Numbered from the stretch's first letter, positions 1 to 52,059 are shown. The stretch is DNA of 52,059 nt from Acidobacteriaceae bacterium (GCA_003162935.1 PLUW01000007.1:1-52059); one strand, 5' to 3'. Translations and numbers: made by a program. Notes: generated by a model not told the origin, from the letters alone.

Positions 1-126
1 TTTGAAAACCTGGAGGCCGGTTCGAGCATCGAGGAGATCATCGAGCAATTTCATGTAACGCGGGAGCAGATTGTCGCCGTGCTCGACTTTGCCGCGCGCA
101 GTCTTGATGCTACTCCGGTCCCATAA
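1..126 (+). CDS. DUF433 family protein, C-terminal fragment
   Basis: The window opens inside a reading frame that ends at TAA 124-126. The visible 41 residues contain a G-S-S-I-E-E-I-I-E-Q-F segment followed by a helix ending in VLDFAARSL. That is the usual C-terminal half of DUF433 proteins, small HTH-like antitoxin-related proteins. The 5' end lies outside the window, so neither the start nor any partner toxin can be judged. A DUF433 gene is often followed by a DUF5615 PIN-like toxin gene, but here it is followed by an extragenic repeat. Confidence 0.6.
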   Translation, partial: FENLEAGSSIEEIIEQFHVTREQIVAVLDFAARSLDATPVP

Positions 127-135
127 ATGGTCTTG

Positions 136-203
136 GGAAGGGCACGGCTTCAGCCGTGCCGCTAACGACCGCCAGAAATGCGGGCTTTAGCCCCTGAGGC
201 ACT
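136..203. repeat. Extragenic palindromic repeat
   Basis: A perfect 8-bp stem GGCACGGC/GCCGTGCC with loop TTCA lies at 141-160. It is followed by a second smaller palindromic block, GCGGGCTTTAGCCCCTGAGGC. The two-block layout is typical of dispersed REP-like elements in acidobacterial genomes, which is recalled knowledge and not tested here. Confidence 0.55.
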
Positions 204-275
204 GCTCATGAGTCTGCGCGAACGATGAAAATGGCTAGCGTTGCGCCCAGTAAATCCGCGACACAAGATTAATTT

Positions 276-305
276 GTCATCCTGAGCGAAGAGAAGGACC
301 CATGT
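276..305. repeat. TGTCATCCTGAGCGAA-type dispersed repeat fragment
   Basis: The string TGTCATCCTGAGCGAAGAGAAGGACC matches the core of a very widespread intergenic repeat in soil bacteria, as I remember it. Only one arm is obvious here. It lies about 70 bp before the start of the Sel1-repeat gene. Confidence 0.45.
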
Positions 306-373
306 ATTCTGTCGGCGCTGGCGAAATGCACAAGCATAGCGTGGTACGGCGTGCCTGCTAAGAGAGGCCGCGC

Positions 374-1396
374 ATGAAAACGAAGAACATCCTGCTGCTC
401 TCGGTGTTGTCGGCTCTCATTATCTGCGCAGCGTTCTGGGGCTTCAAAAGGCATCGCGACCGCCCTGAGAGGGACCTGCTCAGGAGAGCGCAAGCTGGTG
501 ATGCCAAGTCCCAATTCGAACTGGCGAAGGCGTACCAGAATGGCTGGAGGCATTTCCCCAAAGACGGGAAAGCCGCGTTCGACTGGTACTCACGAGCAGC
601 CGGGCAAGGCTATGCAAAGGCACAGACCAATCTGGGCTATATGTATGCAAAGGGTGATGGCGTCAAGAAGGACGACGCTGCCGCCTTTCAGTGGTTTCAA
701 AAAGCCGCCTTGCAAGGAGATCTGTATGCCGAGCGGAACGTGGGAGCGAGGTACGCAAAGGGGATTGGCGTTCCGCAGGACTATTTGGAAGCGGCCCTCT
801 GGCTTCGGAAGGCAGCGGAGCAGGGGGATGCTGGGTCACAGATGGCCCTCGCTTCAATGTACGCAGCAGGAATAGGCGTCCAGCGCGATCGGGCGATGGC
901 CCTAGCCTGGTACCTCGTTGCACGGGCAGGGGGGAAAGTAGACGACAAAGACAAGGGGCACGCGGACGAAATTCAGAAACATCTAACGCCCGCGCAGGTG
1001 TTGGAAGCCCAGCAACTGGCCTCGTCGTGGTGGACATCCCATTCGAACGGTACGAAGATGCCCGAGTATTCCAAGAGCGCCCGGCAGACGCAAGAGTCCG
1101 ACCAGGTCCCTGTTCGCCACCGCCGCACTGCCGCCCAGGCCGATATCGACCGCGACATTGCTGTGCCGAGTGTCCCCCGACCGAGGCGCGGCGACTGCGA
1201 GACAGGGCACTGGGTGCAATCAGTCTCCGATGACGGAAGTATTGTTGCCCTAGAGGATGGCTCAGTATGGCGTGTGTCAGATACGGACACGGTTGACACA
1301 TTCACCTGGTTGCCGACCGAAGATGTAATTGTTTGCGACGGCAAACTAGTTAACACTGATAGCAGCGAAACGGTTGAGGCAAGTCGGCTGAAATAG
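374..1396 (+). CDS. Sel1-repeat (TPR-like) membrane-anchored or secreted protein
   Basis: The 340-residue protein begins with a basic N-terminus and a hydrophobic segment (NILLLSVLSALIICAAFWGF, residues 5-24) that fits a signal anchor or signal peptide. At least three to four Sel1-like repeats follow at residues 40-175, with the AKAQTNLGYMYAKGDGV pattern and WF/WL-x-KAA helices. These repeats normally form an alpha-alpha solenoid for protein-protein contacts. The last 65 residues form a separate small domain (GHWVQSVSDDGSIVALEDGSVWRV) resembling a short beta-rich module seen on small exported proteins. A GAGAGG motif lies 10 bases before the ATG. It has no operon partner, and its binding partner is unknown. 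Confidence 0.8.
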   Translation: MKTKNILLLSVLSALIICAAFWGFKRHRDRPERDLLRRAQAGDAKSQFELAKAYQNGWRHFPKDGKAAFDWYSRAAGQGYAKAQTNLGYMYAKGDGVKKDDAAAFQWFQKAALQGDLYAERNVGARYAKGIGVPQDYLEAALWLRKAAEQGDAGSQMALASMYAAGIGVQRDRAMALAWYLVARAGGKVDDKDKGHADEIQKHLTPAQVLEAQQLASSWWTSHSNGTKMPEYSKSARQTQESDQVPVRHRRTAAQADIDRDIAVPSVPRPRRGDCETGHWVQSVSDDGSIVALEDGSVWRVSDTDTVDTFTWLPTEDVIVCDGKLVNTDSSETVEASRLK

Positions 1397-1806
1397 GCTA
1401 GCGCAACGAGAGAAATGCAGAATGTCGCAAAAATCATGCGGGAGTTACTTGCGTGCAAGAAGATTGCAAGAGCTAAGGATGATTTACAAGGTGAAATTTA
1501 AGCATATATTGTTAGCCGCTACATATTCGTTTGGGTCTTCCTGCTAGTTTCAGCCCCTTCTACTTTTAAGGCGTTCCAATATTTCCCCAGCCTTCACAAA
1601 ATTAGACCTTGTAAACTCCTCAGCCGCTATACAGTTGTGCCTAGACTCGTGTCTAGATTCTGAGGCGTTTCGACTATCTTCCCATCCGTTGCTGCCGACA
1701 CCAGCCATCCGATTGATTCAACAGGAGATTTACTTCTTGACGATTAAACTATCTTATATTATTATAGATAATAGTAATTTATCTAATGTATGTTTGGACG
1801 GTGCAT
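1397..1806. other. Gene-free AT-rich intergenic region
   Basis: I see no convincing gene in these 410 bases; the ORF at 1635 has poor composition and no ribosome site. The region is clearly richer in A+T than the rest of the window. It contains an inverted pair, TTTACAAGGT...ACCTTGTAAA (1483-1499 and 1599-1615). It also holds a perfect hairpin CTAGAC-TCGT-GTCTAG (1641-1656) and a near-consensus promoter followed by a dyad just before the small gene at 1807. The base composition suggests acquired DNA. Confidence 0.5.
1737..1785 (+). promoter_or_regulatory. Sigma70-type promoter with overlapping dyad (operator candidate)
   Basis: TTGACG (1737-1742) and TATTAT (1760-1765) are separated by 17 bases, a near-consensus vegetative promoter. 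Directly downstream lies the dyad TAGATAA-TAGTAAT-TTATCTA (1765-1785), a 7-bp perfect inverted repeat around the expected transcription start. It points at the small gene starting at 1807. Confidence 0.55.
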
Positions 1807-2073
1807 ATGTCGGACGGCAACCGGAGCGGAATCAGACTGTTTCGAATCCGTATGGAAGCTCTTAGAGACCCTTGTGACTCAGACGAGCTATCGATAGCGA
1901 TAGAGCCCGCTATAGATTGCGATGGCTCTGAATGCGGTGTGGCCTTCCCCGACAGCGAGGGGGAGTTGGAAGACCTCCAACCGCACTTCCACCTGAAAAT
2001 TTCAGGGAGACAACCGGATGCAGGGCCGGAGATCTACGCCGTGGACGGTGTGCTACCAAAGGTGATCGATTGA
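1807..2073 (+). CDS. Hypothetical small acidic protein
   Basis: The 88-residue product is acidic and carries no motif I recognise; it has clusters such as DSEGELEDLQPHFHLKISG. I chose the ATG at 1807 over the ORF-track ATG at 1786 because a GGACGG motif sits about 7 bases upstream. That choice also keeps the start clear of the AT-rich dyad. The gene follows the strong promoter at 1737-1765 and is followed after 19 bases by another small gene, so the two are probably co-transcribed. Function is unknown, and a spurious ORF cannot be excluded. Confidence 0.4.
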   Translation: MSDGNRSGIRLFRIRMEALRDPCDSDELSIAIEPAIDCDGSECGVAFPDSEGELEDLQPHFHLKISGRQPDAGPEIYAVDGVLPKVID

Positions 2074-2092
2074 TGCCAAGTCGGGAGTCGAA

Positions 2093-2290
2093 ATGAAGTA
2101 TCGAGTCAGTTGGACAATAGAAGTTGAAGCAAACTCAACAGTAGATGCCGCCTTTGACGCTCATAGAATCATGGGAGATCCGGACCGTTTCTCAACCGCG
2201 AGTCTAACCGTATTCGATCCCCAGGGCCAGATGGAGATCTTCGAATTCGAGAAAGAAATCACCACGACACAAACGCCTGGACACGCATGA
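2093..2290 (+). CDS. Small conserved hypothetical protein (MKYRVSWTIEVEA type)
   Basis: The 65-residue product begins MKYRVSWTIEVEANS and ends with an acidic stretch, FEFEKEITT. This beta-alpha-beta-like pattern, with an N-terminal MKYRV-W-I-EA strand and a helix over residues 18-30, recurs in short uncharacterised proteins from mobile regions. A GGGAG motif lies 6 bases before the ATG, which makes the start convincing. It probably forms an operon with the small gene at 1807. Function is unknown. Confidence 0.55.
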   Translation: MKYRVSWTIEVEANSTVDAAFDAHRIMGDPDRFSTASLTVFDPQGQMEIFEFEKEITTTQTPGHA

Positions 2291-2303
2291 CCGGTAAGCG
2301 TCT

Positions 2304-2564
2304 TCAGTCTAGCCGCGCTCGTCCACGCTGCGTCACCTCGCGGGCAAGTTCCCGCATGGATTCCTGCGTGATCGCGCGTCCTTCGCCACGGGCCAGCGAT
2401 GCTTCCGCCTCATCGACGGCGGCTAGGATTTCCGCGCGGCCACGTTCCCGCTCCTCCCACAAAGAAAGAGCTTCCTTCACCGCGTCTTCCTCGCGCAGAA
2501 GCCGTCCGCTGTCAATCGCTTGACGGACAAAGGCCCTTTGGTCGGGGGTAAGTTGCACTTCCAT
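2304..2564 (-). CDS. ParD/CopG-like antitoxin, orphan
   Basis: The 86-residue protein starts MEVQLTPDQRAFVRQAIDSGR and continues with a long basic and acidic helical tail. The N-terminal strand plus helix-turn-helix is the ribbon-helix-helix fold of ParD-type antitoxins, which repress their own operon and neutralise a ParE toxin through the C-terminal helix. I chose the ATG at 2564, where the conserved family start lies, over the ORF-track start at 2636, whose extra 24 residues look like untranslated sequence. A parE gene would be expected just downstream, below 2304, but that space holds the end of an opposite-strand gene. The antitoxin therefore appears to be an orphan. Confidence 0.7.
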   Translation of the reverse strand: MEVQLTPDQRAFVRQAIDSGRLLREEDAVKEALSLWEERERGRAEILAAVDEAEASLARGEGRAITQESMRELAREVTQRGRARLD

Positions 2565-2882
2565 AAGCGTTAGCGTAGGAGCCGGAGGCGCAGGTGTCAA
2601 GCCACTTCTGACTTCTGATTTTTCATCACAAACCACCAGCGCGTCCTGTCACAGGCACGCCCCTCCAGCGCGACAATAGCCACCGATTGGGGCGGCCGTG
2701 TGCCGCACGCACCGCGCCCTTTGCGACAAGTGGGCTTCGTCGCGACCATGCACACGGGCGCCCCGTGATCCGACCCCTTGACACCCTCTCTTATAATAAA
2801 AGTATCAACACAATGAATTTCAACCGCGCGGCTCTCCGGCCACTAAGTCGAGGTCCGCAACCAGAATTGTGGGGAACGCACT

Positions 2883-3000
2883 AACTCATTAGGAATCAAG
2901 ATTTTACCTATAACTCCTTTCCGCTCAAGATTTTGGCGGGAATTTCCCGCTAAAATCTTGATTCCAATAGATCGAGGGGGGGAGGGGGGTGGGGGGTACC
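2883..3000. repeat. Structured intergenic repeat, copy 1
   Basis: The unit runs from AACTCATTAGGAATCAAGA to a G-rich tail ending GGGGTACC. Its core (2926-2960) is a 35-nt near-perfect palindrome whose 17-nt arms differ at one position. A further GAATCAAGATTTT block upstream can compete with the same arm. It pairs with copy 2 at 3051-3156. Confidence 0.7.
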
Positions 3001-3050
3001 CGAAAGCTGGCAGAAAGCAGGAAAACCCCCGGAATACTAGGAGCGCTCAT

Positions 3051-3156
3051 AACTCATTAAGAAATAAAGACTTTACGAGTAACCCGTTTAAACTCAAAGA
3101 CCTGGCGTGATTCACCTCCAAGTCTTTGATTCCAAAAGACCGGTGGAGGGGGTACC
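3051..3156. repeat. Structured intergenic repeat, copy 2
   Basis: This unit has the same layout as copy 1: AACTCATTAAGAAATAAAGAC, then CTCAAAGACCTGGCGTGA, then CCAAGTCTTTGATTCCAAAAGA, then a G-rich run ending GGGGTACC. The hairpin arms (3095-3128) changed together relative to copy 1 (CAAGATTTT/AAAATCTTG versus CAAAGAC/GTCTTTG), which keeps the stem. Confidence 0.7.
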
Positions 3157-3245
3157 ACCCTACCTAAGTGGTTATTGCACCCTTAGTAAATAGTCGACCC
3201 GAAGAAAGGCCAAGTGCTCTAGCGGTACACTTCTGCAAGACTCCG

Positions 3246-4502
3246 ATGAGCATTTCGCCGCGCACCATCTTCCACGTCGACATGGACGCCTTCTTCGTGT
3301 CGGTCGAAGAACTTTTCGACCCGAGCCTGAAAGGCAAGCCAGTCGTCGTCGGCGGACAGCGCGACGAGCGCGGAGTAGTCTCCGCCGCATCCTACGCCGC
3401 CCGAAAATTCGGCGTGCACTCGGCTATGCCCCTGCGCACCGCCGCGAAGCTTTGTCCGAAGGCAATTTTTGTCAACGGACATCCCGAACGCTATCGCGAG
3501 TATTCCGCCAAAGTTCACGAGGTGCTTGGGCACTTCTCTCCCTTGGTAGAGATGGCTTCGGTCGATGAGGCGTATCTCGACATGACGGGAACCGAGCGCT
3601 TGCACGGCAGACCATTGCAAGCCGCGCAGCGTCTGCATGACTCGATGAAGTCGAATACGCATTTGAACTGCTCGATCGGAATCGGCACCTCGCGCCTGAT
3701 TGCGAAAGTATCCTCAGCGAAAGCCAAGCCCAACGGAGTGTTCTGGGTGTTACCGGGAAGAGAAGCCAAATTCCTCGCGCCGCTCGCGGTTGGCGACATT
3801 CCCGGTGTAGGCAAAGTGATGGAAGAGAAGTTGCACGCGATCGGCATCCAGAAAATTGGCGACCTGGCTAAACTCGACGACCGCGATCTGGAAAATCGCT
3901 TTGGGAAATGGGGCCTGGCGCTGGCCGGAAAGTCACGCGGTGAAGACGCAGGAGGCTGGTTCGACAACGAAGTCGGAGAAAACGTCGACCCGAAATCAAT
4001 CAGCCACGAGCACACGTTCGACGAGGACACAGGCGATGCCGAGCGCCTGCAATCCACGTTGATGCGCCTCAGCGAGATGGTGGGAAGGCGCCTGCGCGAA
4101 GGCGGATATTTCGCGCGCACGTTGCAGCTGAAATTGCGCTACAAAGATTTCACAACAATCACGCGAGCGCATTCCCTCGACCAGCCGACGCAGATGGATC
4201 ACCACATCTTCGAGCAAACGCGACGTCTGTTTTTCGCCAACTGGAAGCCGGGCGCTCCGGTGCGCTTGCTCGGCGTGCAAGCGTCAAATTTCGAATCCGG
4301 TCCCGGCCAACTCGACCTGCTGGAGCCAAAGCGCGACGAGCGCTGGAAAAACGCTCTCGCCGCCGCGGACCATCTGCGCGACAAATTTGGCGAAGCGGCA
4401 ATCGGTCTCGCCCGAGGCATGAAAGGCGGATTCCGCGAGCGCATCCACGAAAATCCGGCAGCGCTGCCGGGGAAGGGAAAGAAGAAAAGGCCTGAAGCTT
4501 GA
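3246..4502 (+). CDS. dinB: DNA polymerase IV (Y-family translesion polymerase)
   Basis: The 418-residue protein carries the Y-family palm motifs: the metal-binding IFHVDMDAFFVSVE at the N-terminus, the catalytic SVDEAYLDMT around residue 105, and SIGIGTSRLIAKVSSAKAKP after it. Helix-hairpin-helix thumb sequence follows (VGDIPGVGKVMEEKL). Near the C-terminus QLDLLEP matches a beta-clamp-binding QLxLF-type motif, and a basic tail KGKKKRPEA closes the protein. The enzyme copies past DNA lesions without proofreading. I moved the start from 3168 to the ATG at 3246 because homologues begin just before FHVDMDAFF. It is transcribed toward the mlaF-like gene, and no SOS box was identified by eye. Confidence 0.93.
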   Translation: MSISPRTIFHVDMDAFFVSVEELFDPSLKGKPVVVGGQRDERGVVSAASYAARKFGVHSAMPLRTAAKLCPKAIFVNGHPERYREYSAKVHEVLGHFSPLVEMASVDEAYLDMTGTERLHGRPLQAAQRLHDSMKSNTHLNCSIGIGTSRLIAKVSSAKAKPNGVFWVLPGREAKFLAPLAVGDIPGVGKVMEEKLHAIGIQKIGDLAKLDDRDLENRFGKWGLALAGKSRGEDAGGWFDNEVGENVDPKSISHEHTFDEDTGDAERLQSTLMRLSEMVGRRLREGGYFARTLQLKLRYKDFTTITRAHSLDQPTQMDHHIFEQTRRLFFANWKPGAPVRLLGVQASNFESGPGQLDLLEPKRDERWKNALAAADHLRDKFGEAAIGLARGMKGGFRERIHENPAALPGKGKKKRPEA

Positions 4503-4535
4503 TTGAGCGCTTACAACGCCTCTGACGCAGACAAC

Positions 4536-4567
4536 CTCTGCAATCGAACCTCTGACCTCTGCAATCG
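4536..4567. repeat. Short direct repeat between convergent genes
   Basis: CTCTGCAATCG occurs twice, at 4536-4546 and 4557-4567. It fills the 65-bp gap between the stops of the convergent dinB and mlaF-like genes. No hairpin terminator is visible there. Confidence 0.4.
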
Positions 4568-5413
4568 CTACGAGATATATTCCCGAATATACTCGTCGCG
4601 CGAAGCAGCCAGCTCGTGAGCGTCGCCATCGAAGATGACCTTGGCGTCCTTCAGTATCAGAAAGCTCATCGCGACTTCGCCGCGTTGGCCTTTCGGCAGA
4701 GCCACCATCTGATTGGTGGCTTGATCGAATTCGTGAGTCGCCATGGTGAAGGCGTCCTGCAGGCGGTGCGTCACCATCAGGGCGCTGGTCTTGGCAACGT
4801 CACGCTGTTTCATGATGAGTTCCACGATGGTGTTCGAAGTCACCGGATCGAGTCCGCCGGTCGGCGAGTCGTAGAGCAGCACTTCAGGTTCGGTGATGAT
4901 GGCGCGGGCGATGGCCACGCGCCGTCTCATGCCGCCCGACAGTTCGGAGGGACGCATATCGTAAGTTCGTTCCAACTCCACGAAGCGCAGCACCTCGCGC
5001 ACTCGCCGCTCGATTTCCTCGGGGGAGAGTTTCTCTTCCATCAGACGGAAAGCGACGTTCTCATAAACCTTGAGTGAGTCGAAGAGGGCGCTTTCCTGGA
5101 ACACGATCCCCACGCGACGCCGCAGTTCGAACAGTTCCTGCTCAGACATTCGCGTGACTTCTTCGCCCAGTACGAAGATGCGTCCGCTATCGGGCCTCAA
5201 CAGTCCGATGGCGAGTTTGAGCAGAGTGCTCTTGCCAGAACCAGCGACGCCGAACACCGCCTTGGTTTCGCCATGCGCCAACCGAAACGAAATGCTGTCG
5301 AGCACCACATTGTCATCGAACGCAATGGAAACATTCTCGAACTCAATGGCGTAATCGGAGGGACTCACCACCGCGGCCGCCGTGTTCGCGCTGGGCAGAG
5401 TGGGAGCGGGCAT
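4568..5413 (-). CDS. MlaF-like ABC transporter ATP-binding protein
   Basis: The 281-residue ATPase has a Walker A motif GVAGSGKST (about residues 55-63) and a Q-loop region around IVFQESALFDSLKVYEN. It also has the signature LSGGMRRRVAIARA, a Walker B followed by a D-loop (LLYDSPTGGLDP), and an H-loop (MVTHRL). Together with the MlaE-type permease 3 bases upstream, it forms the cytoplasmic core of a phospholipid or hydrophobic-compound transporter of the Mla/Ttg2/MCE class. The residue after the Walker B Asp is Ser, where the family has the catalytic Glu. No MCE-domain (MlaD) gene follows, because dinB is convergent. Confidence 0.88.
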   Translation of the reverse strand: MPAPTLPSANTAAAVVSPSDYAIEFENVSIAFDDNVVLDSISFRLAHGETKAVFGVAGSGKSTLLKLAIGLLRPDSGRIFVLGEEVTRMSEQELFELRRRVGIVFQESALFDSLKVYENVAFRLMEEKLSPEEIERRVREVLRFVELERTYDMRPSELSGGMRRRVAIARAIITEPEVLLYDSPTGGLDPVTSNTIVELIMKQRDVAKTSALMVTHRLQDAFTMATHEFDQATNQMVALPKGQRGEVAMSFLILKDAKVIFDGDAHELAASRDEYIREYIS

Positions 5414-5416
5414 GAC

Positions 5417-6211
5417 TTACCTGTACCCAAAGATCGCGAAGATCAACTTGGTCACGAAGAAATCCACCACTAGAATCAGCACCGAGGAAGCGACCACGGC
5501 CTGGGTCGTGGATCGTCCGACTCCCTGGGTCCCGCCGCGCGTCGACATGCCGTAATAACAACCGACGGTCGAAATGATGAACCCGAACAGCACCGGCTTG
5601 ATGAGGCCGGTGAACACATCGCGGAACACAAGCGTCTGCCACACCGAGGTCCAATACTGCTGCGTGTCGAGCCCGAACAGCAGATGCGCCACCCCATAGC
5701 CGCCGATCAGCCCGAGCAGGTCCGCGATAATGGTCAGAAAAAAGAGCATGAAGGCGGTGGCCCCGATGCGCGGCGTAATCAGCTTCTTGGTGGGGTCGGT
5801 GCCCAGGGCGCGCATGGCATCGATCTGCTCGGTCACGATCATGGAGCCCAATTCGCTCGCCATGCCGGAAGCGTTGCGCCCCGCCACCATCAGCCCAGTG
5901 ATCAGCGGCCCCAGTTCGGTGACCATGCCGAGCGACACGAGCTGGCCGATCAGCGTGACCCCGCCAAATCGTTGCAACGTGCTGGCGGAGTTCAGCGCCA
6001 ACAGCGCGCCGACGGAGAGTCCCGTGAGAATGACGATGGGGAGGGAACCGACGCCGATCAGGTCCGCCTGCTGCAGCATATCTCCCATGTAAAGCGGACG
6101 GCGAAAGAAATTCGCGAGGGACTGCGCTGAGAGCAGCGTGTATTCCTGAACCGCCAGCGCAAATTCTTTGGCGACTTCAAAGGGCGAGATCAGTTCGAGT
6201 TCGAGCGCCAT
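5417..6211 (-). CDS. MlaE-like ABC transporter permease
   Basis: The 264-residue integral membrane protein matches the MlaE/YrbE permease family. It has an N-terminal amphipathic segment, then PLYMGDMLQQADLIGVGSLPIVILTGLSVG. The conserved AGRNASGMASELGSMIVTEQIDAMRALGTDP follows, a cytoplasmic coupling region that is a hallmark of this family. At least four further membrane segments complete it. It sits 3 bases upstream of the ATPase gene, so the pair is co-transcribed. It lies downstream of the NtrC-like regulator, separated by a 136-bp gap with a palindromic repeat. Confidence 0.9.
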   Translation of the reverse strand: MALELELISPFEVAKEFALAVQEYTLLSAQSLANFFRRPLYMGDMLQQADLIGVGSLPIVILTGLSVGALLALNSASTLQRFGGVTLIGQLVSLGMVTELGPLITGLMVAGRNASGMASELGSMIVTEQIDAMRALGTDPTKKLITPRIGATAFMLFFLTIIADLLGLIGGYGVAHLLFGLDTQQYWTSVWQTLVFRDVFTGLIKPVLFGFIISTVGCYYGMSTRGGTQGVGRSTTQAVVASSVLILVVDFFVTKLIFAIFGYR

Positions 6212-6259
6212 GTCGGATGGGGGAACTGCTGCTCAAGAAACTATAGCAGAGAGGGAAAG

Positions 6260-6345
6260 CATCGGGTCATCTCACCATCGGGTCATCGGGCGATCGAAAA
6301 CCCGAGGGGCCTAGCCGTTTTCAGGTGACCCGATGGCCCGATCTC
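6260..6345. repeat. ATCGGGTCATC-type extragenic palindrome
   Basis: CATCGGGTCAT is repeated twice in direct orientation on the left. It appears inverted as GTGACCCGATG on the right, around an inner GAAAAC...GTTTTC stem. The element fills the gap between the response-regulator stop and the mlaE-like start, and could act as a mRNA-processing or attenuating hairpin between them. Confidence 0.55.
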
Positions 6346-6347
6346 AC

Positions 6348-7805
6348 TCACTCCCGGCTCTTCTTCTTGATCTCGATGGCCAGCCGTTTGATCTTCTGAT
6401 TCAGCGTCGAGAGTGGAACATGGAAACGCTCGGCCGCTTCGGTCTGGTTCCAGCCGGACTGCTCCAGCATGTCGACGATGATCCGCCGTTCGCAGTCTTC
6501 CATGATGCCGAACAGCGATGTCCCGGCGCTGGCATCGATGGTTGCAATCGTGTTTCCCCGGCCCACGACGTGGTCGGGCAGCAAATCGACGCCAATGTCG
6601 CTATCGGAAGACAGCACGACGGCGCGTTCGATTGTGTTCTCCAGTTCGCGAACATTGCCCGGCCAGGAGTAACTCATCAGCGGCCGCAGCGCCTCGGTGG
6701 CGATGCGGCGAATCGGACGCTCGTTCTCTTCGGAGTATTTCTGGAGAAAATGCTGCACTAGCAGCGGAATATCCTCGCGGCGCTGCCGCAGCGGCGGCAA
6801 GTCGATGCTGATTACGTTCAGGCGATAGAACAAATCTTCGCGGAACTTGCCTTCCTTCACCATCTGCCGAAGATCCACGTTGGTGGCGGCGATGATGCGC
6901 ACGTCCGCTTGAATTTCCTGCACGCCGCCCAAGTGCATGAACTTGCGATCCTGCAACACGCGCAGGATCTTCGCCTGCGTGTCCATGCTCATAGTGCCGA
7001 TCTCATCGAGAAAGAGCGTGCCCCGGTCGGCCACCTCGAACAGCCCCTTCTTCGACACAACTGCGCTGGTAAAAGCGCCTTTGACGTGTCCAAACAGCGT
7101 GGATTCCAGCAGGTCGGGCGGCGTCGATCCGGAGTTGACAGGAACGAAGGGCCGGTCGCGCCGCGTGGAATTCAGGTGAATCGCCTTGGCGATCAACTCC
7201 TTGCCCGTCCCGCTTTCGCCTTGCAGCAACACCGTCGAGCGGCTGGGTGCAACCTGCGCGACCAGGTCGAAAATCTTGAGCATGGGTTCGCTCTTGCCCA
7301 CGATGTGCTCAAAGTTGTAACGCTGTTTGAGCGCGCGCTTGAGCTGAACGTTTTCTTCTTCCGCTTTCTGGCGAGCGACGGCCGCACGCACGTCGGCCAA
7401 CAGTTTTTCGTTGTCCCACGGCTTCTGGATGAAGTTTGTGGCTCCGGATTGCATGGCGCGCACCGCGTTCTCCACCGTGCCATAGGCCGTGATCATGATG
7501 ACGGCCTGCTGCGGGTGCAGCACTCGAATCTCCGCCAGCACGTCCATCCCGTTCTTATCGGGGAGCGCCAAGTCGAGCAGGACCACGTCAAAGGTACGTT
7601 CTCCAACATGCGCCATCCCTTCACGTCCGTTCCCTGCCACCGCGACTGTGTAGCCCTCGAGTTGCAGGAGCGTTTCGAGCGATTCCCGAATTTCCGCTTC
7701 GTCGTCGATGATGAGGATTCTGCCCGCGCTTTCCGGTTGCGTGCGTTCCGGCGTACTCCGCCGCGGGATTGTCGTGACTTCAGATACTGCTGCCAATTCA
7801 GACAT
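6348..7805 (-). CDS. NtrC-family sigma54-dependent response regulator
   Basis: The 485-residue protein has three domains. A receiver domain spans about residues 28-145, with acidic pocket IIDDE and phosphoacceptor Asp78 in VVLLDLALPD. An AAA+ sigma54-activation domain follows, with Walker A GESGTGKE, Walker B LFLDEIG and arginine-finger region FREDLFYRLN. A C-terminal Fis-type helix-turn-helix lies near NQTEAAERFHVPLSTLNQKIKRL. It activates sigma54 promoters when phosphorylated. The sigma54-contact loop reads GAFTSA instead of GAFTGA. Its start overlaps the end of the histidine kinase gene by 8 bases, so the two are translationally coupled cognates. No N-terminal signal is present and it should be cytoplasmic. 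Confidence 0.92.
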   Translation of the reverse strand: MSELAAVSEVTTIPRRSTPERTQPESAGRILIIDDEAEIRESLETLLQLEGYTVAVAGNGREGMAHVGERTFDVVLLDLALPDKNGMDVLAEIRVLHPQQAVIMITAYGTVENAVRAMQSGATNFIQKPWDNEKLLADVRAAVARQKAEEENVQLKRALKQRYNFEHIVGKSEPMLKIFDLVAQVAPSRSTVLLQGESGTGKELIAKAIHLNSTRRDRPFVPVNSGSTPPDLLESTLFGHVKGAFTSAVVSKKGLFEVADRGTLFLDEIGTMSMDTQAKILRVLQDRKFMHLGGVQEIQADVRIIAATNVDLRQMVKEGKFREDLFYRLNVISIDLPPLRQRREDIPLLVQHFLQKYSEENERPIRRIATEALRPLMSYSWPGNVRELENTIERAVVLSSDSDIGVDLLPDHVVGRGNTIATIDASAGTSLFGIMEDCERRIIVDMLEQSGWNQTEAAERFHVPLSTLNQKIKRLAIEIKKKSRE

Positions 7806-10695
7806 GGACGGCCTTCCTCGTCGATATCAATGGAAAATCCAAGGTGAAGGTAGTGCCTTCGCCCGGACGGCTCTCCACGCGAATGTTGCCCGCGTGTTCC
7901 TGGATGATGCCGTAGGTGACCGATAGCCCAAGGCCTGTGCCGCGGTTTTGGCCTTCCGCGGGCGACGTCTTGGTGGTAAAAAATGGATCGTAGATGCGGT
8001 GAATGTTTTCCTGGGCAATCCCCGAGCCGGTGTCGGAAACGCGTACGCTGACGAATTCGCCATTCAGCGTTGCTACGTTCAGGACTCCCCCTCCGGCCAT
8101 CGCATCCTTGGCATTGAGAAACAAATTCAAGAACACTTGTTGCAGGCGCCCGGAGTTGCCCTGAATCAGAGGCAGTTTTTCGTTCAACTCGGATTGCACC
8201 TGGATGTGCGCCACTTTGAACTGGTGCTCAAGCAGAGCAAGGGTATCTGCGATTACTTTATTCAGGCTGATTTCCGTCAATTCCGTGCCCGAGGTGCGCG
8301 AGAAGTTCAGCAGGTTGTTGACGATCTCCGAGGCGCGGAACGTCTGCTTGGTGATCTTGTCGAGCACGCTTGCTTTCTGCGGATCGGACTGTAGTTGCTT
8401 GGCCAGCATCTGCGTATAGGAAGAGATCACGGCCAGCGGCGTGTTCACTTCGTGCGCCACGCCCGCGGCCATGAGCCCAATGGAAGAAAGTTTGTCGGCC
8501 TGCGTGAGTTGGACTTCAAGCTCGATGCGCTCGGTGATGTCGTCCATGATGACCAGACGTCCCACCACATTGAACTTGCGGGTCACCAGCGGCGCCATTG
8601 CCACGTTGACGACGCGCGATTCACCCGTGGGCGTCGCCAGCCGGAACTTGTAAAGATTGTGAATTCCCGGATTTTGCCGGACGCGATAAAACTCCTCGAC
8701 GAATGCCGCTGGAAAAACCTCGCTCAACGATCGCCCCACCACCTGCCAACGCGGCTGCGCATACATCACTTCCATCTGCGAGTTCCAGGACTCGATGCGA
8801 TCCTGCAAATCCACAGCCATGACGCCGACGTTGATCGATTCCACGATATTCTCGTTGAAATCCTTGAGCCGCTCGTACTCGCTCACCTTCTGTTCAAGGG
8901 ACGCGTACAGCCGCCCGTTTTGGATCGCGATGCCAATGTAACCCGCCAGCGCCTGGAGCAACTCCACATCTTCGCTAGAAAGGAAATCTCCTTGCATCGT
9001 CTTGCCCAGCCCGAGGAAGGCGATGGTTTTTTGCCGCGCGTGGCACGGTATGTAGTAGTTCAAGTCCAGGCGTCCGATCGCCTCTTGCGCCATCGCATTC
9101 TCGCGCGGCAACTGGTGCGTGTTCTCGAAGAAGATATGTCCGACGGCGTCCTCGATGCGCGGCTTTGCCAGAAACGACAGATCGAGACCGGTGACGTGGG
9201 CGATGCCAAACGACTTCGACAGTTCAAAGCGCGAAGAGTCGCTGTTGGCGAGGAAGATGGCAATTCGATCTACCAGCAGCGTGCGCGCCAGCCGGTCCAC
9301 CAGCGACGACAACATCTTGTCGAGATCGGTCTCCGAACTCAACTCGCGTCCGAATTCAATCAGTGTGCGCCTGTAGTCGTAGCCCGTCCGGAAGAAATAC
9401 TGGTCCAGCTTCTCCTGGATCCATTTTCGCACCGGATCGAACAACAGCGCGGTAACTACCACCGCGATCATCAACCCGTACGGTCCGGAACTGGGCACGC
9501 GCGTGTGCACCAACTCCGCGATCGAAGCGACGCCGGCGAAGTAAAGGCCGACGATGGCCGCCGCGGCCAGCGTATACGCCATGCCGCGCTTGAAGATCAG
9601 ATCCACGTCCATCAGCCGGTAACGGAAAATGGCGTAGCCAAACGTCAGCGGCAGCAATCCCAGCGACAGTACCGACACCTTCATCGTGAGCGAAGGCATC
9701 ACTCCGAACAGATACGGCAGAACATAGAACAACGTAAACGGTGTTATGGCAAGAATAGTGCCGCGCGTAATCCACTTGAGCTGCTGCCGCAGAATGGGGG
9801 TGGTGGCCGCGCGCGAGTTGTCCCAAAGGACGGCCGCTGCCGAGACAAAGAAAATCGTCAGATACGCCCAGTGCACCCGATTCAAATTAAACAGCAGCGA
9901 GTTGCTGGCTTTCAGGTATTCCAGCGCCAGGAACTGGATTACGAACAAAACCACTCCCGGAACGTAGAGCGCCGGAATCGACCAGCGATGCCTGCCGACG
10001 AACGCCCGCCGCTCCGGAAAGGTCAATACGAAATGCAGGAACAGCGCCGGTTGCAGCAGCCACGCCACTTCATTGGCCCATAGCACGGACCAGTCAAAGA
10101 CGTTGAACTTGCCGGTGTAGTGCAGCGAGTAGAAAACGAACGAGACCAGACAGAAAATGTAAAAATGCGTCGAACCCACCGCCGTCCAGCGCCGCAGAAG
10201 AACATAAAGCCCGATGCCCAGGTAGATGAGCGCGATCAGGCGCAGCCAATCGTTCATGGAGCGTTCGGCCGGAACCAGCACCACTTCCACATCCAGCGGC
10301 ACCGAGCCGCGGATCAGCGAATAGGTCGCCTTGGAATAGACCCCGGAGTAGTAGAGTTGCCGCGTCACCGTGGCCGCGGTATCCACCGAACGGCCGTTGA
10401 TGCTGACGACCTTGTCGCCCCGGCGAATGCCAGCCCGTTCAGCCGGGCCGCCCTGCTCCAGGCGATCGGCGACCAGTTGGCCGTTCCGCTCCATCCACCA
10501 CGCACCGTCGTCGGGAACCGTGGTTTGGTGTTCGATTCTGTAGTTGAAACCGGCGAACAGGATCGCCGCTACTGTGAGAAGCGTCAGCAGGATGGCGGTA
10601 AACCGAGCCTCAAATTCACGGTTCATGGGCTGGGACGCTGGTGCGGCGTGGCCAGATACTCGACGCCGTTGAGGCATCAGCAACTTCACTGCCAC
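7798..10695 (-). CDS. PDZ-7TM-GAF-PAS sensor histidine kinase
   Basis: The 965-residue membrane kinase starts with a membrane segment (ILLTLLTVAAILFAGF), then a periplasmic PDZ domain (LVADRLEQGGPAERAGIRRGDKVVSING). About eight membrane helices follow up to residue 400. Next come a GAF domain (about 440-590), a PAS domain (about 610-730), a HisKA domain with phosphoacceptor His748 in GVAHEVNTPL, and an HATPase with NLFLNAKDAM and GTGLGLSVTYGI boxes. The PDZ domain suggests sensing of a protein C-terminus or envelope misfolding. A start at 10626 (MNREFEARF) is equally possible. The stop overlaps the response-regulator start by 8 bases. The downstream MlaEF-like genes hint at an envelope-lipid stress circuit, which is inference. 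Confidence 0.9.
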   Translation of the reverse strand: MAVKLLMPQRRRVSGHAAPASQPMNREFEARFTAILLTLLTVAAILFAGFNYRIEHQTTVPDDGAWWMERNGQLVADRLEQGGPAERAGIRRGDKVVSINGRSVDTAATVTRQLYYSGVYSKATYSLIRGSVPLDVEVVLVPAERSMNDWLRLIALIYLGIGLYVLLRRWTAVGSTHFYIFCLVSFVFYSLHYTGKFNVFDWSVLWANEVAWLLQPALFLHFVLTFPERRAFVGRHRWSIPALYVPGVVLFVIQFLALEYLKASNSLLFNLNRVHWAYLTIFFVSAAAVLWDNSRAATTPILRQQLKWITRGTILAITPFTLFYVLPYLFGVMPSLTMKVSVLSLGLLPLTFGYAIFRYRLMDVDLIFKRGMAYTLAAAAIVGLYFAGVASIAELVHTRVPSSGPYGLMIAVVVTALLFDPVRKWIQEKLDQYFFRTGYDYRRTLIEFGRELSSETDLDKMLSSLVDRLARTLLVDRIAIFLANSDSSRFELSKSFGIAHVTGLDLSFLAKPRIEDAVGHIFFENTHQLPRENAMAQEAIGRLDLNYYIPCHARQKTIAFLGLGKTMQGDFLSSEDVELLQALAGYIGIAIQNGRLYASLEQKVSEYERLKDFNENIVESINVGVMAVDLQDRIESWNSQMEVMYAQPRWQVVGRSLSEVFPAAFVEEFYRVRQNPGIHNLYKFRLATPTGESRVVNVAMAPLVTRKFNVVGRLVIMDDITERIELEVQLTQADKLSSIGLMAAGVAHEVNTPLAVISSYTQMLAKQLQSDPQKASVLDKITKQTFRASEIVNNLLNFSRTSGTELTEISLNKVIADTLALLEHQFKVAHIQVQSELNEKLPLIQGNSGRLQQVFLNLFLNAKDAMAGGGVLNVATLNGEFVSVRVSDTGSGIAQENIHRIYDPFFTTKTSPAEGQNRGTGLGLSVTYGIIQEHAGNIRVESRPGEGTTFTLDFPLISTRKAVHV

Positions 10696-10894
10696 CCTCC
10701 AATCTCGCCCGGAACTGGTAAGTCGCTGCTATAGAGCGAGTTTCACGATTATAAAGAGAATTTGGATTAGCGGCTATGGAAAATGGAATGTGGTTTCTGG
10801 TTTTCGGGATTCCCCGGTCACCACGGCCTCAGTCTGCGGCTTCTGTGGTTCGCGCCGATATCCGCCCAGCGCTGCGACGTTCTACAATGAACCC

Positions 10895-12133
10895 ATGTCC
10901 CGCCTCCATCATATTGCCGACATGGAAAAGCGCTTTCTTCTCCCCACCTACAATCGTTATCCCGTGGCCTTCGAGCGCGGCAAAGGTGTTTTCCTCTACG
11001 ACTTCGAAGGCAAAAAGTATCTCGACTTCGTAGCCGGACTGGGCGTGAACGCGCTCGGCCATGCTCATCCGCGCATCGTGAAGACGATCCGCGAGCAGGC
11101 CGCTCGCGTCATTCACCTTTCGAATCTCTACTACAACGAATATCAGGGACAGCTTGCCGAGCGCCTATGCCAGCTTTCGGGGTTCGACCGCGTCTTCTTC
11201 TCCAACAGCGGCACCGAGGCCATGGAAGGCGCCATCAAACTGGCGCGTCTCGCCGGACACAAAGCGGGCGGCGCGGCCAAGTCGCAACTCGTGGCGCTCG
11301 AAGGCTCGTATCACGGCCGTACCTTTGGCTCCTTGTCCCTGACCGGGCAGGACAAGTACCGCAAGGGTTTTGAGCCGCTGCTCGAGAACGTGACCTTTGT
11401 GGCGCAAAACAACGTCGAAGCGCTGCACGCCGCCGTCAATGCCAACACCTGCGCCATCGTGCTCGAGCCCATCTTTGGCGAAGGCGGAATTCTCGAATGT
11501 TCCGAAGACTTCCTCCGCGCCTGCCGCACCCTGGCCGATCAGCATCATGCGGCGCTCATCTTCGACGAGATCCAGTGCGGCCTCGGGCGCACCGGCCACT
11601 ACTTCGCTTTCCAGACTTTCGACGTTGTGCCCGACATCGTCGCCATCGCCAAGCCCATTGCCGCCGGAGTGCCGTTAGGCGCGTTCCTGTCGAAAGAACA
11701 TTTCGCCTCCGCGATTTCACCCGGCCAGCACGGCACCACCTTTGGAGGAGGTCCGCTGGCCTGTCGCGTCGGCCTCGAATATCTGGCAATCGTCGAGGAG
11801 GAACGCCTGCTCGAAAACGTCGCGAAAGTCGGCGGCTATCTGCATCAGCAGCTCCAGGGACTGGTCGACAAGTACGCCGCTACCCGCGAAGTACGAGGCC
11901 GAGGATTCATTCAGGGCCTCGTGCTCGACATTCCCGCGCGCCCTCTGGTCGAACAGGGTCTGGCGGAGGGTGTACTTTTCAACGTAACTCAGGACACCGT
12001 CCTGCGCTTCCTGCCTCCCTTCCTTCTGGAAGAAAAGCACGTGGATAAAGGCATCCGAGTATTAAAGAAACTGTTAGGCAAGAAACGGAAGAAAGCGCGG
12101 AGCGCACTGTCAGAAGTTGCGACGGCGTCATAA
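10895..12133 (+). CDS. Class III aminotransferase (acetylornithine/ornithine aminotransferase-like)
   Basis: The protein is about 412 residues from the chosen ATG at 10895; ATG 10922 (MEKRFLLPTYNRYPVAF) is an alternative. It has the fold-type I PLP-enzyme landmarks: SNSGTEAMEGAIKLAR for phosphate binding, LIFDEIQCGLGRTG for the ring-contacting Asp, and the Schiff-base lysine in IAIAKPIAAGVPLG. The start YNRYPVAFERGKGVFLYD and the ArgD-like spacing support acetylornithine or succinylornithine aminotransferase. Related 4-aminobutyrate enzymes are possible, and there is no arg gene nearby to settle it. The ORF-track extension to 10790 has no family match. Confidence 0.82.
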   Translation: MSRLHHIADMEKRFLLPTYNRYPVAFERGKGVFLYDFEGKKYLDFVAGLGVNALGHAHPRIVKTIREQAARVIHLSNLYYNEYQGQLAERLCQLSGFDRVFFSNSGTEAMEGAIKLARLAGHKAGGAAKSQLVALEGSYHGRTFGSLSLTGQDKYRKGFEPLLENVTFVAQNNVEALHAAVNANTCAIVLEPIFGEGGILECSEDFLRACRTLADQHHAALIFDEIQCGLGRTGHYFAFQTFDVVPDIVAIAKPIAAGVPLGAFLSKEHFASAISPGQHGTTFGGGPLACRVGLEYLAIVEEERLLENVAKVGGYLHQQLQGLVDKYAATREVRGRGFIQGLVLDIPARPLVEQGLAEGVLFNVTQDTVLRFLPPFLLEEKHVDKGIRVLKKLLGKKRKKARSALSEVATAS

Positions 12134-12144
12134 CAGCAAAAAAA

Positions 12145-12167
12145 GGGGAGCCAGAATTTAGCTCCCC
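12145..12167 (-). terminator. Intrinsic terminator-like hairpin, best oriented leftward
   Basis: GGGGAGC (12145-12151) and GCTCCCC (12161-12167) form a perfect 7-bp stem. The run of eight A bases on its left makes a U-tract only for leftward (minus-strand) transcripts. On the plus strand it has no U-run. It lies between two plus-strand genes. Confidence 0.45.
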
Positions 12168-12219
12168 GGAGTCGATAGAGGCGATATCAATTAGTAAGAA
12201 CCTGTCCGCGAGGATTTCG

Positions 12220-13212
12220 TTGCCCATCGAAACGCAAAATCCCGAAGAAAAGTTCGTCCCCGTCGGCAAGCCCAACTCCAGCCCCGGACCCGCGCCGACG
12301 GCAGCCGTGATCGAAGAGCATTGGCTCGATCTCCCCGACGGACGCATGCGCTACCTCAAGGCTGGCTCCGGCCCGACGCTCATCCTGATTCATGGCCTGA
12401 TGGGCTACTCCTTTTCCTGGAGATTCACCATCCCCGCTCTCGCGCCCCATGCCACCGTTTACGCCATCGACAATCTGGGCGCTGGATTCTCGACGGCCAA
12501 CGACGGCATGGACTGCACTATGCGTGCCACCGCCCGGCGCGTCCTCCAGTTCGCCGACGCTCTCGGCATCGAAAACTTCGACTTGCTGGGAACCTCGCAC
12601 GGCGGAGGCGTCGCCATCATGGTCGCAGCCATTTGCACTGAACGAAACCTTGGTGGACAAAACGACGCGCGCCTGCAGCGCCTGATCCTGGTGGCGTCCG
12701 TAAACCCCTGGTCGAAGCATGGCAAGCGGCTCGCACCGTTTCTAGGCAGCGCTCTTGGGTCGCTGCTGTTCCGCGGCACAATCGAACAGTGGCGCTCCCT
12801 GGACCACCTGTGGCTGCGACGCCTGTTCAGCGACGGAGCCAAAATTCCGCCCGATTCTCTCGATGGCTACCGCATGCCGGTATTCAAGAATCACGCCTTC
12901 CGCCACGCTCAGCGCATTGTAAGAAACTGGACGGCAGACCTTGCGGAACTGGAAACCACGCTCCCGAAAATTCGTGATTACCCCACACTCATCGTCTGGG
13001 GAACGAAAGACCGCGCCGTCGATTTTCCATCCGCCGAGCCGCTGCGCCGGAATTTTCGCGATTGCCGTCTGGTGGCGTTCGAGGGCGTAGGCCACCTGCC
13101 CTACGAAGAAGCGCCCGAGGACTTCAACCGCGCGCTCGTCGATTTCCTCACGAGTTCGCAGTTCCCAGTTCTCAGAAAAAGCGGGGTTACTGAAACTGAC
13201 ACTGAAAACTGA
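12220..13212 (+). CDS. Alpha/beta hydrolase
   Basis: The 330-residue enzyme has the alpha/beta-hydrolase signatures. These are an oxyanion-region LILIHGLMGYSFSW, a nucleophile elbow LLGTSHGGG (Ser in G-T-S-H-G), an acid in WGTKDRAVDF, and the catalytic His in VGHLPYEEAPEDF. The family splits esters, amides or C-C bonds, and the substrate cannot be told. The start is TTG at 12220 preceded by GAGGA; no ATG fits the N-terminus. The last roughly 20 residues (SQFPVLRKSGVTETDTEN) are encoded by one arm and the spacer of an extragenic inverted repeat. The original stop has thus apparently been replaced. No lipoprotein or secretion signal is visible. Confidence 0.8.
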   Translation: MPIETQNPEEKFVPVGKPNSSPGPAPTAAVIEEHWLDLPDGRMRYLKAGSGPTLILIHGLMGYSFSWRFTIPALAPHATVYAIDNLGAGFSTANDGMDCTMRATARRVLQFADALGIENFDLLGTSHGGGVAIMVAAICTERNLGGQNDARLQRLILVASVNPWSKHGKRLAPFLGSALGSLLFRGTIEQWRSLDHLWLRRLFSDGAKIPPDSLDGYRMPVFKNHAFRHAQRIVRNWTADLAELETTLPKIRDYPTLIVWGTKDRAVDFPSAEPLRRNFRDCRLVAFEGVGHLPYEEAPEDFNRALVDFLTSSQFPVLRKSGVTETDTEN

Positions 13213-13230
13213 CAACTGAGAACTGAGAAC
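13153..13230. repeat. AGTTCTCAG-type inverted repeat overlapping a gene end
   Basis: The left arm AGTTCGCAGTTCCCAGTTCTCAG is matched by CTGACAACTGAGAACTGAGAAC on the right, read in reverse complement. The left arm and spacer encode the C-terminus of the hydrolase. The right arm ends 10 bases before the DedA start. Confidence 0.65.
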
Positions 13231-13239
13231 CAGCTCTTC

Positions 13240-13848
13240 ATGCACCACGCCATCATTCAATCTCTGCGCGCCTTCATCGCCGACTACGGTTACTGGGCCG
13301 TGGCTGTGGCCTTGCTGTCGGAAAGCGCCGGCATCCCCGTCCCCGGTGAGATCACTCTCCTGCTGGCGAGTTTTCTGGCGTATCACGAACATCGGCTTCA
13401 ACTCGGATGGATCATCGTGATCGCCACCGCCGCCACCACGCTCGGCGGCGATCTGGGCTACGCCGTCGGCTACCATGGCGGACGCCACCTGCTCGATCGG
13501 TATCAGCGCGCCTTCCGGATTTCTCCCGCCACAATCAAACGCGGCGAGCAGATGTTCGCCCGCCACGGAGCAGCCGCCATTTTCTTCGCCCGCTTCATTT
13601 TCGGGCTGCGCGTTTTCGCCGGGCCGCTGGCCGGCGTTCTCCGCATGCGCTGGCGGGCTTTTGCGATCTTCAACTTCCTCGGCGCGGCCGTCTGGGTCGC
13701 CGTGATCGCCAGCGCCGGATACCTCTTCGGCCAACATTGGCACACGTTGCTGCGAACCATGCAGCGCTTCAATATTGCAGTGTTAATCGTCGCCGGGGTC
13801 GTGATCCTGTGGTGGAGATATCGTCGCCAAACCTTGCCGGAAAATTAA
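13240..13848 (+). CDS. DedA-family membrane protein
   Basis: The 202-residue protein matches the DedA/VTT family. It has a re-entrant loop motif ESAGIPVPGEITLLLAS near residue 29, then GGDLGYAVGYHGGR, the ARFIFGLRVFAGPLAGVLRM arginine-containing motif near residue 112, and C-terminal membrane helices. Family members act as flippases or transporters for undecaprenyl phosphate or phosphatidylethanolamine and affect membrane potential. It starts 27 bases after the hydrolase stop, with the repeat arm occupying its ribosome-site region. It has probably lost or altered its own leader. Which lipid it moves cannot be told from sequence. Confidence 0.85.
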   Translation: MHHAIIQSLRAFIADYGYWAVAVALLSESAGIPVPGEITLLLASFLAYHEHRLQLGWIIVIATAATTLGGDLGYAVGYHGGRHLLDRYQRAFRISPATIKRGEQMFARHGAAAIFFARFIFGLRVFAGPLAGVLRMRWRAFAIFNFLGAAVWVAVIASAGYLFGQHWHTLLRTMQRFNIAVLIVAGVVILWWRYRRQTLPEN

Positions 13849-13857
13849 GAGCGTGCC

Positions 13858-13881
13858 CAACTTGGCTGCTCCGACAAGTTG
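13858..13881. terminator. Weak hairpin after the DedA gene
   Basis: CAACTTG (13858-13864) and CAAGTTG (13875-13881) form a 7-bp stem, starting 10 bases after the stop. There is no U-run, so it is at best a weak terminator. Confidence 0.3.
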
Positions 13882-13939
13882 AGCGTTAGAACCCCGCCCC
13901 AGTTGCCTGACCCAACCGCTGCCCGTTATCCTTCTGGCC

Positions 13940-15415
13940 ATGCCCAGCACTCTTGTCGAATGCGTTCCTAATTTTTCCGAAGGCCGCGATGCGGCCAAAG
14001 TCGATGCCATTATCGAAGCCATGAAAATTCCCGGCGTCTATCTCCTCGACCGCGAGATGGATTCCGATCACAACCGCTGCGTCATTACCCTGGTCGGCGA
14101 ACGCGACGCCATTCAGGAAGCCGCCATTCGCGGCGTCGGGAAGGCCGCCGAGTTGATCGACCTCACCAAGCATAAGGGCGCGCACCCGCGCATGGGCGCA
14201 GCCGATGTCATTCCCTTTATTCCGATCGACGGCGTCACCATCGAAGACTGCGTCGCCATGGCACGCCACGTGGGAGCCGAGATTGCGAAGCGCTTCCAGA
14301 TTCCGGTCTATCTCTATGAAGCCGCCGCGGCCACGCCCGAACGCCAGAACCTGGAAAACATTCGCCGCGGTCAGTTCGAAGGCATCCGCGCCGACATCGC
14401 GACCAATCCCGCGCGCAAGCCCGATTTCGGCGAGCCTCGCGTGCATCCTACGGCGGGTGCTACGGTGGTTGGAGCCCGCAAGGCTCTGGTGGCTTACAAC
14501 GTCTTTCTGAATACGCCCGATGTCGATATCGCCAAGAAGATTGCCAAAGCTGTGCGCTTTTCCAGCGGCGGGCTGCGCTTCGTTAAGGGCGCGGGGTTTC
14601 TGGTGCGCGGCCTGGCTCAGGTGTCGATGAACCTGACCGATTTCGAGCAGACTCCCGTACACCGCGTCTTCGAATACGTGAAGCGCGAGGCGGCGCGCTA
14701 TGGTGTCATTCCAGTTTCGAGCGAGATCGTTGGGCTGATTCCGAAGAAGGCGTTGGAACAGGCGGCGGAATGGTTTCTGCAAGTTGAAAATTTCGATTCC
14801 TCGCTGATTCTCGAAAATCGCCTGACTGCCGTAATGGGGGGCAAGATGGCCGTCGGCGGTTTACGCGCGGGAGTGGAGCCCTTCATCGAGCAACTGGCCG
14901 CTCCCACCGCGACTCCCGGAGGTGGGAGCGCTGCTGCTGCGAGCGGTGCGATGGCGGCGGGGCTGGCAGGCATGGTCGCGTCCATGTCGCGCGGCAAGAA
15001 AGCTTACGTGCAGTACGAAAGCCAGCTCAGCGAAGCCATCACTCGACTCAGTCAGCTTCGCGAAGAACTCAAGGCTGCGATTGACGCCGATGCCGAGTCT
15101 TACAATCTGGTGATGAAGGCGTACAAAGCGGCGAAGGAATCTTCGGGTGGGGATACGGCGATTAACGCGGCGCTCAAACAGGCGACCAGCGTGCCTTTGG
15201 GCGTGGCTGAAAAAGTAGTTGAGGTGGCGAAGATCGCTACGAAATTGGCGCCGATCACTAACCCGAATATGAAGTCCGATCTGACGACCGCGATTGCGCT
15301 GGCAAAGGCGGCGCTTGAAGGCGCGCTGGCGAATGTGGAGGTCAACCTGGATTCGATGAAGGACGAGGCGTTTGTCAACGAGACGCGGAAACGGGCGGCG
15401 GCGCTGAAAGGGTAG
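13940..15415 (+). CDS. ftcD: Bifunctional glutamate formimidoyltransferase / formimidoyltetrahydrofolate cyclodeaminase
   Basis: The 491-residue fusion begins with the formiminotransferase signature LVECVPNFSEGRD and carries the active-site region DSDHNRCVITLVG. It continues to about residue 300. The C-terminal cyclodeaminase domain starts near FIEQLAAPTATPGGGSAAAASGAMAAGLAGMVASM and ends with the conserved NPNMKSDLTTA block. It transfers the formimino group of N-formimidoylglutamate to tetrahydrofolate, then releases ammonia to yield 5,10-methenyl-THF. This is the last stage of histidine degradation. No hut genes adjoin it. The vertebrate-type fusion is also common in Acidobacteriota and Bacteroidota. 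A cytosolic homooctamer is the family rule. Confidence 0.93.
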   Translation: MPSTLVECVPNFSEGRDAAKVDAIIEAMKIPGVYLLDREMDSDHNRCVITLVGERDAIQEAAIRGVGKAAELIDLTKHKGAHPRMGAADVIPFIPIDGVTIEDCVAMARHVGAEIAKRFQIPVYLYEAAAATPERQNLENIRRGQFEGIRADIATNPARKPDFGEPRVHPTAGATVVGARKALVAYNVFLNTPDVDIAKKIAKAVRFSSGGLRFVKGAGFLVRGLAQVSMNLTDFEQTPVHRVFEYVKREAARYGVIPVSSEIVGLIPKKALEQAAEWFLQVENFDSSLILENRLTAVMGGKMAVGGLRAGVEPFIEQLAAPTATPGGGSAAAASGAMAAGLAGMVASMSRGKKAYVQYESQLSEAITRLSQLREELKAAIDADAESYNLVMKAYKAAKESSGGDTAINAALKQATSVPLGVAEKVVEVAKIATKLAPITNPNMKSDLTTAIALAKAALEGALANVEVNLDSMKDEAFVNETRKRAAALKG

Positions 15416-15444
15416 ATCGGCGAAGACTGGAAACGAGTTCACCC

Positions 15445-15798
15445 ATGAGTGACGATACAGTCGCAAGCCTGCCACCTCGCTCCCCGCGGATGCGGACATT
15501 CTGGAAAACTCTAGCAACTGTCCTGGCTGTGACAGTGTTTGCGTCAGTCTTAGTTAACCTCTCTATGCCTGCGTGGCCGGACATGACGCGCTCACCGCGG
15601 CCCTCTGAGGGCAGGGTCTATCGGGGGATCCTCAACGGTTCGGACACTTACATGAATAGGCGAGAATACTTGCTCCACTGGGTGCTAGAGGATGTGAACT
15701 TTGCGGGCGTAGCTGCATTTGCGGCAATTTATTTCTTTGTGGACCCATTCGACTACAAGCGTCGCTTGCGCCCGCTCCGTCCGCCCCGGCCGTATTGA
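15445..15798 (+). CDS. Hypothetical two-helix membrane protein
   Basis: The 117-residue protein has two hydrophobic segments, FWKTLATVLAVTVFASVLVNL (about 20-40) and FAGVAAFAAIYFFV (about 90-103). Polar stretches rich in Arg and Pro flank them. The ATG follows a weak purine-rich site 29 bases after ftcD. I do not recognise the family. The C-terminus is strongly basic (KRRLRPLRPPRP), so the tail likely faces the cytoplasm. Confidence 0.5.
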   Translation: MSDDTVASLPPRSPRMRTFWKTLATVLAVTVFASVLVNLSMPAWPDMTRSPRPSEGRVYRGILNGSDTYMNRREYLLHWVLEDVNFAGVAAFAAIYFFVDPFDYKRRLRPLRPPRPY

Positions 15799-16078
15799 CC
15801 TGCCTGTTTTCCACGCAAACTCAGCCACCTGAAGCGTTCTAACACCAGTCCGAGGCGGAAACACTTTAGTTACCGTCCTGTCGTGCGAATTCGGGACTAA
15901 AATGGCATCAGAACCGGGAGAACGAGGAAAGACCGTCAAGATCGCCAACGCACAGATTGCGGTTTGCATCTAATCTTTGCAGGACTTGGCAGAACGTGCA
16001 GTCCCGTTCTTTGGAAGTCGACTCGGACGTTGTTCTGGCTTTACGCTGCATTTCGAGAAAATGGTTTCGAGGAACTCT

Positions 16079-17011
16079 ATGAAGAAAATGTGTTTTGCGG
16101 TACTGCTTCTCTGCGCGACGGCTGGTTTCGCCATGCCCATCGCATCGTCGGCGCGCGCCATGGTGCCTTCGGAACTTCAGCAACTGATTGGCGTCGACTA
16201 TCGCGCGCTCAAGGATTCGCCCACGGCGCAGGCGCTGAAAGACAAAGTCATGCCGCAAAACCTCAAGGATCTTGAGACCGCGCTGAAGGGCATCGGCATC
16301 AGCTCCGACCGCGATCTCGACCAACTCGATTTCGCTTCCTTCCGCACGGAGAAGAAGGGCATTCAAACCATCGGCGTGGCGCAGGGGTCGTTCTCCGCCA
16401 AGGCCGTCCTCAAGAAGATGAAGCTCAAGAAGATCTCAGGCGTCAAATACGGCACGGCCACCATTTATCCGATGGATAGCGGTCTGGTCATGACATTCCT
16501 CGACGACAACACTCTCGCCTTCGGTGAAGAGGCGTCGCTGAAGAGCGCGCTCGATACCCGCGACGGCAAGCGTCCCTCGCTCGATTCCAATCCGGTCATG
16601 TCGGAACAGATGGCGGCGGTCGATAGCGGCCCGCTGTGGAGCGTCCTCGATCAGCAGGGAACCCAGGCCATCATGATGTCGGCGATGGGCGATGCCGCCG
16701 GGAAAGTCGGCGACTACGACAGCCTTAAGAAGCGCATTCAGGCGTCCCGCTACACCATGAGCTTTCAGACCGGAGTGAACTTCGATCTGACGGTTCAGAC
16801 TGCGGACTCGATGACCGCAGCCACGTTGTCGACGGTGCTCAAGGGCGTCATCCTTTATAAGAAGATGGGCGCCAGCAAGGACGAGAAGACTGCCTATGAT
16901 TCCGCCACCGTCGACTCCGACGGCTCGAACTTGCAACTCCACTTCAAGAGCGACGACCAGAAATTCCAAGCGCTGATGAGCACGCCGCTATTCGCGGCCG
17001 TTTCGCACTAA
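16079..17011 (+). CDS. Secreted hypothetical protein
   Basis: The 310-residue product has a clear signal peptide, MKKMCFAVLLLCATAGFAMPIASSARA, then an alpha/beta region with no enzyme motif I recognise. I chose ATG 16079 over the ORF-track start because GAGGAA lies 5 bases upstream and the signal peptide begins there. Repeated features are helix-rich KDKVMPQNLKDLETALKG and strand pairs around TIYPMDSGLVMTFLDDNTLAFG and GPLWSVLDQQG. These recall periplasmic proteins of the DUF3352-like type, a weak resemblance only. It is a single-gene unit between repeats. Confidence 0.7.
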   Translation: MKKMCFAVLLLCATAGFAMPIASSARAMVPSELQQLIGVDYRALKDSPTAQALKDKVMPQNLKDLETALKGIGISSDRDLDQLDFASFRTEKKGIQTIGVAQGSFSAKAVLKKMKLKKISGVKYGTATIYPMDSGLVMTFLDDNTLAFGEEASLKSALDTRDGKRPSLDSNPVMSEQMAAVDSGPLWSVLDQQGTQAIMMSAMGDAAGKVGDYDSLKKRIQASRYTMSFQTGVNFDLTVQTADSMTAATLSTVLKGVILYKKMGASKDEKTAYDSATVDSDGSNLQLHFKSDDQKFQALMSTPLFAAVSH

Positions 17012-17027
17012 GCAGTATCGAACCGTC

Positions 17028-17105
17028 AACCACCAAGGGCACGAAGAGGCACGAAGGAACGGCCGCAGTTAGACACCTTCGTGATACTTCGTGTCCTTTG
17101 TGGTT
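17028..17105. repeat. CACGAAG-type inverted repeat
   Basis: AACCACCAAGGGCACGAAGAGGCACGAAGG on the left is mirrored by CACCTTCGTGATACTTCGTGTCCTTTGTGGTT on the right, with roughly 30-nt arms and a short spacer. It lies in the gap between the secreted protein and the TonB receptor. A related, more diverged copy occurs at 35374-35443. Confidence 0.7.
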
Positions 17106-17250
17106 AAGGACTGTGGAGCCGGCCAACTCCCTCACCAAAACTGAACATATTGACCGTACACCCGTCACATTCTGACGCGGCGCGCTTTGCTATAAGAATG
17201 GACAGGGTCTCAGGAATCCCCTCCGATTCCGAAGTCTCGGACACGAGGGG

Positions 17251-20200
17251 ATGGGTATGTGCGGCCGCTGTCAACCATTTCTGTTCACGATTCGCAATTT
17301 CTTCCGTGTAGTTATTTTCCGCGTAGTTCTCTTTCAACTCATTTTTATTCTTGTCGCTTCCATCACCTGGGGGCAGGACGCGTCCACGGGCGCGTTGCGC
17401 GGGGTCGTGTTGGATGCCTCGGGCGCCGCGGTCACGAATGCGGACATCGTGGCGATTCGGGTGGAGACGGGAATCCGCTATCACTCGGCCACGGATTCGG
17501 CGGGGCGATTCGTGGTCGACATGCTGCCTCCGGGAACGTACTCGGCGCGGGCGGAGGCGGAAGGAATGTCGCCGCAGATTTCTCCGGCGATTCGAGTGGA
17601 GCTGGGAGCGGCGACGCAGCTGACGTTCAAGTTGAGAGTGGCCGGCCCGAGGGAATCGATCACCGTGTCGGACGATCCGCGGGTGGAGACGAATCCAAGT
17701 TCGATCTCGGCGCTGGTGGATGATAAGGCGATCGCGGATCTGCCACTGAACGGGCGACGGTTCACCGATCTGCTGCTGCTGGCGCCGGGAGTAACGCAGG
17801 ATCCGCGAGATTTGACGGGAGGTTCGAACGGCGATCTCTCCTATGGCGGCATTCGCGGATACAACAACAGCTTCCTGGTGGATGGTGGCGACAACAACAA
17901 CGGTTTCTATGGGCAAGCGATGGGGCGATACCGCTCGCCCTACCAGTTTTCAAACGAATCGGTGCAGGAGTTTCGCGTGCAGTCGAGCGGCTATGGGTCC
18001 GAGTCGGGACGGGCTGGCGGCGCGGTCGTGAACGTGGTCACCAAGTCGGGCACGAACACGTGGCACGGCAGCACCTTTTATTATTTGCGCGACAGTTCCT
18101 TAGGGGGAGCTGCGCCTCCATTTGTGGGCGTCGATCCCCACAATGAGCAGCACCAGTTTGGAGCGACGGTTGGAGGGCCGATCCAGCGCAGCAAGACGTT
18201 CCTGTTTGCGGGTTACGATCAGCACATCTTCAATGTTCCGGCGGTGGTGGAATTCCTCAACGGTTCAATGACGGTCGCGCCGCAGCAGGGCACTTACCCG
18301 AGTATTTTGGATTACGAAGTCTGCAATCCGGCGATTGGAGGTTCGGCGTGCGATCAGGCCATTGTGCCGGGATGCCCGCCTGCCAGCGAAGGTGGGCCGC
18401 CCTGTGCTGCTCCGAACGCGTTGGCGGCGGCGGTGCAACTTTCACAGAATGGAGGGACGAAACGCGCGCAATTGTTGGGAGAGACGGGATCGGTAAAGCT
18501 CGACCGAGTACTCTCGGCGCATCAGTATCTTTCGCTGCGGGTGAGCACGGCGCGGTCTTACGGGACGAACAACGTCACGTTCGATTCGGGGAGTCCAATT
18601 ACGAATGATGCTCTGAGCGCGAATGGGGAAGAGAACGTAGAGACTGAAACCGCATCGCTCAGTTTGTCGAGCGGCATTACGCCGCGGCTGACGAGCCATC
18701 TACGGGCGCAGTTTTCGCAGGATCGGGAACAGCTGTTTCCGAATACGACCGGAACACAAGGCGACATCTACGACTGGATGGAGGATTTTGGCCAATCCTC
18801 GACTTTGCCGCGGCAGACGCGGGAGCACCGGCTGCATCTGGCGGAGACCTTGAGTTGGAGCCGAGGGCGCAACGAGTGGAAGTTCGGCGCCGACGGGATG
18901 CGAACCTGGGACTATAACTTCTTTCCCTCGATGTTCGCCGGAAAATATATCTTCGACGACATTTATGTGGATCCGTTCACATTTGTGCCGGAGCCCGCGA
19001 ACGGGGGCAACCTGAAGCTGACTCCACTGCGGGCGTATGCGCACACCATCATGCCGAGTTGGGATTGGGATGCCGGCAGTTGGACTGGACCTTCCGCGAA
19101 CCTGGCGCGATATTACGAGCAAAGTTTTGGCAATCCGGTATCGCATCCTGACAGCAACGACTACGCGGCGTTTGTGCAGGACACGGCGCGCCTCACGCCG
19201 CATCTCAGCTTGAGCCTGGGAGCGCGCTACGATTTGCAGACATTTTCAAAGCAAGGAATGCAGGTGAATCCGCTCTGGCCGCAAGTGGGGAAGATGCCGC
19301 TGAATGGGACAAACTTTGCGCCGCGGGTGGGACTGGGCTATGCATTCGGCACCGACCGTCCGGTGATGGTGCGGGCGGGATTTGGAATTTTCTATACGCG
19401 GCTTCCGGGAATTTATCAGTCGTCGGTGATCAACAACAATGGGCTGAGCGACAATTTTCTTTCCCTGGACAACGCGGATTACTACCAGAACCAGGTGTTT
19501 CCTTCCTATCCGAATGCGGCGGTGAACTGTCCGCGGGGTCCGGTGGCATGCACAATGCCGACTTGGCTGCAGCCGTATGCGACCGCTGAGGTCTCTGCGT
19601 TTGCGCCGGATTTCAAGACGCCTCGGGTGCAGCAGGCAAGTCTGAGCATGGAGCGCGAGGTGAGCCGCGGTTTGACCGGCACCGTGTCGTATTTGTATGT
19701 GCATGGCGTGGATATGATCCGAGCGGAGGACGTGAATCTTCCGCCGCCGACCTATTACAGTTATCCGATTTACGATCCGACTGGCTCTACCTTTCAAAAT
19801 GCTTTTTATAACGTGGAGTCGTTTGCGACGTGGCAGACGAGTGCCAGCATCAGTTGTCCGTATCCGCCGTGCATCAATCCACTGGCGCGGCCGATCCCGC
19901 AACTGGGAGCCGTCGACCAGTTTCAGAGCGCGGGCGCGAGCTTTTATAACGGCATGACGGTGTCGCTGCGCAAGCGAATGTCGAAGGGCATGGATTTCCG
20001 GTTGGCGTATACCTGGGCGCACGCGATCGACAACGGACAGGATGCTCCCACGACAGCAACGTCAACAGTGCAGAACCCGTTCGCCCCGAAACTCGAGAAA
20101 GCGTCGAGCGTGACGGATCAGCGGCAGCGGCTTTCGATTTCCGGAATCGAGGAGCCAAATCCGTTTGCGGGGGGACAGAAAGTCTTGGCGGCGCTGTTCG

Positions 20201-20631
20201 ACCACTGGAAAATCTCGGGGATCATGACGTTTGGCAGCGGCCGGCCGGCAAACGCCACGGTGGAGGGCGACCCCAATCAGGACGGGAACTTGGGCAATGA
20301 CCGGTTAGCGGGCTACGGGCGCAATGCGTTTACCGGTCCGGACTACGCGACCATGGATCTGAGGTTGGGAAGAACGTTAAATCTGGGCGAGCATCTTCAT
20401 CTACAGTTGAATGCCGAGTCGTTCAATCTGTTCAATCGCGACAATCAGACCTACCAGGTGAGCGACAACGGCTACTACAATCTGGCGGGACAGTTCATCA
20501 AATACACGCAATACCCGGTGTCAGGAGGAGCGCCTTATCCCGCGTATTATCAGCAACCTGCGAGCTTAATGAAACCCATGGGCGCGTTTGCTCCGCGACA
20601 AATGCAGATGTCGATGCGGCTGAATTTCTGA
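17251..20631 (+). CDS. TonB-dependent receptor with carboxypeptidase-regulatory domain (Oar-like)
   Basis: The 1126-residue outer-membrane protein has a signal peptide (VLFQLIFILVASITWGQ). A CarboxypepD_reg-like domain follows (GALRGVVLDASGAAVTNADIV through PGTYSARAEAEG). The TonB plug comes next (LPLNGRRFTDLLLLAPGV, GGDNNNGFYG, VVNVVTKSGTNTWHG), then a long beta-barrel ending in aromatic MSMRLNF. Such Oar-like receptors are expanded in Acidobacteriota and import large ligands, often carbohydrates or proteins, using TonB energy. The ligand is unknown, and no SusD-like partner is adjacent. GAGGGG sits so close to ATG 17251 that ATG 17257 (MCGRC) may be the real start. It seems monocistronic. 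Confidence 0.88.
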   Translation: MGMCGRCQPFLFTIRNFFRVVIFRVVLFQLIFILVASITWGQDASTGALRGVVLDASGAAVTNADIVAIRVETGIRYHSATDSAGRFVVDMLPPGTYSARAEAEGMSPQISPAIRVELGAATQLTFKLRVAGPRESITVSDDPRVETNPSSISALVDDKAIADLPLNGRRFTDLLLLAPGVTQDPRDLTGGSNGDLSYGGIRGYNNSFLVDGGDNNNGFYGQAMGRYRSPYQFSNESVQEFRVQSSGYGSESGRAGGAVVNVVTKSGTNTWHGSTFYYLRDSSLGGAAPPFVGVDPHNEQHQFGATVGGPIQRSKTFLFAGYDQHIFNVPAVVEFLNGSMTVAPQQGTYPSILDYEVCNPAIGGSACDQAIVPGCPPASEGGPPCAAPNALAAAVQLSQNGGTKRAQLLGETGSVKLDRVLSAHQYLSLRVSTARSYGTNNVTFDSGSPITNDALSANGEENVETETASLSLSSGITPRLTSHLRAQFSQDREQLFPNTTGTQGDIYDWMEDFGQSSTLPRQTREHRLHLAETLSWSRGRNEWKFGADGMRTWDYNFFPSMFAGKYIFDDIYVDPFTFVPEPANGGNLKLTPLRAYAHTIMPSWDWDAGSWTGPSANLARYYEQSFGNPVSHPDSNDYAAFVQDTARLTPHLSLSLGARYDLQTFSKQGMQVNPLWPQVGKMPLNGTNFAPRVGLGYAFGTDRPVMVRAGFGIFYTRLPGIYQSSVINNNGLSDNFLSLDNADYYQNQVFPSYPNAAVNCPRGPVACTMPTWLQPYATAEVSAFAPDFKTPRVQQASLSMEREVSRGLTGTVSYLYVHGVDMIRAEDVNLPPPTYYSYPIYDPTGSTFQNAFYNVESFATWQTSASISCPYPPCINPLARPIPQLGAVDQFQSAGASFYNGMTVSLRKRMSKGMDFRLAYTWAHAIDNGQDAPTTATSTVQNPFAPKLEKASSVTDQRQRLSISGIEEPNPFAGGQKVLAALFDHWKISGIMTFGSGRPANATVEGDPNQDGNLGNDRLAGYGRNAFTGPDYATMDLRLGRTLNLGEHLHLQLNAESFNLFNRDNQTYQVSDNGYYNLAGQFIKYTQYPVSGGAPYPAYYQQPASLMKPMGAFAPRQMQMSMRLNF

Positions 20632-20660
20632 AAGGAAGTGAAGATTTCTGCACATTCGAC

Positions 20661-20690
20661 TTGACTTAGGGGTAGATTGCTTGCCATAAC
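20661..20690 (+). promoter_or_regulatory. Candidate promoter for rpsU
   Basis: TTGACT (20661-20666) and CATAAC (20685-20690) are 18 bases apart, about 40 bases before the rpsU start. The spacer contains GGGGTAGATTGC, a 12-mer that recurs upstream of the phage XRE gene at 50178. Confidence 0.4.
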
Positions 20691-20729
20691 TAGTGAGTCC
20701 CGTTGGACGAGCAGGGGGGTGTAGTCCCG

Positions 20730-20927
20730 TTGGCGGAAATTCGACTGCAAGAGGGAGAGTCCCTCGAAAACGCATTACGGCGGTTTAAGCGGAAGGTACA
20801 AACTGAGGACATTATTAAGGAAGTAAAGCGTCACTCGTTTTACCTGAAGCCCGGCGAGAGAAAGCGCGTAAAGGAAGCGCTAGCTCGCAAGCGTAGCCGC
20901 AAGAAGGCACGTAAAGAGCAGGACTAA
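20730..20927 (+). CDS. rpsU: Small ribosomal subunit protein bS21
   Basis: From TTG at 20730 the product reads MAEIRLQEGESLENALRRFKRKVQ and ends in a very basic KRKSR-rich tail, 65 residues in all. This matches bS21, which sits near the anti-Shine-Dalgarno end of 16S rRNA and aids initiation. I preferred TTG 20730 to the ORF-track TTG at 20703 because a strong AGGGGGGT motif lies about 9 bases upstream and family members start MAEI or similar. A GC-rich hairpin follows the stop. It is a single gene with its own promoter. Confidence 0.9.
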   Translation: MAEIRLQEGESLENALRRFKRKVQTEDIIKEVKRHSFYLKPGERKRVKEALARKRSRKKARKEQD

Positions 20928-20933
20928 GCAATT

Positions 20934-20963
20934 ACGGGCCGTTCGCGCAGGCGGACGGCCCGT
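20934..20963 (+). terminator. rpsU terminator-like hairpin
   Basis: ACGGGCCGT (20934-20942) and ACGGCCCGT (20955-20963) form a perfect 9-bp stem, 6 bases after the rpsU stop. There is no U-tract, so it may be Rho-assisted or an RNA-stabilising stem. Confidence 0.55.
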
Positions 20964-21260
20964 GCCCTGTTAGGTTTAGGCGGTATCGAAGTTCTTGTTC
21001 GGAAAATGTAACAAGATGGATTTGTTGCTTCGTAGATTTGTAATACGCAGTAAGCTTCAAAGCTTTGAGAGTTGGAGATGCCGCAAGTAGCGTCTCTGAG
21101 AAGCAAAAAAAGCAAGAACCGCGCGGGTGCACACCGCACGGCGGGCCGAGTCCAGGGGTAAGTACGAGGGGATATAAGTCTCCTGCCCACGTTGTGAACC
21201 GGATCCTTCCCTATTCGGGTCTCCCGTGCAGAGCAGGGATGCGCTGGGAGCGCCTCTCCA
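20964..21260. other. Gene-free leader region before the zinc-ribbon gene
   Basis: About 300 bases hold no credible gene. The minus-strand ORF at 20924-21469 runs antisense through the zinc-ribbon gene and lacks features. Short GC-rich hairpin potential is seen near the 3' end (CGGGTCTCCCG and GCGCTGGGAGCGC). I see no recognised riboswitch. Confidence 0.35.
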
Positions 21261-21581
21261 ATGGAATACCGGGATAAGGTTTTAAAGTGCATCGACTGTG
21301 GCACGGATTTCGTGTTCACCGCCGGCGAACAGCTGTTCTTCCACGACAAGAAGTTCACGAACGAACCCAAACGCTGCAAAAACTGCAAGGGCAAACGAGT
21401 CTCCGTGCTCGGATCGGCGTCGCACGGTTCGCCGCGCGGACACTCGTACGTGAAGACCGAAACCCGCACGAACTGTTCGCAGTGCGGTAAGGATACGACG
21501 GTGCCGTTCCGTCCGACGCAAGGACGCCCGGTGCTATGCCGCGACTGCTTTCAGCAGGGGCGGCGGGTCGCCAGCGCCTGA
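21261..21581 (+). CDS. Double zinc-ribbon (CxxC...CxxC) protein
   Basis: The 106-residue protein contains two four-cysteine zinc ribbons. The first is CIDCGTDFVF...CKNCKGK (about residues 10-44). The second is CSQCGKDTTVPF...GRPVLCRDCF (about residues 71-95), with the spacing of the CxxC-x17-CxxC domain. Both are found together in a widespread family of small proteins of uncertain function, possibly nucleic-acid binding. The N-terminus (EYRDKVLKCIDCGTDF-FTAGEQLFF) is typical of that family. It is monocistronic and probably cytoplasmic. Confidence 0.75.
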   Translation: MEYRDKVLKCIDCGTDFVFTAGEQLFFHDKKFTNEPKRCKNCKGKRVSVLGSASHGSPRGHSYVKTETRTNCSQCGKDTTVPFRPTQGRPVLCRDCFQQGRRVASA

Positions 21582-21742
21582 TTGTTCACTGACGTCTGTC
21601 GAAGTGGGGCCAGTGGGACTTCTCATCCCGCTACGCGGTCTGCTTGTTGTGCCTTGGAAGTCCCGACAAATACCTCACGACGCTTTCTGTGCACCCACGG
21701 CGGCTTCGGCCACAGCCACCATTCGTTTAGTAGTATAGGAGC

Positions 21743-23302
21743 GTGGCTCGCTTCTACATAGAAAATTTCGGCTGCCGCGCTACGCAAGCCGACGGTGCGG
21801 CGCTAGAACGGCAATTTCTGGAGCGCGGACTGGAACGCGCTCGCGCGGCGCGCGATGCTGAGATTGTCGTCCTGAATACCTGCACCGTGACCGAGGGTGC
21901 CGATAAGGACGCTCGCGCGTCGATACGGCGGTTACAGCGCGTCAATCCGGATTGCCGCATTCTGGTAACCGGCTGCTATGCACAGCGTGCGCCGCAGGAA
22001 CTGGCGGCGCTGCCGGGCGTGACGTGGGTGGTGGGTAATTCGCACAAGCATCAGGCAGCGGAGATTGCGACTTCTTCCTTTGTTTCTTCCGACGACCAGC
22101 CTTCCTCTTCGGCGGATTCGCCCGCAACATCCGGCTTCGTGCCGCTCGCGCAAATTTCCGGGAGTCAAACTGGTCAGGTGACGGTGGGCGATATTTTTGC
22201 GCACACGGAACTGATGGCGGCTCCGGTATTTGAAGCGGCCAACGAGCGCACGCGTCCGAACCTGAAAGTGCAGGATGGATGCGACAATCGCTGCTCGTTC
22301 TGCGTGATTCCTTACGTTCGCGGCCAAAGCCGTTCGTTGCCCAAGGAGCGAGTCATCGCCGAGGTGCGGACGCTGGTCGACTCCGGTTATCGCGAAGTGG
22401 TGATTTCGGGAATCAATTTGGGACGGTGGGGAAGGGACTTGGAGGTCGTTGGTCGTCAGTCGTCAGTCGTTGGCGAACAACCGCCTTTCAGTTCGGTGAT
22501 TCCCTCAGCGGGGCAGCCTGAGTGGAACCGTGAGCGACCAACGACTAACGACCAACGACTTGTCGATCTGGTTCACGCCATCCTTGATCGCACTTCTTTG
22601 GAGAAACTCCGAATCAGTTCCGTCGAACCCATGGACTGGAGCGACGTTCTGATTAATCTCGTCGCCTCCTCACCGCGGATCGCGAAACATGCGCATGTGC
22701 CGATGCAATCGGGGAGCGACGCCGTGTTGCGACGGATGCACCGCAAATACAGGCCGTGGCATTACCGGGAGAAAATCCTGAAGATTCGAGCGGCCATGCC
22801 CACCGCAGCCATCGGCGCCGACGTGATGGTCGGATTTCCCGGCGAGACGGATGCGGAGTTTGACGAAACGCGGCGCCTGATCGAAGAACTGCCGTTTACT
22901 TACCTGCACGTTTTCACCTATTCGGCACGTCCCGGAACGCCTGCGGCGGAGCAGCCAGCGCAGGTTCCTGTAACAGTGGCGCGGGAGAGAAACCGCGTGT
23001 TACGGGAGATCGCATGGGCGAAGAAGACGGCATTTATGCTGTCGTTGGTGGGGACAACAGTCGAAGCGATTACGCTGCAGACGGGCGGATCGGAATTCAC
23101 CGAGGCGCTGACGGAAAATTATCTAAAAGTAAAGGTTTGCGGACGACACGAAGCAAACCTCTGGATGGATTTGAACATCGAAGGAGTGGATGGCGAAATG
23201 CTCGAAGGCCGGCCCGCCACGAACGGTGCAAGCTTGTCGTTAGAAGCGTTGGGTGCCGCATTGAGTAACTCAGGAGTGCACCGCACCGAACAAACGAATT
23301 GA
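21743..23302 (+). CDS. mtaB: tRNA N6-threonylcarbamoyladenosine methylthiotransferase
   Basis: The 519-residue radical-SAM enzyme starts at GTG 21743 with GGAG 2 bases upstream. The UPF0004 domain carries cluster cysteines in the N-terminal FGCRATQAD, in NTCTVTEGADKDAR and in VTGCYAQR. The radical-SAM motif is GCDNRCSFCVIPYVRG, and a TRAM-like end follows. It converts t6A37 to ms2t6A37 in tRNAs reading ANN codons. It is longer than usual because residues about 235-272 come from an inserted palindromic repeat, between GRWGRDLE and LVDLVHAIL. A second low-complexity stretch, SSDDQPSSSADSP, lies near residue 115. The frame remains open, so the enzyme may still work. Confidence 0.9.
   Translation: MARFYIENFGCRATQADGAALERQFLERGLERARAARDAEIVVLNTCTVTEGADKDARASIRRLQRVNPDCRILVTGCYAQRAPQELAALPGVTWVVGNSHKHQAAEIATSSFVSSDDQPSSSADSPATSGFVPLAQISGSQTGQVTVGDIFAHTELMAAPVFEAANERTRPNLKVQDGCDNRCSFCVIPYVRGQSRSLPKERVIAEVRTLVDSGYREVVISGINLGRWGRDLEVVGRQSSVVGEQPPFSSVIPSAGQPEWNRERPTTNDQRLVDLVHAILDRTSLEKLRISSVEPMDWSDVLINLVASSPRIAKHAHVPMQSGSDAVLRRMHRKYRPWHYREKILKIRAAMPTAAIGADVMVGFPGETDAEFDETRRLIEELPFTYLHVFTYSARPGTPAAEQPAQVPVTVARERNRVLREIAWAKKTAFMLSLVGTTVEAITLQTGGSEFTEALTENYLKVKVCGRHEANLWMDLNIEGVDGEMLEGRPATNGASLSLEALGAALSNSGVHRTEQTN
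22445..22560. repeat. GTCGTTGGTCGT-type palindromic repeat inside mtaB
   Basis: GTCGTTGGTCGTCAGTCGTCAGTCGTTGG on the left is mirrored by CGACCAACGACTAACGACCAACGACT on the right. The element looks like an ordinary extragenic repeat but lies wholly within the mtaB coding sequence and stays in frame. Confidence 0.8.
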
Positions 23303-23364
23303 CCTGTAACCGTTTAGCGGCTTACTATACCCGTAGTTCTTAAATGCAGGAGAGCTTCGAACTC

Positions 23365-24045
23365 ATGTCGCAGTCAGCGTTTCGGTCTGCTCTGTGCTGT
23401 TTGTTGATGGCCGCGTTTCCGGCGCAAATGATGCTGGCCGGCGAGACGCCATCGGCCATGTTGTACACGAATGGCGCGGCTTGGTTGAACGGGAGCGACG
23501 TGCCGAAATCGGCAGCTGTTTTCTCTGGAGACCTGTTGCAGACGCGGGCCGACTCGACGGCTAGTATTCAATCCAATGGATCGAGCGTGATGGTCCTGGC
23601 GGATTCGCTGGTGAAATTTGAAGGGCCGGTGGTGGAACTGGAGCATGGTGCGGTGCGCGTGACGACGTCGCGCGGAATGGCGGCGCGCGCCGGCGATGTG
23701 ACGGTGAAACCCGCAGCCAATGCGTGGACTGAGTTTCAGGTGACCGATGTCGACGGACGCGTGCAGATCGCCGCCAACAAAGGCGACCTCACGGTGCAAG
23801 ACGACAAGGGAACGACCACCGTGGCGCAGGGGACGCAGACCACGCGCGACGACACGACCGACACCGCGAAAAAGAAGAAAAAAGTCCGGCACGAGAGCGG
23901 AGCCGCGACGGCCGCGAAGGGTGGGATTATGAGTTCGACGCCGGTGGTCTACGGCGGACTGGCAGCCATAGGCGGGGCAACCGTATGGGTGTTGACACGG
24001 TCGGGAGCTCCGGTGAGTCCGAGTTGCCCGTCAAGCTGTCCGTGA
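23365..24045 (+). CDS. FecR-like exported protein
   Basis: About 226 residues, starting with a signal peptide (ALCCLLMAAFPAQMMLA). A FecR-like beta-rich domain follows, with GAAWLNGSDVPKSAAVFSGDLLQT, ASIQSNGSSVMVLADSLVKFEG and LEHGAVRVTTSRG. A Lys-rich linker (KKKKKVRHES) and a C-terminal hydrophobic segment (STPVVYGGLAAIGGATVWVLT) end in a Cys/Pro tail. The layout suggests an inner-membrane-anchored, envelope-facing protein. Its role as a signal transducer is only by family. AGGAG lies 12 bases before ATG 23365; an upstream ATG at 23344 is possible. It lies between mtaB and rodA. Confidence 0.65.
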   Translation: MSQSAFRSALCCLLMAAFPAQMMLAGETPSAMLYTNGAAWLNGSDVPKSAAVFSGDLLQTRADSTASIQSNGSSVMVLADSLVKFEGPVVELEHGAVRVTTSRGMAARAGDVTVKPAANAWTEFQVTDVDGRVQIAANKGDLTVQDDKGTTTVAQGTQTTRDDTTDTAKKKKKVRHESGAATAAKGGIMSSTPVVYGGLAAIGGATVWVLTRSGAPVSPSCPSSCP

Positions 24046-24151
24046 TTGCTTGCCAGTGAATGTTTTGCCCGTGAATGTGTTCCCGCAATTTCTTGGTGTG
24101 AGTTTTCCCTCTGAGCCCCGTCCCATTTTCTCCGGGGTGGGCGACTGATCC

Positions 24152-25240
24152 ATGTCCCGCTACGTATCCTACCGAGACTTCGATTGGATCCTGTTGGGCT
24201 TCGTTCTTGTGATCTGCGCGCTGGGCGTGGTGCAGATTCACAGCGCGACCGAACACACCAAGTTCTCCGGTGCTCACATCAAACAAATCTATTGGGTTCT
24301 GGCGGGCGTGGGCGCGATGTTTCTGGTCAGCCTGCTCAATTATCAGGCCGTGCTGGAGCAAGTTCACTGGATGTACATCGCCGCGCTGGCATCGCTCATC
24401 GCGGTGCTTCTGTTCGGCCAGAAGTATCTCGGGGCCAAGCGCTGGATCAAGATGCCAGGAGGCGGACATTTTCAGCCCTCGGAGTGGGTCAAGCTGATCC
24501 TGATTCTGGCGGTGGCGAAGTATTTTGCGGATTTGCATGAGCGCGAACTCTCGTGGCCGGATTTTCTCAAGGCGGGCGCGATCGTCGGTTTTCCAATGTT
24601 GATGGTACTGCGGCAACCGGACCTGGGGACGGCGCTCACCTATCTGCCTGTAGCCGTCATGGCTCTGTTTCTGGGCGGACTGCGCTGGAAGCAGGCGCTG
24701 ATTGTGCTGGCGATCGCCGGACTCATCGTCCCGGTGGCCTGGCACAAAGTGCTGAAGCCGTATCAGAAGGAAAGGCTGACGAGTTTCATGCATCCGGAAG
24801 CGGACAGCCAGGGCTCCGGGTATCAAGTCGATCAATCGAAGATTGCCGTCGGTTCCGGAGGAATCTTCGGCAGCAGCCAGGGTTCACAGACGCATCTGGC
24901 GTTTCTCCCCGTGCCGCAGACCGACTTTATTTTTGCCGCGTTCGCCGAGGAACATGGGTTTGTAGGAGCTCTGGGGGTTCTGCTGTTATACTTTATAGTG
25001 CTGATGCGGTTGACTCAGAATGCCCAAACGGCGCCCGACCGCGCCGGAGCATTTCTGGTCATGGGTGTGGTGGCTGTGCTTAGCTTTCACATTCTGGTCA
25101 ACGTCGGCATGGTGGTGGGCTTTATGCCCGTCACTGGAATACCTCTGCCGCTCATGAGTTACGGTGGATCTTCCGTTCTTTTCATGTTTTTGGCGCTGGG
25201 AATCGTAATGAACGTCCGCATGCGCCGGTTCGTGAACTGA
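24152..25240 (+). CDS. rodA: Rod shape-determining peptidoglycan polymerase
   Basis: The 362-residue polytopic protein belongs to the SEDS family. Hallmarks are KPYQKERLTSFMHPEADSQGSGYQVDQSKIAVGSGG in the large loop, QTDFIFAAFAEEHGFVGAL, and VGFMPVTGIPLPLMSYGGSS near the C-terminus. It polymerises lipid II glycan strands for side-wall growth together with a class B PBP. The length is close to the usual 360-380. The N-terminus YRDFDWILLGFVLVICALGV fits RodA more than FtsW. No mre or pbp2 gene is in the window, though mreBCD normally lies nearby in other genomes. Confidence 0.92.
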   Translation: MSRYVSYRDFDWILLGFVLVICALGVVQIHSATEHTKFSGAHIKQIYWVLAGVGAMFLVSLLNYQAVLEQVHWMYIAALASLIAVLLFGQKYLGAKRWIKMPGGGHFQPSEWVKLILILAVAKYFADLHERELSWPDFLKAGAIVGFPMLMVLRQPDLGTALTYLPVAVMALFLGGLRWKQALIVLAIAGLIVPVAWHKVLKPYQKERLTSFMHPEADSQGSGYQVDQSKIAVGSGGIFGSSQGSQTHLAFLPVPQTDFIFAAFAEEHGFVGALGVLLLYFIVLMRLTQNAQTAPDRAGAFLVMGVVAVLSFHILVNVGMVVGFMPVTGIPLPLMSYGGSSVLFMFLALGIVMNVRMRRFVN

Positions 25241-25349
25241 GACGGTCGGCAGAAGTTGGGGTGCCATTTTTCACAACGAAAACGGCGCCGTGAAATAAGA
25301 TTAAGCTGGAATTACAAAAATCAAGCTTCAGGAACGAAACGAAAGATAA

Positions 25350-25639
25350 CGAAGGCCCTCGCGAAAAAGGAGGGCAGAATGCCGGCAGAAGTCAAAAGCC
25401 GGACAGGATTGAAGCCGGTCAGGCGGGGAACGGCCCCCTCAGCGTGAACGCGAGGAGTGGCCACAGACCTGACGGAAGGCTTAACGCGATCAGTGCAGAC
25501 GAGGAATCACAATTCACTGCAGTGTGTGTCCCGGGGAGAACTCCAGGACCGCGCCCGCTCCCACCCGGAGCGGCGCTGAACGCTATCGATCTCTTGGTCC
25601 GCCTTGCGCTTCTGTTCCGGTAAAGAAACCGGAGTAGAA
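25350..25639 (+). ncRNA. Structured leader RNA of the RNase E/G gene (candidate)
   Basis: The 399-nt gap before the RNase gene contains a chain of stems. GCCCTC/GAGGGC lies at 25355-25375. A long-range stem CCGGTCAGG (25415-25423) with CCTGACGG (25468-25475) encloses the hairpins GGGG-AACGG-CCCC and CCTCaGCG-TGAA-CGCGAGG, which makes a three-way junction. GTCC...GGAG-AA-CTCC...GGAC spans 25528-25549. GCGCCcGCTCC/GGAGCGGCGC spans 25551-25576. TCCGGT/ACCGGA spans 25617-25634 and takes in the GGAG ribosome site. Leaders of RNase E genes are known to mediate autoregulation in enterics; an analogous role here is inference. Confidence 0.5.
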
Positions 25640-28531
25640 ATGAACAAGGAATTGTACGTATCGACCACGCCCCACGAAACCAAAGTGGGGATCACGGAAG
25701 ACGATCAACTCGCAGAAATTTACCTCGAGCGGGAAAACGAATACACCTTAGCCGGCTCGATTTATAAAGGCCGGGTCACGCGCGTGCTGCCAGGCATGCA
25801 GTCGGCCTTTGTGGACATTGGATTGGAACGCGACGCCTTTCTGTACGTCTCCGATTTCATGGATCTGGAACAGCAGGATGAAGACCTGGATGAAGCGATC
25901 CCGGCCAATCGTCCGGTGACCGAGGCGCGTCCGCGCAACGGCGCGGAGGCGGGTGGCTCGGCAATAAATAATGATGAAGCGCAGCCGGGTGAATTTGGCG
26001 CCGCAGCCGGTGAAGAACTGGAAGCCTCGTCGGCGGCAGCGCCGGGCAACAGCGCCGGCGCTTCCAGCGACTTTCGCGGACGCCGGCGTCGCCGTGGACG
26101 TGGCGGAGAACGCGGTGGGCGCGGCGAGCGCCCGGCGCGCAGCGAGGTTAGAAGCGAAGTCGGCAACGACGTTCGCACCGAATCCAGCGCTGATTTTTCC
26201 AGCGAACCAGTGACTGAACCGCGCCCTGAGCCCCGCACCGACTCACGCAACGAACGCTCCAGCCGCGGCGACCGCGCAGGTCGTGACTCGCGATTCCAGC
26301 GCCCGACGCCGGCCGCGCGCACGGGCCGCGATTACGATTACGGGCCGCCTCCGGGATATCAGCCGATTGTGCTCCCCGGCGAGTCGATTTCAAAATACCA
26401 ACGCCAGGGGCTGGGCCAGAGTCAGACTCAAGGCGCGGCTGCGACGGCGGAAATTTCACCCACTGGGACGCTCCCGGTTTCCTCCTCCATCCCAGCGAAT
26501 TTCCCGGAGGATGAGCCGATCTTTGCCAGCGACGGGTCTGCCGCCGCTTCCGCCGTGGCTGCCGAGCCGCTTCACGAACATGAGCACGCGCTGCAAGCGG
26601 AAGTTCATCATCGCGACGAAGCGCATCTGAGCGCTCCGAGCCAAGCACCCGAAGTCGGGCACGAAGCGCACGAAGCAATCGAAGCGCGCAACCAGACTCG
26701 ACCGCAGGTCGAGGATTACCCGGCTCTGCGGACGCCCGAACACGATTCGTCGCACGGAACTGGCTTTGCGGCCGCTCCGAAAGTTGCCCAGGACTTTACC
26801 CAACATCCCGCTGAGCTTTCGCATGAAGTTATGCACGCGGCCGGCCACGGCGCGGTGGAAGAGCAGGAGATCGAGGAGGAAGAGGTCGACCTTGCGTCCT
26901 ATGGAGAAGAGCCGGGTGACGACGACGGTTTCGAGGAGACGGAAGAAGAGACGCACGCGCCCGGCGGAGAGCGATCGGGATCGGATGTGATGCAGCCCGC
27001 TCCTGGGGAGGTAGCCCTTGAACCGGCAGCGAATGGCGAAGCGCTTCCCGAGGCTGCTCTTGAAGCCCAAGTCGAAGCCGAAGAGCGAGAAGCCGAGGAA
27101 TTGGAACTCGAAGAGGCGCAAGCGGAGGCCGAAGCGTTGTTGGAGGCGGAAGCGATTGGCGACGGTACGGTGGATGCGAGCGCTGTAGTGCGCGGTCCAG
27201 CGCCGGAAGCCATGCTCGTGCAGCGCACCCAGCGCCGTGCACCGGAGCGTGGGCCCGATCGCGGAACCGATCGAGGCCGCGGACGCCGCGGCGGTGGACG
27301 CCGCTTCCGCAGTCGCGAGAACACGGTCGTGCCGCAGATCAGCGAACTGCTCAAGGAAGGGCAGGAAGTGCTGATCCAAATCGCGAAAGAACCGATCGCG
27401 AAAAAGGGTGCGCGCATCACCAGTCATATCGCGCTTCCCGGACGCTTTCTGGTCTTCATGCCGACCGTGAATCACACGGGCGTGTCGCGCAAGATCGCAT
27501 CGGAAGAAGAGCGGCAGCGTCTGAAGCGGATCATTCAGAGCGAGCGCGAAAATGGCGGCGGCGGTTTTATTGTGCGCACCGCGGCGGCCGGCGCATCCGA
27601 TGAGGAACTGCGTGCCGATATTCGCTTTCTCAAAAACCTGTGGACCGAGATCAAGTCTCGCTCCGACAGCAGCAAGGCTCCAGCCCTCATCTATCACGAC
27701 CTGAACGTGGTCGAGCGGGTGCTGCGCGATCAGGTGAGTTCGGATTTCTCCGCCATCTGGGTCGACACCGAGCAGGAATACGAACGCATTCTGCGCTTTG
27801 CGAATCGTTTCCAGCCCGGCCTGGTCAGGCGCGTCAAACTCTATACGAAGGAGACGCCCCTCTACGATCAGTTCGGTTTGAACGAGGAAATCAACAAGGC
27901 GCTGAAGTCGAAAGTCTGGCTGAAGAGCGGTGGCTACATCGTCATCAATCAGACTGAAGCGCTCGTCGCCATCGACGTCAACACCGGCAAGTACGTCGGC
28001 AAGACGGCGCGCCTCGAAGACACCATCGTGAAAACAAACGTGGATGCGATCAAGGAGATCGTCCGCCAGGTGCGGCTCCGCGATCTGGGCGGCATCATCA
28101 TCATCGACTTCATCGACATGGACGAGCGCCGAAACCGGCAGAAGGTGATGCAAGCGCTGGAAGAGGCGCTACGCCTGGATCGGGCGCCGTCCAAGGTGCT
28201 GCAGTTCAACGATTTCGGGCTAGTGGCGATCACGCGCAAACGCGTGAAGCAGTCGCTCGAACGCACGATTGGATCGCCGTGTCCATATTGCCAGGCCACG
28301 GGCTTCGTGAAAGCGGTCAACACAATCTGCAACGAGATCTATGTCGAGATGCGCAAGATCTCGAGTCATCTGGAACACACCGACGTGATGCTGCGCGTGA
28401 ATCCGGAGGTTGCGAAAGCGCTGAAGGCGGACAACGCGCGTCTGCTGAATGAAATGGAAGAACTTACAAAGAAAACGATCATCGTGAAATCGGATCCGGC
28501 CCTGCATCAGGAGCAATTTGATATTCACTAG
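25640..28531 (+). CDS. rng: Ribonuclease E/G family endoribonuclease with large S1-domain insertion
   Basis: The 963-residue enzyme starts at ATG 25640 with GGAG 5 bases before it. Residues 1-78 are the start of an S1 domain (YKGRVTRVLPGMQSAFVDIGLERDAFLYVSDF). An insertion of about 480 residues follows, alternating Arg/Gly-rich (RGRRRRGRGGERGGRGERP), acidic and Ala/Pro-rich sequence. S1 resumes near residue 564 (EGQEVLIQIAKEPIAKKG). The catalytic DNase-I-like domain has metal ligands in VAIDVNTGKYVG and IIIDFIDMD, plus a CPYC zinc-link motif. It initiates mRNA decay and rRNA processing. The usual C-terminal scaffold is absent, and the insertion may replace it. A strong terminator follows. Confidence 0.92.
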   Translation: MNKELYVSTTPHETKVGITEDDQLAEIYLERENEYTLAGSIYKGRVTRVLPGMQSAFVDIGLERDAFLYVSDFMDLEQQDEDLDEAIPANRPVTEARPRNGAEAGGSAINNDEAQPGEFGAAAGEELEASSAAAPGNSAGASSDFRGRRRRRGRGGERGGRGERPARSEVRSEVGNDVRTESSADFSSEPVTEPRPEPRTDSRNERSSRGDRAGRDSRFQRPTPAARTGRDYDYGPPPGYQPIVLPGESISKYQRQGLGQSQTQGAAATAEISPTGTLPVSSSIPANFPEDEPIFASDGSAAASAVAAEPLHEHEHALQAEVHHRDEAHLSAPSQAPEVGHEAHEAIEARNQTRPQVEDYPALRTPEHDSSHGTGFAAAPKVAQDFTQHPAELSHEVMHAAGHGAVEEQEIEEEEVDLASYGEEPGDDDGFEETEEETHAPGGERSGSDVMQPAPGEVALEPAANGEALPEAALEAQVEAEEREAEELELEEAQAEAEALLEAEAIGDGTVDASAVVRGPAPEAMLVQRTQRRAPERGPDRGTDRGRGRRGGGRRFRSRENTVVPQISELLKEGQEVLIQIAKEPIAKKGARITSHIALPGRFLVFMPTVNHTGVSRKIASEEERQRLKRIIQSERENGGGGFIVRTAAAGASDEELRADIRFLKNLWTEIKSRSDSSKAPALIYHDLNVVERVLRDQVSSDFSAIWVDTEQEYERILRFANRFQPGLVRRVKLYTKETPLYDQFGLNEEINKALKSKVWLKSGGYIVINQTEALVAIDVNTGKYVGKTARLEDTIVKTNVDAIKEIVRQVRLRDLGGIIIIDFIDMDERRNRQKVMQALEEALRLDRAPSKVLQFNDFGLVAITRKRVKQSLERTIGSPCPYCQATGFVKAVNTICNEIYVEMRKISSHLEHTDVMLRVNPEVAKALKADNARLLNEMEELTKKTIIVKSDPALHQEQFDIH

Positions 28532-28575
28532 AAGCTAGCGTTGGCTGCAGTTCAGAATACTGGGTGCGATCGAAA

Positions 28576-28606
28576 GGGACAGGCGTGCCGCCTGTCCCTT
28601 ATTTTT
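28576..28606 (+). terminator. Rho-independent terminator of the RNase E/G gene
   Basis: GGGACAGGC (28576-28584) and GCCTGTCCC (28590-28598) form a perfect 9-bp stem with loop GTGCC, followed by TTATTTTT. It lies about 45 bases after the stop. Confidence 0.85.
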
Positions 28607-28760
28607 AGCGGAGGCTGTCGAGACCGTCCAGTCTTCGCCAAGGTGTACAAAAATGACCATTCTGCAAGGCTGAAATCCGCCATACTCCTAGGGAAACACC
28701 AAACCATGTGCAAGACCGGCCGGGCGCCGGATTTCAGATCGCTTCCAAGGAGGCAACAAG

Positions 28761-28943
28761 ATGAGGCCAAGTACTCAGGATCAGGTTGCAGGCAAGATTC
28801 ACGAAGTGAAGGGCGCAATCAAGCAGAAAGTTGGTCACGTGACAAACAACCCCGACATGGAAGGCGAGGGTACCGGCGAAAAGCTAGCAGGGAAGGTGCA
28901 AAAGAAAATCGGCCAGGTGGAAAAAGTCTTCGAAAAGCCGTGA
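28761..28943 (+). CDS. CsbD-family stress protein
   Basis: The 60-residue hydrophilic protein reads MRPSTQDQVAGKIHEVKGAIKQKVG and later EGTGEKLAGKVQKKIGQVEKV. That is the CsbD pattern of two similar amphipathic helices with a G-K-x-K-x-x-x-G repeat. CsbD proteins are small general-stress proteins, sigmaB-controlled in Bacillus, and their function is unsettled. AAGGAGG lies 8 bases before the ATG, one of the strongest ribosome sites in the window. High expression is therefore likely. The longer overlapping ORF at 28541 is rejected. Confidence 0.85.
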   Translation: MRPSTQDQVAGKIHEVKGAIKQKVGHVTNNPDMEGEGTGEKLAGKVQKKIGQVEKVFEKP

Positions 28944-28953
28944 AACCCGTTGT

Positions 28954-28971
28954 TGTTCCGCATCGGGAACA
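28954..28971. terminator. Weak hairpin between csbD-like gene and convergent neighbour
   Basis: TGTTCC (28954-28959) and GGAACA (28966-28971) form a 6-bp stem with loop GCATCG. There is no U-run. It sits in the 49-bp gap between convergent genes and could serve both. Confidence 0.3.
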
Positions 28972-28992
28972 GGCGTAACGATAGGTTGCTTC

Positions 28993-30474
28993 TTATGCCA
29001 CCGCGATAAGAGTTGCCGCCTCGGCGATGCGCTCACGCAGCTTTTCGACCGAGGCACAGAGCGGGGCACTGTTCGATTTCGTTCTCTGTGACACGCCCGC
29101 GTCCGAACCGATCCGGTCTCGTAGTTCCGCGAGATGTTTGCCCAGGTCAACGAGAACTACCAGAGAATCTGCATGCACCTTCCAGGCAGATACGGAAGTC
29201 CTCGCGCGTTTCAGTTCCTCAATCTCTGTCATGATGCGCGCGGTGACGGCGGCGGCCCGCATCAACATGCGGGTGTCGTCTGCCGACGTTCCCGTGGGTT
29301 CCAGATCAGTTGCAGCGTAGGCTTCCACCTCGGCGGGACTGAGCATCAGATTGAAACAGCGCATGGGCACGATCTGACGGAACTTGGGATCGGCGACGCG
29401 CACGAAAACGCGGATCGATTCCTCCACGCGGCGCAGCTTCGCTTCTTCGGCCGCGACCGCCTTCGGAGTAGGGATGGCGGGAGCATACTTGATAGCGAGT
29501 GCCGGAGCCGCTGCCGCGCCGCCCGCCCCGACCGTGCGAGCGGCAGCTGGGGAGGCCGAGGTAGTGCGCCGAATCGGCGGCCTGCGGTCCAGTTCCACTT
29601 TCAGCCGCGCGACGCGACGGAATTTTTCCAGAGCCAACGCATAGTCGAGTTTCAGCAGCGCATCCTGGTTCAGTGCGGCGACATGCTCCACGGTGACTTC
29701 CACCCCGTCCACGATCCCGAGGATGCTGCCGCCCAGTTGCCCAAGGCGATCGGCAAAATCCCGGATCTCTTGCGTAGCGGCCGCGAACAGTGTGTGGAAA
29801 CGATGGCCGAAGGCGACGTTGTAAGTCGCGAGCGTGGCGAGTACGCCCGGGTGATACATCGATTCGCCGAGTCCGGCTTTCAACTCCCGAATCCGCGGGA
29901 TGATGCCGGAATCCATCAGCGCATGGAAGTCCCGAAAACGATTCGCCTGTTCGAGCAAGGGGCCGAATTCACGCAGCCGCTGCCAATCGGCCTCCGAAAG
30001 CGCCGGGACGTCGGATTCCGACAGTATTTCCAACAGCGCAATTTCAAACGGCGAAGCAGGGACCGTTCCGTCAAGGCCGAAGCCGCGCTGCTCCCACTGT
30101 CCAGCGACTCGCGGATGGCGAAATAGAAAAGTGGCGACCAGGTCGGCCTTGTCGCGATTGCAGGCGGAATCGTCGCGACGACGAGCGAAGTAGCGCAGCA
30201 ACGCCTCGGCAACCTCCGGATCAAGATCGGACTGCACTCCAAGTCGCAGCATGGCTGGAGTGATCGCCATGTCCAGCACGTGGATCCAAAGATGCATTTG
30301 ACGCAGGGTCGAGCGCACGTCGGAGGTGTTGCTGAGGACTTCAGGAGCGAGTTCCGCAGGCGCCGGCAGTTGGCCGCCAAGCTGGTCGCTCAGCAGTCGC
30401 TGATAAAAACTCTGCACCGTTGCCAGCAGCGCCAGTTCCCACCGGGGATCCTCAACCAATGCCCACTCCCTCAA
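28993..30474 (-). CDS. Hypothetical cytoplasmic helical protein
   Basis: The 493-residue protein has no signal peptide or membrane segment. It looks mainly alpha-helical. An N-terminal block (residues about 1-300) has regular helices such as VRSTLRQMHLWIHVLDMAI and YNVAFGHRFHTLFAAATQEIRDFADRLGQLGG. An Ala/Pro-rich linker follows (SASPAAARTVGAGGAAAAPALAIKYAPAIPTP). A C-terminal helical block of about 150 residues completes it. I do not recognise the family and do not assign a function. Codon use matches its neighbours, so it is a real gene. It faces the csbD gene tail to tail. Confidence 0.65.
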   Translation of the reverse strand: MREWALVEDPRWELALLATVQSFYQRLLSDQLGGQLPAPAELAPEVLSNTSDVRSTLRQMHLWIHVLDMAITPAMLRLGVQSDLDPEVAEALLRYFARRRDDSACNRDKADLVATFLFRHPRVAGQWEQRGFGLDGTVPASPFEIALLEILSESDVPALSEADWQRLREFGPLLEQANRFRDFHALMDSGIIPRIRELKAGLGESMYHPGVLATLATYNVAFGHRFHTLFAAATQEIRDFADRLGQLGGSILGIVDGVEVTVEHVAALNQDALLKLDYALALEKFRRVARLKVELDRRPPIRRTTSASPAAARTVGAGGAAAAPALAIKYAPAIPTPKAVAAEEAKLRRVEESIRVFVRVADPKFRQIVPMRCFNLMLSPAEVEAYAATDLEPTGTSADDTRMLMRAAAVTARIMTEIEELKRARTSVSAWKVHADSLVVLVDLGKHLAELRDRIGSDAGVSQRTKSNSAPLCASVEKLRERIAEAATLIAVA

Positions 30475-30583
30475 GATCGCCCGTTTCCGAAACGGGACTT
30501 GTGACCCAGTAGAGCCGAAACAGAACCGCGGCGCAATTGCCTACCTGGTTACGGAGATGCAGGACTCAGTTTCCCAGTGCGGG

Positions 30584-31441
30584 CTATTGAAAGACGACGG
30601 TCTTATTGCCGTATAGAAGGATGCGGTTTTCCACGTGCCAGCGCACGGCCCGCGACAGCACGACCTTCTCGATATCGCGGCCCTTCTGTACGAGATCGTC
30701 GATCGTGTCGCGGTGGTAGATGCGGACAACGTCCTGTTCGATGATGGGGCCATCGTCGAGCACTTGTGTGACGTAGTGTGCGGTCGCGCCAATCAGCTTG
30801 ACGCCGCGCTGAAACGCCTTGTGGTAGGGCTTCGACCCAACGAACGCGGGCAAAAAAGAGTGATGGATATTGATCAGGTTCTCCGAACCCACGGTCGTAA
30901 TGAACTCGTTCGAAAGCACTTGCATGTAGCGGGCAAGTACGACGAGACTGCATTGGTGTTCGCGGACCAGCGCGAGTTGCTTCTGTTCCGCTTCGGCCTT
31001 GTTCTCTTTCGTGACCGGTACGACGAAGTAGGGGATGCGATAGAAGTCCGCGATCCGTTGATTGTCAGGATGGTTGGAAATAATCAGCGGAATTTCGCAA
31101 TGCAGTTCGCCGCTCTGGTGCCGGTAGAGCAGGTCCTGCAGGCAGTGGTCGTACTTCGAAACGAAAATGGCGATGCGCGGCCGGTCGGACGAGTGGGCGA
31201 GCCGCCAGTCCATGTGAAATTCTCGGGCGACGGGAGCAAAGCGTTCGGAGAATTCCGCTAAGTCAAAATCAAAGCCCGCAGGATCAAATTCGACCCGTGT
31301 AAGAAAGAGGTTCGATTCCTCGTCGCCGTGCTCATCGTTGAACAGGATGTTCCCGTTGTGGCGAAAGATGAAATCCGCAATCGAAGCGACAATGCCTCTG
31401 CGGTCGGGGCATGAAACAAGAAGAATGGCGGACGTGGGCAT
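30584..31441 (-). CDS. purU: Formyltetrahydrofolate deformylase
   Basis: The protein is 285 residues from ATG 31441; the ORF-track start adds 12 residues without family support. It starts with an ACT domain (AILLVSCPDRRGIVASIADFIF, residues 4-75). The formyltransferase-fold hydrolase follows, with VLARYMQVLSN, the catalytic NIHHSFLPAF and ATAHYVTQVLDDGPIIEQD. It hydrolyses 10-formyl-THF to formate and THF, which balances the one-carbon pool. In E. coli it is regulated by glycine and methionine through the ACT region. It lies near other folate-linked genes, notably the GcvT-like gene at 35463. Confidence 0.93.
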   Translation of the reverse strand: MPTSAILLVSCPDRRGIVASIADFIFRHNGNILFNDEHGDEESNLFLTRVEFDPAGFDFDLAEFSERFAPVAREFHMDWRLAHSSDRPRIAIFVSKYDHCLQDLLYRHQSGELHCEIPLIISNHPDNQRIADFYRIPYFVVPVTKENKAEAEQKQLALVREHQCSLVVLARYMQVLSNEFITTVGSENLINIHHSFLPAFVGSKPYHKAFQRGVKLIGATAHYVTQVLDDGPIIEQDVVRIYHRDTIDDLVQKGRDIEKVVLSRAVRWHVENRILLYGNKTVVFQ

Positions 31442-31507
31442 AGAAAAGTTCCGATTCAGCCGGTTAGCGTTGTGCACCCTTTATTCTCTGGTGGTATCGA
31501 ATCGAGG

Positions 31508-31924
31508 TCACATCACGTCGACTGCTGGATAGTCTTCGATATATTCCTCGCCGTTGCAGCCGTAGTAGGCGACCTTGCGGGCCATAACACCCACATCGTA
31601 GCGCACAACACCGGCTCGCCATGAAGCCTCCAGAAATTCGGGAAACGTACTTTTTCCAGCCTGGTCGATCCGCAACGCCGCGATGAGAGCCTCGCGGTTG
31701 AATGGAGGTACATCGACGGTGCCGGACGACAGTGGCGTGCCCAAAATCACAACCGGACCATCCTCGGTCAGATAAAGACTCTGGCATGCGGGCAGGTACC
31801 ACAGATTGCGTGTAACGCCCGCCCGCCGCAGAGTTTCTGCCAGGTACGGGAAGCCGCCGATTTGTGGCCGGCCTGCCATGGCTTGCTTAAGCGCCGCTTG
31901 CAGGTTTTCAATTGCTTTGCTCAT
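31508..31924 (-). CDS. DUF1398 family protein
   Basis: The 138-residue protein has a PYLAETLRRAGVTRNLWYLP block near residue 26. It ends with AGVVRYDVGVMARKVAYYGCNGEEYIEDYPAVDV, the characteristic C-terminal DUF1398 sequence (YbcV-like). The family is of unknown function and is found in chromosomes and prophage remnants. It lies between purU and the FAD-oxidoreductase pair on the same strand, with gaps of about 66 and 62 bases. Co-transcription is possible. Confidence 0.7.
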   Translation of the reverse strand: MSKAIENLQAALKQAMAGRPQIGGFPYLAETLRRAGVTRNLWYLPACQSLYLTEDGPVVILGTPLSSGTVDVPPFNREALIAALRIDQAGKSTFPEFLEASWRAGVVRYDVGVMARKVAYYGCNGEEYIEDYPAVDVM

Positions 31925-31986
31925 AGAGAATCTCCTGCCACGGTTTTTCTAACCATAGTGGCGAGGGGTGTACACGGGAACGGGAA

Positions 31987-33576
31987 TCATTTCTTCAGCG
32001 CCTTCGCAATCTCCCGCGCCGCGTTGGCGCCGGATCCACCGGTGAGTCCAGTGCCGGGGTGCGTTCCACTCCCGCACAAATACAGGCGTTCGATCGGCGT
32101 CCGATAGCGTGCCCAGTCAAGCAGCGGCCGCATGGTGAAGAACTGATCGAGGGCAAGTTCGCCGTGGAAGATGTGTCCGCCCGTGAGGCCGTAGGTTTCC
32201 TCGAGATCCTTGGGCGTGATGATCTGGTGGCGCAGGATGGTTTGCGGCAGATTCGGCGCGTACTGCGCGATCGTCTTTACCACGGTTTCACCGAGCGCTT
32301 TCCGCTGACTTTCCCAGTCGCTGTCTTTCAATTTGTATGGCGCGTATTGCATGTAGATCGACATCACGTGCTGCCCAGCCGGAGCGAACGCAGGATCCGA
32401 AAGCGACGGGAACGTAATTTCAATATACGGATTGCGCGAGAAGTTGCCGTACTTCGACTCGTCAAAAGCGCGTTCGAGATAATCGATCTCCGGGCTGATC
32501 AGGATGCGTCCGCGCAGCAAGTCGGTGCCGCCCCTGGTCTTGAGCGCCGTGAATTCCGGCAGCGCGGAAAGCGCAAGATTGATTTTCGCCACCGTTCCCA
32601 TCGACCGGTAATTCTTGATCTTCTGCAAGAAATCCGGTGTGAGATGCGCGGGATCGACCAGTCGCATCAGCGTGCGTTTGGGGTCGGCATTCGATACCAC
32701 GGCGCGCGCGGAAATTTCCTCGCCCGACGCGAGCACCACTCCAGTGGCAACTCCGTCCTTCACGCGAATCTCGGCAATGTCAGCGCCGGTGCGAATCTCC
32801 ACACCCGCCTGCTTTACCGCCGCAGCCATAGCCAGAGTGATGGCGCCTGCGCCGCCGGCAGGGAACTGAACGCTTCCGGCGGGTGTCGCATCGGCAGCCG
32901 CGCGCAACATCAGCACCAGCGCGGTGCCCGCCGACCACGGGCCCAGGAATGTTCCAAAGATGCCGCGGGCGGCGATGGTGGCGCGCAGCGGTTCGGTGTC
33001 GAAGAACTCGGCCACCAAATCGGCGACGGCCATCGGACCCCAGCGCAGCACGCGATACAGATCTTTCTTGCCCAGATTGCGAATCGACCGGCCCGTTTTC
33101 AGCATTCCCCAAAGATCGCCGCTGCTGGGGCTGTCAATGTTCGGAGGCGTGAGGGCAAGCGCTTCGCCGATCACTTTGCCGATCTTGCCGAGCGCCAGAC
33201 CAAAGTCCGCGTACGCGGTCGCATCTTTCTGCGACCACTGAGCGATCTCTTGCGCAGCCTTCTTGGCGTCAGAGTAGAGCACGAGCGCCCGGCCGTCCGG
33301 CAGCAGAGAAACGGTACCCACATCGGGAGTTGTCAGCTTCAGTCCGTGCCGCTCCAGTTGCATGTCGCGCACAATATCGGCGCGCAGCGGGCCCGTATTG
33401 TGCGCGAGCGTCGAGCAGCGGAAACCGGGATGTAATTCTTCCGTGATGGCCGCTCCGCCCACTTGGGCGCGCCGTTCGAGCACCAGCGGTTTGAATCCGG
33501 CTTTCGCAAGATAGAAGGCGGCGACCAGACCGTTGTGTCCGCCACCGACGATGATCACATCGCGCGTTTCGGCCAT
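31987..33576 (-). CDS. Phytoene-dehydrogenase-like FAD oxidoreductase (downstream copy)
   Basis: The 529-residue flavoprotein has an N-terminal dinucleotide-binding fold VIIVGGGHNGLVAAFYLAKAG and a second flavin-contact block LERRAQVGGAAITEE. Its C-terminus reads RLYLCGSGTHPGTGLTGGSGANAA. It belongs to the carotenoid desaturase/PYROXD2-like branch of the amine-oxidase superfamily. There are no crt genes nearby, so carotenoid synthesis is doubtful. It starts 4 bases after the stop of a paralogous gene upstream, so the two are translationally coupled and may form a heteromer. The substrate is unknown; an amine or a secondary metabolite is possible. Confidence 0.82.
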   Translation of the reverse strand: MAETRDVIIVGGGHNGLVAAFYLAKAGFKPLVLERRAQVGGAAITEELHPGFRCSTLAHNTGPLRADIVRDMQLERHGLKLTTPDVGTVSLLPDGRALVLYSDAKKAAQEIAQWSQKDATAYADFGLALGKIGKVIGEALALTPPNIDSPSSGDLWGMLKTGRSIRNLGKKDLYRVLRWGPMAVADLVAEFFDTEPLRATIAARGIFGTFLGPWSAGTALVLMLRAAADATPAGSVQFPAGGAGAITLAMAAAVKQAGVEIRTGADIAEIRVKDGVATGVVLASGEEISARAVVSNADPKRTLMRLVDPAHLTPDFLQKIKNYRSMGTVAKINLALSALPEFTALKTRGGTDLLRGRILISPEIDYLERAFDESKYGNFSRNPYIEITFPSLSDPAFAPAGQHVMSIYMQYAPYKLKDSDWESQRKALGETVVKTIAQYAPNLPQTILRHQIITPKDLEETYGLTGGHIFHGELALDQFFTMRPLLDWARYRTPIERLYLCGSGTHPGTGLTGGSGANAAREIAKALKK

Positions 33577-33580
33577 GTGC

Positions 33581-35182
33581 TTATGCGCCCCCGTCTTTCA
33601 GAATTTCGAGCGCCGCCAGCCGTCCCGGCGCGCCCATGATGCCCCCGCCCGGATGCGTCGCCGATCCGCACATATACAAATTCTTGATCGGCGACCGGAA
33701 TTGCGCCCATCCAGCCACCGGCCGCAGGAAAAATAACTGTTCGAGTGAAAGCTCGCCCTGGAAGATGTTGCCTTCGGTCAATCCCCAAGTACGCTCCATA
33801 TCGAGAGGCGTGACGACTTGGCGATGCAAAATGATGTCCTTGATATTCGGCGCGTATTCGGCGATGGTGTTGACCACATTGTCGCCAAACTTCTCTTTTT
33901 CCGTGTCCCAATCCAGCCCCGGCGCGAGCTTATAAGGCGCGTACTGTACGAAGCACGAGAGAATGTGTTTGCCCGGAGGCGCAAGCGACGTATCGGTGAG
34001 CGTTGGAATCACCATGTCGATGTACGGATGCGAGGACCAGTGCCCATACTTCGCCTCGTCGTATGCTTTCTCCATGTACTCGACGCTGGGCGAAATCGAC
34101 ATCGCGCCGCGAAGATGCGCGCCCACTCCCGGCATGCACTTGAAATTCGGCAGCCCGTCCAGCGCCATGTTCACCTTGCCGGAAGAGCCGCGGAACTTGT
34201 AGCGGTTCACGCCTTCCATGAATTCATCGGGCAGATGCCCGGGCTCGATCATCTTGGTAAATGTCAGCCGCGGATCCACGCTGGAAGAAATCACGTCGGC
34301 GTAAATCTCGTCGCCGTTCGCGAGCGCAACGCCAATGGCGCGTCCGTTCTTGACCATGATCTGGGCAATCGCTGCTTCGGTGCGGATCTCCGCTCCCGCC
34401 TCGCGAGCCGCGTCGCCAATCGCGTTCGAGATGGCGCCGGTGCCGCCGCGCGCGAATCCCCACGCGCGAAACGCGCCGTCGATTTCTCCCATATAGTGAT
34501 GCAGCAGAACGTAGGCGGTGCCCGGCGAGCGCACGCCGAGAAAAGTCCCGATAATGCCCGACGCCGACATCGTCGCCTTGAGCACGTCCGTCTCGAACCA
34601 CTGATCCAGAAAGTCGATCGCGCTCATGGTCATGAGTTGGACCTGGTTGTACTTGTCCTCGCCCGACATGCCCTGGAAGCGGCGTCCGATGAAGAGCAGC
34701 TTCATCAATTCTTTCGGATTCAGCGTCGCCGGGTCGGGCGGAATCATGCTGAGGATCGGCTTCACGAAGCGGCACATCGCCTGCATCGCCTTGCCGAATT
34801 CGTCGTAAGCTTCGGCGTCAACCCGCGAGTGGCGGGCGATCTCGCGATGCGTCAGGCCGTGATCGTTCACGCGCCACAAGTGATCGCCGTTGGGCATGGG
34901 AGTGAAAGTGCCATCCAGCGGCAGAATCTCCAGTCCGTGGCGGGGAAGATCGAGATCGCGAATGATCTCGGGCCGCAGCAGCGAGACCACATACGAGCAA
35001 ACCGAAAACTTGAAGCCGGGAAAAACTTCTTCCGTGCAGGCCGCTCCGCCGAGAATGTGGCGGCGCTCCAGCACCAGAACCTTCTTCCCCGCTTTCGCCA
35101 GATAGGCGGCGTTGGTGAGGCCGTTGTGGCCTCCGCCAATCACGATCACATCGTATTTCTTACCGCTCGAACCAGCAGGCAT
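33581..35182 (-). CDS. Phytoene-dehydrogenase-like FAD oxidoreductase (upstream copy)
   Basis: The 533-residue protein resembles its downstream neighbour along its whole length. It has a Rossmann motif VIVIGGGHNGLTNAAYLAKAG, a flavin block LERRHILGGAACTEEVFPG, and the C-terminal NLYMCGSATHPGGGIMGAPG. It also shares the internal SPSVEYMEKAYDEAKYGHWSSHPYIDMVIPT block, parallel to SPEIDYLERAFDESKYGNFSRNPYIEITFPS in the copy. The pair arose by tandem duplication. It diverges from the GcvT-like gene across a 280-bp gap, so the two may share regulation. Confidence 0.82.
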   Translation of the reverse strand: MPAGSSGKKYDVIVIGGGHNGLTNAAYLAKAGKKVLVLERRHILGGAACTEEVFPGFKFSVCSYVVSLLRPEIIRDLDLPRHGLEILPLDGTFTPMPNGDHLWRVNDHGLTHREIARHSRVDAEAYDEFGKAMQAMCRFVKPILSMIPPDPATLNPKELMKLLFIGRRFQGMSGEDKYNQVQLMTMSAIDFLDQWFETDVLKATMSASGIIGTFLGVRSPGTAYVLLHHYMGEIDGAFRAWGFARGGTGAISNAIGDAAREAGAEIRTEAAIAQIMVKNGRAIGVALANGDEIYADVISSSVDPRLTFTKMIEPGHLPDEFMEGVNRYKFRGSSGKVNMALDGLPNFKCMPGVGAHLRGAMSISPSVEYMEKAYDEAKYGHWSSHPYIDMVIPTLTDTSLAPPGKHILSCFVQYAPYKLAPGLDWDTEKEKFGDNVVNTIAEYAPNIKDIILHRQVVTPLDMERTWGLTEGNIFQGELSLEQLFFLRPVAGWAQFRSPIKNLYMCGSATHPGGGIMGAPGRLAALEILKDGGA

Positions 35183-35373
35183 AATTGGACCCAGATAAAA
35201 TTCAAACCCAGATTGACCAGGAACTCCAGCAGAAAGTGACTCGCCATTCTATCGAGAAACTATCCTTTTGTCTCTACTTACAAGTGATTGCTGACTGCGG
35301 GTCAATCTATTTCTGCGCTTGCCGGGGGAGTGGGTGGGTGCATATAATCCGGCGTCAGGGTTTCTACTAGATT

Positions 35374-35443
35374 CCCTCTGTGTTCCCCCGTGTCCTCTGT
35401 GGTCGAGAAGCTCGTCACCACGAGGACAAAGGGTTCCACTGGG
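35374..35443. repeat. Inverted repeat related to the 17028 element
   Basis: CCCTCTGTGTTCCCCCGTGTCCTCTGTGGT on the left is imperfectly mirrored by ACCACGAGGACAAAGGGTTCCACTGGGG on the right. It lies in the divergent gap in front of the GcvT-like gene and ends about 20 bases before its start. Confidence 0.6.
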
Positions 35444-35462
35444 GAAATCACGCGAGGTCGCT

Positions 35463-36659
35463 TTGCCCATTGGAACTGCATTTCACGAGAGAACTTTCGC
35501 CCTCTGCAACAGTCTGAATTACCGCGAGTGGTCGGGATACTACACGGTCAGCGTCTACGAAGTGCACCACGAGCACGAATACAACGCGATCCGCAACGCC
35601 TGCGCTCTGATCGATATTTCGCCGCTCTACAAGTATCTGATCACCGGCAAGGACGCGACCAAACTGGTCAATCGCGTGATCACGCGCGACGTCAACAAAG
35701 TCGCCGTGGGGCAGGTCATCTACGCCTGCTGGTGCGATGAAGACGGCAAGGTCATCGACGATGGCACGATCACGCGCCTCGAAGAAAACAAATATCGCTG
35801 GACCGCAGCCGATCCTAGCCTGCGCTGGTTTCGGCAGAACGGCCTGAACATGGACGTTCAGGTCGAAGACATCTCCGAGCAGACCGCCGCTTTGGCGCTG
35901 CAAGGCCCGGCTTCGGCAAAGCTCTTGAAGACGGTCGCGGAAGCCGATATCGCCAACCTGAAATATTTCCGCAAGACCAGTGGCAAGATTGCCGGCGTGC
36001 CCGTGGATATCTCGCGCACCGGATACACCGGCGACTTAGGCTACGAAATCTGGATCCCATGGAACGAGGCCGTCAAAGTCTGGGACGCGCTGATGGACAA
36101 GGGCAGGCAGTTCGATATCCACGCCGCCGGAATGCTAGCGCTCGATGTATCGCGCGTAGAGGCGGGACTGCTTCTGATCGAGGTCGATTACACCAGTTCC
36201 AAGAAGGCGCTGATTCCGTCGCAGAAATATTCGCCCTACGAGTTGGGCTTCGGCAAGATGGTGCATCTCGACAAGGAAAACTTCATCGGCAAGCGCGCGC
36301 TGGCCAAAGACAACAAAGATGGCGTCACGCGGCAGTTGGTCGGCCTCGAAGTGGATTGGGTGGAAGTGGAAGAGCAGTTCGACAAGTTCGGACTCTCCCC
36401 GGCAGCGCCCAGCCAGGCTTCGCGCGTTGCGGTGCCCATTTATGCGGGAGAGAAGCACGTAGGCAAGGCGACGACGACGGCGTTCTCTCCACTGCTGAAA
36501 AAGTTAATTGCGCTGGCCAGCGTGGGCACAGAGTTTTCCAAGCCCGGCACCAAGCTGCAAATGGAATTAACGATCGAAGCGCAACGCATGAAGACGACTG
36601 CGACGGTAGTGCCGTTGCCGTTCTTCAATCCGAAGCGGAAGACGGCGACGCCGGTGTAA
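35463..36659 (+). CDS. GcvT-like aminomethyltransferase family protein
   Basis: The protein is 398 residues from TTG 35463, which has GAGG 8 bases upstream; the ORF-track start runs through a repeat. It shows the folate-binding T-protein layout. Landmarks are YEVHHEHEYNAIRNACALIDISPLYKYLITG, the LALQGPASAKLL block, SRTGYTGDLGYEIWIPW, and a C-terminal barrel domain near YAGEKHVGKATTTAFSP. T-protein relatives move a methyl or methylene group onto tetrahydrofolate. No gcvH or gcvP is near, so it is probably a dedicated demethylase partner, perhaps for the oxidoreductases across the divergent promoter. Its last 35 bases overlap the convergent permease gene. Confidence 0.85.
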   Translation: MPIGTAFHERTFALCNSLNYREWSGYYTVSVYEVHHEHEYNAIRNACALIDISPLYKYLITGKDATKLVNRVITRDVNKVAVGQVIYACWCDEDGKVIDDGTITRLEENKYRWTAADPSLRWFRQNGLNMDVQVEDISEQTAALALQGPASAKLLKTVAEADIANLKYFRKTSGKIAGVPVDISRTGYTGDLGYEIWIPWNEAVKVWDALMDKGRQFDIHAAGMLALDVSRVEAGLLLIEVDYTSSKKALIPSQKYSPYELGFGKMVHLDKENFIGKRALAKDNKDGVTRQLVGLEVDWVEVEEQFDKFGLSPAAPSQASRVAVPIYAGEKHVGKATTTAFSPLLKKLIALASVGTEFSKPGTKLQMELTIEAQRMKTTATVVPLPFFNPKRKTATPV

Positions 36660-38157
36660 GTGCTGCGTTCGCGCGCCGTTTTCCTGCCCAGTACAGCCAT
36701 ACCCCGATCAGCACAAGCGCCCCGCAGCCGCCGACGATTTTGAAGACCGCCAGCGGCTTGTTTGGTTCGTCCGGCGGCGGCAGAACCGACAGGGCGATGG
36801 TGAACAGCGTTGTCGCGAATCCCAGAATGGACAGCGCATGCGCCGCTGGCTTTCCGCCCGGCACGCGAATCACTTCTTCTCCCGCCGGTTCCCCTTGCAG
36901 TTTGAACATCGATGCAAACAAATATAAGTACGGAATGAAATACGTGATCACGCCCATGCTCACCAGCACGTCGTAAGCCCCCTTGACGGACGTTCCCGCC
37001 TGCCCAAGAAAAATGAAAATCGCGCCGATGACCGCCTGGACCAACAGCGCGACCCAAGGCGTCCCCCAGCGGCGATGCAGCTTTCCGAATGCAGGCGGCA
37101 GATAGTTATCAATGCCAGCCACAAAAGGTAAACGTGCGACGGCGGCCAGATACGCTCCCGATGCGCCAATGTTGCTGAGCGCAATCAAGAACGCCGCGAC
37201 CGGAAGAAAATAGGGAAGTCCGACGCGATCGCCCGTCTTGGCGATGGCTTGCACCAGTCCTTGCAGCGGGCTCACTTCTGACGACGGCAGCGCCAGCAGC
37301 ACGCAGACTGTTCCGACGATGTAACAGAACGCAACCGTCAGTCCTCCAAAGAACAAAGCCAGCGGAATTGTGCGGCGAGCGTTCTTGATTTCTTCCGCCA
37401 TGAACGACGCCGTTTCGCATCCGCCAAATGCAAACGTCAGCACCGACCAGAAGATGATGTCGTCGAGGCGCACGCTGGGCTTCATCGTGTGCAGAGAAAA
37501 CGTCGTCGCAGATCCGAAGCGATGCCAGGCCAGCAAACCCATGCCGATGACGATGAGTACGGGAATCCACATGGCGAGCGCGCCGACGTTGTGCAGCCAT
37601 TTGCCGACGTCGAGTCCGACCACATTCAGCAGCGTGGCCGCTGCCAGCGTCACCAGCGCAAACACAATGTAGAAAGTCGGGTTCGCGGAAAGATGCGACC
37701 ACTGCGCCTGCCGCATGAAGAGAATATTGCTGGCCGCGAAGTACAGCACGGCAGGGAAGTAGGGCAGGTTCGAGGTCCAGTAAGTCCAAGCCGCCATGAA
37801 GCCGGAAAAGTCGCCAAAAGCGCGCTTCGACCAAACGTAGAGGCCGCCTTCATTCGGATAGCGCGAAGAAAGCTCAACCACCGAGAGCGCAAGCGGCGTG
37901 TAAAAGGCAAGCCATGCGCCGATCCAGATGACGATCGAGCTGGGTCCGGCCGCGGCCGCGGTGGCAATCCAGCGCAAGCTGATGCCGGTGACTACATAGA
38001 AGAGCACCAGGTCGCGAAATCCCATGACTCGCTTCGGGCGGTTGGGATCTTCGGCTTCGGCGATGGAGATGCCGGAGCCAGCGAGTGGCCTGTGGTCTTT
38101 TCGAATTTCGGGTTGTCCTTCCGGCCGTGGGTTGCTCACGCGCGAGTGTCGGTTCAC
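36625..38157 (-). CDS. APC-family amino-acid/amine permease (510 aa)
   Basis: The 510-residue membrane protein has about twelve hydrophobic helices. The APC-superfamily N-terminal block is MGFRDLVLFYVVTGISLRWIATAAAAGPSSIVIWIGAW, then ELSSRYPNEGGLYVWSKRAFGDFSGFMAAW. The conserved FGGCETASFMAEEIKNARRTIPLAL segment follows. It probably imports amino acids or related amines by proton or sodium symport. A 35-residue hydrophilic N-terminus precedes the first helix, so a shorter start is possible. Its 3' end overlaps the convergent GcvT-like gene by 35 bases. Confidence 0.85.
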   Translation of the reverse strand: MNRHSRVSNPRPEGQPEIRKDHRPLAGSGISIAEAEDPNRPKRVMGFRDLVLFYVVTGISLRWIATAAAAGPSSIVIWIGAWLAFYTPLALSVVELSSRYPNEGGLYVWSKRAFGDFSGFMAAWTYWTSNLPYFPAVLYFAASNILFMRQAQWSHLSANPTFYIVFALVTLAAATLLNVVGLDVGKWLHNVGALAMWIPVLIVIGMGLLAWHRFGSATTFSLHTMKPSVRLDDIIFWSVLTFAFGGCETASFMAEEIKNARRTIPLALFFGGLTVAFCYIVGTVCVLLALPSSEVSPLQGLVQAIAKTGDRVGLPYFLPVAAFLIALSNIGASGAYLAAVARLPFVAGIDNYLPPAFGKLHRRWGTPWVALLVQAVIGAIFIFLGQAGTSVKGAYDVLVSMGVITYFIPYLYLFASMFKLQGEPAGEEVIRVPGGKPAAHALSILGFATTLFTIALSVLPPPDEPNKPLAVFKIVGGCGALVLIGVWLYWAGKRRANAALTPASPSSASD

Positions 38158-38214
38158 CGGGCAAAAGGTGAGCGCCTAGAATTACAGAGAAGCGCAGGAT
38201 GGGCAAGATGAATT

Positions 38215-39639
38215 TCAGCCGGCAATTTCCGCCCGGCCCTTTCGCTTCCAATACAGATATCCCGGCACCCCAATCAGCACAATCGCCGCGCCCCAGAATG
38301 CCTCCGTCGGCCGCTGAATAATCGTGTTGAGCGTCCACGCCACTCCGACCAAGACATAAATTCCCGGCAGCCAGGGATAACCCGTGCAGCGGTACGGGCG
38401 CGGAACATCGGGTCGTTTCCAGCGCAAGATAAACAGGCCGATCACGGTCAGTGTGTACGAGAGCACCATGCCGAAGATGACATAGGTATAAAGCTGGTCG
38501 TAGCGTCCGCTCATGGTGAGCACCGCCGCCCAGAGCCCTTGTCCGATCAGGCTGAAGGCGGGCGTGCGCCACTTGGGATGGATGGCGGCCATGCTGCGGA
38601 AGAAGACTCCGTCTTGTGCCATGGCGAGATACACGCGAGACCCCGCCAGCGTGCATGCCGCCGCCGCGCTGAAACACGAAACCGCGATCATCGCCGACAG
38701 CCACCCCGCAGCGCCCGACGAAAACAGCATGGTCGCGGCGTCGTGAACAATGGTTTCGTGTTTGGCGATTTCACTCAACGGCAGCGCATAAACATAGGTC
38801 ATGTTCATCGCCAGGTAAATCGCGCCCACCACCAGCACTCCCAACACCATCGCCAGCGGCACATTGCGCCGCGGATCTTTGACTTCGCCCGCGACCCATG
38901 TGATGTACACCCAGCCGTCGTAAGCCCAGAAGACTGCGATCAAGCCGACGCCGAGCGCGGAAATCAGCTGCCCAGCACTCAATCCCATGCTTAACCCGCC
39001 CGGCGCCCGCGCGCTGAAATTCGACCAATGTCCCTTGCCAATGGCGAATCCGAGCACCACGAATGCCGACATGGCGATGAATTTTGTCCAGGTGGAGACG
39101 TTCTGGATGAGCGCGCCCCAGCGCAACCCGACCACGTTGACGTAAGTGAGGATCACAATCAGCGCCAGCCCGACCGCATGCGCGCGTGTGAACGGCATGC
39201 CTGCCAGTGAGAAGATCACATGGTCCTGCGAGATCGCAGGAATGATATTCCCCATGTAAGCCGCGGACGCAACCGAGAGCGCCGCGATCGTGCCGCCATT
39301 GGCGACGGCAAACAGCATCCAGCCATAAAGAAACGCCACCAGATCGCCGTAAGCTTCGCGAAGATAAATATATTGTCCGCCGGAGTCGGGGAACATCGAG
39401 CCCAGTTCGGCGAAGGCGACGCAGGCACACAGCGAAATCACTCCGCCGAGCACCCAAACTAGAAAAAACAGAATTGGATTCGGCAGAGGCCCGGCAATAT
39501 CTTTAGCGGTCAGAAAAATCGAAGAGCCAATGATGCCGCTGACCAGCAGCAACACCGAGTCCAGCAGACTTAGCCCGCGGACGAGGCCCGGCTTTTGACC
39601 GGGCGTGACGCTTTCGGTGGCCGGGGAAGCAGCGTTCAT
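38215..39639 (-). CDS. APC-family amino-acid permease (474 aa)
   Basis: The 474-residue protein is a second APC-superfamily carrier. It starts LVRGLSLLDSVLLLVSGIIGSSIFLTAKDIAGPLPNP, then FAELGSMFPDSGGQYIYLREAYGDLVAFLYGW, with twelve predicted helices. Later blocks are FWAYDGWVYITWVAGEVKDPRRNVPLAM and RVYLAMAQDGVFFRSMAAIHPKWRTPAFSL. These resemble LAT-type or serine/threonine exchangers. It lies 57 bases upstream of the other permease on the same strand, so the two are probably one transcript. The two carriers are only distantly similar. Confidence 0.87.
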   Translation of the reverse strand: MNAASPATESVTPGQKPGLVRGLSLLDSVLLLVSGIIGSSIFLTAKDIAGPLPNPILFFLVWVLGGVISLCACVAFAELGSMFPDSGGQYIYLREAYGDLVAFLYGWMLFAVANGGTIAALSVASAAYMGNIIPAISQDHVIFSLAGMPFTRAHAVGLALIVILTYVNVVGLRWGALIQNVSTWTKFIAMSAFVVLGFAIGKGHWSNFSARAPGGLSMGLSAGQLISALGVGLIAVFWAYDGWVYITWVAGEVKDPRRNVPLAMVLGVLVVGAIYLAMNMTYVYALPLSEIAKHETIVHDAATMLFSSGAAGWLSAMIAVSCFSAAAACTLAGSRVYLAMAQDGVFFRSMAAIHPKWRTPAFSLIGQGLWAAVLTMSGRYDQLYTYVIFGMVLSYTLTVIGLFILRWKRPDVPRPYRCTGYPWLPGIYVLVGVAWTLNTIIQRPTEAFWGAAIVLIGVPGYLYWKRKGRAEIAG

Positions 39640-39672
39640 GGAGTAGTCGTTCAGCCTGTTACCAGCACACCA

Positions 39673-39755
39673 CGTCGTTCGCTATTCGCCGTAACCTGCC
39701 AAAGCCAGGTGTCCCTTGGTGTTGCGAACCGCGAACGACGAACAGCGAATGACGG
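39673..39755. repeat. CGTTCGCTATTCGC-type inverted repeat
   Basis: CGTCGTTCGCTATTCGC on the left is mirrored by GCGAACGACGAACAGCGAATGACG on the right. It fills the gap between the small zinc-ribbon gene and the permease gene. Confidence 0.6.
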
Positions 39756-39757
39756 CA

Positions 39758-39931
39758 TCATCCCATGCCCAGTTCATCGGAAGACTCTAACGGCGATCCA
39801 CAGCGGCGGCAGATTACAGCCGAGCAATCGCCGCAGGTCAGCGGGTCGCCCACTTCCGCAGCGCACACCGGGCAGTAGAACAGCACTGCGGACTTCTTGG
39901 GTGCGGGCGTTGCTTGCGAAGAGATCTCCAT
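39758..39931 (-). CDS. Small zinc-ribbon protein
   Basis: From ATG 39931 the product has 57 residues. It carries a CPVC...CGDC...CRRC arrangement (FYCPVCAAEVGDPLTCGDCSAVICRRCG), a compact zinc ribbon with six cysteines. The 119-residue ORF-track version adds an N-terminal part without features. No strong ribosome site is visible. Function is unknown, and a role as a metal-binding regulator is guesswork. It ends just before a palindromic repeat. Confidence 0.5.
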   Translation of the reverse strand: MEISSQATPAPKKSAVLFYCPVCAAEVGDPLTCGDCSAVICRRCGSPLESSDELGMG

Positions 39932-39987
39932 TGAAGAGAACGACGAGCACAAAACTGTAACACAATTTCCCCTATGCGCCCCTGCAC

Positions 39988-40737
39988 TTACTCGGGCGGC
40001 TTGCGCAGGATCAAGTCGCCTTCCGTCGGCGGCAGCGAAAACGGAAATTGCCAGATCTGATCCTTCATCCCGACGCTGAGAATAAAGTCCTCGCGCTCCT
40101 TCCATGGCCCGATCCACTTGTTGCTGGTCTTGAACAGGACCCAGCCATGGGTTTCAGGATTGCCCGGATTCAGTATGACCGCGTCGGATGGCAGGGTCTG
40201 CGTGCTCAGAAATTCGATAAACTCAGCCGCTTCCTTTTGGTACTGGCGCAGCAGCGCCGTTTTTTCTTCGGCGATCTTGGGATTCTTCTTGATCTGGCGC
40301 TCAGTCTCGAAGACCTTAGTATCCACGTCATTCTGCAATTTGTTGGCGAGTTGTCCCGGATCCTCGTAGCCCTCAACCACATCGTGATGACGAACGAAGT
40401 CGATCCGTGCGCCCGCAGGAAACTCAAACTTGTCCTGCCCCATATAGGTCACGCTGATATAAGCGCCGAACAGGCGATAGAAGCGGTGGCCGCTCTTGGC
40501 CAGTTCCTGCGAATCCATGAGGAGTGTAACCGTACGGTCACGCTCCGTCATCGTCCACGCATATTTCCCATCGTCGCGGCGCTCGAATGTGCAACCTAGA
40601 GCGCCTGCGGTCCAGCGCACCGAGGGCGGATCTTTCTTCGGCGCCGCATGGCCAAGTGTTGGCGACAGGATCGCATAAAAAAGAATCGTGCCAAGCCCAA
40701 ACGCAAGTCTTGCCCAAAGTGAATCCAAACGAACCAT
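39988..40737 (-). CDS. Exported hypothetical protein
   Basis: From ATG 40737 the protein has 249 residues, with an N-terminal hydrophobic signal segment (LWARLAFGLGTILFYAILSPTLGHA). The mature part is soluble. It contains a strand-rich block (GKYAWTMTERDRTVTLLMDSQEL), a charged helical stretch with many Lys and Glu (ETERQIKKNPKIAEEKTALLRQYQKEAAEF), and a C-terminal block rich in Trp and Phe. The ORF-track start is 40 residues further upstream and lacks support. I do not recognise the family. It is the last host gene before the tRNA-Lys junction. Confidence 0.6.
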   Translation of the reverse strand: MVRLDSLWARLAFGLGTILFYAILSPTLGHAAPKKDPPSVRWTAGALGCTFERRDDGKYAWTMTERDRTVTLLMDSQELAKSGHRFYRLFGAYISVTYMGQDKFEFPAGARIDFVRHHDVVEGYEDPGQLANKLQNDVDTKVFETERQIKKNPKIAEEKTALLRQYQKEAAEFIEFLSTQTLPSDAVILNPGNPETHGWVLFKTSNKWIGPWKEREDFILSVGMKDQIWQFPFSLPPTEGDLILRKPPE

Positions 40738-40830
40738 AAATGCCGAGTGTATAGCTTTTGCTCGCGAAACGTCACGGGCCGCCTCATCCGGACGAGTACG
40801 CGCGGAAAATATGTTAGATTGAAATTGGTG

Positions 40831-40868
40831 GGGCGCGTAGCTCAGTTGGTAGAGCAACGCCCTTTTAA
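40831..40868 (+). tRNA. tRNA-Lys(UUU), 5' half only
   Basis: The bases fold as the acceptor strand GGGCGCG, TA, a D arm GCTC-AGTTGGTA-GAGC, A, the anticodon-stem strand ACGCC and the loop CTTTTAA with anticodon TTT. The next bases (AGTGC...) do not complete the anticodon stem. No variable loop, T arm (GGTTCGA) or acceptor 3' strand follows. The gene is cut in the anticodon loop exactly where phage-type sequence begins. That marks an integration site, and the other half should lie at the far end of the element. Confidence 0.8.
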
Positions 40869-40960
40869 AGTGCCGCTAGCAAGGCGCGTCACGCATTTTC
40901 AATAGCATAGAACGATGCAGAGGGCCGCTGGTAGCGGTCCTTTGCTGTTGGTAGCCGCTA

Positions 40961-40981
40961 GTCTGCAATGGAGTCTGCAAA
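40961..40981. repeat. Tandem GTCTGCAA direct repeats (attachment-arm candidate)
   Basis: GTCTGCAA occurs at 40961-40968 and 40973-40980. The 11-mer GAGTCTGCAAA (40971-40981) recurs inverted at 48159-48169. Sites like this are typical arm-type binding sites for a tyrosine recombinase, but no integrase is seen in the window. Confidence 0.35.
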
Positions 40982-41071
40982 ATTTTTTGTCGCCGCTCGA
41001 AGATTCTCCCCTACGAAAAAACCATCCCGCAAAATTTGCTCCGCGCACTCTCTGACTGCTACGTTGCGAGC

Positions 41072-42829
41072 ATGGGCGCTGATCCGATCGCGCAACCGAA
41101 AAAAGCAACGCTCTTAGGCGGGCTCCTGGCCGAGCGCAGACGGCAGAAGGCGCGCAACTCATTCCTGGCGTACTGCGAGTACGTTTACCCGCCTTACAAG
41201 CCGAGCCGTCACCATAAGTTCATGGTCGCGAAGTTAGAGCGCATCGAACGCAGTGAGCAACCGCGGACGATGATCAGCCTTCCGCCACAGCACGGCAAGT
41301 CACTAACGGCAAGCATCCTGTTCGCTTGCTGGTATCTCGGTCGCAATTCGCGGCGCCGCGTGGTCGACGCGACCTATGGCGACGATCGAGCAATGGACCT
41401 TGGCCGCGCTGTGCTGCGGACGCTGCGAGATGCACGTCACCGCGAAATCTTCCCCGAGTGCGAAGTAGACGACAGCGCAGCGAGCAGCAACCGCGTTGAT
41501 CTTGTCGCCGGCGGCGGTTTCCTCGCAGTCTCGCGCAATGGCGCACTCACCGGGCGCTCTGCCGATCTGATCATCATTGACGACGTTTTCAAAGACGACA
41601 AAGAAGCGCGCAGCGCGGCGATCCGTCGCGAGGTCATTGACTGGTATTGTCGCGTCGCGCTCACGCGCCTTGCTCCTGATGGCTCGGTAATTCTAGTGGG
41701 CACACGATGGGGATGCGGCGATCTGTTCGATTACCTGCTCACCGAACGCCAGGAGGAAAGCTGGGACGTTACAAACCTGGCCGCACTCGCAGAAGCAAAC
41801 GACCCGCTAGGGCGCAGCGAAGGCGAGCCCTTATGGCCCGAGCGCTACGGTTTGGAAGTTCTGACGCAGAAGCGCTTTGAGGTGGGCTCTGCCGCGTGGA
41901 CGTGCCTCTATATGGGGCAGCCGGCCGCGGCCGAAGGCGTGGTCTGGCATCGCGAGTGGTGGCAGTACTACACCGTCGCGCCTGAAAAGTTTGTCCGCAA
42001 GATCGTCTCGCTGGATCCGGCATTCAAAACTGGCCAGCAGAACGATTTCTCGGTCATGCAAGCTTGGGGGAAGACGGAAACGAGTTTCTATCTGCTCGCG
42101 TGCTGGCGCGGGCGCGTGGAATATCCCAAGCTGAAAACCATGCTAATCGCGTTTGCCGAGCAATGGCGCCCGGATGCGGTTTTGATCGAAGACACGGCAA
42201 GCGGTCAGAGTTTGATTCAAGAGTTGCGCGCTACCACGTCGCTACCTTTGCGGCCGATCAATCCAGATCGCGACAAAGTAGCGCGGGCGCAGGCGTGCAC
42301 TCCGCAACTGGAGTGCGGGAGCGTCTATCTGCCACAGGCGGCGCCGTGGCTCAATGAGTTTTTGGACGAAGTGAGCGCTTTCCCGCGCGCGCCGCACGAT
42401 GATCAGCTCGATTGCGCCAGTCAAGCGCTGAATTACTTCCGCGAGGATGGCGGGCTCTACGTGTGGGCTTCGGCGATGGCTGCAGCGCACGCGGCCGGGG
42501 ATGCGGCGACTGAGCAGCAAAAGGCGCAACTGGAGAAGTTCGCGAGTCATGGATTGCCGTCGGTTCCTTATCACGGTCCGCTGGGCCCGGCAAGGACGCG
42601 GGAAGAGGCAGAGGAACAGTTCACAACCTTGGCAGAGGCGCAGAAGGCAGCATTGAGCGGTGAAGCGCGCGGCCAATTCACTGCGGCGCGCAACTTAGCC
42701 AAGGCGAAGGCGGCCGGGAAGAGTCTGCAGCGGTGTCCCGCGTGCAAAGCATCTTGCGCCGGTACGAGCGAGTTTTCGCACTGCAATCTGTGCGGATGGG
42801 ATTCTAGGACTAGGGCGGTCGCACAATGA
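41072..42829 (+). CDS. Phage terminase large subunit with C-terminal zinc ribbon
   Basis: The packaging motor protein has 585 residues from ATG 41072; TTG 41036 adds 12. Its N-terminal ATPase has a Walker A-like LPPQHGKSLT near residue 72 and a Walker B LIIIDDVFKD near 165, which resembles the psiM2-type terminase family. The nuclease half has SLDPAF near residue 312, followed by QNDFSVM, and a final acidic DDQLDC near 442. A C-terminal tail of about 130 residues ends in a zinc ribbon (CPACKASCAG...CNLCGW) that ordinary terminases lack. Its stop overlaps the next ATG by 4 bases. In phages it cuts and pumps DNA through a portal, but no portal is seen here. Confidence 0.88.
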   Translation: MGADPIAQPKKATLLGGLLAERRRQKARNSFLAYCEYVYPPYKPSRHHKFMVAKLERIERSEQPRTMISLPPQHGKSLTASILFACWYLGRNSRRRVVDATYGDDRAMDLGRAVLRTLRDARHREIFPECEVDDSAASSNRVDLVAGGGFLAVSRNGALTGRSADLIIIDDVFKDDKEARSAAIRREVIDWYCRVALTRLAPDGSVILVGTRWGCGDLFDYLLTERQEESWDVTNLAALAEANDPLGRSEGEPLWPERYGLEVLTQKRFEVGSAAWTCLYMGQPAAAEGVVWHREWWQYYTVAPEKFVRKIVSLDPAFKTGQQNDFSVMQAWGKTETSFYLLACWRGRVEYPKLKTMLIAFAEQWRPDAVLIEDTASGQSLIQELRATTSLPLRPINPDRDKVARAQACTPQLECGSVYLPQAAPWLNEFLDEVSAFPRAPHDDQLDCASQALNYFREDGGLYVWASAMAAAHAAGDAATEQQKAQLEKFASHGLPSVPYHGPLGPARTREEAEEQFTTLAEAQKAALSGEARGQFTAARNLAKAKAAGKSLQRCPACKASCAGTSEFSHCNLCGWDSRTRAVAQ

Positions 42830-43107
42830 AAGCACCGGTGCGAGACAAGACGTTCGCGGCGTTCGCGGCTGCAGTGCGGGCATCGTGCGAGGAGCACGCG
42901 CAGCGCAAAAACTATACAAACTCCAATGTTGACGGCGAATCCCTGTTGACGGTGATCATGCAGCAGATTGGGATTCACCGCCAGCACTGCATCGCGGAGA
43001 TCGTCACAAAGGCAATCGAGTACTTAAAAACTCCGCGGCGCGTGCTGCTCGAAAAGATCGCGGGATGGGCGTTTATTTTGTGGCGAGAAACTGAGGATGC
43101 GCAATGA
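42826..43107 (+). CDS. Hypothetical phage protein, 93 aa
   Basis: This gene overlaps the terminase stop as ATGA and ends in an ATGA overlap with the next gene, so it is translationally coupled on both sides. The 93 residues are mostly helical with charged termini (VRASCEEHAQRKNYTNSNVDGES and IVTKAIEYLKTPRRVLLEKIAGWAFILW). No motif is recognised. Confidence 0.65.
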   Translation: MKAPVRDKTFAAFAAAVRASCEEHAQRKNYTNSNVDGESLLTVIMQQIGIHRQHCIAEIVTKAIEYLKTPRRVLLEKIAGWAFILWRETEDAQ

Positions 43108-43397
43108 ACGCGCCAGAGACAGCTTGGTATGAACGTCTGCTCTTTGGCGCAGCGTTCGCGAAACTGCTGGCCAGGGCGCAAGGTCTGCCCGCACCTTGGA
43201 CCATTGACCTGGTGGACGGAGAATTACGACCGCTGGAGCATATTGTCTTCGAGCATGGGATAGACGCCGATCACGTCACGCCGATCACGTCTTTTTGCAA
43301 TTGGCCGGCAGACTGGCGATTGCCTCTAAGTCTGATTCTCACGAGCGGTGACGAAGATATCGTGGTAGTGGAAACGGAGGAGTACTGTGCGCAGTGA
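43104..43397 (+). CDS. Hypothetical phage protein, 97 aa
   Basis: The gene overlaps the stop of the previous one by 4 bases and runs 11 bases past the start of the zinc-ribbon gene in another frame. The 97 residues contain aromatic and acidic stretches (WTIDLVDGELRPLEHIVFEHGIDADHV and DEDIVVVETEEY). I see no recognised domain. The dense overlaps support its reality. Confidence 0.6.
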   Translation: MNAPETAWYERLLFGAAFAKLLARAQGLPAPWTIDLVDGELRPLEHIVFEHGIDADHVTPITSFCNWPADWRLPLSLILTSGDEDIVVVETEEYCAQ

Positions 43398-43731
43398 TGA
43401 ACTTTTCGGCGGGACAACCGGGAGCGGCTATGACAAACCTTTCGGAGTTGAGCGCGGGAGCGGTTACGAACCTAAGGCGATCGCGACGCAGAGCCCGCTC
43501 GTGTGCCCGCGCTGCGGGAAACCGTGCGCCGGCACAGCCGAGCGCAAAACGTGCGCCAGTTGCGGCTTTTCGACGGTAGCGCAGCAAGCGGAGAAGGCGA
43601 CGGCAAACCAGTGTCCGAAATGTTCGCAGCCGTTGAGCGTTATCGGAGATAGCAAGCGCTGCAATGCGTGCGGATGGACCTTGCAGTCGGAACCGGCATC
43701 CGTTCAGCGGAGAACATTGCCAGTAAGTTGA
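43387..43731 (+). CDS. Double zinc-ribbon phage protein
   Basis: The 114-residue protein starts at GTG 43387 with GGAGG about 7 bases upstream. Two similar zinc ribbons follow: CPRCGKPCAGTAERKTCASCGF (residues 38-59) and CPKCSQPLSVIGDSKRCNACGW (residues 77-98). The first also resembles the tail of the terminase large subunit (CPACKASCAG...CNLCGW). The N-terminal 35 residues are Gly-rich and repetitive. It may bind DNA or RNA; that is inference. It closes the terminase operon. Confidence 0.7.
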   Translation: MRSDELFGGTTGSGYDKPFGVERGSGYEPKAIATQSPLVCPRCGKPCAGTAERKTCASCGFSTVAQQAEKATANQCPKCSQPLSVIGDSKRCNACGWTLQSEPASVQRRTLPVS

Positions 43732-43898
43732 GCGACGCGCGCGAGTAGGCGTTGTTCGATTTCCTCGCGGCGTTCTTTCATGGCGCGCAAGTCTTCGCGT
43801 TCCCGCTCCTGGCGTTGCTGGCATAAGCGGCTAATCTTCTCTCGACCGGTGCGCGCGCCTTCGATCTGTGCCGCTGTTCGTTGTCTCGCAGTCTGCAT
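43704..43898 (-). CDS. Small antisense coiled-coil protein (candidate)
   Basis: From ATG 43898 there are 64 residues, very rich in Arg, Glu and Gln (EREREDLRAMKERREEIEQRLLARVAQL), a likely coiled coil. A GGGGG run lies 5 bases before the ATG. The codon use is sensible for this genome. It is on the opposite strand to all nearby element genes, and its end overlaps the zinc-ribbon gene by 28 bases. It could be a regulator or a chance ORF. Confidence 0.4.
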   Translation of the reverse strand: MQTARQRTAAQIEGARTGREKISRLCQQRQEREREDLRAMKERREEIEQRLLARVAQLTGNVLR

Positions 43899-44028
43899 TT
43901 TTTCCCCCGACAATTTCGCGACCATCGTAGTCGGAGAATCGTCGCCGCGTCAAAGACGGCCAAAAAAATAAAGTGGTTGCGCTCGCTCGCGCGTCGGCTA
44001 CGATGCGAAAAAGGGAGAACAGAAAACG

Positions 44029-44187
44029 ATGGACGCAGACGAGATCCAACAGCTTGTAACTAGCATGGCGATACCGCGACCGCCAGCAAGTGCAGCGGAC
44101 GCGATCAAGTTGCAATGGCTCACCCTTCAACTCTTGCAGTCGATCGCGATCTCGCTGGCGACGCAGGCAGCGACTAACAGCAAGTAA
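44029..44187 (+). CDS. Hypothetical small phage protein, 52 aa
   Basis: This gene is too short for the ORF track. Translated it gives MDADEIQQLVTSMAIPRPPAS and ends with a helical QWLTLQLLQSIAISLATQAATNSK. An AGGGAGA motif lies 10 bases upstream of the ATG, and the codon choice is good. It is followed by the coiled-coil gene at 44231. The hydrophobic C-terminal helix could pack with a partner. Function is unknown. Confidence 0.55.
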   Translation: MDADEIQQLVTSMAIPRPPASAADAIKLQWLTLQLLQSIAISLATQAATNSK

Positions 44188-44230
44188 TAACCCTTCCCGC
44201 TTGGGGAGTTACTCAGGAGAGCAAACGACG

Positions 44231-44785
44231 ATGGCAACGGCAACCGCAGCACCTGAAGAGTTAACGGCGACAATCGATCAGCGCATCATCGCGGCGACTG
44301 CGAAGGTCCGAAATATCGAGCAACGCATCGCAGAGGCCGCGGAAGAGTTGGCCGGACTGCGGACGGAATATTCGGGAGCGTGCACGAGGCTTGCAGGCGG
44401 TGCGAATGGCGCTGGCGATGATGTCGAACGCTATCGCGCGAAGATGCTGAAAGTCGAGGCGAAGATTTCAGGATTGAGACAGTTGCTTGCGATTCCGAAG
44501 GGCGAGCTCGATCGGTTCACTCGGGAGCGCGCAGAGTTGGCCGCGCGCGAGGAAGAGGCGCGCCAAGCGGAAGCGATCGCGGAGGAGACGGAGTTCATCG
44601 CCAACAAGATCGAGGCGGGATTAAAGGCGATCGCAGAGCGCGACAAACAGCAAGCGATCATTGACGCGATCGTGGGGCATCTGAGAACGCGCCAGTATCT
44701 ACATGCGCGGAACCAGTCTGACGGGCGAAATGCGGCTTCGCGGATCGAGCGCCTAGCGGTCGGAATCCATACGTCCGCGGCCTAG
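44231..44785 (+). CDS. Coiled-coil phage protein, 184 aa
   Basis: From ATG 44231 (GGAG 10 bases upstream) the 184 residues are almost wholly helical. Long Ala/Glu/Arg heptad-like stretches are seen, for example KVRNIEQRIAEAAEELAGLRTEYSGACTRL, then RFTRERAELAAREEEARQAEAIAEETEFIANKI. Proteins with this composition can be scaffolding or structural in phages, but no such family is recognised. The ORF-track extension to 44090 reads through a neighbouring gene and is rejected. Confidence 0.65.
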   Translation: MATATAAPEELTATIDQRIIAATAKVRNIEQRIAEAAEELAGLRTEYSGACTRLAGGANGAGDDVERYRAKMLKVEAKISGLRQLLAIPKGELDRFTRERAELAAREEEARQAEAIAEETEFIANKIEAGLKAIAERDKQQAIIDAIVGHLRTRQYLHARNQSDGRNAASRIERLAVGIHTSAA

Positions 44786-44824
44786 AACCGCAAGAAAAAT
44801 TCAGCGACAAAGGAGAGACAGGTT

Positions 44825-45457
44825 ATGCAGAGTAGAGCGGCAATTTTGGACGCGATCAATAAGACGATTACACGTTCGGAGAGCTTGACGGAGCAGGCGA
44901 AGGCCACGCACCGCGGAAGTGTTGAAGCGGCATTTTCTGGCGCGGGTTTTCCCGCGGAGACCAAGGCGAAACTGGCCATGATCAGAAAGATTCAGCCAAA
45001 CAGCGGTTTTGCGAAGGGCAGCGTTGCCGACACGTTTGGTTCGACGGGCCATCCGTCCGATGAACTGTTTCCGCAGGGCACGGGCGAGATTCACGAGTTC
45101 TCTGCAGAGGATCTCGTAAGCGTGGGACCGAAGCCGGACGCGCCCGAATACTACGCGCGATTTCGCGAAATAATGGCTTCGCAATATCCGACGATTCAGG
45201 CGATGCAGAACGTCACACCGCCGACGCCTGGCGGCACGTTTGAACAGCGTTACAGCCAAAGCACGGCGCCGCGATACGAGCCCACGTCCGGCCCGCCAAT
45301 TGTCGAATCGCCGGACAAGGCGCGCACCTCGACGCTGCAGAAATCTACAGCACAAACGCGACTGGCGAAGCTGGCACGATTGGAAGAGCTTGTCACTTTG
45401 TTGGCGCTTTACGCTGGCGGAAACGATGAGGCAGGCGCCGCGCTCGGGATTCGGTAA
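44825..45457 (+). CDS. Hypothetical phage protein, 210 aa
   Basis: The 210-residue product follows GGAGA 9 bases upstream and begins MQSRAAILDAINKTITRSES. It has helical termini and a Gly/Pro-rich middle (TPPTPGGTFEQRYSQSTAPRYEPTSG). Hydrophobicity is low and no motif is recognised. The position, after the coiled-coil gene and before a strong terminator, is where a head or structural gene might be, but no similarity supports that. Confidence 0.6.
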   Translation: MQSRAAILDAINKTITRSESLTEQAKATHRGSVEAAFSGAGFPAETKAKLAMIRKIQPNSGFAKGSVADTFGSTGHPSDELFPQGTGEIHEFSAEDLVSVGPKPDAPEYYARFREIMASQYPTIQAMQNVTPPTPGGTFEQRYSQSTAPRYEPTSGPPIVESPDKARTSTLQKSTAQTRLAKLARLEELVTLLALYAGGNDEAGAALGIR

Positions 45458-45528
45458 AGAGAAATTCGCCGCGGGGTGGATGGCCTCCATGGCCGTGGCG
45501 GGTTGCGCTGTTTGACGAGTCGCAGCGC

Positions 45529-45562
45529 AAAAGCGGGAGCGGGCGGCACCGCTCCTGCTTTT
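45529..45562 (+). terminator. Terminator-like hairpin after the 210-aa gene
   Basis: AAAAGCGGGAGCGG (45529-45542) and CCGCTCCTGCTTTT (45549-45562) form a 14-bp stem with one G-T pair. The A-rich left side makes it bidirectional. It lies about 70 bases after the stop. Confidence 0.7.
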
Positions 45563-45639
45563 AGTTTACGTTCGCCAAGGTGCTCCGTTTCTCACTTGGC
45601 GCGGCCTGCCGGCGGCGTCCATCCGCTGTGAGTGGGCAA

Positions 45640-45694
45640 CAGGTGGCGGGAGTTTTTGGTGATTCATAGCCACCAATCCTCCTCCCGTCACCTG
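45640..45694. ncRNA. Two-tier hairpin, candidate structured RNA
   Basis: The outer stem CAGGTGGCGGGAG (45640-45652) pairs with CTCCCGTCACCTG (45682-45694), with one mismatch over 13 bp. The inner stem TTGGTG pairs with CACCAA around the loop. It is independent of the flanking genes and of the two terminators. Confidence 0.45.
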
Positions 45695-45744
45695 GAAAAA
45701 GTTGGTGCTGGGCGTGCTTTCTCCTTGTGCGCCGCGGCGCTAGG

Positions 45745-45770
45745 GGCGGTCTAAACGGGCCGCCTTTTTT
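45745..45770 (+). terminator. Terminator hairpin preceding the 64-aa gene
   Basis: GGCGG (45745-45749) and CCGCC (45760-45764) form a 5-bp stem followed by six T bases. It stops just 13 bases before the next gene start, so it could end a small RNA or act as an attenuator. Confidence 0.6.
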
Positions 45771-45782
45771 AAAGGCCCATGA

Positions 45783-45977
45783 ATGGCACAGCAGAACTTC
45801 GCAAAATACTTACCAACTCCGCACGGCGGGAAACCACTGGCGACACTCAGTCAGCGCGCGGTCTATGCACTGTGGCGTGCGGACCTGATCCGGCACCTGG
45901 AAACCATCGCGAAGATCACGAGCGCGGCGCGCGACTGGCAGTTGGCGATTCAGATTCGCAAGTTGCTCCCTCGCTGA
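45783..45977 (+). CDS. Small basic phage protein, 64 aa
   Basis: The 64 residues are basic and amphipathic, MAQQNFAKYLPTPHGGKPLATLSQ then WRADLIRHLETIAKITSAARDWQLAIQIRKLLP. I chose this start over the 79-residue ORF at 45779, which is a shifted frame with poor composition. A transcript reading through the preceding terminator would be needed unless the promoter lies within the gap. Function is unknown. Confidence 0.5.
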   Translation: MAQQNFAKYLPTPHGGKPLATLSQRAVYALWRADLIRHLETIAKITSAARDWQLAIQIRKLLPR

Positions 45978-46014
45978 AAGTTTTCCACAGGGAACTCCAC
46001 AGTGGGAACTCAAA

Positions 46015-46683
46015 ATGAGACGCGCCTGTGTTTTCAATGAGTTGAAAAACGAAAAGTTGGAGTTTTCCCACAAGCCCGCTTTCTTCTCCCGTCGCCGCTT
46101 TTCTGACGCCCCAAGGATCAAGCTAAGAGCTATCATCCCAGACTGGGACCAGATGCAGACCTACCAGCTTGAAACTTTCCTGTCCGAATCGTTCCCCACA
46201 CCGCCAGACTATTTCTGCTGTACCACGATACACGGAATTGTGGACCCGGACGCGGGACCACTGCTCTACATCTTTTCTCGAAAGACCGCGCTATCGGTTC
46301 AGAAGGACGAACACTTCAAAACAGCGGTGCAGCCGCTTCAACAAGTAGGTCAGCTAAAAATCGTGCTAGCGGACGAGCCTCTGTCTTTTGAGGAGTGGGA
46401 TGCATTTTGTTGGCAAGAGGTCCGCGCGTCTGCGGTCATCACCGACCTGCTGGCGGTGAAAAAGCTAGATCATCGATTGATGTTACTCAATCCGACCCAA
46501 GTATTAACCAACGACCCCAAAAGCATCGTCCGCCGTTCGTCCCAAACCGGCCGCAACCGTCCCGAAGGAACGGTTTCCGAGATCTGCGATCACTGTCTTG
46601 ACGTGCTCACTCGTCACCCTGACGGAGATCGCGCTGCGATCAGATATGACATGCTAATGGGCCCGCACTCTGGTTACAGGTGA
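46015..46683 (+). CDS. Hypothetical protein, 222 aa
   Basis: The 222 residues show no known motif. An N-terminal basic block is followed by a mixed alpha/beta part (KTALSVQKDEHFKTAVQPLQQVGQLKIVLADEPLSFEEWDAF). GC content is visibly lower than in the surrounding element genes, so it may be a separately acquired cargo gene. The start could instead be the internal ATG at residue 47 (MQTYQLETFL). Function is unknown. Confidence 0.55.
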   Translation: MRRACVFNELKNEKLEFSHKPAFFSRRRFSDAPRIKLRAIIPDWDQMQTYQLETFLSESFPTPPDYFCCTTIHGIVDPDAGPLLYIFSRKTALSVQKDEHFKTAVQPLQQVGQLKIVLADEPLSFEEWDAFCWQEVRASAVITDLLAVKKLDHRLMLLNPTQVLTNDPKSIVRRSSQTGRNRPEGTVSEICDHCLDVLTRHPDGDRAAIRYDMLMGPHSGYR

Positions 46684-46715
46684 GCGTTTTGACTGGCGCG
46701 CGACAACCCGAAACG

Positions 46716-47229
46716 CTACTTGTTGATGATCGCTTTAATCTGTGCAACGGTCAGTTCGTGCCGATGCTGATAATCACCGGCTGCACGCCACTTAGAGAGC
46801 ATCTCGACGTAGCGGCCGGTAGTCTGCGAATGCGTATTTAATTCGCAGTCCTTCAATATCTTCGTCCAACGTTGTCCCTCGTCCCTTAAAAACCGGATGA
46901 AAACGTAGTGAGCAGTCTCGTTGTTCCCGTCGAAGCCATGGAAGGTCACGTCTTCAAGAGCCAACCCTTCCTTGTCGGCCAAGTGCTCGAAGCTCTGGCG
47001 CAGCGATGTGTGCATATCGAGTACGTCATAGACGTACCGGCAATCATCGAGGCTCATTTCCTCAACGATCTCCTGGGAAAACTTGCTCATACAACAGCGT
47101 GTACCCGTCTTCGAGAATCTTGCGGTTCTTCGCGAAGTGCTCACCGTTAGGGTGATAGAGCTTTTCGAGGATCGCAAACTGATTGGCTAGTTGTAGACGT
47201 TCCACTGGTGTGAGAGTTTCAACTTTCAT
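46716..47229 (-). pseudogene. YfbU-like gene, split by a frameshift
   Basis: From ATG 47229 (AAGGATGG upstream) the first frame gives MKVETLTPVERLQLANQFAILEKLY up to GYTLLYEQVFPGDR and stop 47062. A second frame continues with FSQEIVEEMSLDDCRYVYDVLDMHTSL and HGFDGNNETAHYVFIRFLRDEGQRW to 46716. Joined, they give about 170 residues, matching the E. coli YfbU layout (164 residues; ERLILSNQY... DIMEMYHAL... FLGFDAATEARYLGYVRF). The frame change falls near 47062-47100, next to TTTTCCC. It may be a real mutation, a sequencing error, or a recoding site. The function of YfbU is not established. Confidence 0.7.
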
Positions 47230-47550
47230 TTTTCCATCCTTCCCTTCGCGTCGCTGACGCCGATCCTTTACAGAACCATCTAGTGTAAACGCGGGCAACG
47301 TCTACAGCCTACGCCCGACGCGCACAGCCTAGCCAGGGCAGCGCTCCAGCGCCCGAGCGACCGATTACACCCCCAAAACCGTCCTAGACCCTCTACAGCG
47401 CTTCTTACTCCCCAAAACTACGACTCCCTGCTCACTTACAACGCCCGGAACCCCGTTGCGCAACACATCACGCGATTACGCAACAGATTCGCAACAATCT
47501 ATAATCCGGATCAGAACCGTAGTTACTCGCAACACGCGGAGAATCACGCT
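47230..47550. other. Gene-free region with C-rich tract and operator-like repeats
   Basis: There is no gene in these 320 bases. The left two thirds is C-rich with no structure that I can read. The right third carries the CGCAAC repeats and a promoter in front of the HTH gene, listed separately. Confidence 0.45.
47455..47533 (+). promoter_or_regulatory. CGCAAC operator array with TATAAT promoter
   Basis: The palindrome GTTGCGCAAC (47455-47464) is followed by CGCAAC at 47479, 47490 and 47528. A perfect TATAAT lies at 47500-47505, 18 bases after TTACGC (47476-47481). The repeats flank this promoter, which points at the HTH gene starting at 47551. An 11-mer ATCACGCGATT (47467-47477) recurs inverted after that gene. 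Confidence 0.5.
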
Positions 47551-48081
47551 ATGCCTCCAAGTTGCACTATCTGCCGTCATCCTGAGAAGTTGGCCATCGA
47601 GGATTTGCTCTTGCGCAACAGGCTGAGTTTGCGCGTTGTAGCGGAAAGAACCGGCGTGAGCGCGTGGGCCCTGCATCGACACAAGCGGCACCTGTCGCAA
47701 GCGGTGATTGACGCGGCACAGGTTGCGGGCGCCAGTTCTCTCCTGGCGCGAATTGAGGCGGTGCTAGCGGAAGTGCAGGACATTGCGACAAAGGCGAAGC
47801 GCTCGAAGGACTGGCCCGCGGCGCTGCAAGCGCTGAAAGAGTTGCGCGCCTGCTTACAACTGATCGGTCGCGTGAGCGGTGAGTTACAGCAGCAGCCAAC
47901 CGCGGGCGAACTGCATCTGCATCGCCACCAGCATGTGCACCTGGCACCGACACAGAGCCCGCATGAGCTCGATCTGCAGATCGCAGAGCACGTGCGCGAG
48001 GCGACGGATAACTTCAATCCTCGCGAGATAGAGCGACTCAAGCAACTTGTGGAAAGCGCTCTGCCGGCGTTGCCGGCGTAG
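47551..48081 (+). CDS. HTH protein resembling a small terminase subunit or regulator
   Basis: The 176-residue protein begins with a CxxC-containing segment (SCTICRHPEKLAIEDLLLRN). A helix-turn-helix follows (SLRVVAERTGVSAWALHRHKRHLS) at about residues 33-56. Helical sequence then leads to a His-rich patch (ELHLHRHQHVHLAPTQ) near residue 133. The CxxC plus HTH layout is seen in DNA-recognition proteins annotated in phages near terminase genes, but it sits 5 kb from the large subunit here. A regulator is equally likely. GGAGA lies about 8 bases upstream, and its promoter carries CGCAAC sites. Confidence 0.6.
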   Translation: MPPSCTICRHPEKLAIEDLLLRNRLSLRVVAERTGVSAWALHRHKRHLSQAVIDAAQVAGASSLLARIEAVLAEVQDIATKAKRSKDWPAALQALKELRACLQLIGRVSGELQQQPTAGELHLHRHQHVHLAPTQSPHELDLQIAEHVREATDNFNPREIERLKQLVESALPALPA

Positions 48082-48115
48082 GTTACTCACGCCTAGCGCA
48101 GGCGTTGTTCTACGC

Positions 48116-48126
48116 AATCGCGTGAT
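48116..48126. repeat. AATCGCGTGAT, inverted copy of the operator-region 11-mer
   Basis: This 11-mer is the exact reverse complement of ATCACGCGATT at 47467-47477. The two copies flank the HTH gene. Confidence 0.4.
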
Positions 48127-48158
48127 TCCATGCGGCTAAAACTGGCCGTTGCAAACTC

Positions 48159-48169
48159 TTTGCAGACTC
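48159..48169. repeat. TTTGCAGACTC, inverted copy of the left-end 11-mer
   Basis: This is the exact reverse complement of GAGTCTGCAAA at 40971-40981, near the element left end. It lies in the gap after the HTH gene. Confidence 0.35.
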
Positions 48170-48205
48170 ACTCCCGTTCCGAAGGTTTTTCCGCGTCGAG
48201 GGTCA

Positions 48206-49060
48206 TCAGTTTCCGAGTAGTAAGACTTTATCCGTCTGCCATTGGCCGCGAATCAGAAAGCCGATCGTGACTTTATCCCCCGCCGAACGGTTCACTAGTG
48301 CCGCTGCTAGCTCCATTGGAGTCCTTACGGGCTTGCCGTCCACCGCGTTAATTACATCGCCTACATGGATGCCAGCGAGCGCCGCTACGCTGTTCGGCGC
48401 TTCGTCCGTAATCTCCGCCCCTGGATTCGCTCCCACCGTGACCATGATTCCGAGTGAGGATATTTTCATTCCTGCGCTTGGAGCCGTTGGAGCCGACTGA
48501 CGCGGCGATGCAGGCGCGTGCTCTGTGCGGCCAAAGCTGTACACGATTCCGACTGAGGCTCGGACGTTGTTCTGTGTTACCGATGGACCGCCTGTGATGT
48601 TGTGCCGCGTGAAAACGTAGTCAGCCGATGCCCGAACAGAAAGTGGGCCAGACACTTTCCATTGCACTCCACCGCCGAACGCTCCCGCTAGGCTGTCTTG
48701 AGACAGGGACATTCCTGACGCGCTCCCGGTGAGATGATCGCCGCCGATCAGCGCATGAACAAAGAACGGTTTGAAATTGATGCGCGGGCCGGCGCCATAG
48801 GAATAGTCCGTCACAGACACACCGCTGAGATTCTTGTAATAGCCCGCTACGTCGGCCTCTGCCGCGAACCACTTGTTAAAGTTGCCAGAGATTGATGTTT
48901 CCCAACCATTGATGCTCTGACGGGACTTTGTGAGTCCGTTTGTATCGATACTTCCATAGGAGTATCCGCCAAATAGATCAGCGCGTGAGTCTTGGGCGAC
49001 GGCGAAACCGGAAACGACAAGGCACACTAGGAAGGCACAGATGCAGCGCACGGTAATCAC
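48206..49060 (-). CDS. Outer-membrane beta-barrel fused to a PDZ domain
   Basis: The 284-residue protein has a signal peptide (CICAFLVCLVVSGFAVAQ). An eight-stranded OmpA/OprF-like barrel follows (LFGGYSYGSIDTNGLTKSRQSINGWETSISGNFNKWFAAEADVAGYY through VRASVGIVYSF). A Pro/Ala linker near residue 185 leads to a C-terminal PDZ domain (GIMVTVGANPGAEITDEAPNSVAALAGIHVGDVINAVDGKPV). The barrel would sit in the outer membrane with the PDZ domain in the periplasm. It is the only minus-strand membrane gene of the element and may be a cargo gene that alters the host envelope. Confidence 0.75.
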   Translation of the reverse strand: MITVRCICAFLVCLVVSGFAVAQDSRADLFGGYSYGSIDTNGLTKSRQSINGWETSISGNFNKWFAAEADVAGYYKNLSGVSVTDYSYGAGPRINFKPFFVHALIGGDHLTGSASGMSLSQDSLAGAFGGGVQWKVSGPLSVRASADYVFTRHNITGGPSVTQNNVRASVGIVYSFGRTEHAPASPRQSAPTAPSAGMKISSLGIMVTVGANPGAEITDEAPNSVAALAGIHVGDVINAVDGKPVRTPMELAAALVNRSAGDKVTIGFLIRGQWQTDKVLLLGN

Positions 49061-49083
49061 CTCTTTCAGGGAACCTACCTATG

Positions 49084-49134
49084 GCACATCAACGCGTTTG
49101 TTCTGTCTATGGGGCGGGTCACATCTTGATGTGC
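49084..49134. repeat. GCACATCAA/TTGATGTGC inverted repeat
   Basis: A perfect 9-bp inverted repeat (49084-49092 and 49126-49134) lies in the divergent gap between the barrel-PDZ gene and the gene at 49330. It could be an operator or part of a stem. Confidence 0.45.
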
Positions 49135-49246
49135 GGCAATCACGCACAGCCGGAACACGAGCCAGACTGCCTTCCATTCGGACCGATTCGTGACAGAAAA
49201 AACGCTGGCGATCGCGTCCAATTCGGCTAGTATGTGGATATAAGAA

Positions 49247-49326
49247 CCCGAAGCGCGCTTGTAACTGCAGCACCAGCGGGACGCCCTACCGTTTCGCTGG
49301 CTTCGGGACTCACTGTAGGGAGTGAG
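49247..49326 (+). ncRNA. Structured 5' leader of the 267-aa gene (candidate)
   Basis: CCCGAAG (49247-49253) pairs with CTTCGGG (49301-49307). Inside it CCAGCG (49273-49278) pairs with CGCTGG (49295-49300), so the right strands are stacked without a gap. Next to it CTCACT (49309-49314) pairs with AGTGAG (49321-49326) and places the AGGGAG ribosome site in and beside the loop. The ATG follows at 49330. TATAAG at 49239-49244 could be the -10 box. Confidence 0.45.
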
Positions 49327-49329
49327 CAG

Positions 49330-50133
49330 ATGCCGCGCAGATCATCACCGCTTCGCAACGTGCCACAGATCGTTTCTCAGATCCCCCGGTTTGCCTACCG
49401 ATCGCCGGAAGTGCTGAATCCCGAAGTTGAAAAGCGTTTTTTGCTGGTGCTCTTGGGACAACTCACTCCCGATGAGCACGCTGAGCTTGAGAGACTGTTG
49501 ACGTGCTCCGAGACGGAGCGCAAAGCGGCTGCGGGCTCGGCAATCGTGCGCTCGATTCACGCAAAAGTGGATGAGTTACTGATCAATCAAGTGGTCACAT
49601 TCGGCTGGACTCTTACACAAACCGCGATCGCGAGCGACCGCTTCAAGGCATGGGATAACGATCTGGACGGGCCAGACAAAATCATGCGATTCGCGCGAGC
49701 ATGGAAGCGCTCGGTACTTATCTCGCAGGGCAAACAGAACGCACCGGACGATGATCCGACGCTGTATGTCTTCAAGCAAGAGACAGTCCCACAACTGCGC
49801 CAAGTGCTCAGGCAGTTACATCATTGGTTCGCCGTTCAACGCATGAGCGTCTCCAACGATGCGCTCATTAAGCAGTTTGAAACGATCGTGCGGAGCGATG
49901 CTGGCGTGTTCCACTTGGCCGGCAGCAACCTGGATTTATGGCTCGCCTTTCTGCGCTCTGATCCGCGATATCTTCTGACCGCGATCAGCGCCAGTCGTCA
50001 CAAGCCGGGCTCTATGTTCGATGATTGGTGGACGTGGTTGCGGCGTCGGAATGATGCGAAAAAGACGCGTGACAACATCTCGAAACTAGCCCCGATTGCC
50101 TCTGCTGTTTTTGTTCCCCGCCTGAATCCCTAA
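49330..50133 (+). CDS. Hypothetical phage-element protein, 267 aa
   Basis: From ATG 49330 (AGGGAG upstream) the 267 residues are mostly helical. An N-terminal Arg/Pro segment is followed by LNPEVEKRFLLVLLGQLTPDEHAELERLLTCSETERKAAAGSA, then Trp-rich segments near the C-terminus (FDDWWTWLRRRNDAKK). The ORF-track GTG start at 49234 lies inside the structured leader and is rejected. No family is recognised. Its leader structure suggests post-transcriptional control. Confidence 0.6.
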   Translation: MPRRSSPLRNVPQIVSQIPRFAYRSPEVLNPEVEKRFLLVLLGQLTPDEHAELERLLTCSETERKAAAGSAIVRSIHAKVDELLINQVVTFGWTLTQTAIASDRFKAWDNDLDGPDKIMRFARAWKRSVLISQGKQNAPDDDPTLYVFKQETVPQLRQVLRQLHHWFAVQRMSVSNDALIKQFETIVRSDAGVFHLAGSNLDLWLAFLRSDPRYLLTAISASRHKPGSMFDDWWTWLRRRNDAKKTRDNISKLAPIASAVFVPRLNP

Positions 50134-50197
50134 GCAGCACTTTTCCACAAAGCTTCCCCCTTTTTGACTCTTACGAGGGGGTAGATTGCCGTGCTGC
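50134..50197. terminator. Nested hairpin between the 267-aa gene and XRE gene
   Basis: GCAGCAC (50134-50140) pairs with GTGCTGC (50191-50197), and CCCCC (50156-50160) pairs with GGGGG (50177-50181) inside it. It starts right at the stop codon of the 267-aa gene and overlaps the probable XRE promoter region. A terminator, an operator region, or both are possible. Confidence 0.45.
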
Positions 50198-50217
50198 GCC
50201 CGATCTAACATCCGCCC

Positions 50218-50451
50218 ATGATTGCGACTGAGACTCCCGAATATCTGCGGCGCGTGCGCGGTTTTCTTGGCCTGACGCTGCGAGGCGTGGAATTGGCAAC
50301 CGGGATTCCCGCCTATCGGTTGTCCGAAGCGGAATCAGGCCGACGCGCGCTCACTCAGGGGCAGTCCATCACTCTCGCCAATTTCTACCGGCAGCGAATT
50401 TCACATGTGCGGATGCAGGCGAGGGAAGGCTGCTTGGAGGGATTCGTTTAA
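50218..50451 (+). CDS. XRE-family HTH regulator
   Basis: The 77-residue protein holds a Cro/C1-type helix-turn-helix: EYLRRVRGFLGLTLRGVELATGIPAYRLSEAESGRRALTQGQSITLANFY. It is a single-domain DNA-binding protein of the phage repressor or Cro class. There is no evident ribosome site; GATCTAACATCCGCCCATG suggests a short or leaderless message. It heads a cluster of small co-directional genes that ends in the CHC2 protein and may control it. Confidence 0.7.
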   Translation: MIATETPEYLRRVRGFLGLTLRGVELATGIPAYRLSEAESGRRALTQGQSITLANFYRQRISHVRMQAREGCLEGFV

Positions 50452-50507
50452 AGGAAAGCGCGGCGCCCACGGTCCGGTCAGGTTGCGGGCGCCACAAAGG
50501 AGAAACG

Positions 50508-50894
50508 ATGGAACGGCTTGAACGTAACACGACAGCGGTTGAGGAGCAAGTTTCGCGACTGCGTAGTCATCTCCTCGGTGCCGCGGCCGTCCTGCGCGAC
50601 CGCTCCCGTAATTTGCTATCGGGAAATCATGCGAAGAGATTGCGACGGCTGGCAGCGCTGATCGAGGCGGCAACTCCTGGCCTGGCCATCCTTGTCGGGT
50701 TACCAGATCATCCGTCGGACCGGCGCGACCTGGACGCGATCGAGGCGTCACGGAATGCGCTGTGCATGGCCTGCAGGCTCCCGAGGGAACGTCACACGAC
50801 GCGCGGGCGATGCATGACGGGCAAAGGGCGGTGGAGTCCGGTCTCCGCGCAACTCTTGCTTCTTGAGAATCCGAAAGTGGAGGTGCGCGCGTGA
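50508..50894 (+). CDS. Hypothetical element protein, 128 aa
   Basis: The 128 residues begin with a helical, charged stretch (MERLERNTTAVEEQVSRLRSHLLGAAAVLRDRSR). A Pro-rich, basic middle and a C-terminal Leu-rich helix follow. GGAGA lies 5 bases before the ATG, and its end overlaps the next start as GTGA. No domain is recognised. A role in replication or regulation is guessed only from position. Confidence 0.55.
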   Translation: MERLERNTTAVEEQVSRLRSHLLGAAAVLRDRSRNLLSGNHAKRLRRLAALIEAATPGLAILVGLPDHPSDRRDLDAIEASRNALCMACRLPRERHTTRGRCMTGKGRWSPVSAQLLLLENPKVEVRA

Positions 50895-51214
50895 CTGGCA
50901 TTATCCCCGATGAGACGCAAGAGGGCCGCATCCTTCAACTACTGAAGCAGAGCGGGACGTGGGTATCTGCGCGTGATTTATCCGAAATCAGCCTTCAATA
51001 CTGCGCGAGGATCAATGGGCTTCGCAAGCGCGGCTTCGCGATCGAAAACAAGTTGGAAGTTTCCGACAGCGGGCGCCGTCGCGGGTTTTATAGGCTGAAA
51101 CCGCTCCCAGCGATGCCGCGGAGCGCTCCGAAACCAATACGCGAGACAGAGCCACAGGAGCGTCTTTTCAGTGAAGCGGTGCGTTATCGCGATCCGGAAG
51201 AGGTCGAACGGTGA
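50891..51214 (+). CDS. Winged-helix phage protein
   Basis: The 107-residue protein starts at GTG 50891 within a GTGA overlap and ends in another GTGA overlap with the CHC2 gene. It has a winged-helix-like DNA-binding part (GRILQLLKQSGTWVSARDLSEISLQYCARINGLRKRGFAIENKLEVSDSGRRRGFYRLKP, residues 12-70) and a charged tail. It resembles phage proteins annotated as helix-turn-helix domain proteins. It may help load the replication protein encoded next. Confidence 0.65.
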   Translation: MTGIIPDETQEGRILQLLKQSGTWVSARDLSEISLQYCARINGLRKRGFAIENKLEVSDSGRRRGFYRLKPLPAMPRSAPKPIRETEPQERLFSEAVRYRDPEEVER

Positions 51215-52059
51215 GCGGAGAAATTCCCGACATGGCCTTCATACGACACCGGATTCCGATTGCAGAAGTAGCGAGCGCGCTGGGGATTCGCATCGCGGGG
51301 CGCAATGTCGCGCACTGCTGGCGCGTTGGAGCACACCAAAACGGGGACCGCACCGCGAGTTTATCTTTCTACCGCAACCGCGCGAAGTGTCACGGCTGCG
51401 ATGCGGATTCGATGTCTGTGATTGATCTGGTGATCAAGCATGAGGAGTTCGAGCCGAGCCGTGCGCTGCGAGAGGCGACGGCATGGATCTGCGCGCGCTG
51501 GCCAGTTCCAACGATTGCGAAGAACGCGAAACTGTCACGGCCGGAACGCTGGGCAACGTCCCCGGTAGGGCTTTCGTCTTTTCCGCTGGAGATGTTTGTG
51601 CGCAGCGGCGTTTGGGCGGCGCTTGACGATGCGGGGCGCGCGATTCTACCAGTCCTATTCTGCTTTGCCGAGAACGGCGAAGTTTCGATCTCGTATCGCG
51701 GGCTCGCCCGCTATTCCGGCAAGGCGTCTGACACGACGATCGCGAAAGTCTTGCAGCGCTTCGCGCAGATCGGGTTGCTGCAGGTGTTACCGAAGGCGCG
51801 CGAGAATTTCCGCGACGTTAACCACTACCGTTTCACTCCTGACAGTCCGAAATTTCAGACCATGCTTTCGAGTGTGCATGAGCGCCTAAGAACGGAGCGC
51901 GACAAAGAGCGCACTCTCCGGTCTGAGTTGAGGGTGACTGCCAGTTCTAACCGTTCAACCAACCCCAAGGGCAACCCCCAAGGCGGCCCAACCCATACCC
52001 AGGTAAACCCTCTCTCCACCGTAGTGGAGTGTGAGCAAAGTGCACGCTCCACCGTGCTG
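51211..52059 (+). CDS. CHC2 zinc-finger and winged-helix replication protein, 3' end outside window
   Basis: This open frame is missing from the ORF track because it runs off the window. It starts at GTG 51211 in a GTGA overlap and gives at least 283 residues. The N-terminal part resembles the DnaG-type CHC2 zinc finger (HCWRVGAHQNGDRTASLSFY, then KCHGCDADSMSVIDLV), with a C-x5-H spacing where DnaG has C-x2-H. A winged-helix-like region follows (YSGKASDTTIAKVLQRFAQIGLLQV), then a charged linker. It could be a primase-like or replication-initiation protein of the element. The missing C-terminus would decide between primase and initiator. Confidence 0.7.
   Translation, partial: MSGEIPDMAFIRHRIPIAEVASALGIRIAGRNVAHCWRVGAHQNGDRTASLSFYRNRAKCHGCDADSMSVIDLVIKHEEFEPSRALREATAWICARWPVPTIAKNAKLSRPERWATSPVGLSSFPLEMFVRSGVWAALDDAGRAILPVLFCFAENGEVSISYRGLARYSGKASDTTIAKVLQRFAQIGLLQVLPKARENFRDVNHYRFTPDSPKFQTMLSSVHERLRTERDKERTLRSELRVTASSNRSTNPKGNPQGGPTHTQVNPLSTVVECEQSARSTVL

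Follow-up and report, generated by a model that had tools for sequence, protein, structure and literature searches.

Location and boundaries of the element

The window analysed here, a stretch of 52,059 bp, is the beginning of contig C95 (54,249 bp) from a MAG of 3.64 Mb in 123 contigs (83% complete). It ends at a two-base scaffold gap ('NN') at position 52059, and the contig continues for a further 2190 bases, which hold an excisionase-like gene, two small ORFs, a tyrosine integrase gene and a second tRNA-Lys half. We read the source as a Terriglobia (Acidobacteriota) chromosome carrying an integrative element of about 13.4 kb, which begins at 40831 with the 5' half of a tRNA-Lys gene and extends to a second copy of this half at 54225-54249, where the contig ends. 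The element is considered to be complete, two small assembly gaps apart, because the integrase and the second attachment site sit past the window end.

The left attachment site (40831..40868, + strand) was identified by sequence comparison and corresponds to the first 38 nt of the host tRNA-Lys(TTT). Several genomes of the same genus have an intact tRNA-Lys at the junction position, behind the same host gene (the intact gene lies at this place in G417, G414, G408 and G403). The right copy, outside the window at 54225-54249, is identical over the first 25 nt of tRNA-Lys. No tRNA was called in the window by ARAGORN, as the 3' half of tRNA-Lys is missing; this half is also absent from the host MAG, and the right-hand host flank was therefore not located.

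Just inside each end of the element lies a pair of RTCTGCAA repeats with a spacing of 11-12 bp (40961/40973 and 54159/54170; the left pair, 40961..40980 on the + strand, is 12 bp apart). No further pair of this kind occurs in the 54-kb contig, and similar pairs are found at the ends of the sister elements in genomes G416, G412 and G414. They look like arm-type sites of the integrase.

The mode of integration was deduced by comparing the sister elements in G416 and G414. The integrase end of the G416 element joins a full tRNA-Lys, and the G414 relative, inserted in tRNA-Arg(TCT), has a half tRNA before its left end and a complete tRNA after its integrase end. The comparison shows that recombination by the tyrosine integrase takes place inside the 5' half of the tRNA gene. 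The element carries this 5' half and restores the full tRNA next to its integrase, and a truncated tRNA remains at the opposite end, where the large terminase gene lies. A search of IMG/VR viral contigs with two end patterns returned no attP junction.

The terminase proteins

The first gene of the element (41072..42829, + strand) starts 200 bp inside the host/element junction made by the tRNA-Lys half and encodes a terminase large subunit (TerL) of 585 aa with a C-terminal zinc ribbon. The assignment is secure, with matches to Terminase_6C (2e-16) and Terminase_6N (2e-12) in Pfam and to phrog_38 (1e-109) in PHROGs. The alignments show no variation at K76, D170-D171, D315, E373 and D443-D444, the residues that provide the Walker A lysine, the Walker B acids and the three nuclease acids. 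The nearest TerL by identity (49% over the aligned part) is that of the peat phage contig L169 (IMGVR_UViG_3300037883_000070), in which a homologue of the small-terminase-like protein described below directly precedes TerL, and an NlpC/P60 protein and a tail protein follow; L169 is a phage and not an island. In the TerL tree the window protein forms a long branch, and no sister to it has support. An origin from phages of the L169 type was considered and set aside: these are nearest by identity, yet the tree gives the window TerL no firm position.

A second gene (47551..48081, + strand) encodes a 176-residue protein similar to terminase small subunits (TerS), with an N-terminal Cys/His motif, a helix-turn-helix (HTH) and a coiled coil. 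Its homologues, matched with E values of 2e-8 to 2e-12, lie directly upstream of TerL and overlap it at the gene ends in Caudoviricetes vir515, Meiothermus phage MMP7 and Thermus phage Riverbug; the homologue of Methanoculleus virus L4768 also precedes TerL, with two genes between. On account of this position, together with weak homology, the 176-residue protein is probably a TerS. Its AlphaFold model is of low confidence (mean pLDDT of 57.6), and the fold search with it gave no significant structural match, Sf6 TerS ranking second and fourth with E values above 3. When PDB sequences were searched with a profile of the family, the matches were limited to designed helical bundles and unrelated regulators of the HTH type. 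The gene lies 4.7 kb from TerL, unlike the arrangement of a phage terminase operon.

Other genes of the element

The genes between and beyond the two terminase genes are mostly small, and the majority of those that follow TerL match no family. Downstream of TerL on the + strand are genes for a 93-residue protein whose start overlaps the TerL stop (42826..43107; no family in Pfam or PHROGs), a 97-residue protein with no function assigned in Pfam or PHROGs (43104..43397), a 114-residue double zinc-ribbon protein with weak zinc-ribbon matches only (43387..43731), a coiled-coil-like protein of 184 aa (44231..44785) and a 210-residue protein (44825..45457) for which neither 399 genomes of the class nor 50,697 phage records yielded a relative. 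A small ORF of 64 aa (45783..45977) and a gene for a 222-residue protein (46015..46683), neither with an assigned function, follow on the same strand. Next, on the − strand, is a frameshifted YfbU-domain gene (46716..47298) that is split between two overlapping frames and appears to be a cargo pseudogene; the same sequence is present in an IMG/VR contig described below. Beyond the TerS-like gene, also on the − strand, a gene for a secreted protein with a β-barrel and a PDZ domain (48206..49060) resembles host cargo.

The right-hand part of the window, all on the + strand, encodes a 299-residue protein of no family (49234..50133), an HTH regulator of 77 aa with weak matches (50218..50451), a 128-residue protein of no family (50508..50894) and a winged-helix regulator of 107 aa (50891..51214) that shares 49% identity with its counterpart in the G416 sister. 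The last gene of the window (51211..52059) is cut by the NN gap and encodes a replication-initiator-like protein with a CHC2-type zinc finger and a winged helix; repeated CTCCACCGT motifs lie near its 3' end. A CHC2 replication protein had been proposed here from the sequence alone, and this is plausible on weak matches to a primase family (phrog_360, E 0.027) and a replication-initiation family (phrog_270, E 0.0015).

Past position 52059 are a gene for a small excisionase-like HTH protein (phrog_66 excisionase/regulator, E 0.003; no Pfam match) that is kept in G416, an ORF of 115-128 aa, an ORF of 49 aa and the tyrosine integrase gene (53003-54209; phrog_1, E 1e-27; Pfam Phage_integrase). The integrase gene is split by a second N gap, and both sides match one 418-residue relative.

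Absence of structural genes

The sequence-only reading had described a phage-like element with a terminase but no visible portal, capsid or tail genes, running from the TerL start to the window end. The description holds in its main point: the TerL is genuine, and no called gene of the element, including the part past the window, matches a portal, protease, capsid, tail or lysis family in PHROGs or Pfam. Ordinary portal and capsid genes, which might have lain just beyond 52059, do not; the contig has the excisionase-like gene, the integrase and the tRNA-Lys half there instead. The left border moves to 40831, and host-like cargo (the β-barrel/PDZ gene and the frameshifted YfbU gene) is added to the inventory.

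That reading had left two options, a satellite that redirects the packaging of a helper phage and a phage with unrecognizable structural proteins. The first fits the anatomy, with a presumed role in packaging; the second is rejected. Besides a major capsid protein and tail genes, tailed phages require a portal protein, which takes up some 400 aa or more. The space between the attachment sites was read through, the two small NN gaps apart, and holds no portal, capsid, tail or lysis gene. As no structural family is matched and no unassigned protein exceeds 299 aa, a tailed phage with unrecognized structural genes is very unlikely. The broader explanation, that of a complete or defective prophage with unrecognized structural proteins, draws on the fact that about 87% of PHROGs have no assigned function and that some genes of the element have no relatives. 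We nevertheless regard it as extremely improbable, given that the element is bounded on both sides and measures 13.4 kb in all, and that its proteins other than TerL and the integrase reach about 300 aa at most (the largest being the 299-residue protein).

Sister elements and mobility

Sister elements occur in other genomes of the same genus. In G416 the same left end is found on one contig and the same integrase end on another, the latter 88-90% identical at the protein level. The core in common with the window element consists of the winged-helix, excisionase-like and integrase genes. The slot of the replication-initiator-like gene is occupied in G416 by a Prim-Pol/PriCT protein, which suggests that replication genes are exchanged between sister elements. 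The G416 sister lacks TerL, and at that end it has defence genes (AbiE, a PLD nuclease and a protease) instead; TerL may therefore be exchangeable cargo.

In a second species (G412) the same left end is present at tRNA-Lys (89%), followed by the start of the same TerL gene, of which 13 codons (MGADPTAQPKKAT against MGADPIAQPKKAT) precede the break of the contig. TerL is thus the first gene of the element in two species.

The IMG/VR contig L031 carries the same element with two differences in 7.6 kb. The host flank before the element is replaced by a foreign integrase, a 63% relative of which lies beside an intact tRNA-Lys in G404, and on this basis we interpret L031 as two elements in tandem. 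A reading of its junction (integrase, tRNA half, TerL) as a circular attP was dropped for this reason and because the true right end of contig C95 has a different integrase. The tRNA gene is interpreted as a hotspot with tandem occupation. The element itself is present in two settings, and its occurrence is not confined to a single context or species. At this hotspot, islands of this kind would swap places with defence islands and tandem arrays.

TerL without structural neighbours also occurs in other contexts within the class. Cassettes of TerS-like, TerL and DUF5763-like genes without structural genes are found in G401 and bog_206, and a further Terriglobia cassette has the order ParB/DNA methylase, DUF5681, TerL, DUF2924 and large serine recombinase with no adjoining structural genes. 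The TerL of the latter belongs to the same superfamily as that of the window (33-35% identity); the cassette differs in its gene partners, in its recombinase and in a separate TerL clade.

These comparisons bear on the possibility that the element is a tRNA-integrating island that moves by other means, its terminase genes being leftovers of an ancestral prophage or captured cargo that no longer acts in packaging. The G416 core, in which AbiE, the PLD nuclease and the protease stand in for TerL, is consistent with this, as are the separation of the TerS-like gene from TerL, the broken YfbU gene and the orphan terminase cassettes of G401 and bog_206. Against it, neither terminase gene is shortened and the motifs of both are intact, although decay is visible elsewhere in the element, and TerL is placed first in two species. 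We retain it as a substantial minority possibility because of the TerL/TerS-like separation, G416, the long branch of TerL, the orphan cassettes and the missing attP and right flank.

The defence genes at the same end of the sister island also raise the possibility of a host defence trait, in which TerL and TerS would compete with infecting phages or cut their DNA. Antiviral systems are known to be gathered in hotspots on phage satellites (PMC9122126). We consider this unlikely here: the island proteins tested have no match among the defence families of PADLOC, and the literature searched offers no precedent for an intact TerS and TerL acting only in defence.

Comparison with known satellites

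The element most resembles the phage-inducible chromosomal islands (PICIs; for example SaPIs and EcCICFT073), which are about 15 kb in size, encode a site-specific integrase, an excisionase/AlpA-like regulator and their own replication initiator, have no structural or lysis genes and in some cases carry a TerS homologue (PMC6092414). At 13.4 kb it has a comparable size and the same absence of structural and lysis genes, and it integrates site-specifically with its own integrase between flanking att repeats. For the excisionase or AlpA/MerR-like regulator of PICIs, the small HTH protein with the weak phrog_66 match is a candidate by its location. The PICI replication module (pri/rep and ori) has a tentative counterpart in the weak primase/initiator matches and the repeated motifs at the gene end, and in the Prim-Pol of the sister. 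As for genes that redirect or interfere with packaging (TerS, Cpm, Rpp and the like), the TerS-like protein is a candidate by position and weak homology; beyond it, no known capsid-interference or capsid-redirecting gene was found in the element. Unlike PICIs, it carries its own TerL, at the far att end. The window element also differs from PICIs in this absence of a known capsid-redirecting or interference gene, in its tRNA-half strategy and in its host phylum, the Acidobacteriota.

In the capsid-forming cf-PICIs and in the Streptomyces satellites, TerS and TerL are accompanied by a capsid block (PMC10690885). The window element likewise has its own TerL (certain) and TerS (probable), but it lacks the portal, the major capsid protein and the other head genes of these satellites, as well as the protease and connectors of cf-PICIs. 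The Pseudomonas satellite AH14b is similar in being a 16.8-kb element with its own primase that is packaged in the capsids of a helper, but unlike the window element it has no terminase gene (PMC4936722). The P4-like gene set (alpha primase, sid, psu and delta) has no match in PHROGs or Pfam. Named satellites have either TerS alone or both subunits and a capsid block as well. No satellite with TerL but without portal and capsid has been described in the literature surveyed (the VEIME and original tycheposon papers lie outside this survey), and the literature searched describes no satellite family from Acidobacteriota.

A possible packaging strategy

The locus is a mobile element of a soil acidobacterium that encodes a DNA-packaging motor and no particle genes, and to judge by its gene content it probably rides in the particles of other viruses. 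More specifically, we propose that it is a PICI-like phage satellite with a whole terminase of its own and a borrowed portal, capsid, tail and lysis system, a reading drawn from gene content to which we assign a probability of about one half. The satellite reading fits because the element combines a tRNA-targeted integrase, an excisionase-like regulator, its own replication initiator and a TerS-like protein with TerL, and has no structural genes. The matching borders, the recurrence of the element behind a foreign integrase in L031, the invariant catalytic residues of TerL and the portals present in the genus also speak for it.

In the proposed scheme the island would excise on induction and replicate from its own initiator. 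The TerS-like protein would recognize the DNA of the island, and the island TerL would dock on the portal of helper phage procapsids and pump island DNA into them in place of helper DNA. The portal, head, tail and lysis functions would all be supplied by the helper. The distance between the two terminase genes, the G416 sister without TerL and the broken cargo gene run against the satellite reading. So do the long TerL branch, the weak homology behind the TerS assignment, the negative searches for attP and for a helper prophage in the host MAG, the lack of a known capsid-interference gene and the TerL genes that stand apart from structural genes elsewhere in the class.

The known routes by which satellites redirect packaging are an exchanged or adjusted TerS, possession of the cos site of the helper, and heads of their own making. 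It is conceivable, at somewhat less than even odds, that the element represents a class of satellites with a complete terminase (TerS and TerL) and no portal or capsid, in which a foreign motor docks on the portal of the helper. If so, its packaging strategy would fall between those of TerS-only PICIs and capsid-forming PICIs, in a family from Acidobacteriota, and would open up satellite biology in these abundant soil bacteria. The contact between motor and portal would then be open to piracy, giving a direct way to probe the specificity of this contact.

A search of the host MAG (83% complete) with one portal family, the HK97 type, gave no helper prophage. Portals of the HK97 type are present in eight of the 24 genomes of the genus, so that possible helper phages exist there.

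Terminase cassettes in other genomes

A cassette of ParB-N/DNA methylase, DUF5681 and TerL genes recurs in Terriglobia, at five loci (L059, 4498-10044; L060, 6043-9231; L061; L062; L068). In some of these cassettes DUF2924 and a large serine recombinase come next, and no structural genes were seen around any of the five. This cassette represents a second kind of terminase-bearing element. A TerS-like, TerL and DUF5763-like cassette is present in two Acidobacteriota MAGs, G401 (L056, 15684-18217) and bog_206 (L249, about 3360-5725), in both cases without structural genes.

Elements related or adjacent to the TerL island

In the IMG/VR contig that carries a near-identical copy of the island (L031), a neighbouring tRNA-Lys element (1-11260) lies in tandem with it and encodes its own tyrosine integrase, a serine resolvase, a PDZ protein and a secreted repeat protein of >1,850 aa. 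In the sister island of G416 (L091, 1-12450), the end that corresponds to the TerL end of the window island is occupied by AbiEi/AbiEii, a trypsin-like protease and a nuclease of the PLD family, with a DNA methylase-like ORF further inward. In G402 (L094), a 2.1 kb remnant containing an integrase C-terminal piece is flanked by half and full tRNA-Lys copies; it is an apparent decayed member of the same kind.

Sequence features of the TerL island

The C-terminal zinc ribbon of TerL (42700-42826) resembles the ribbons in the 114-aa product of a gene a short way downstream (43387-43731), and the G414 TerL (L058) has a similar C-terminal ribbon. Three CTCCACCGT-type repeats (contig positions 52014-52118, of which 52014-52059 lie in the window) occur where the replication gene ends and form a candidate origin; one of them makes a perfect hairpin. 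The YfbU-domain gene (46716-47298) is broken by one frameshift, and the IMG/VR copy in L031, which was assembled independently, is identical to it.
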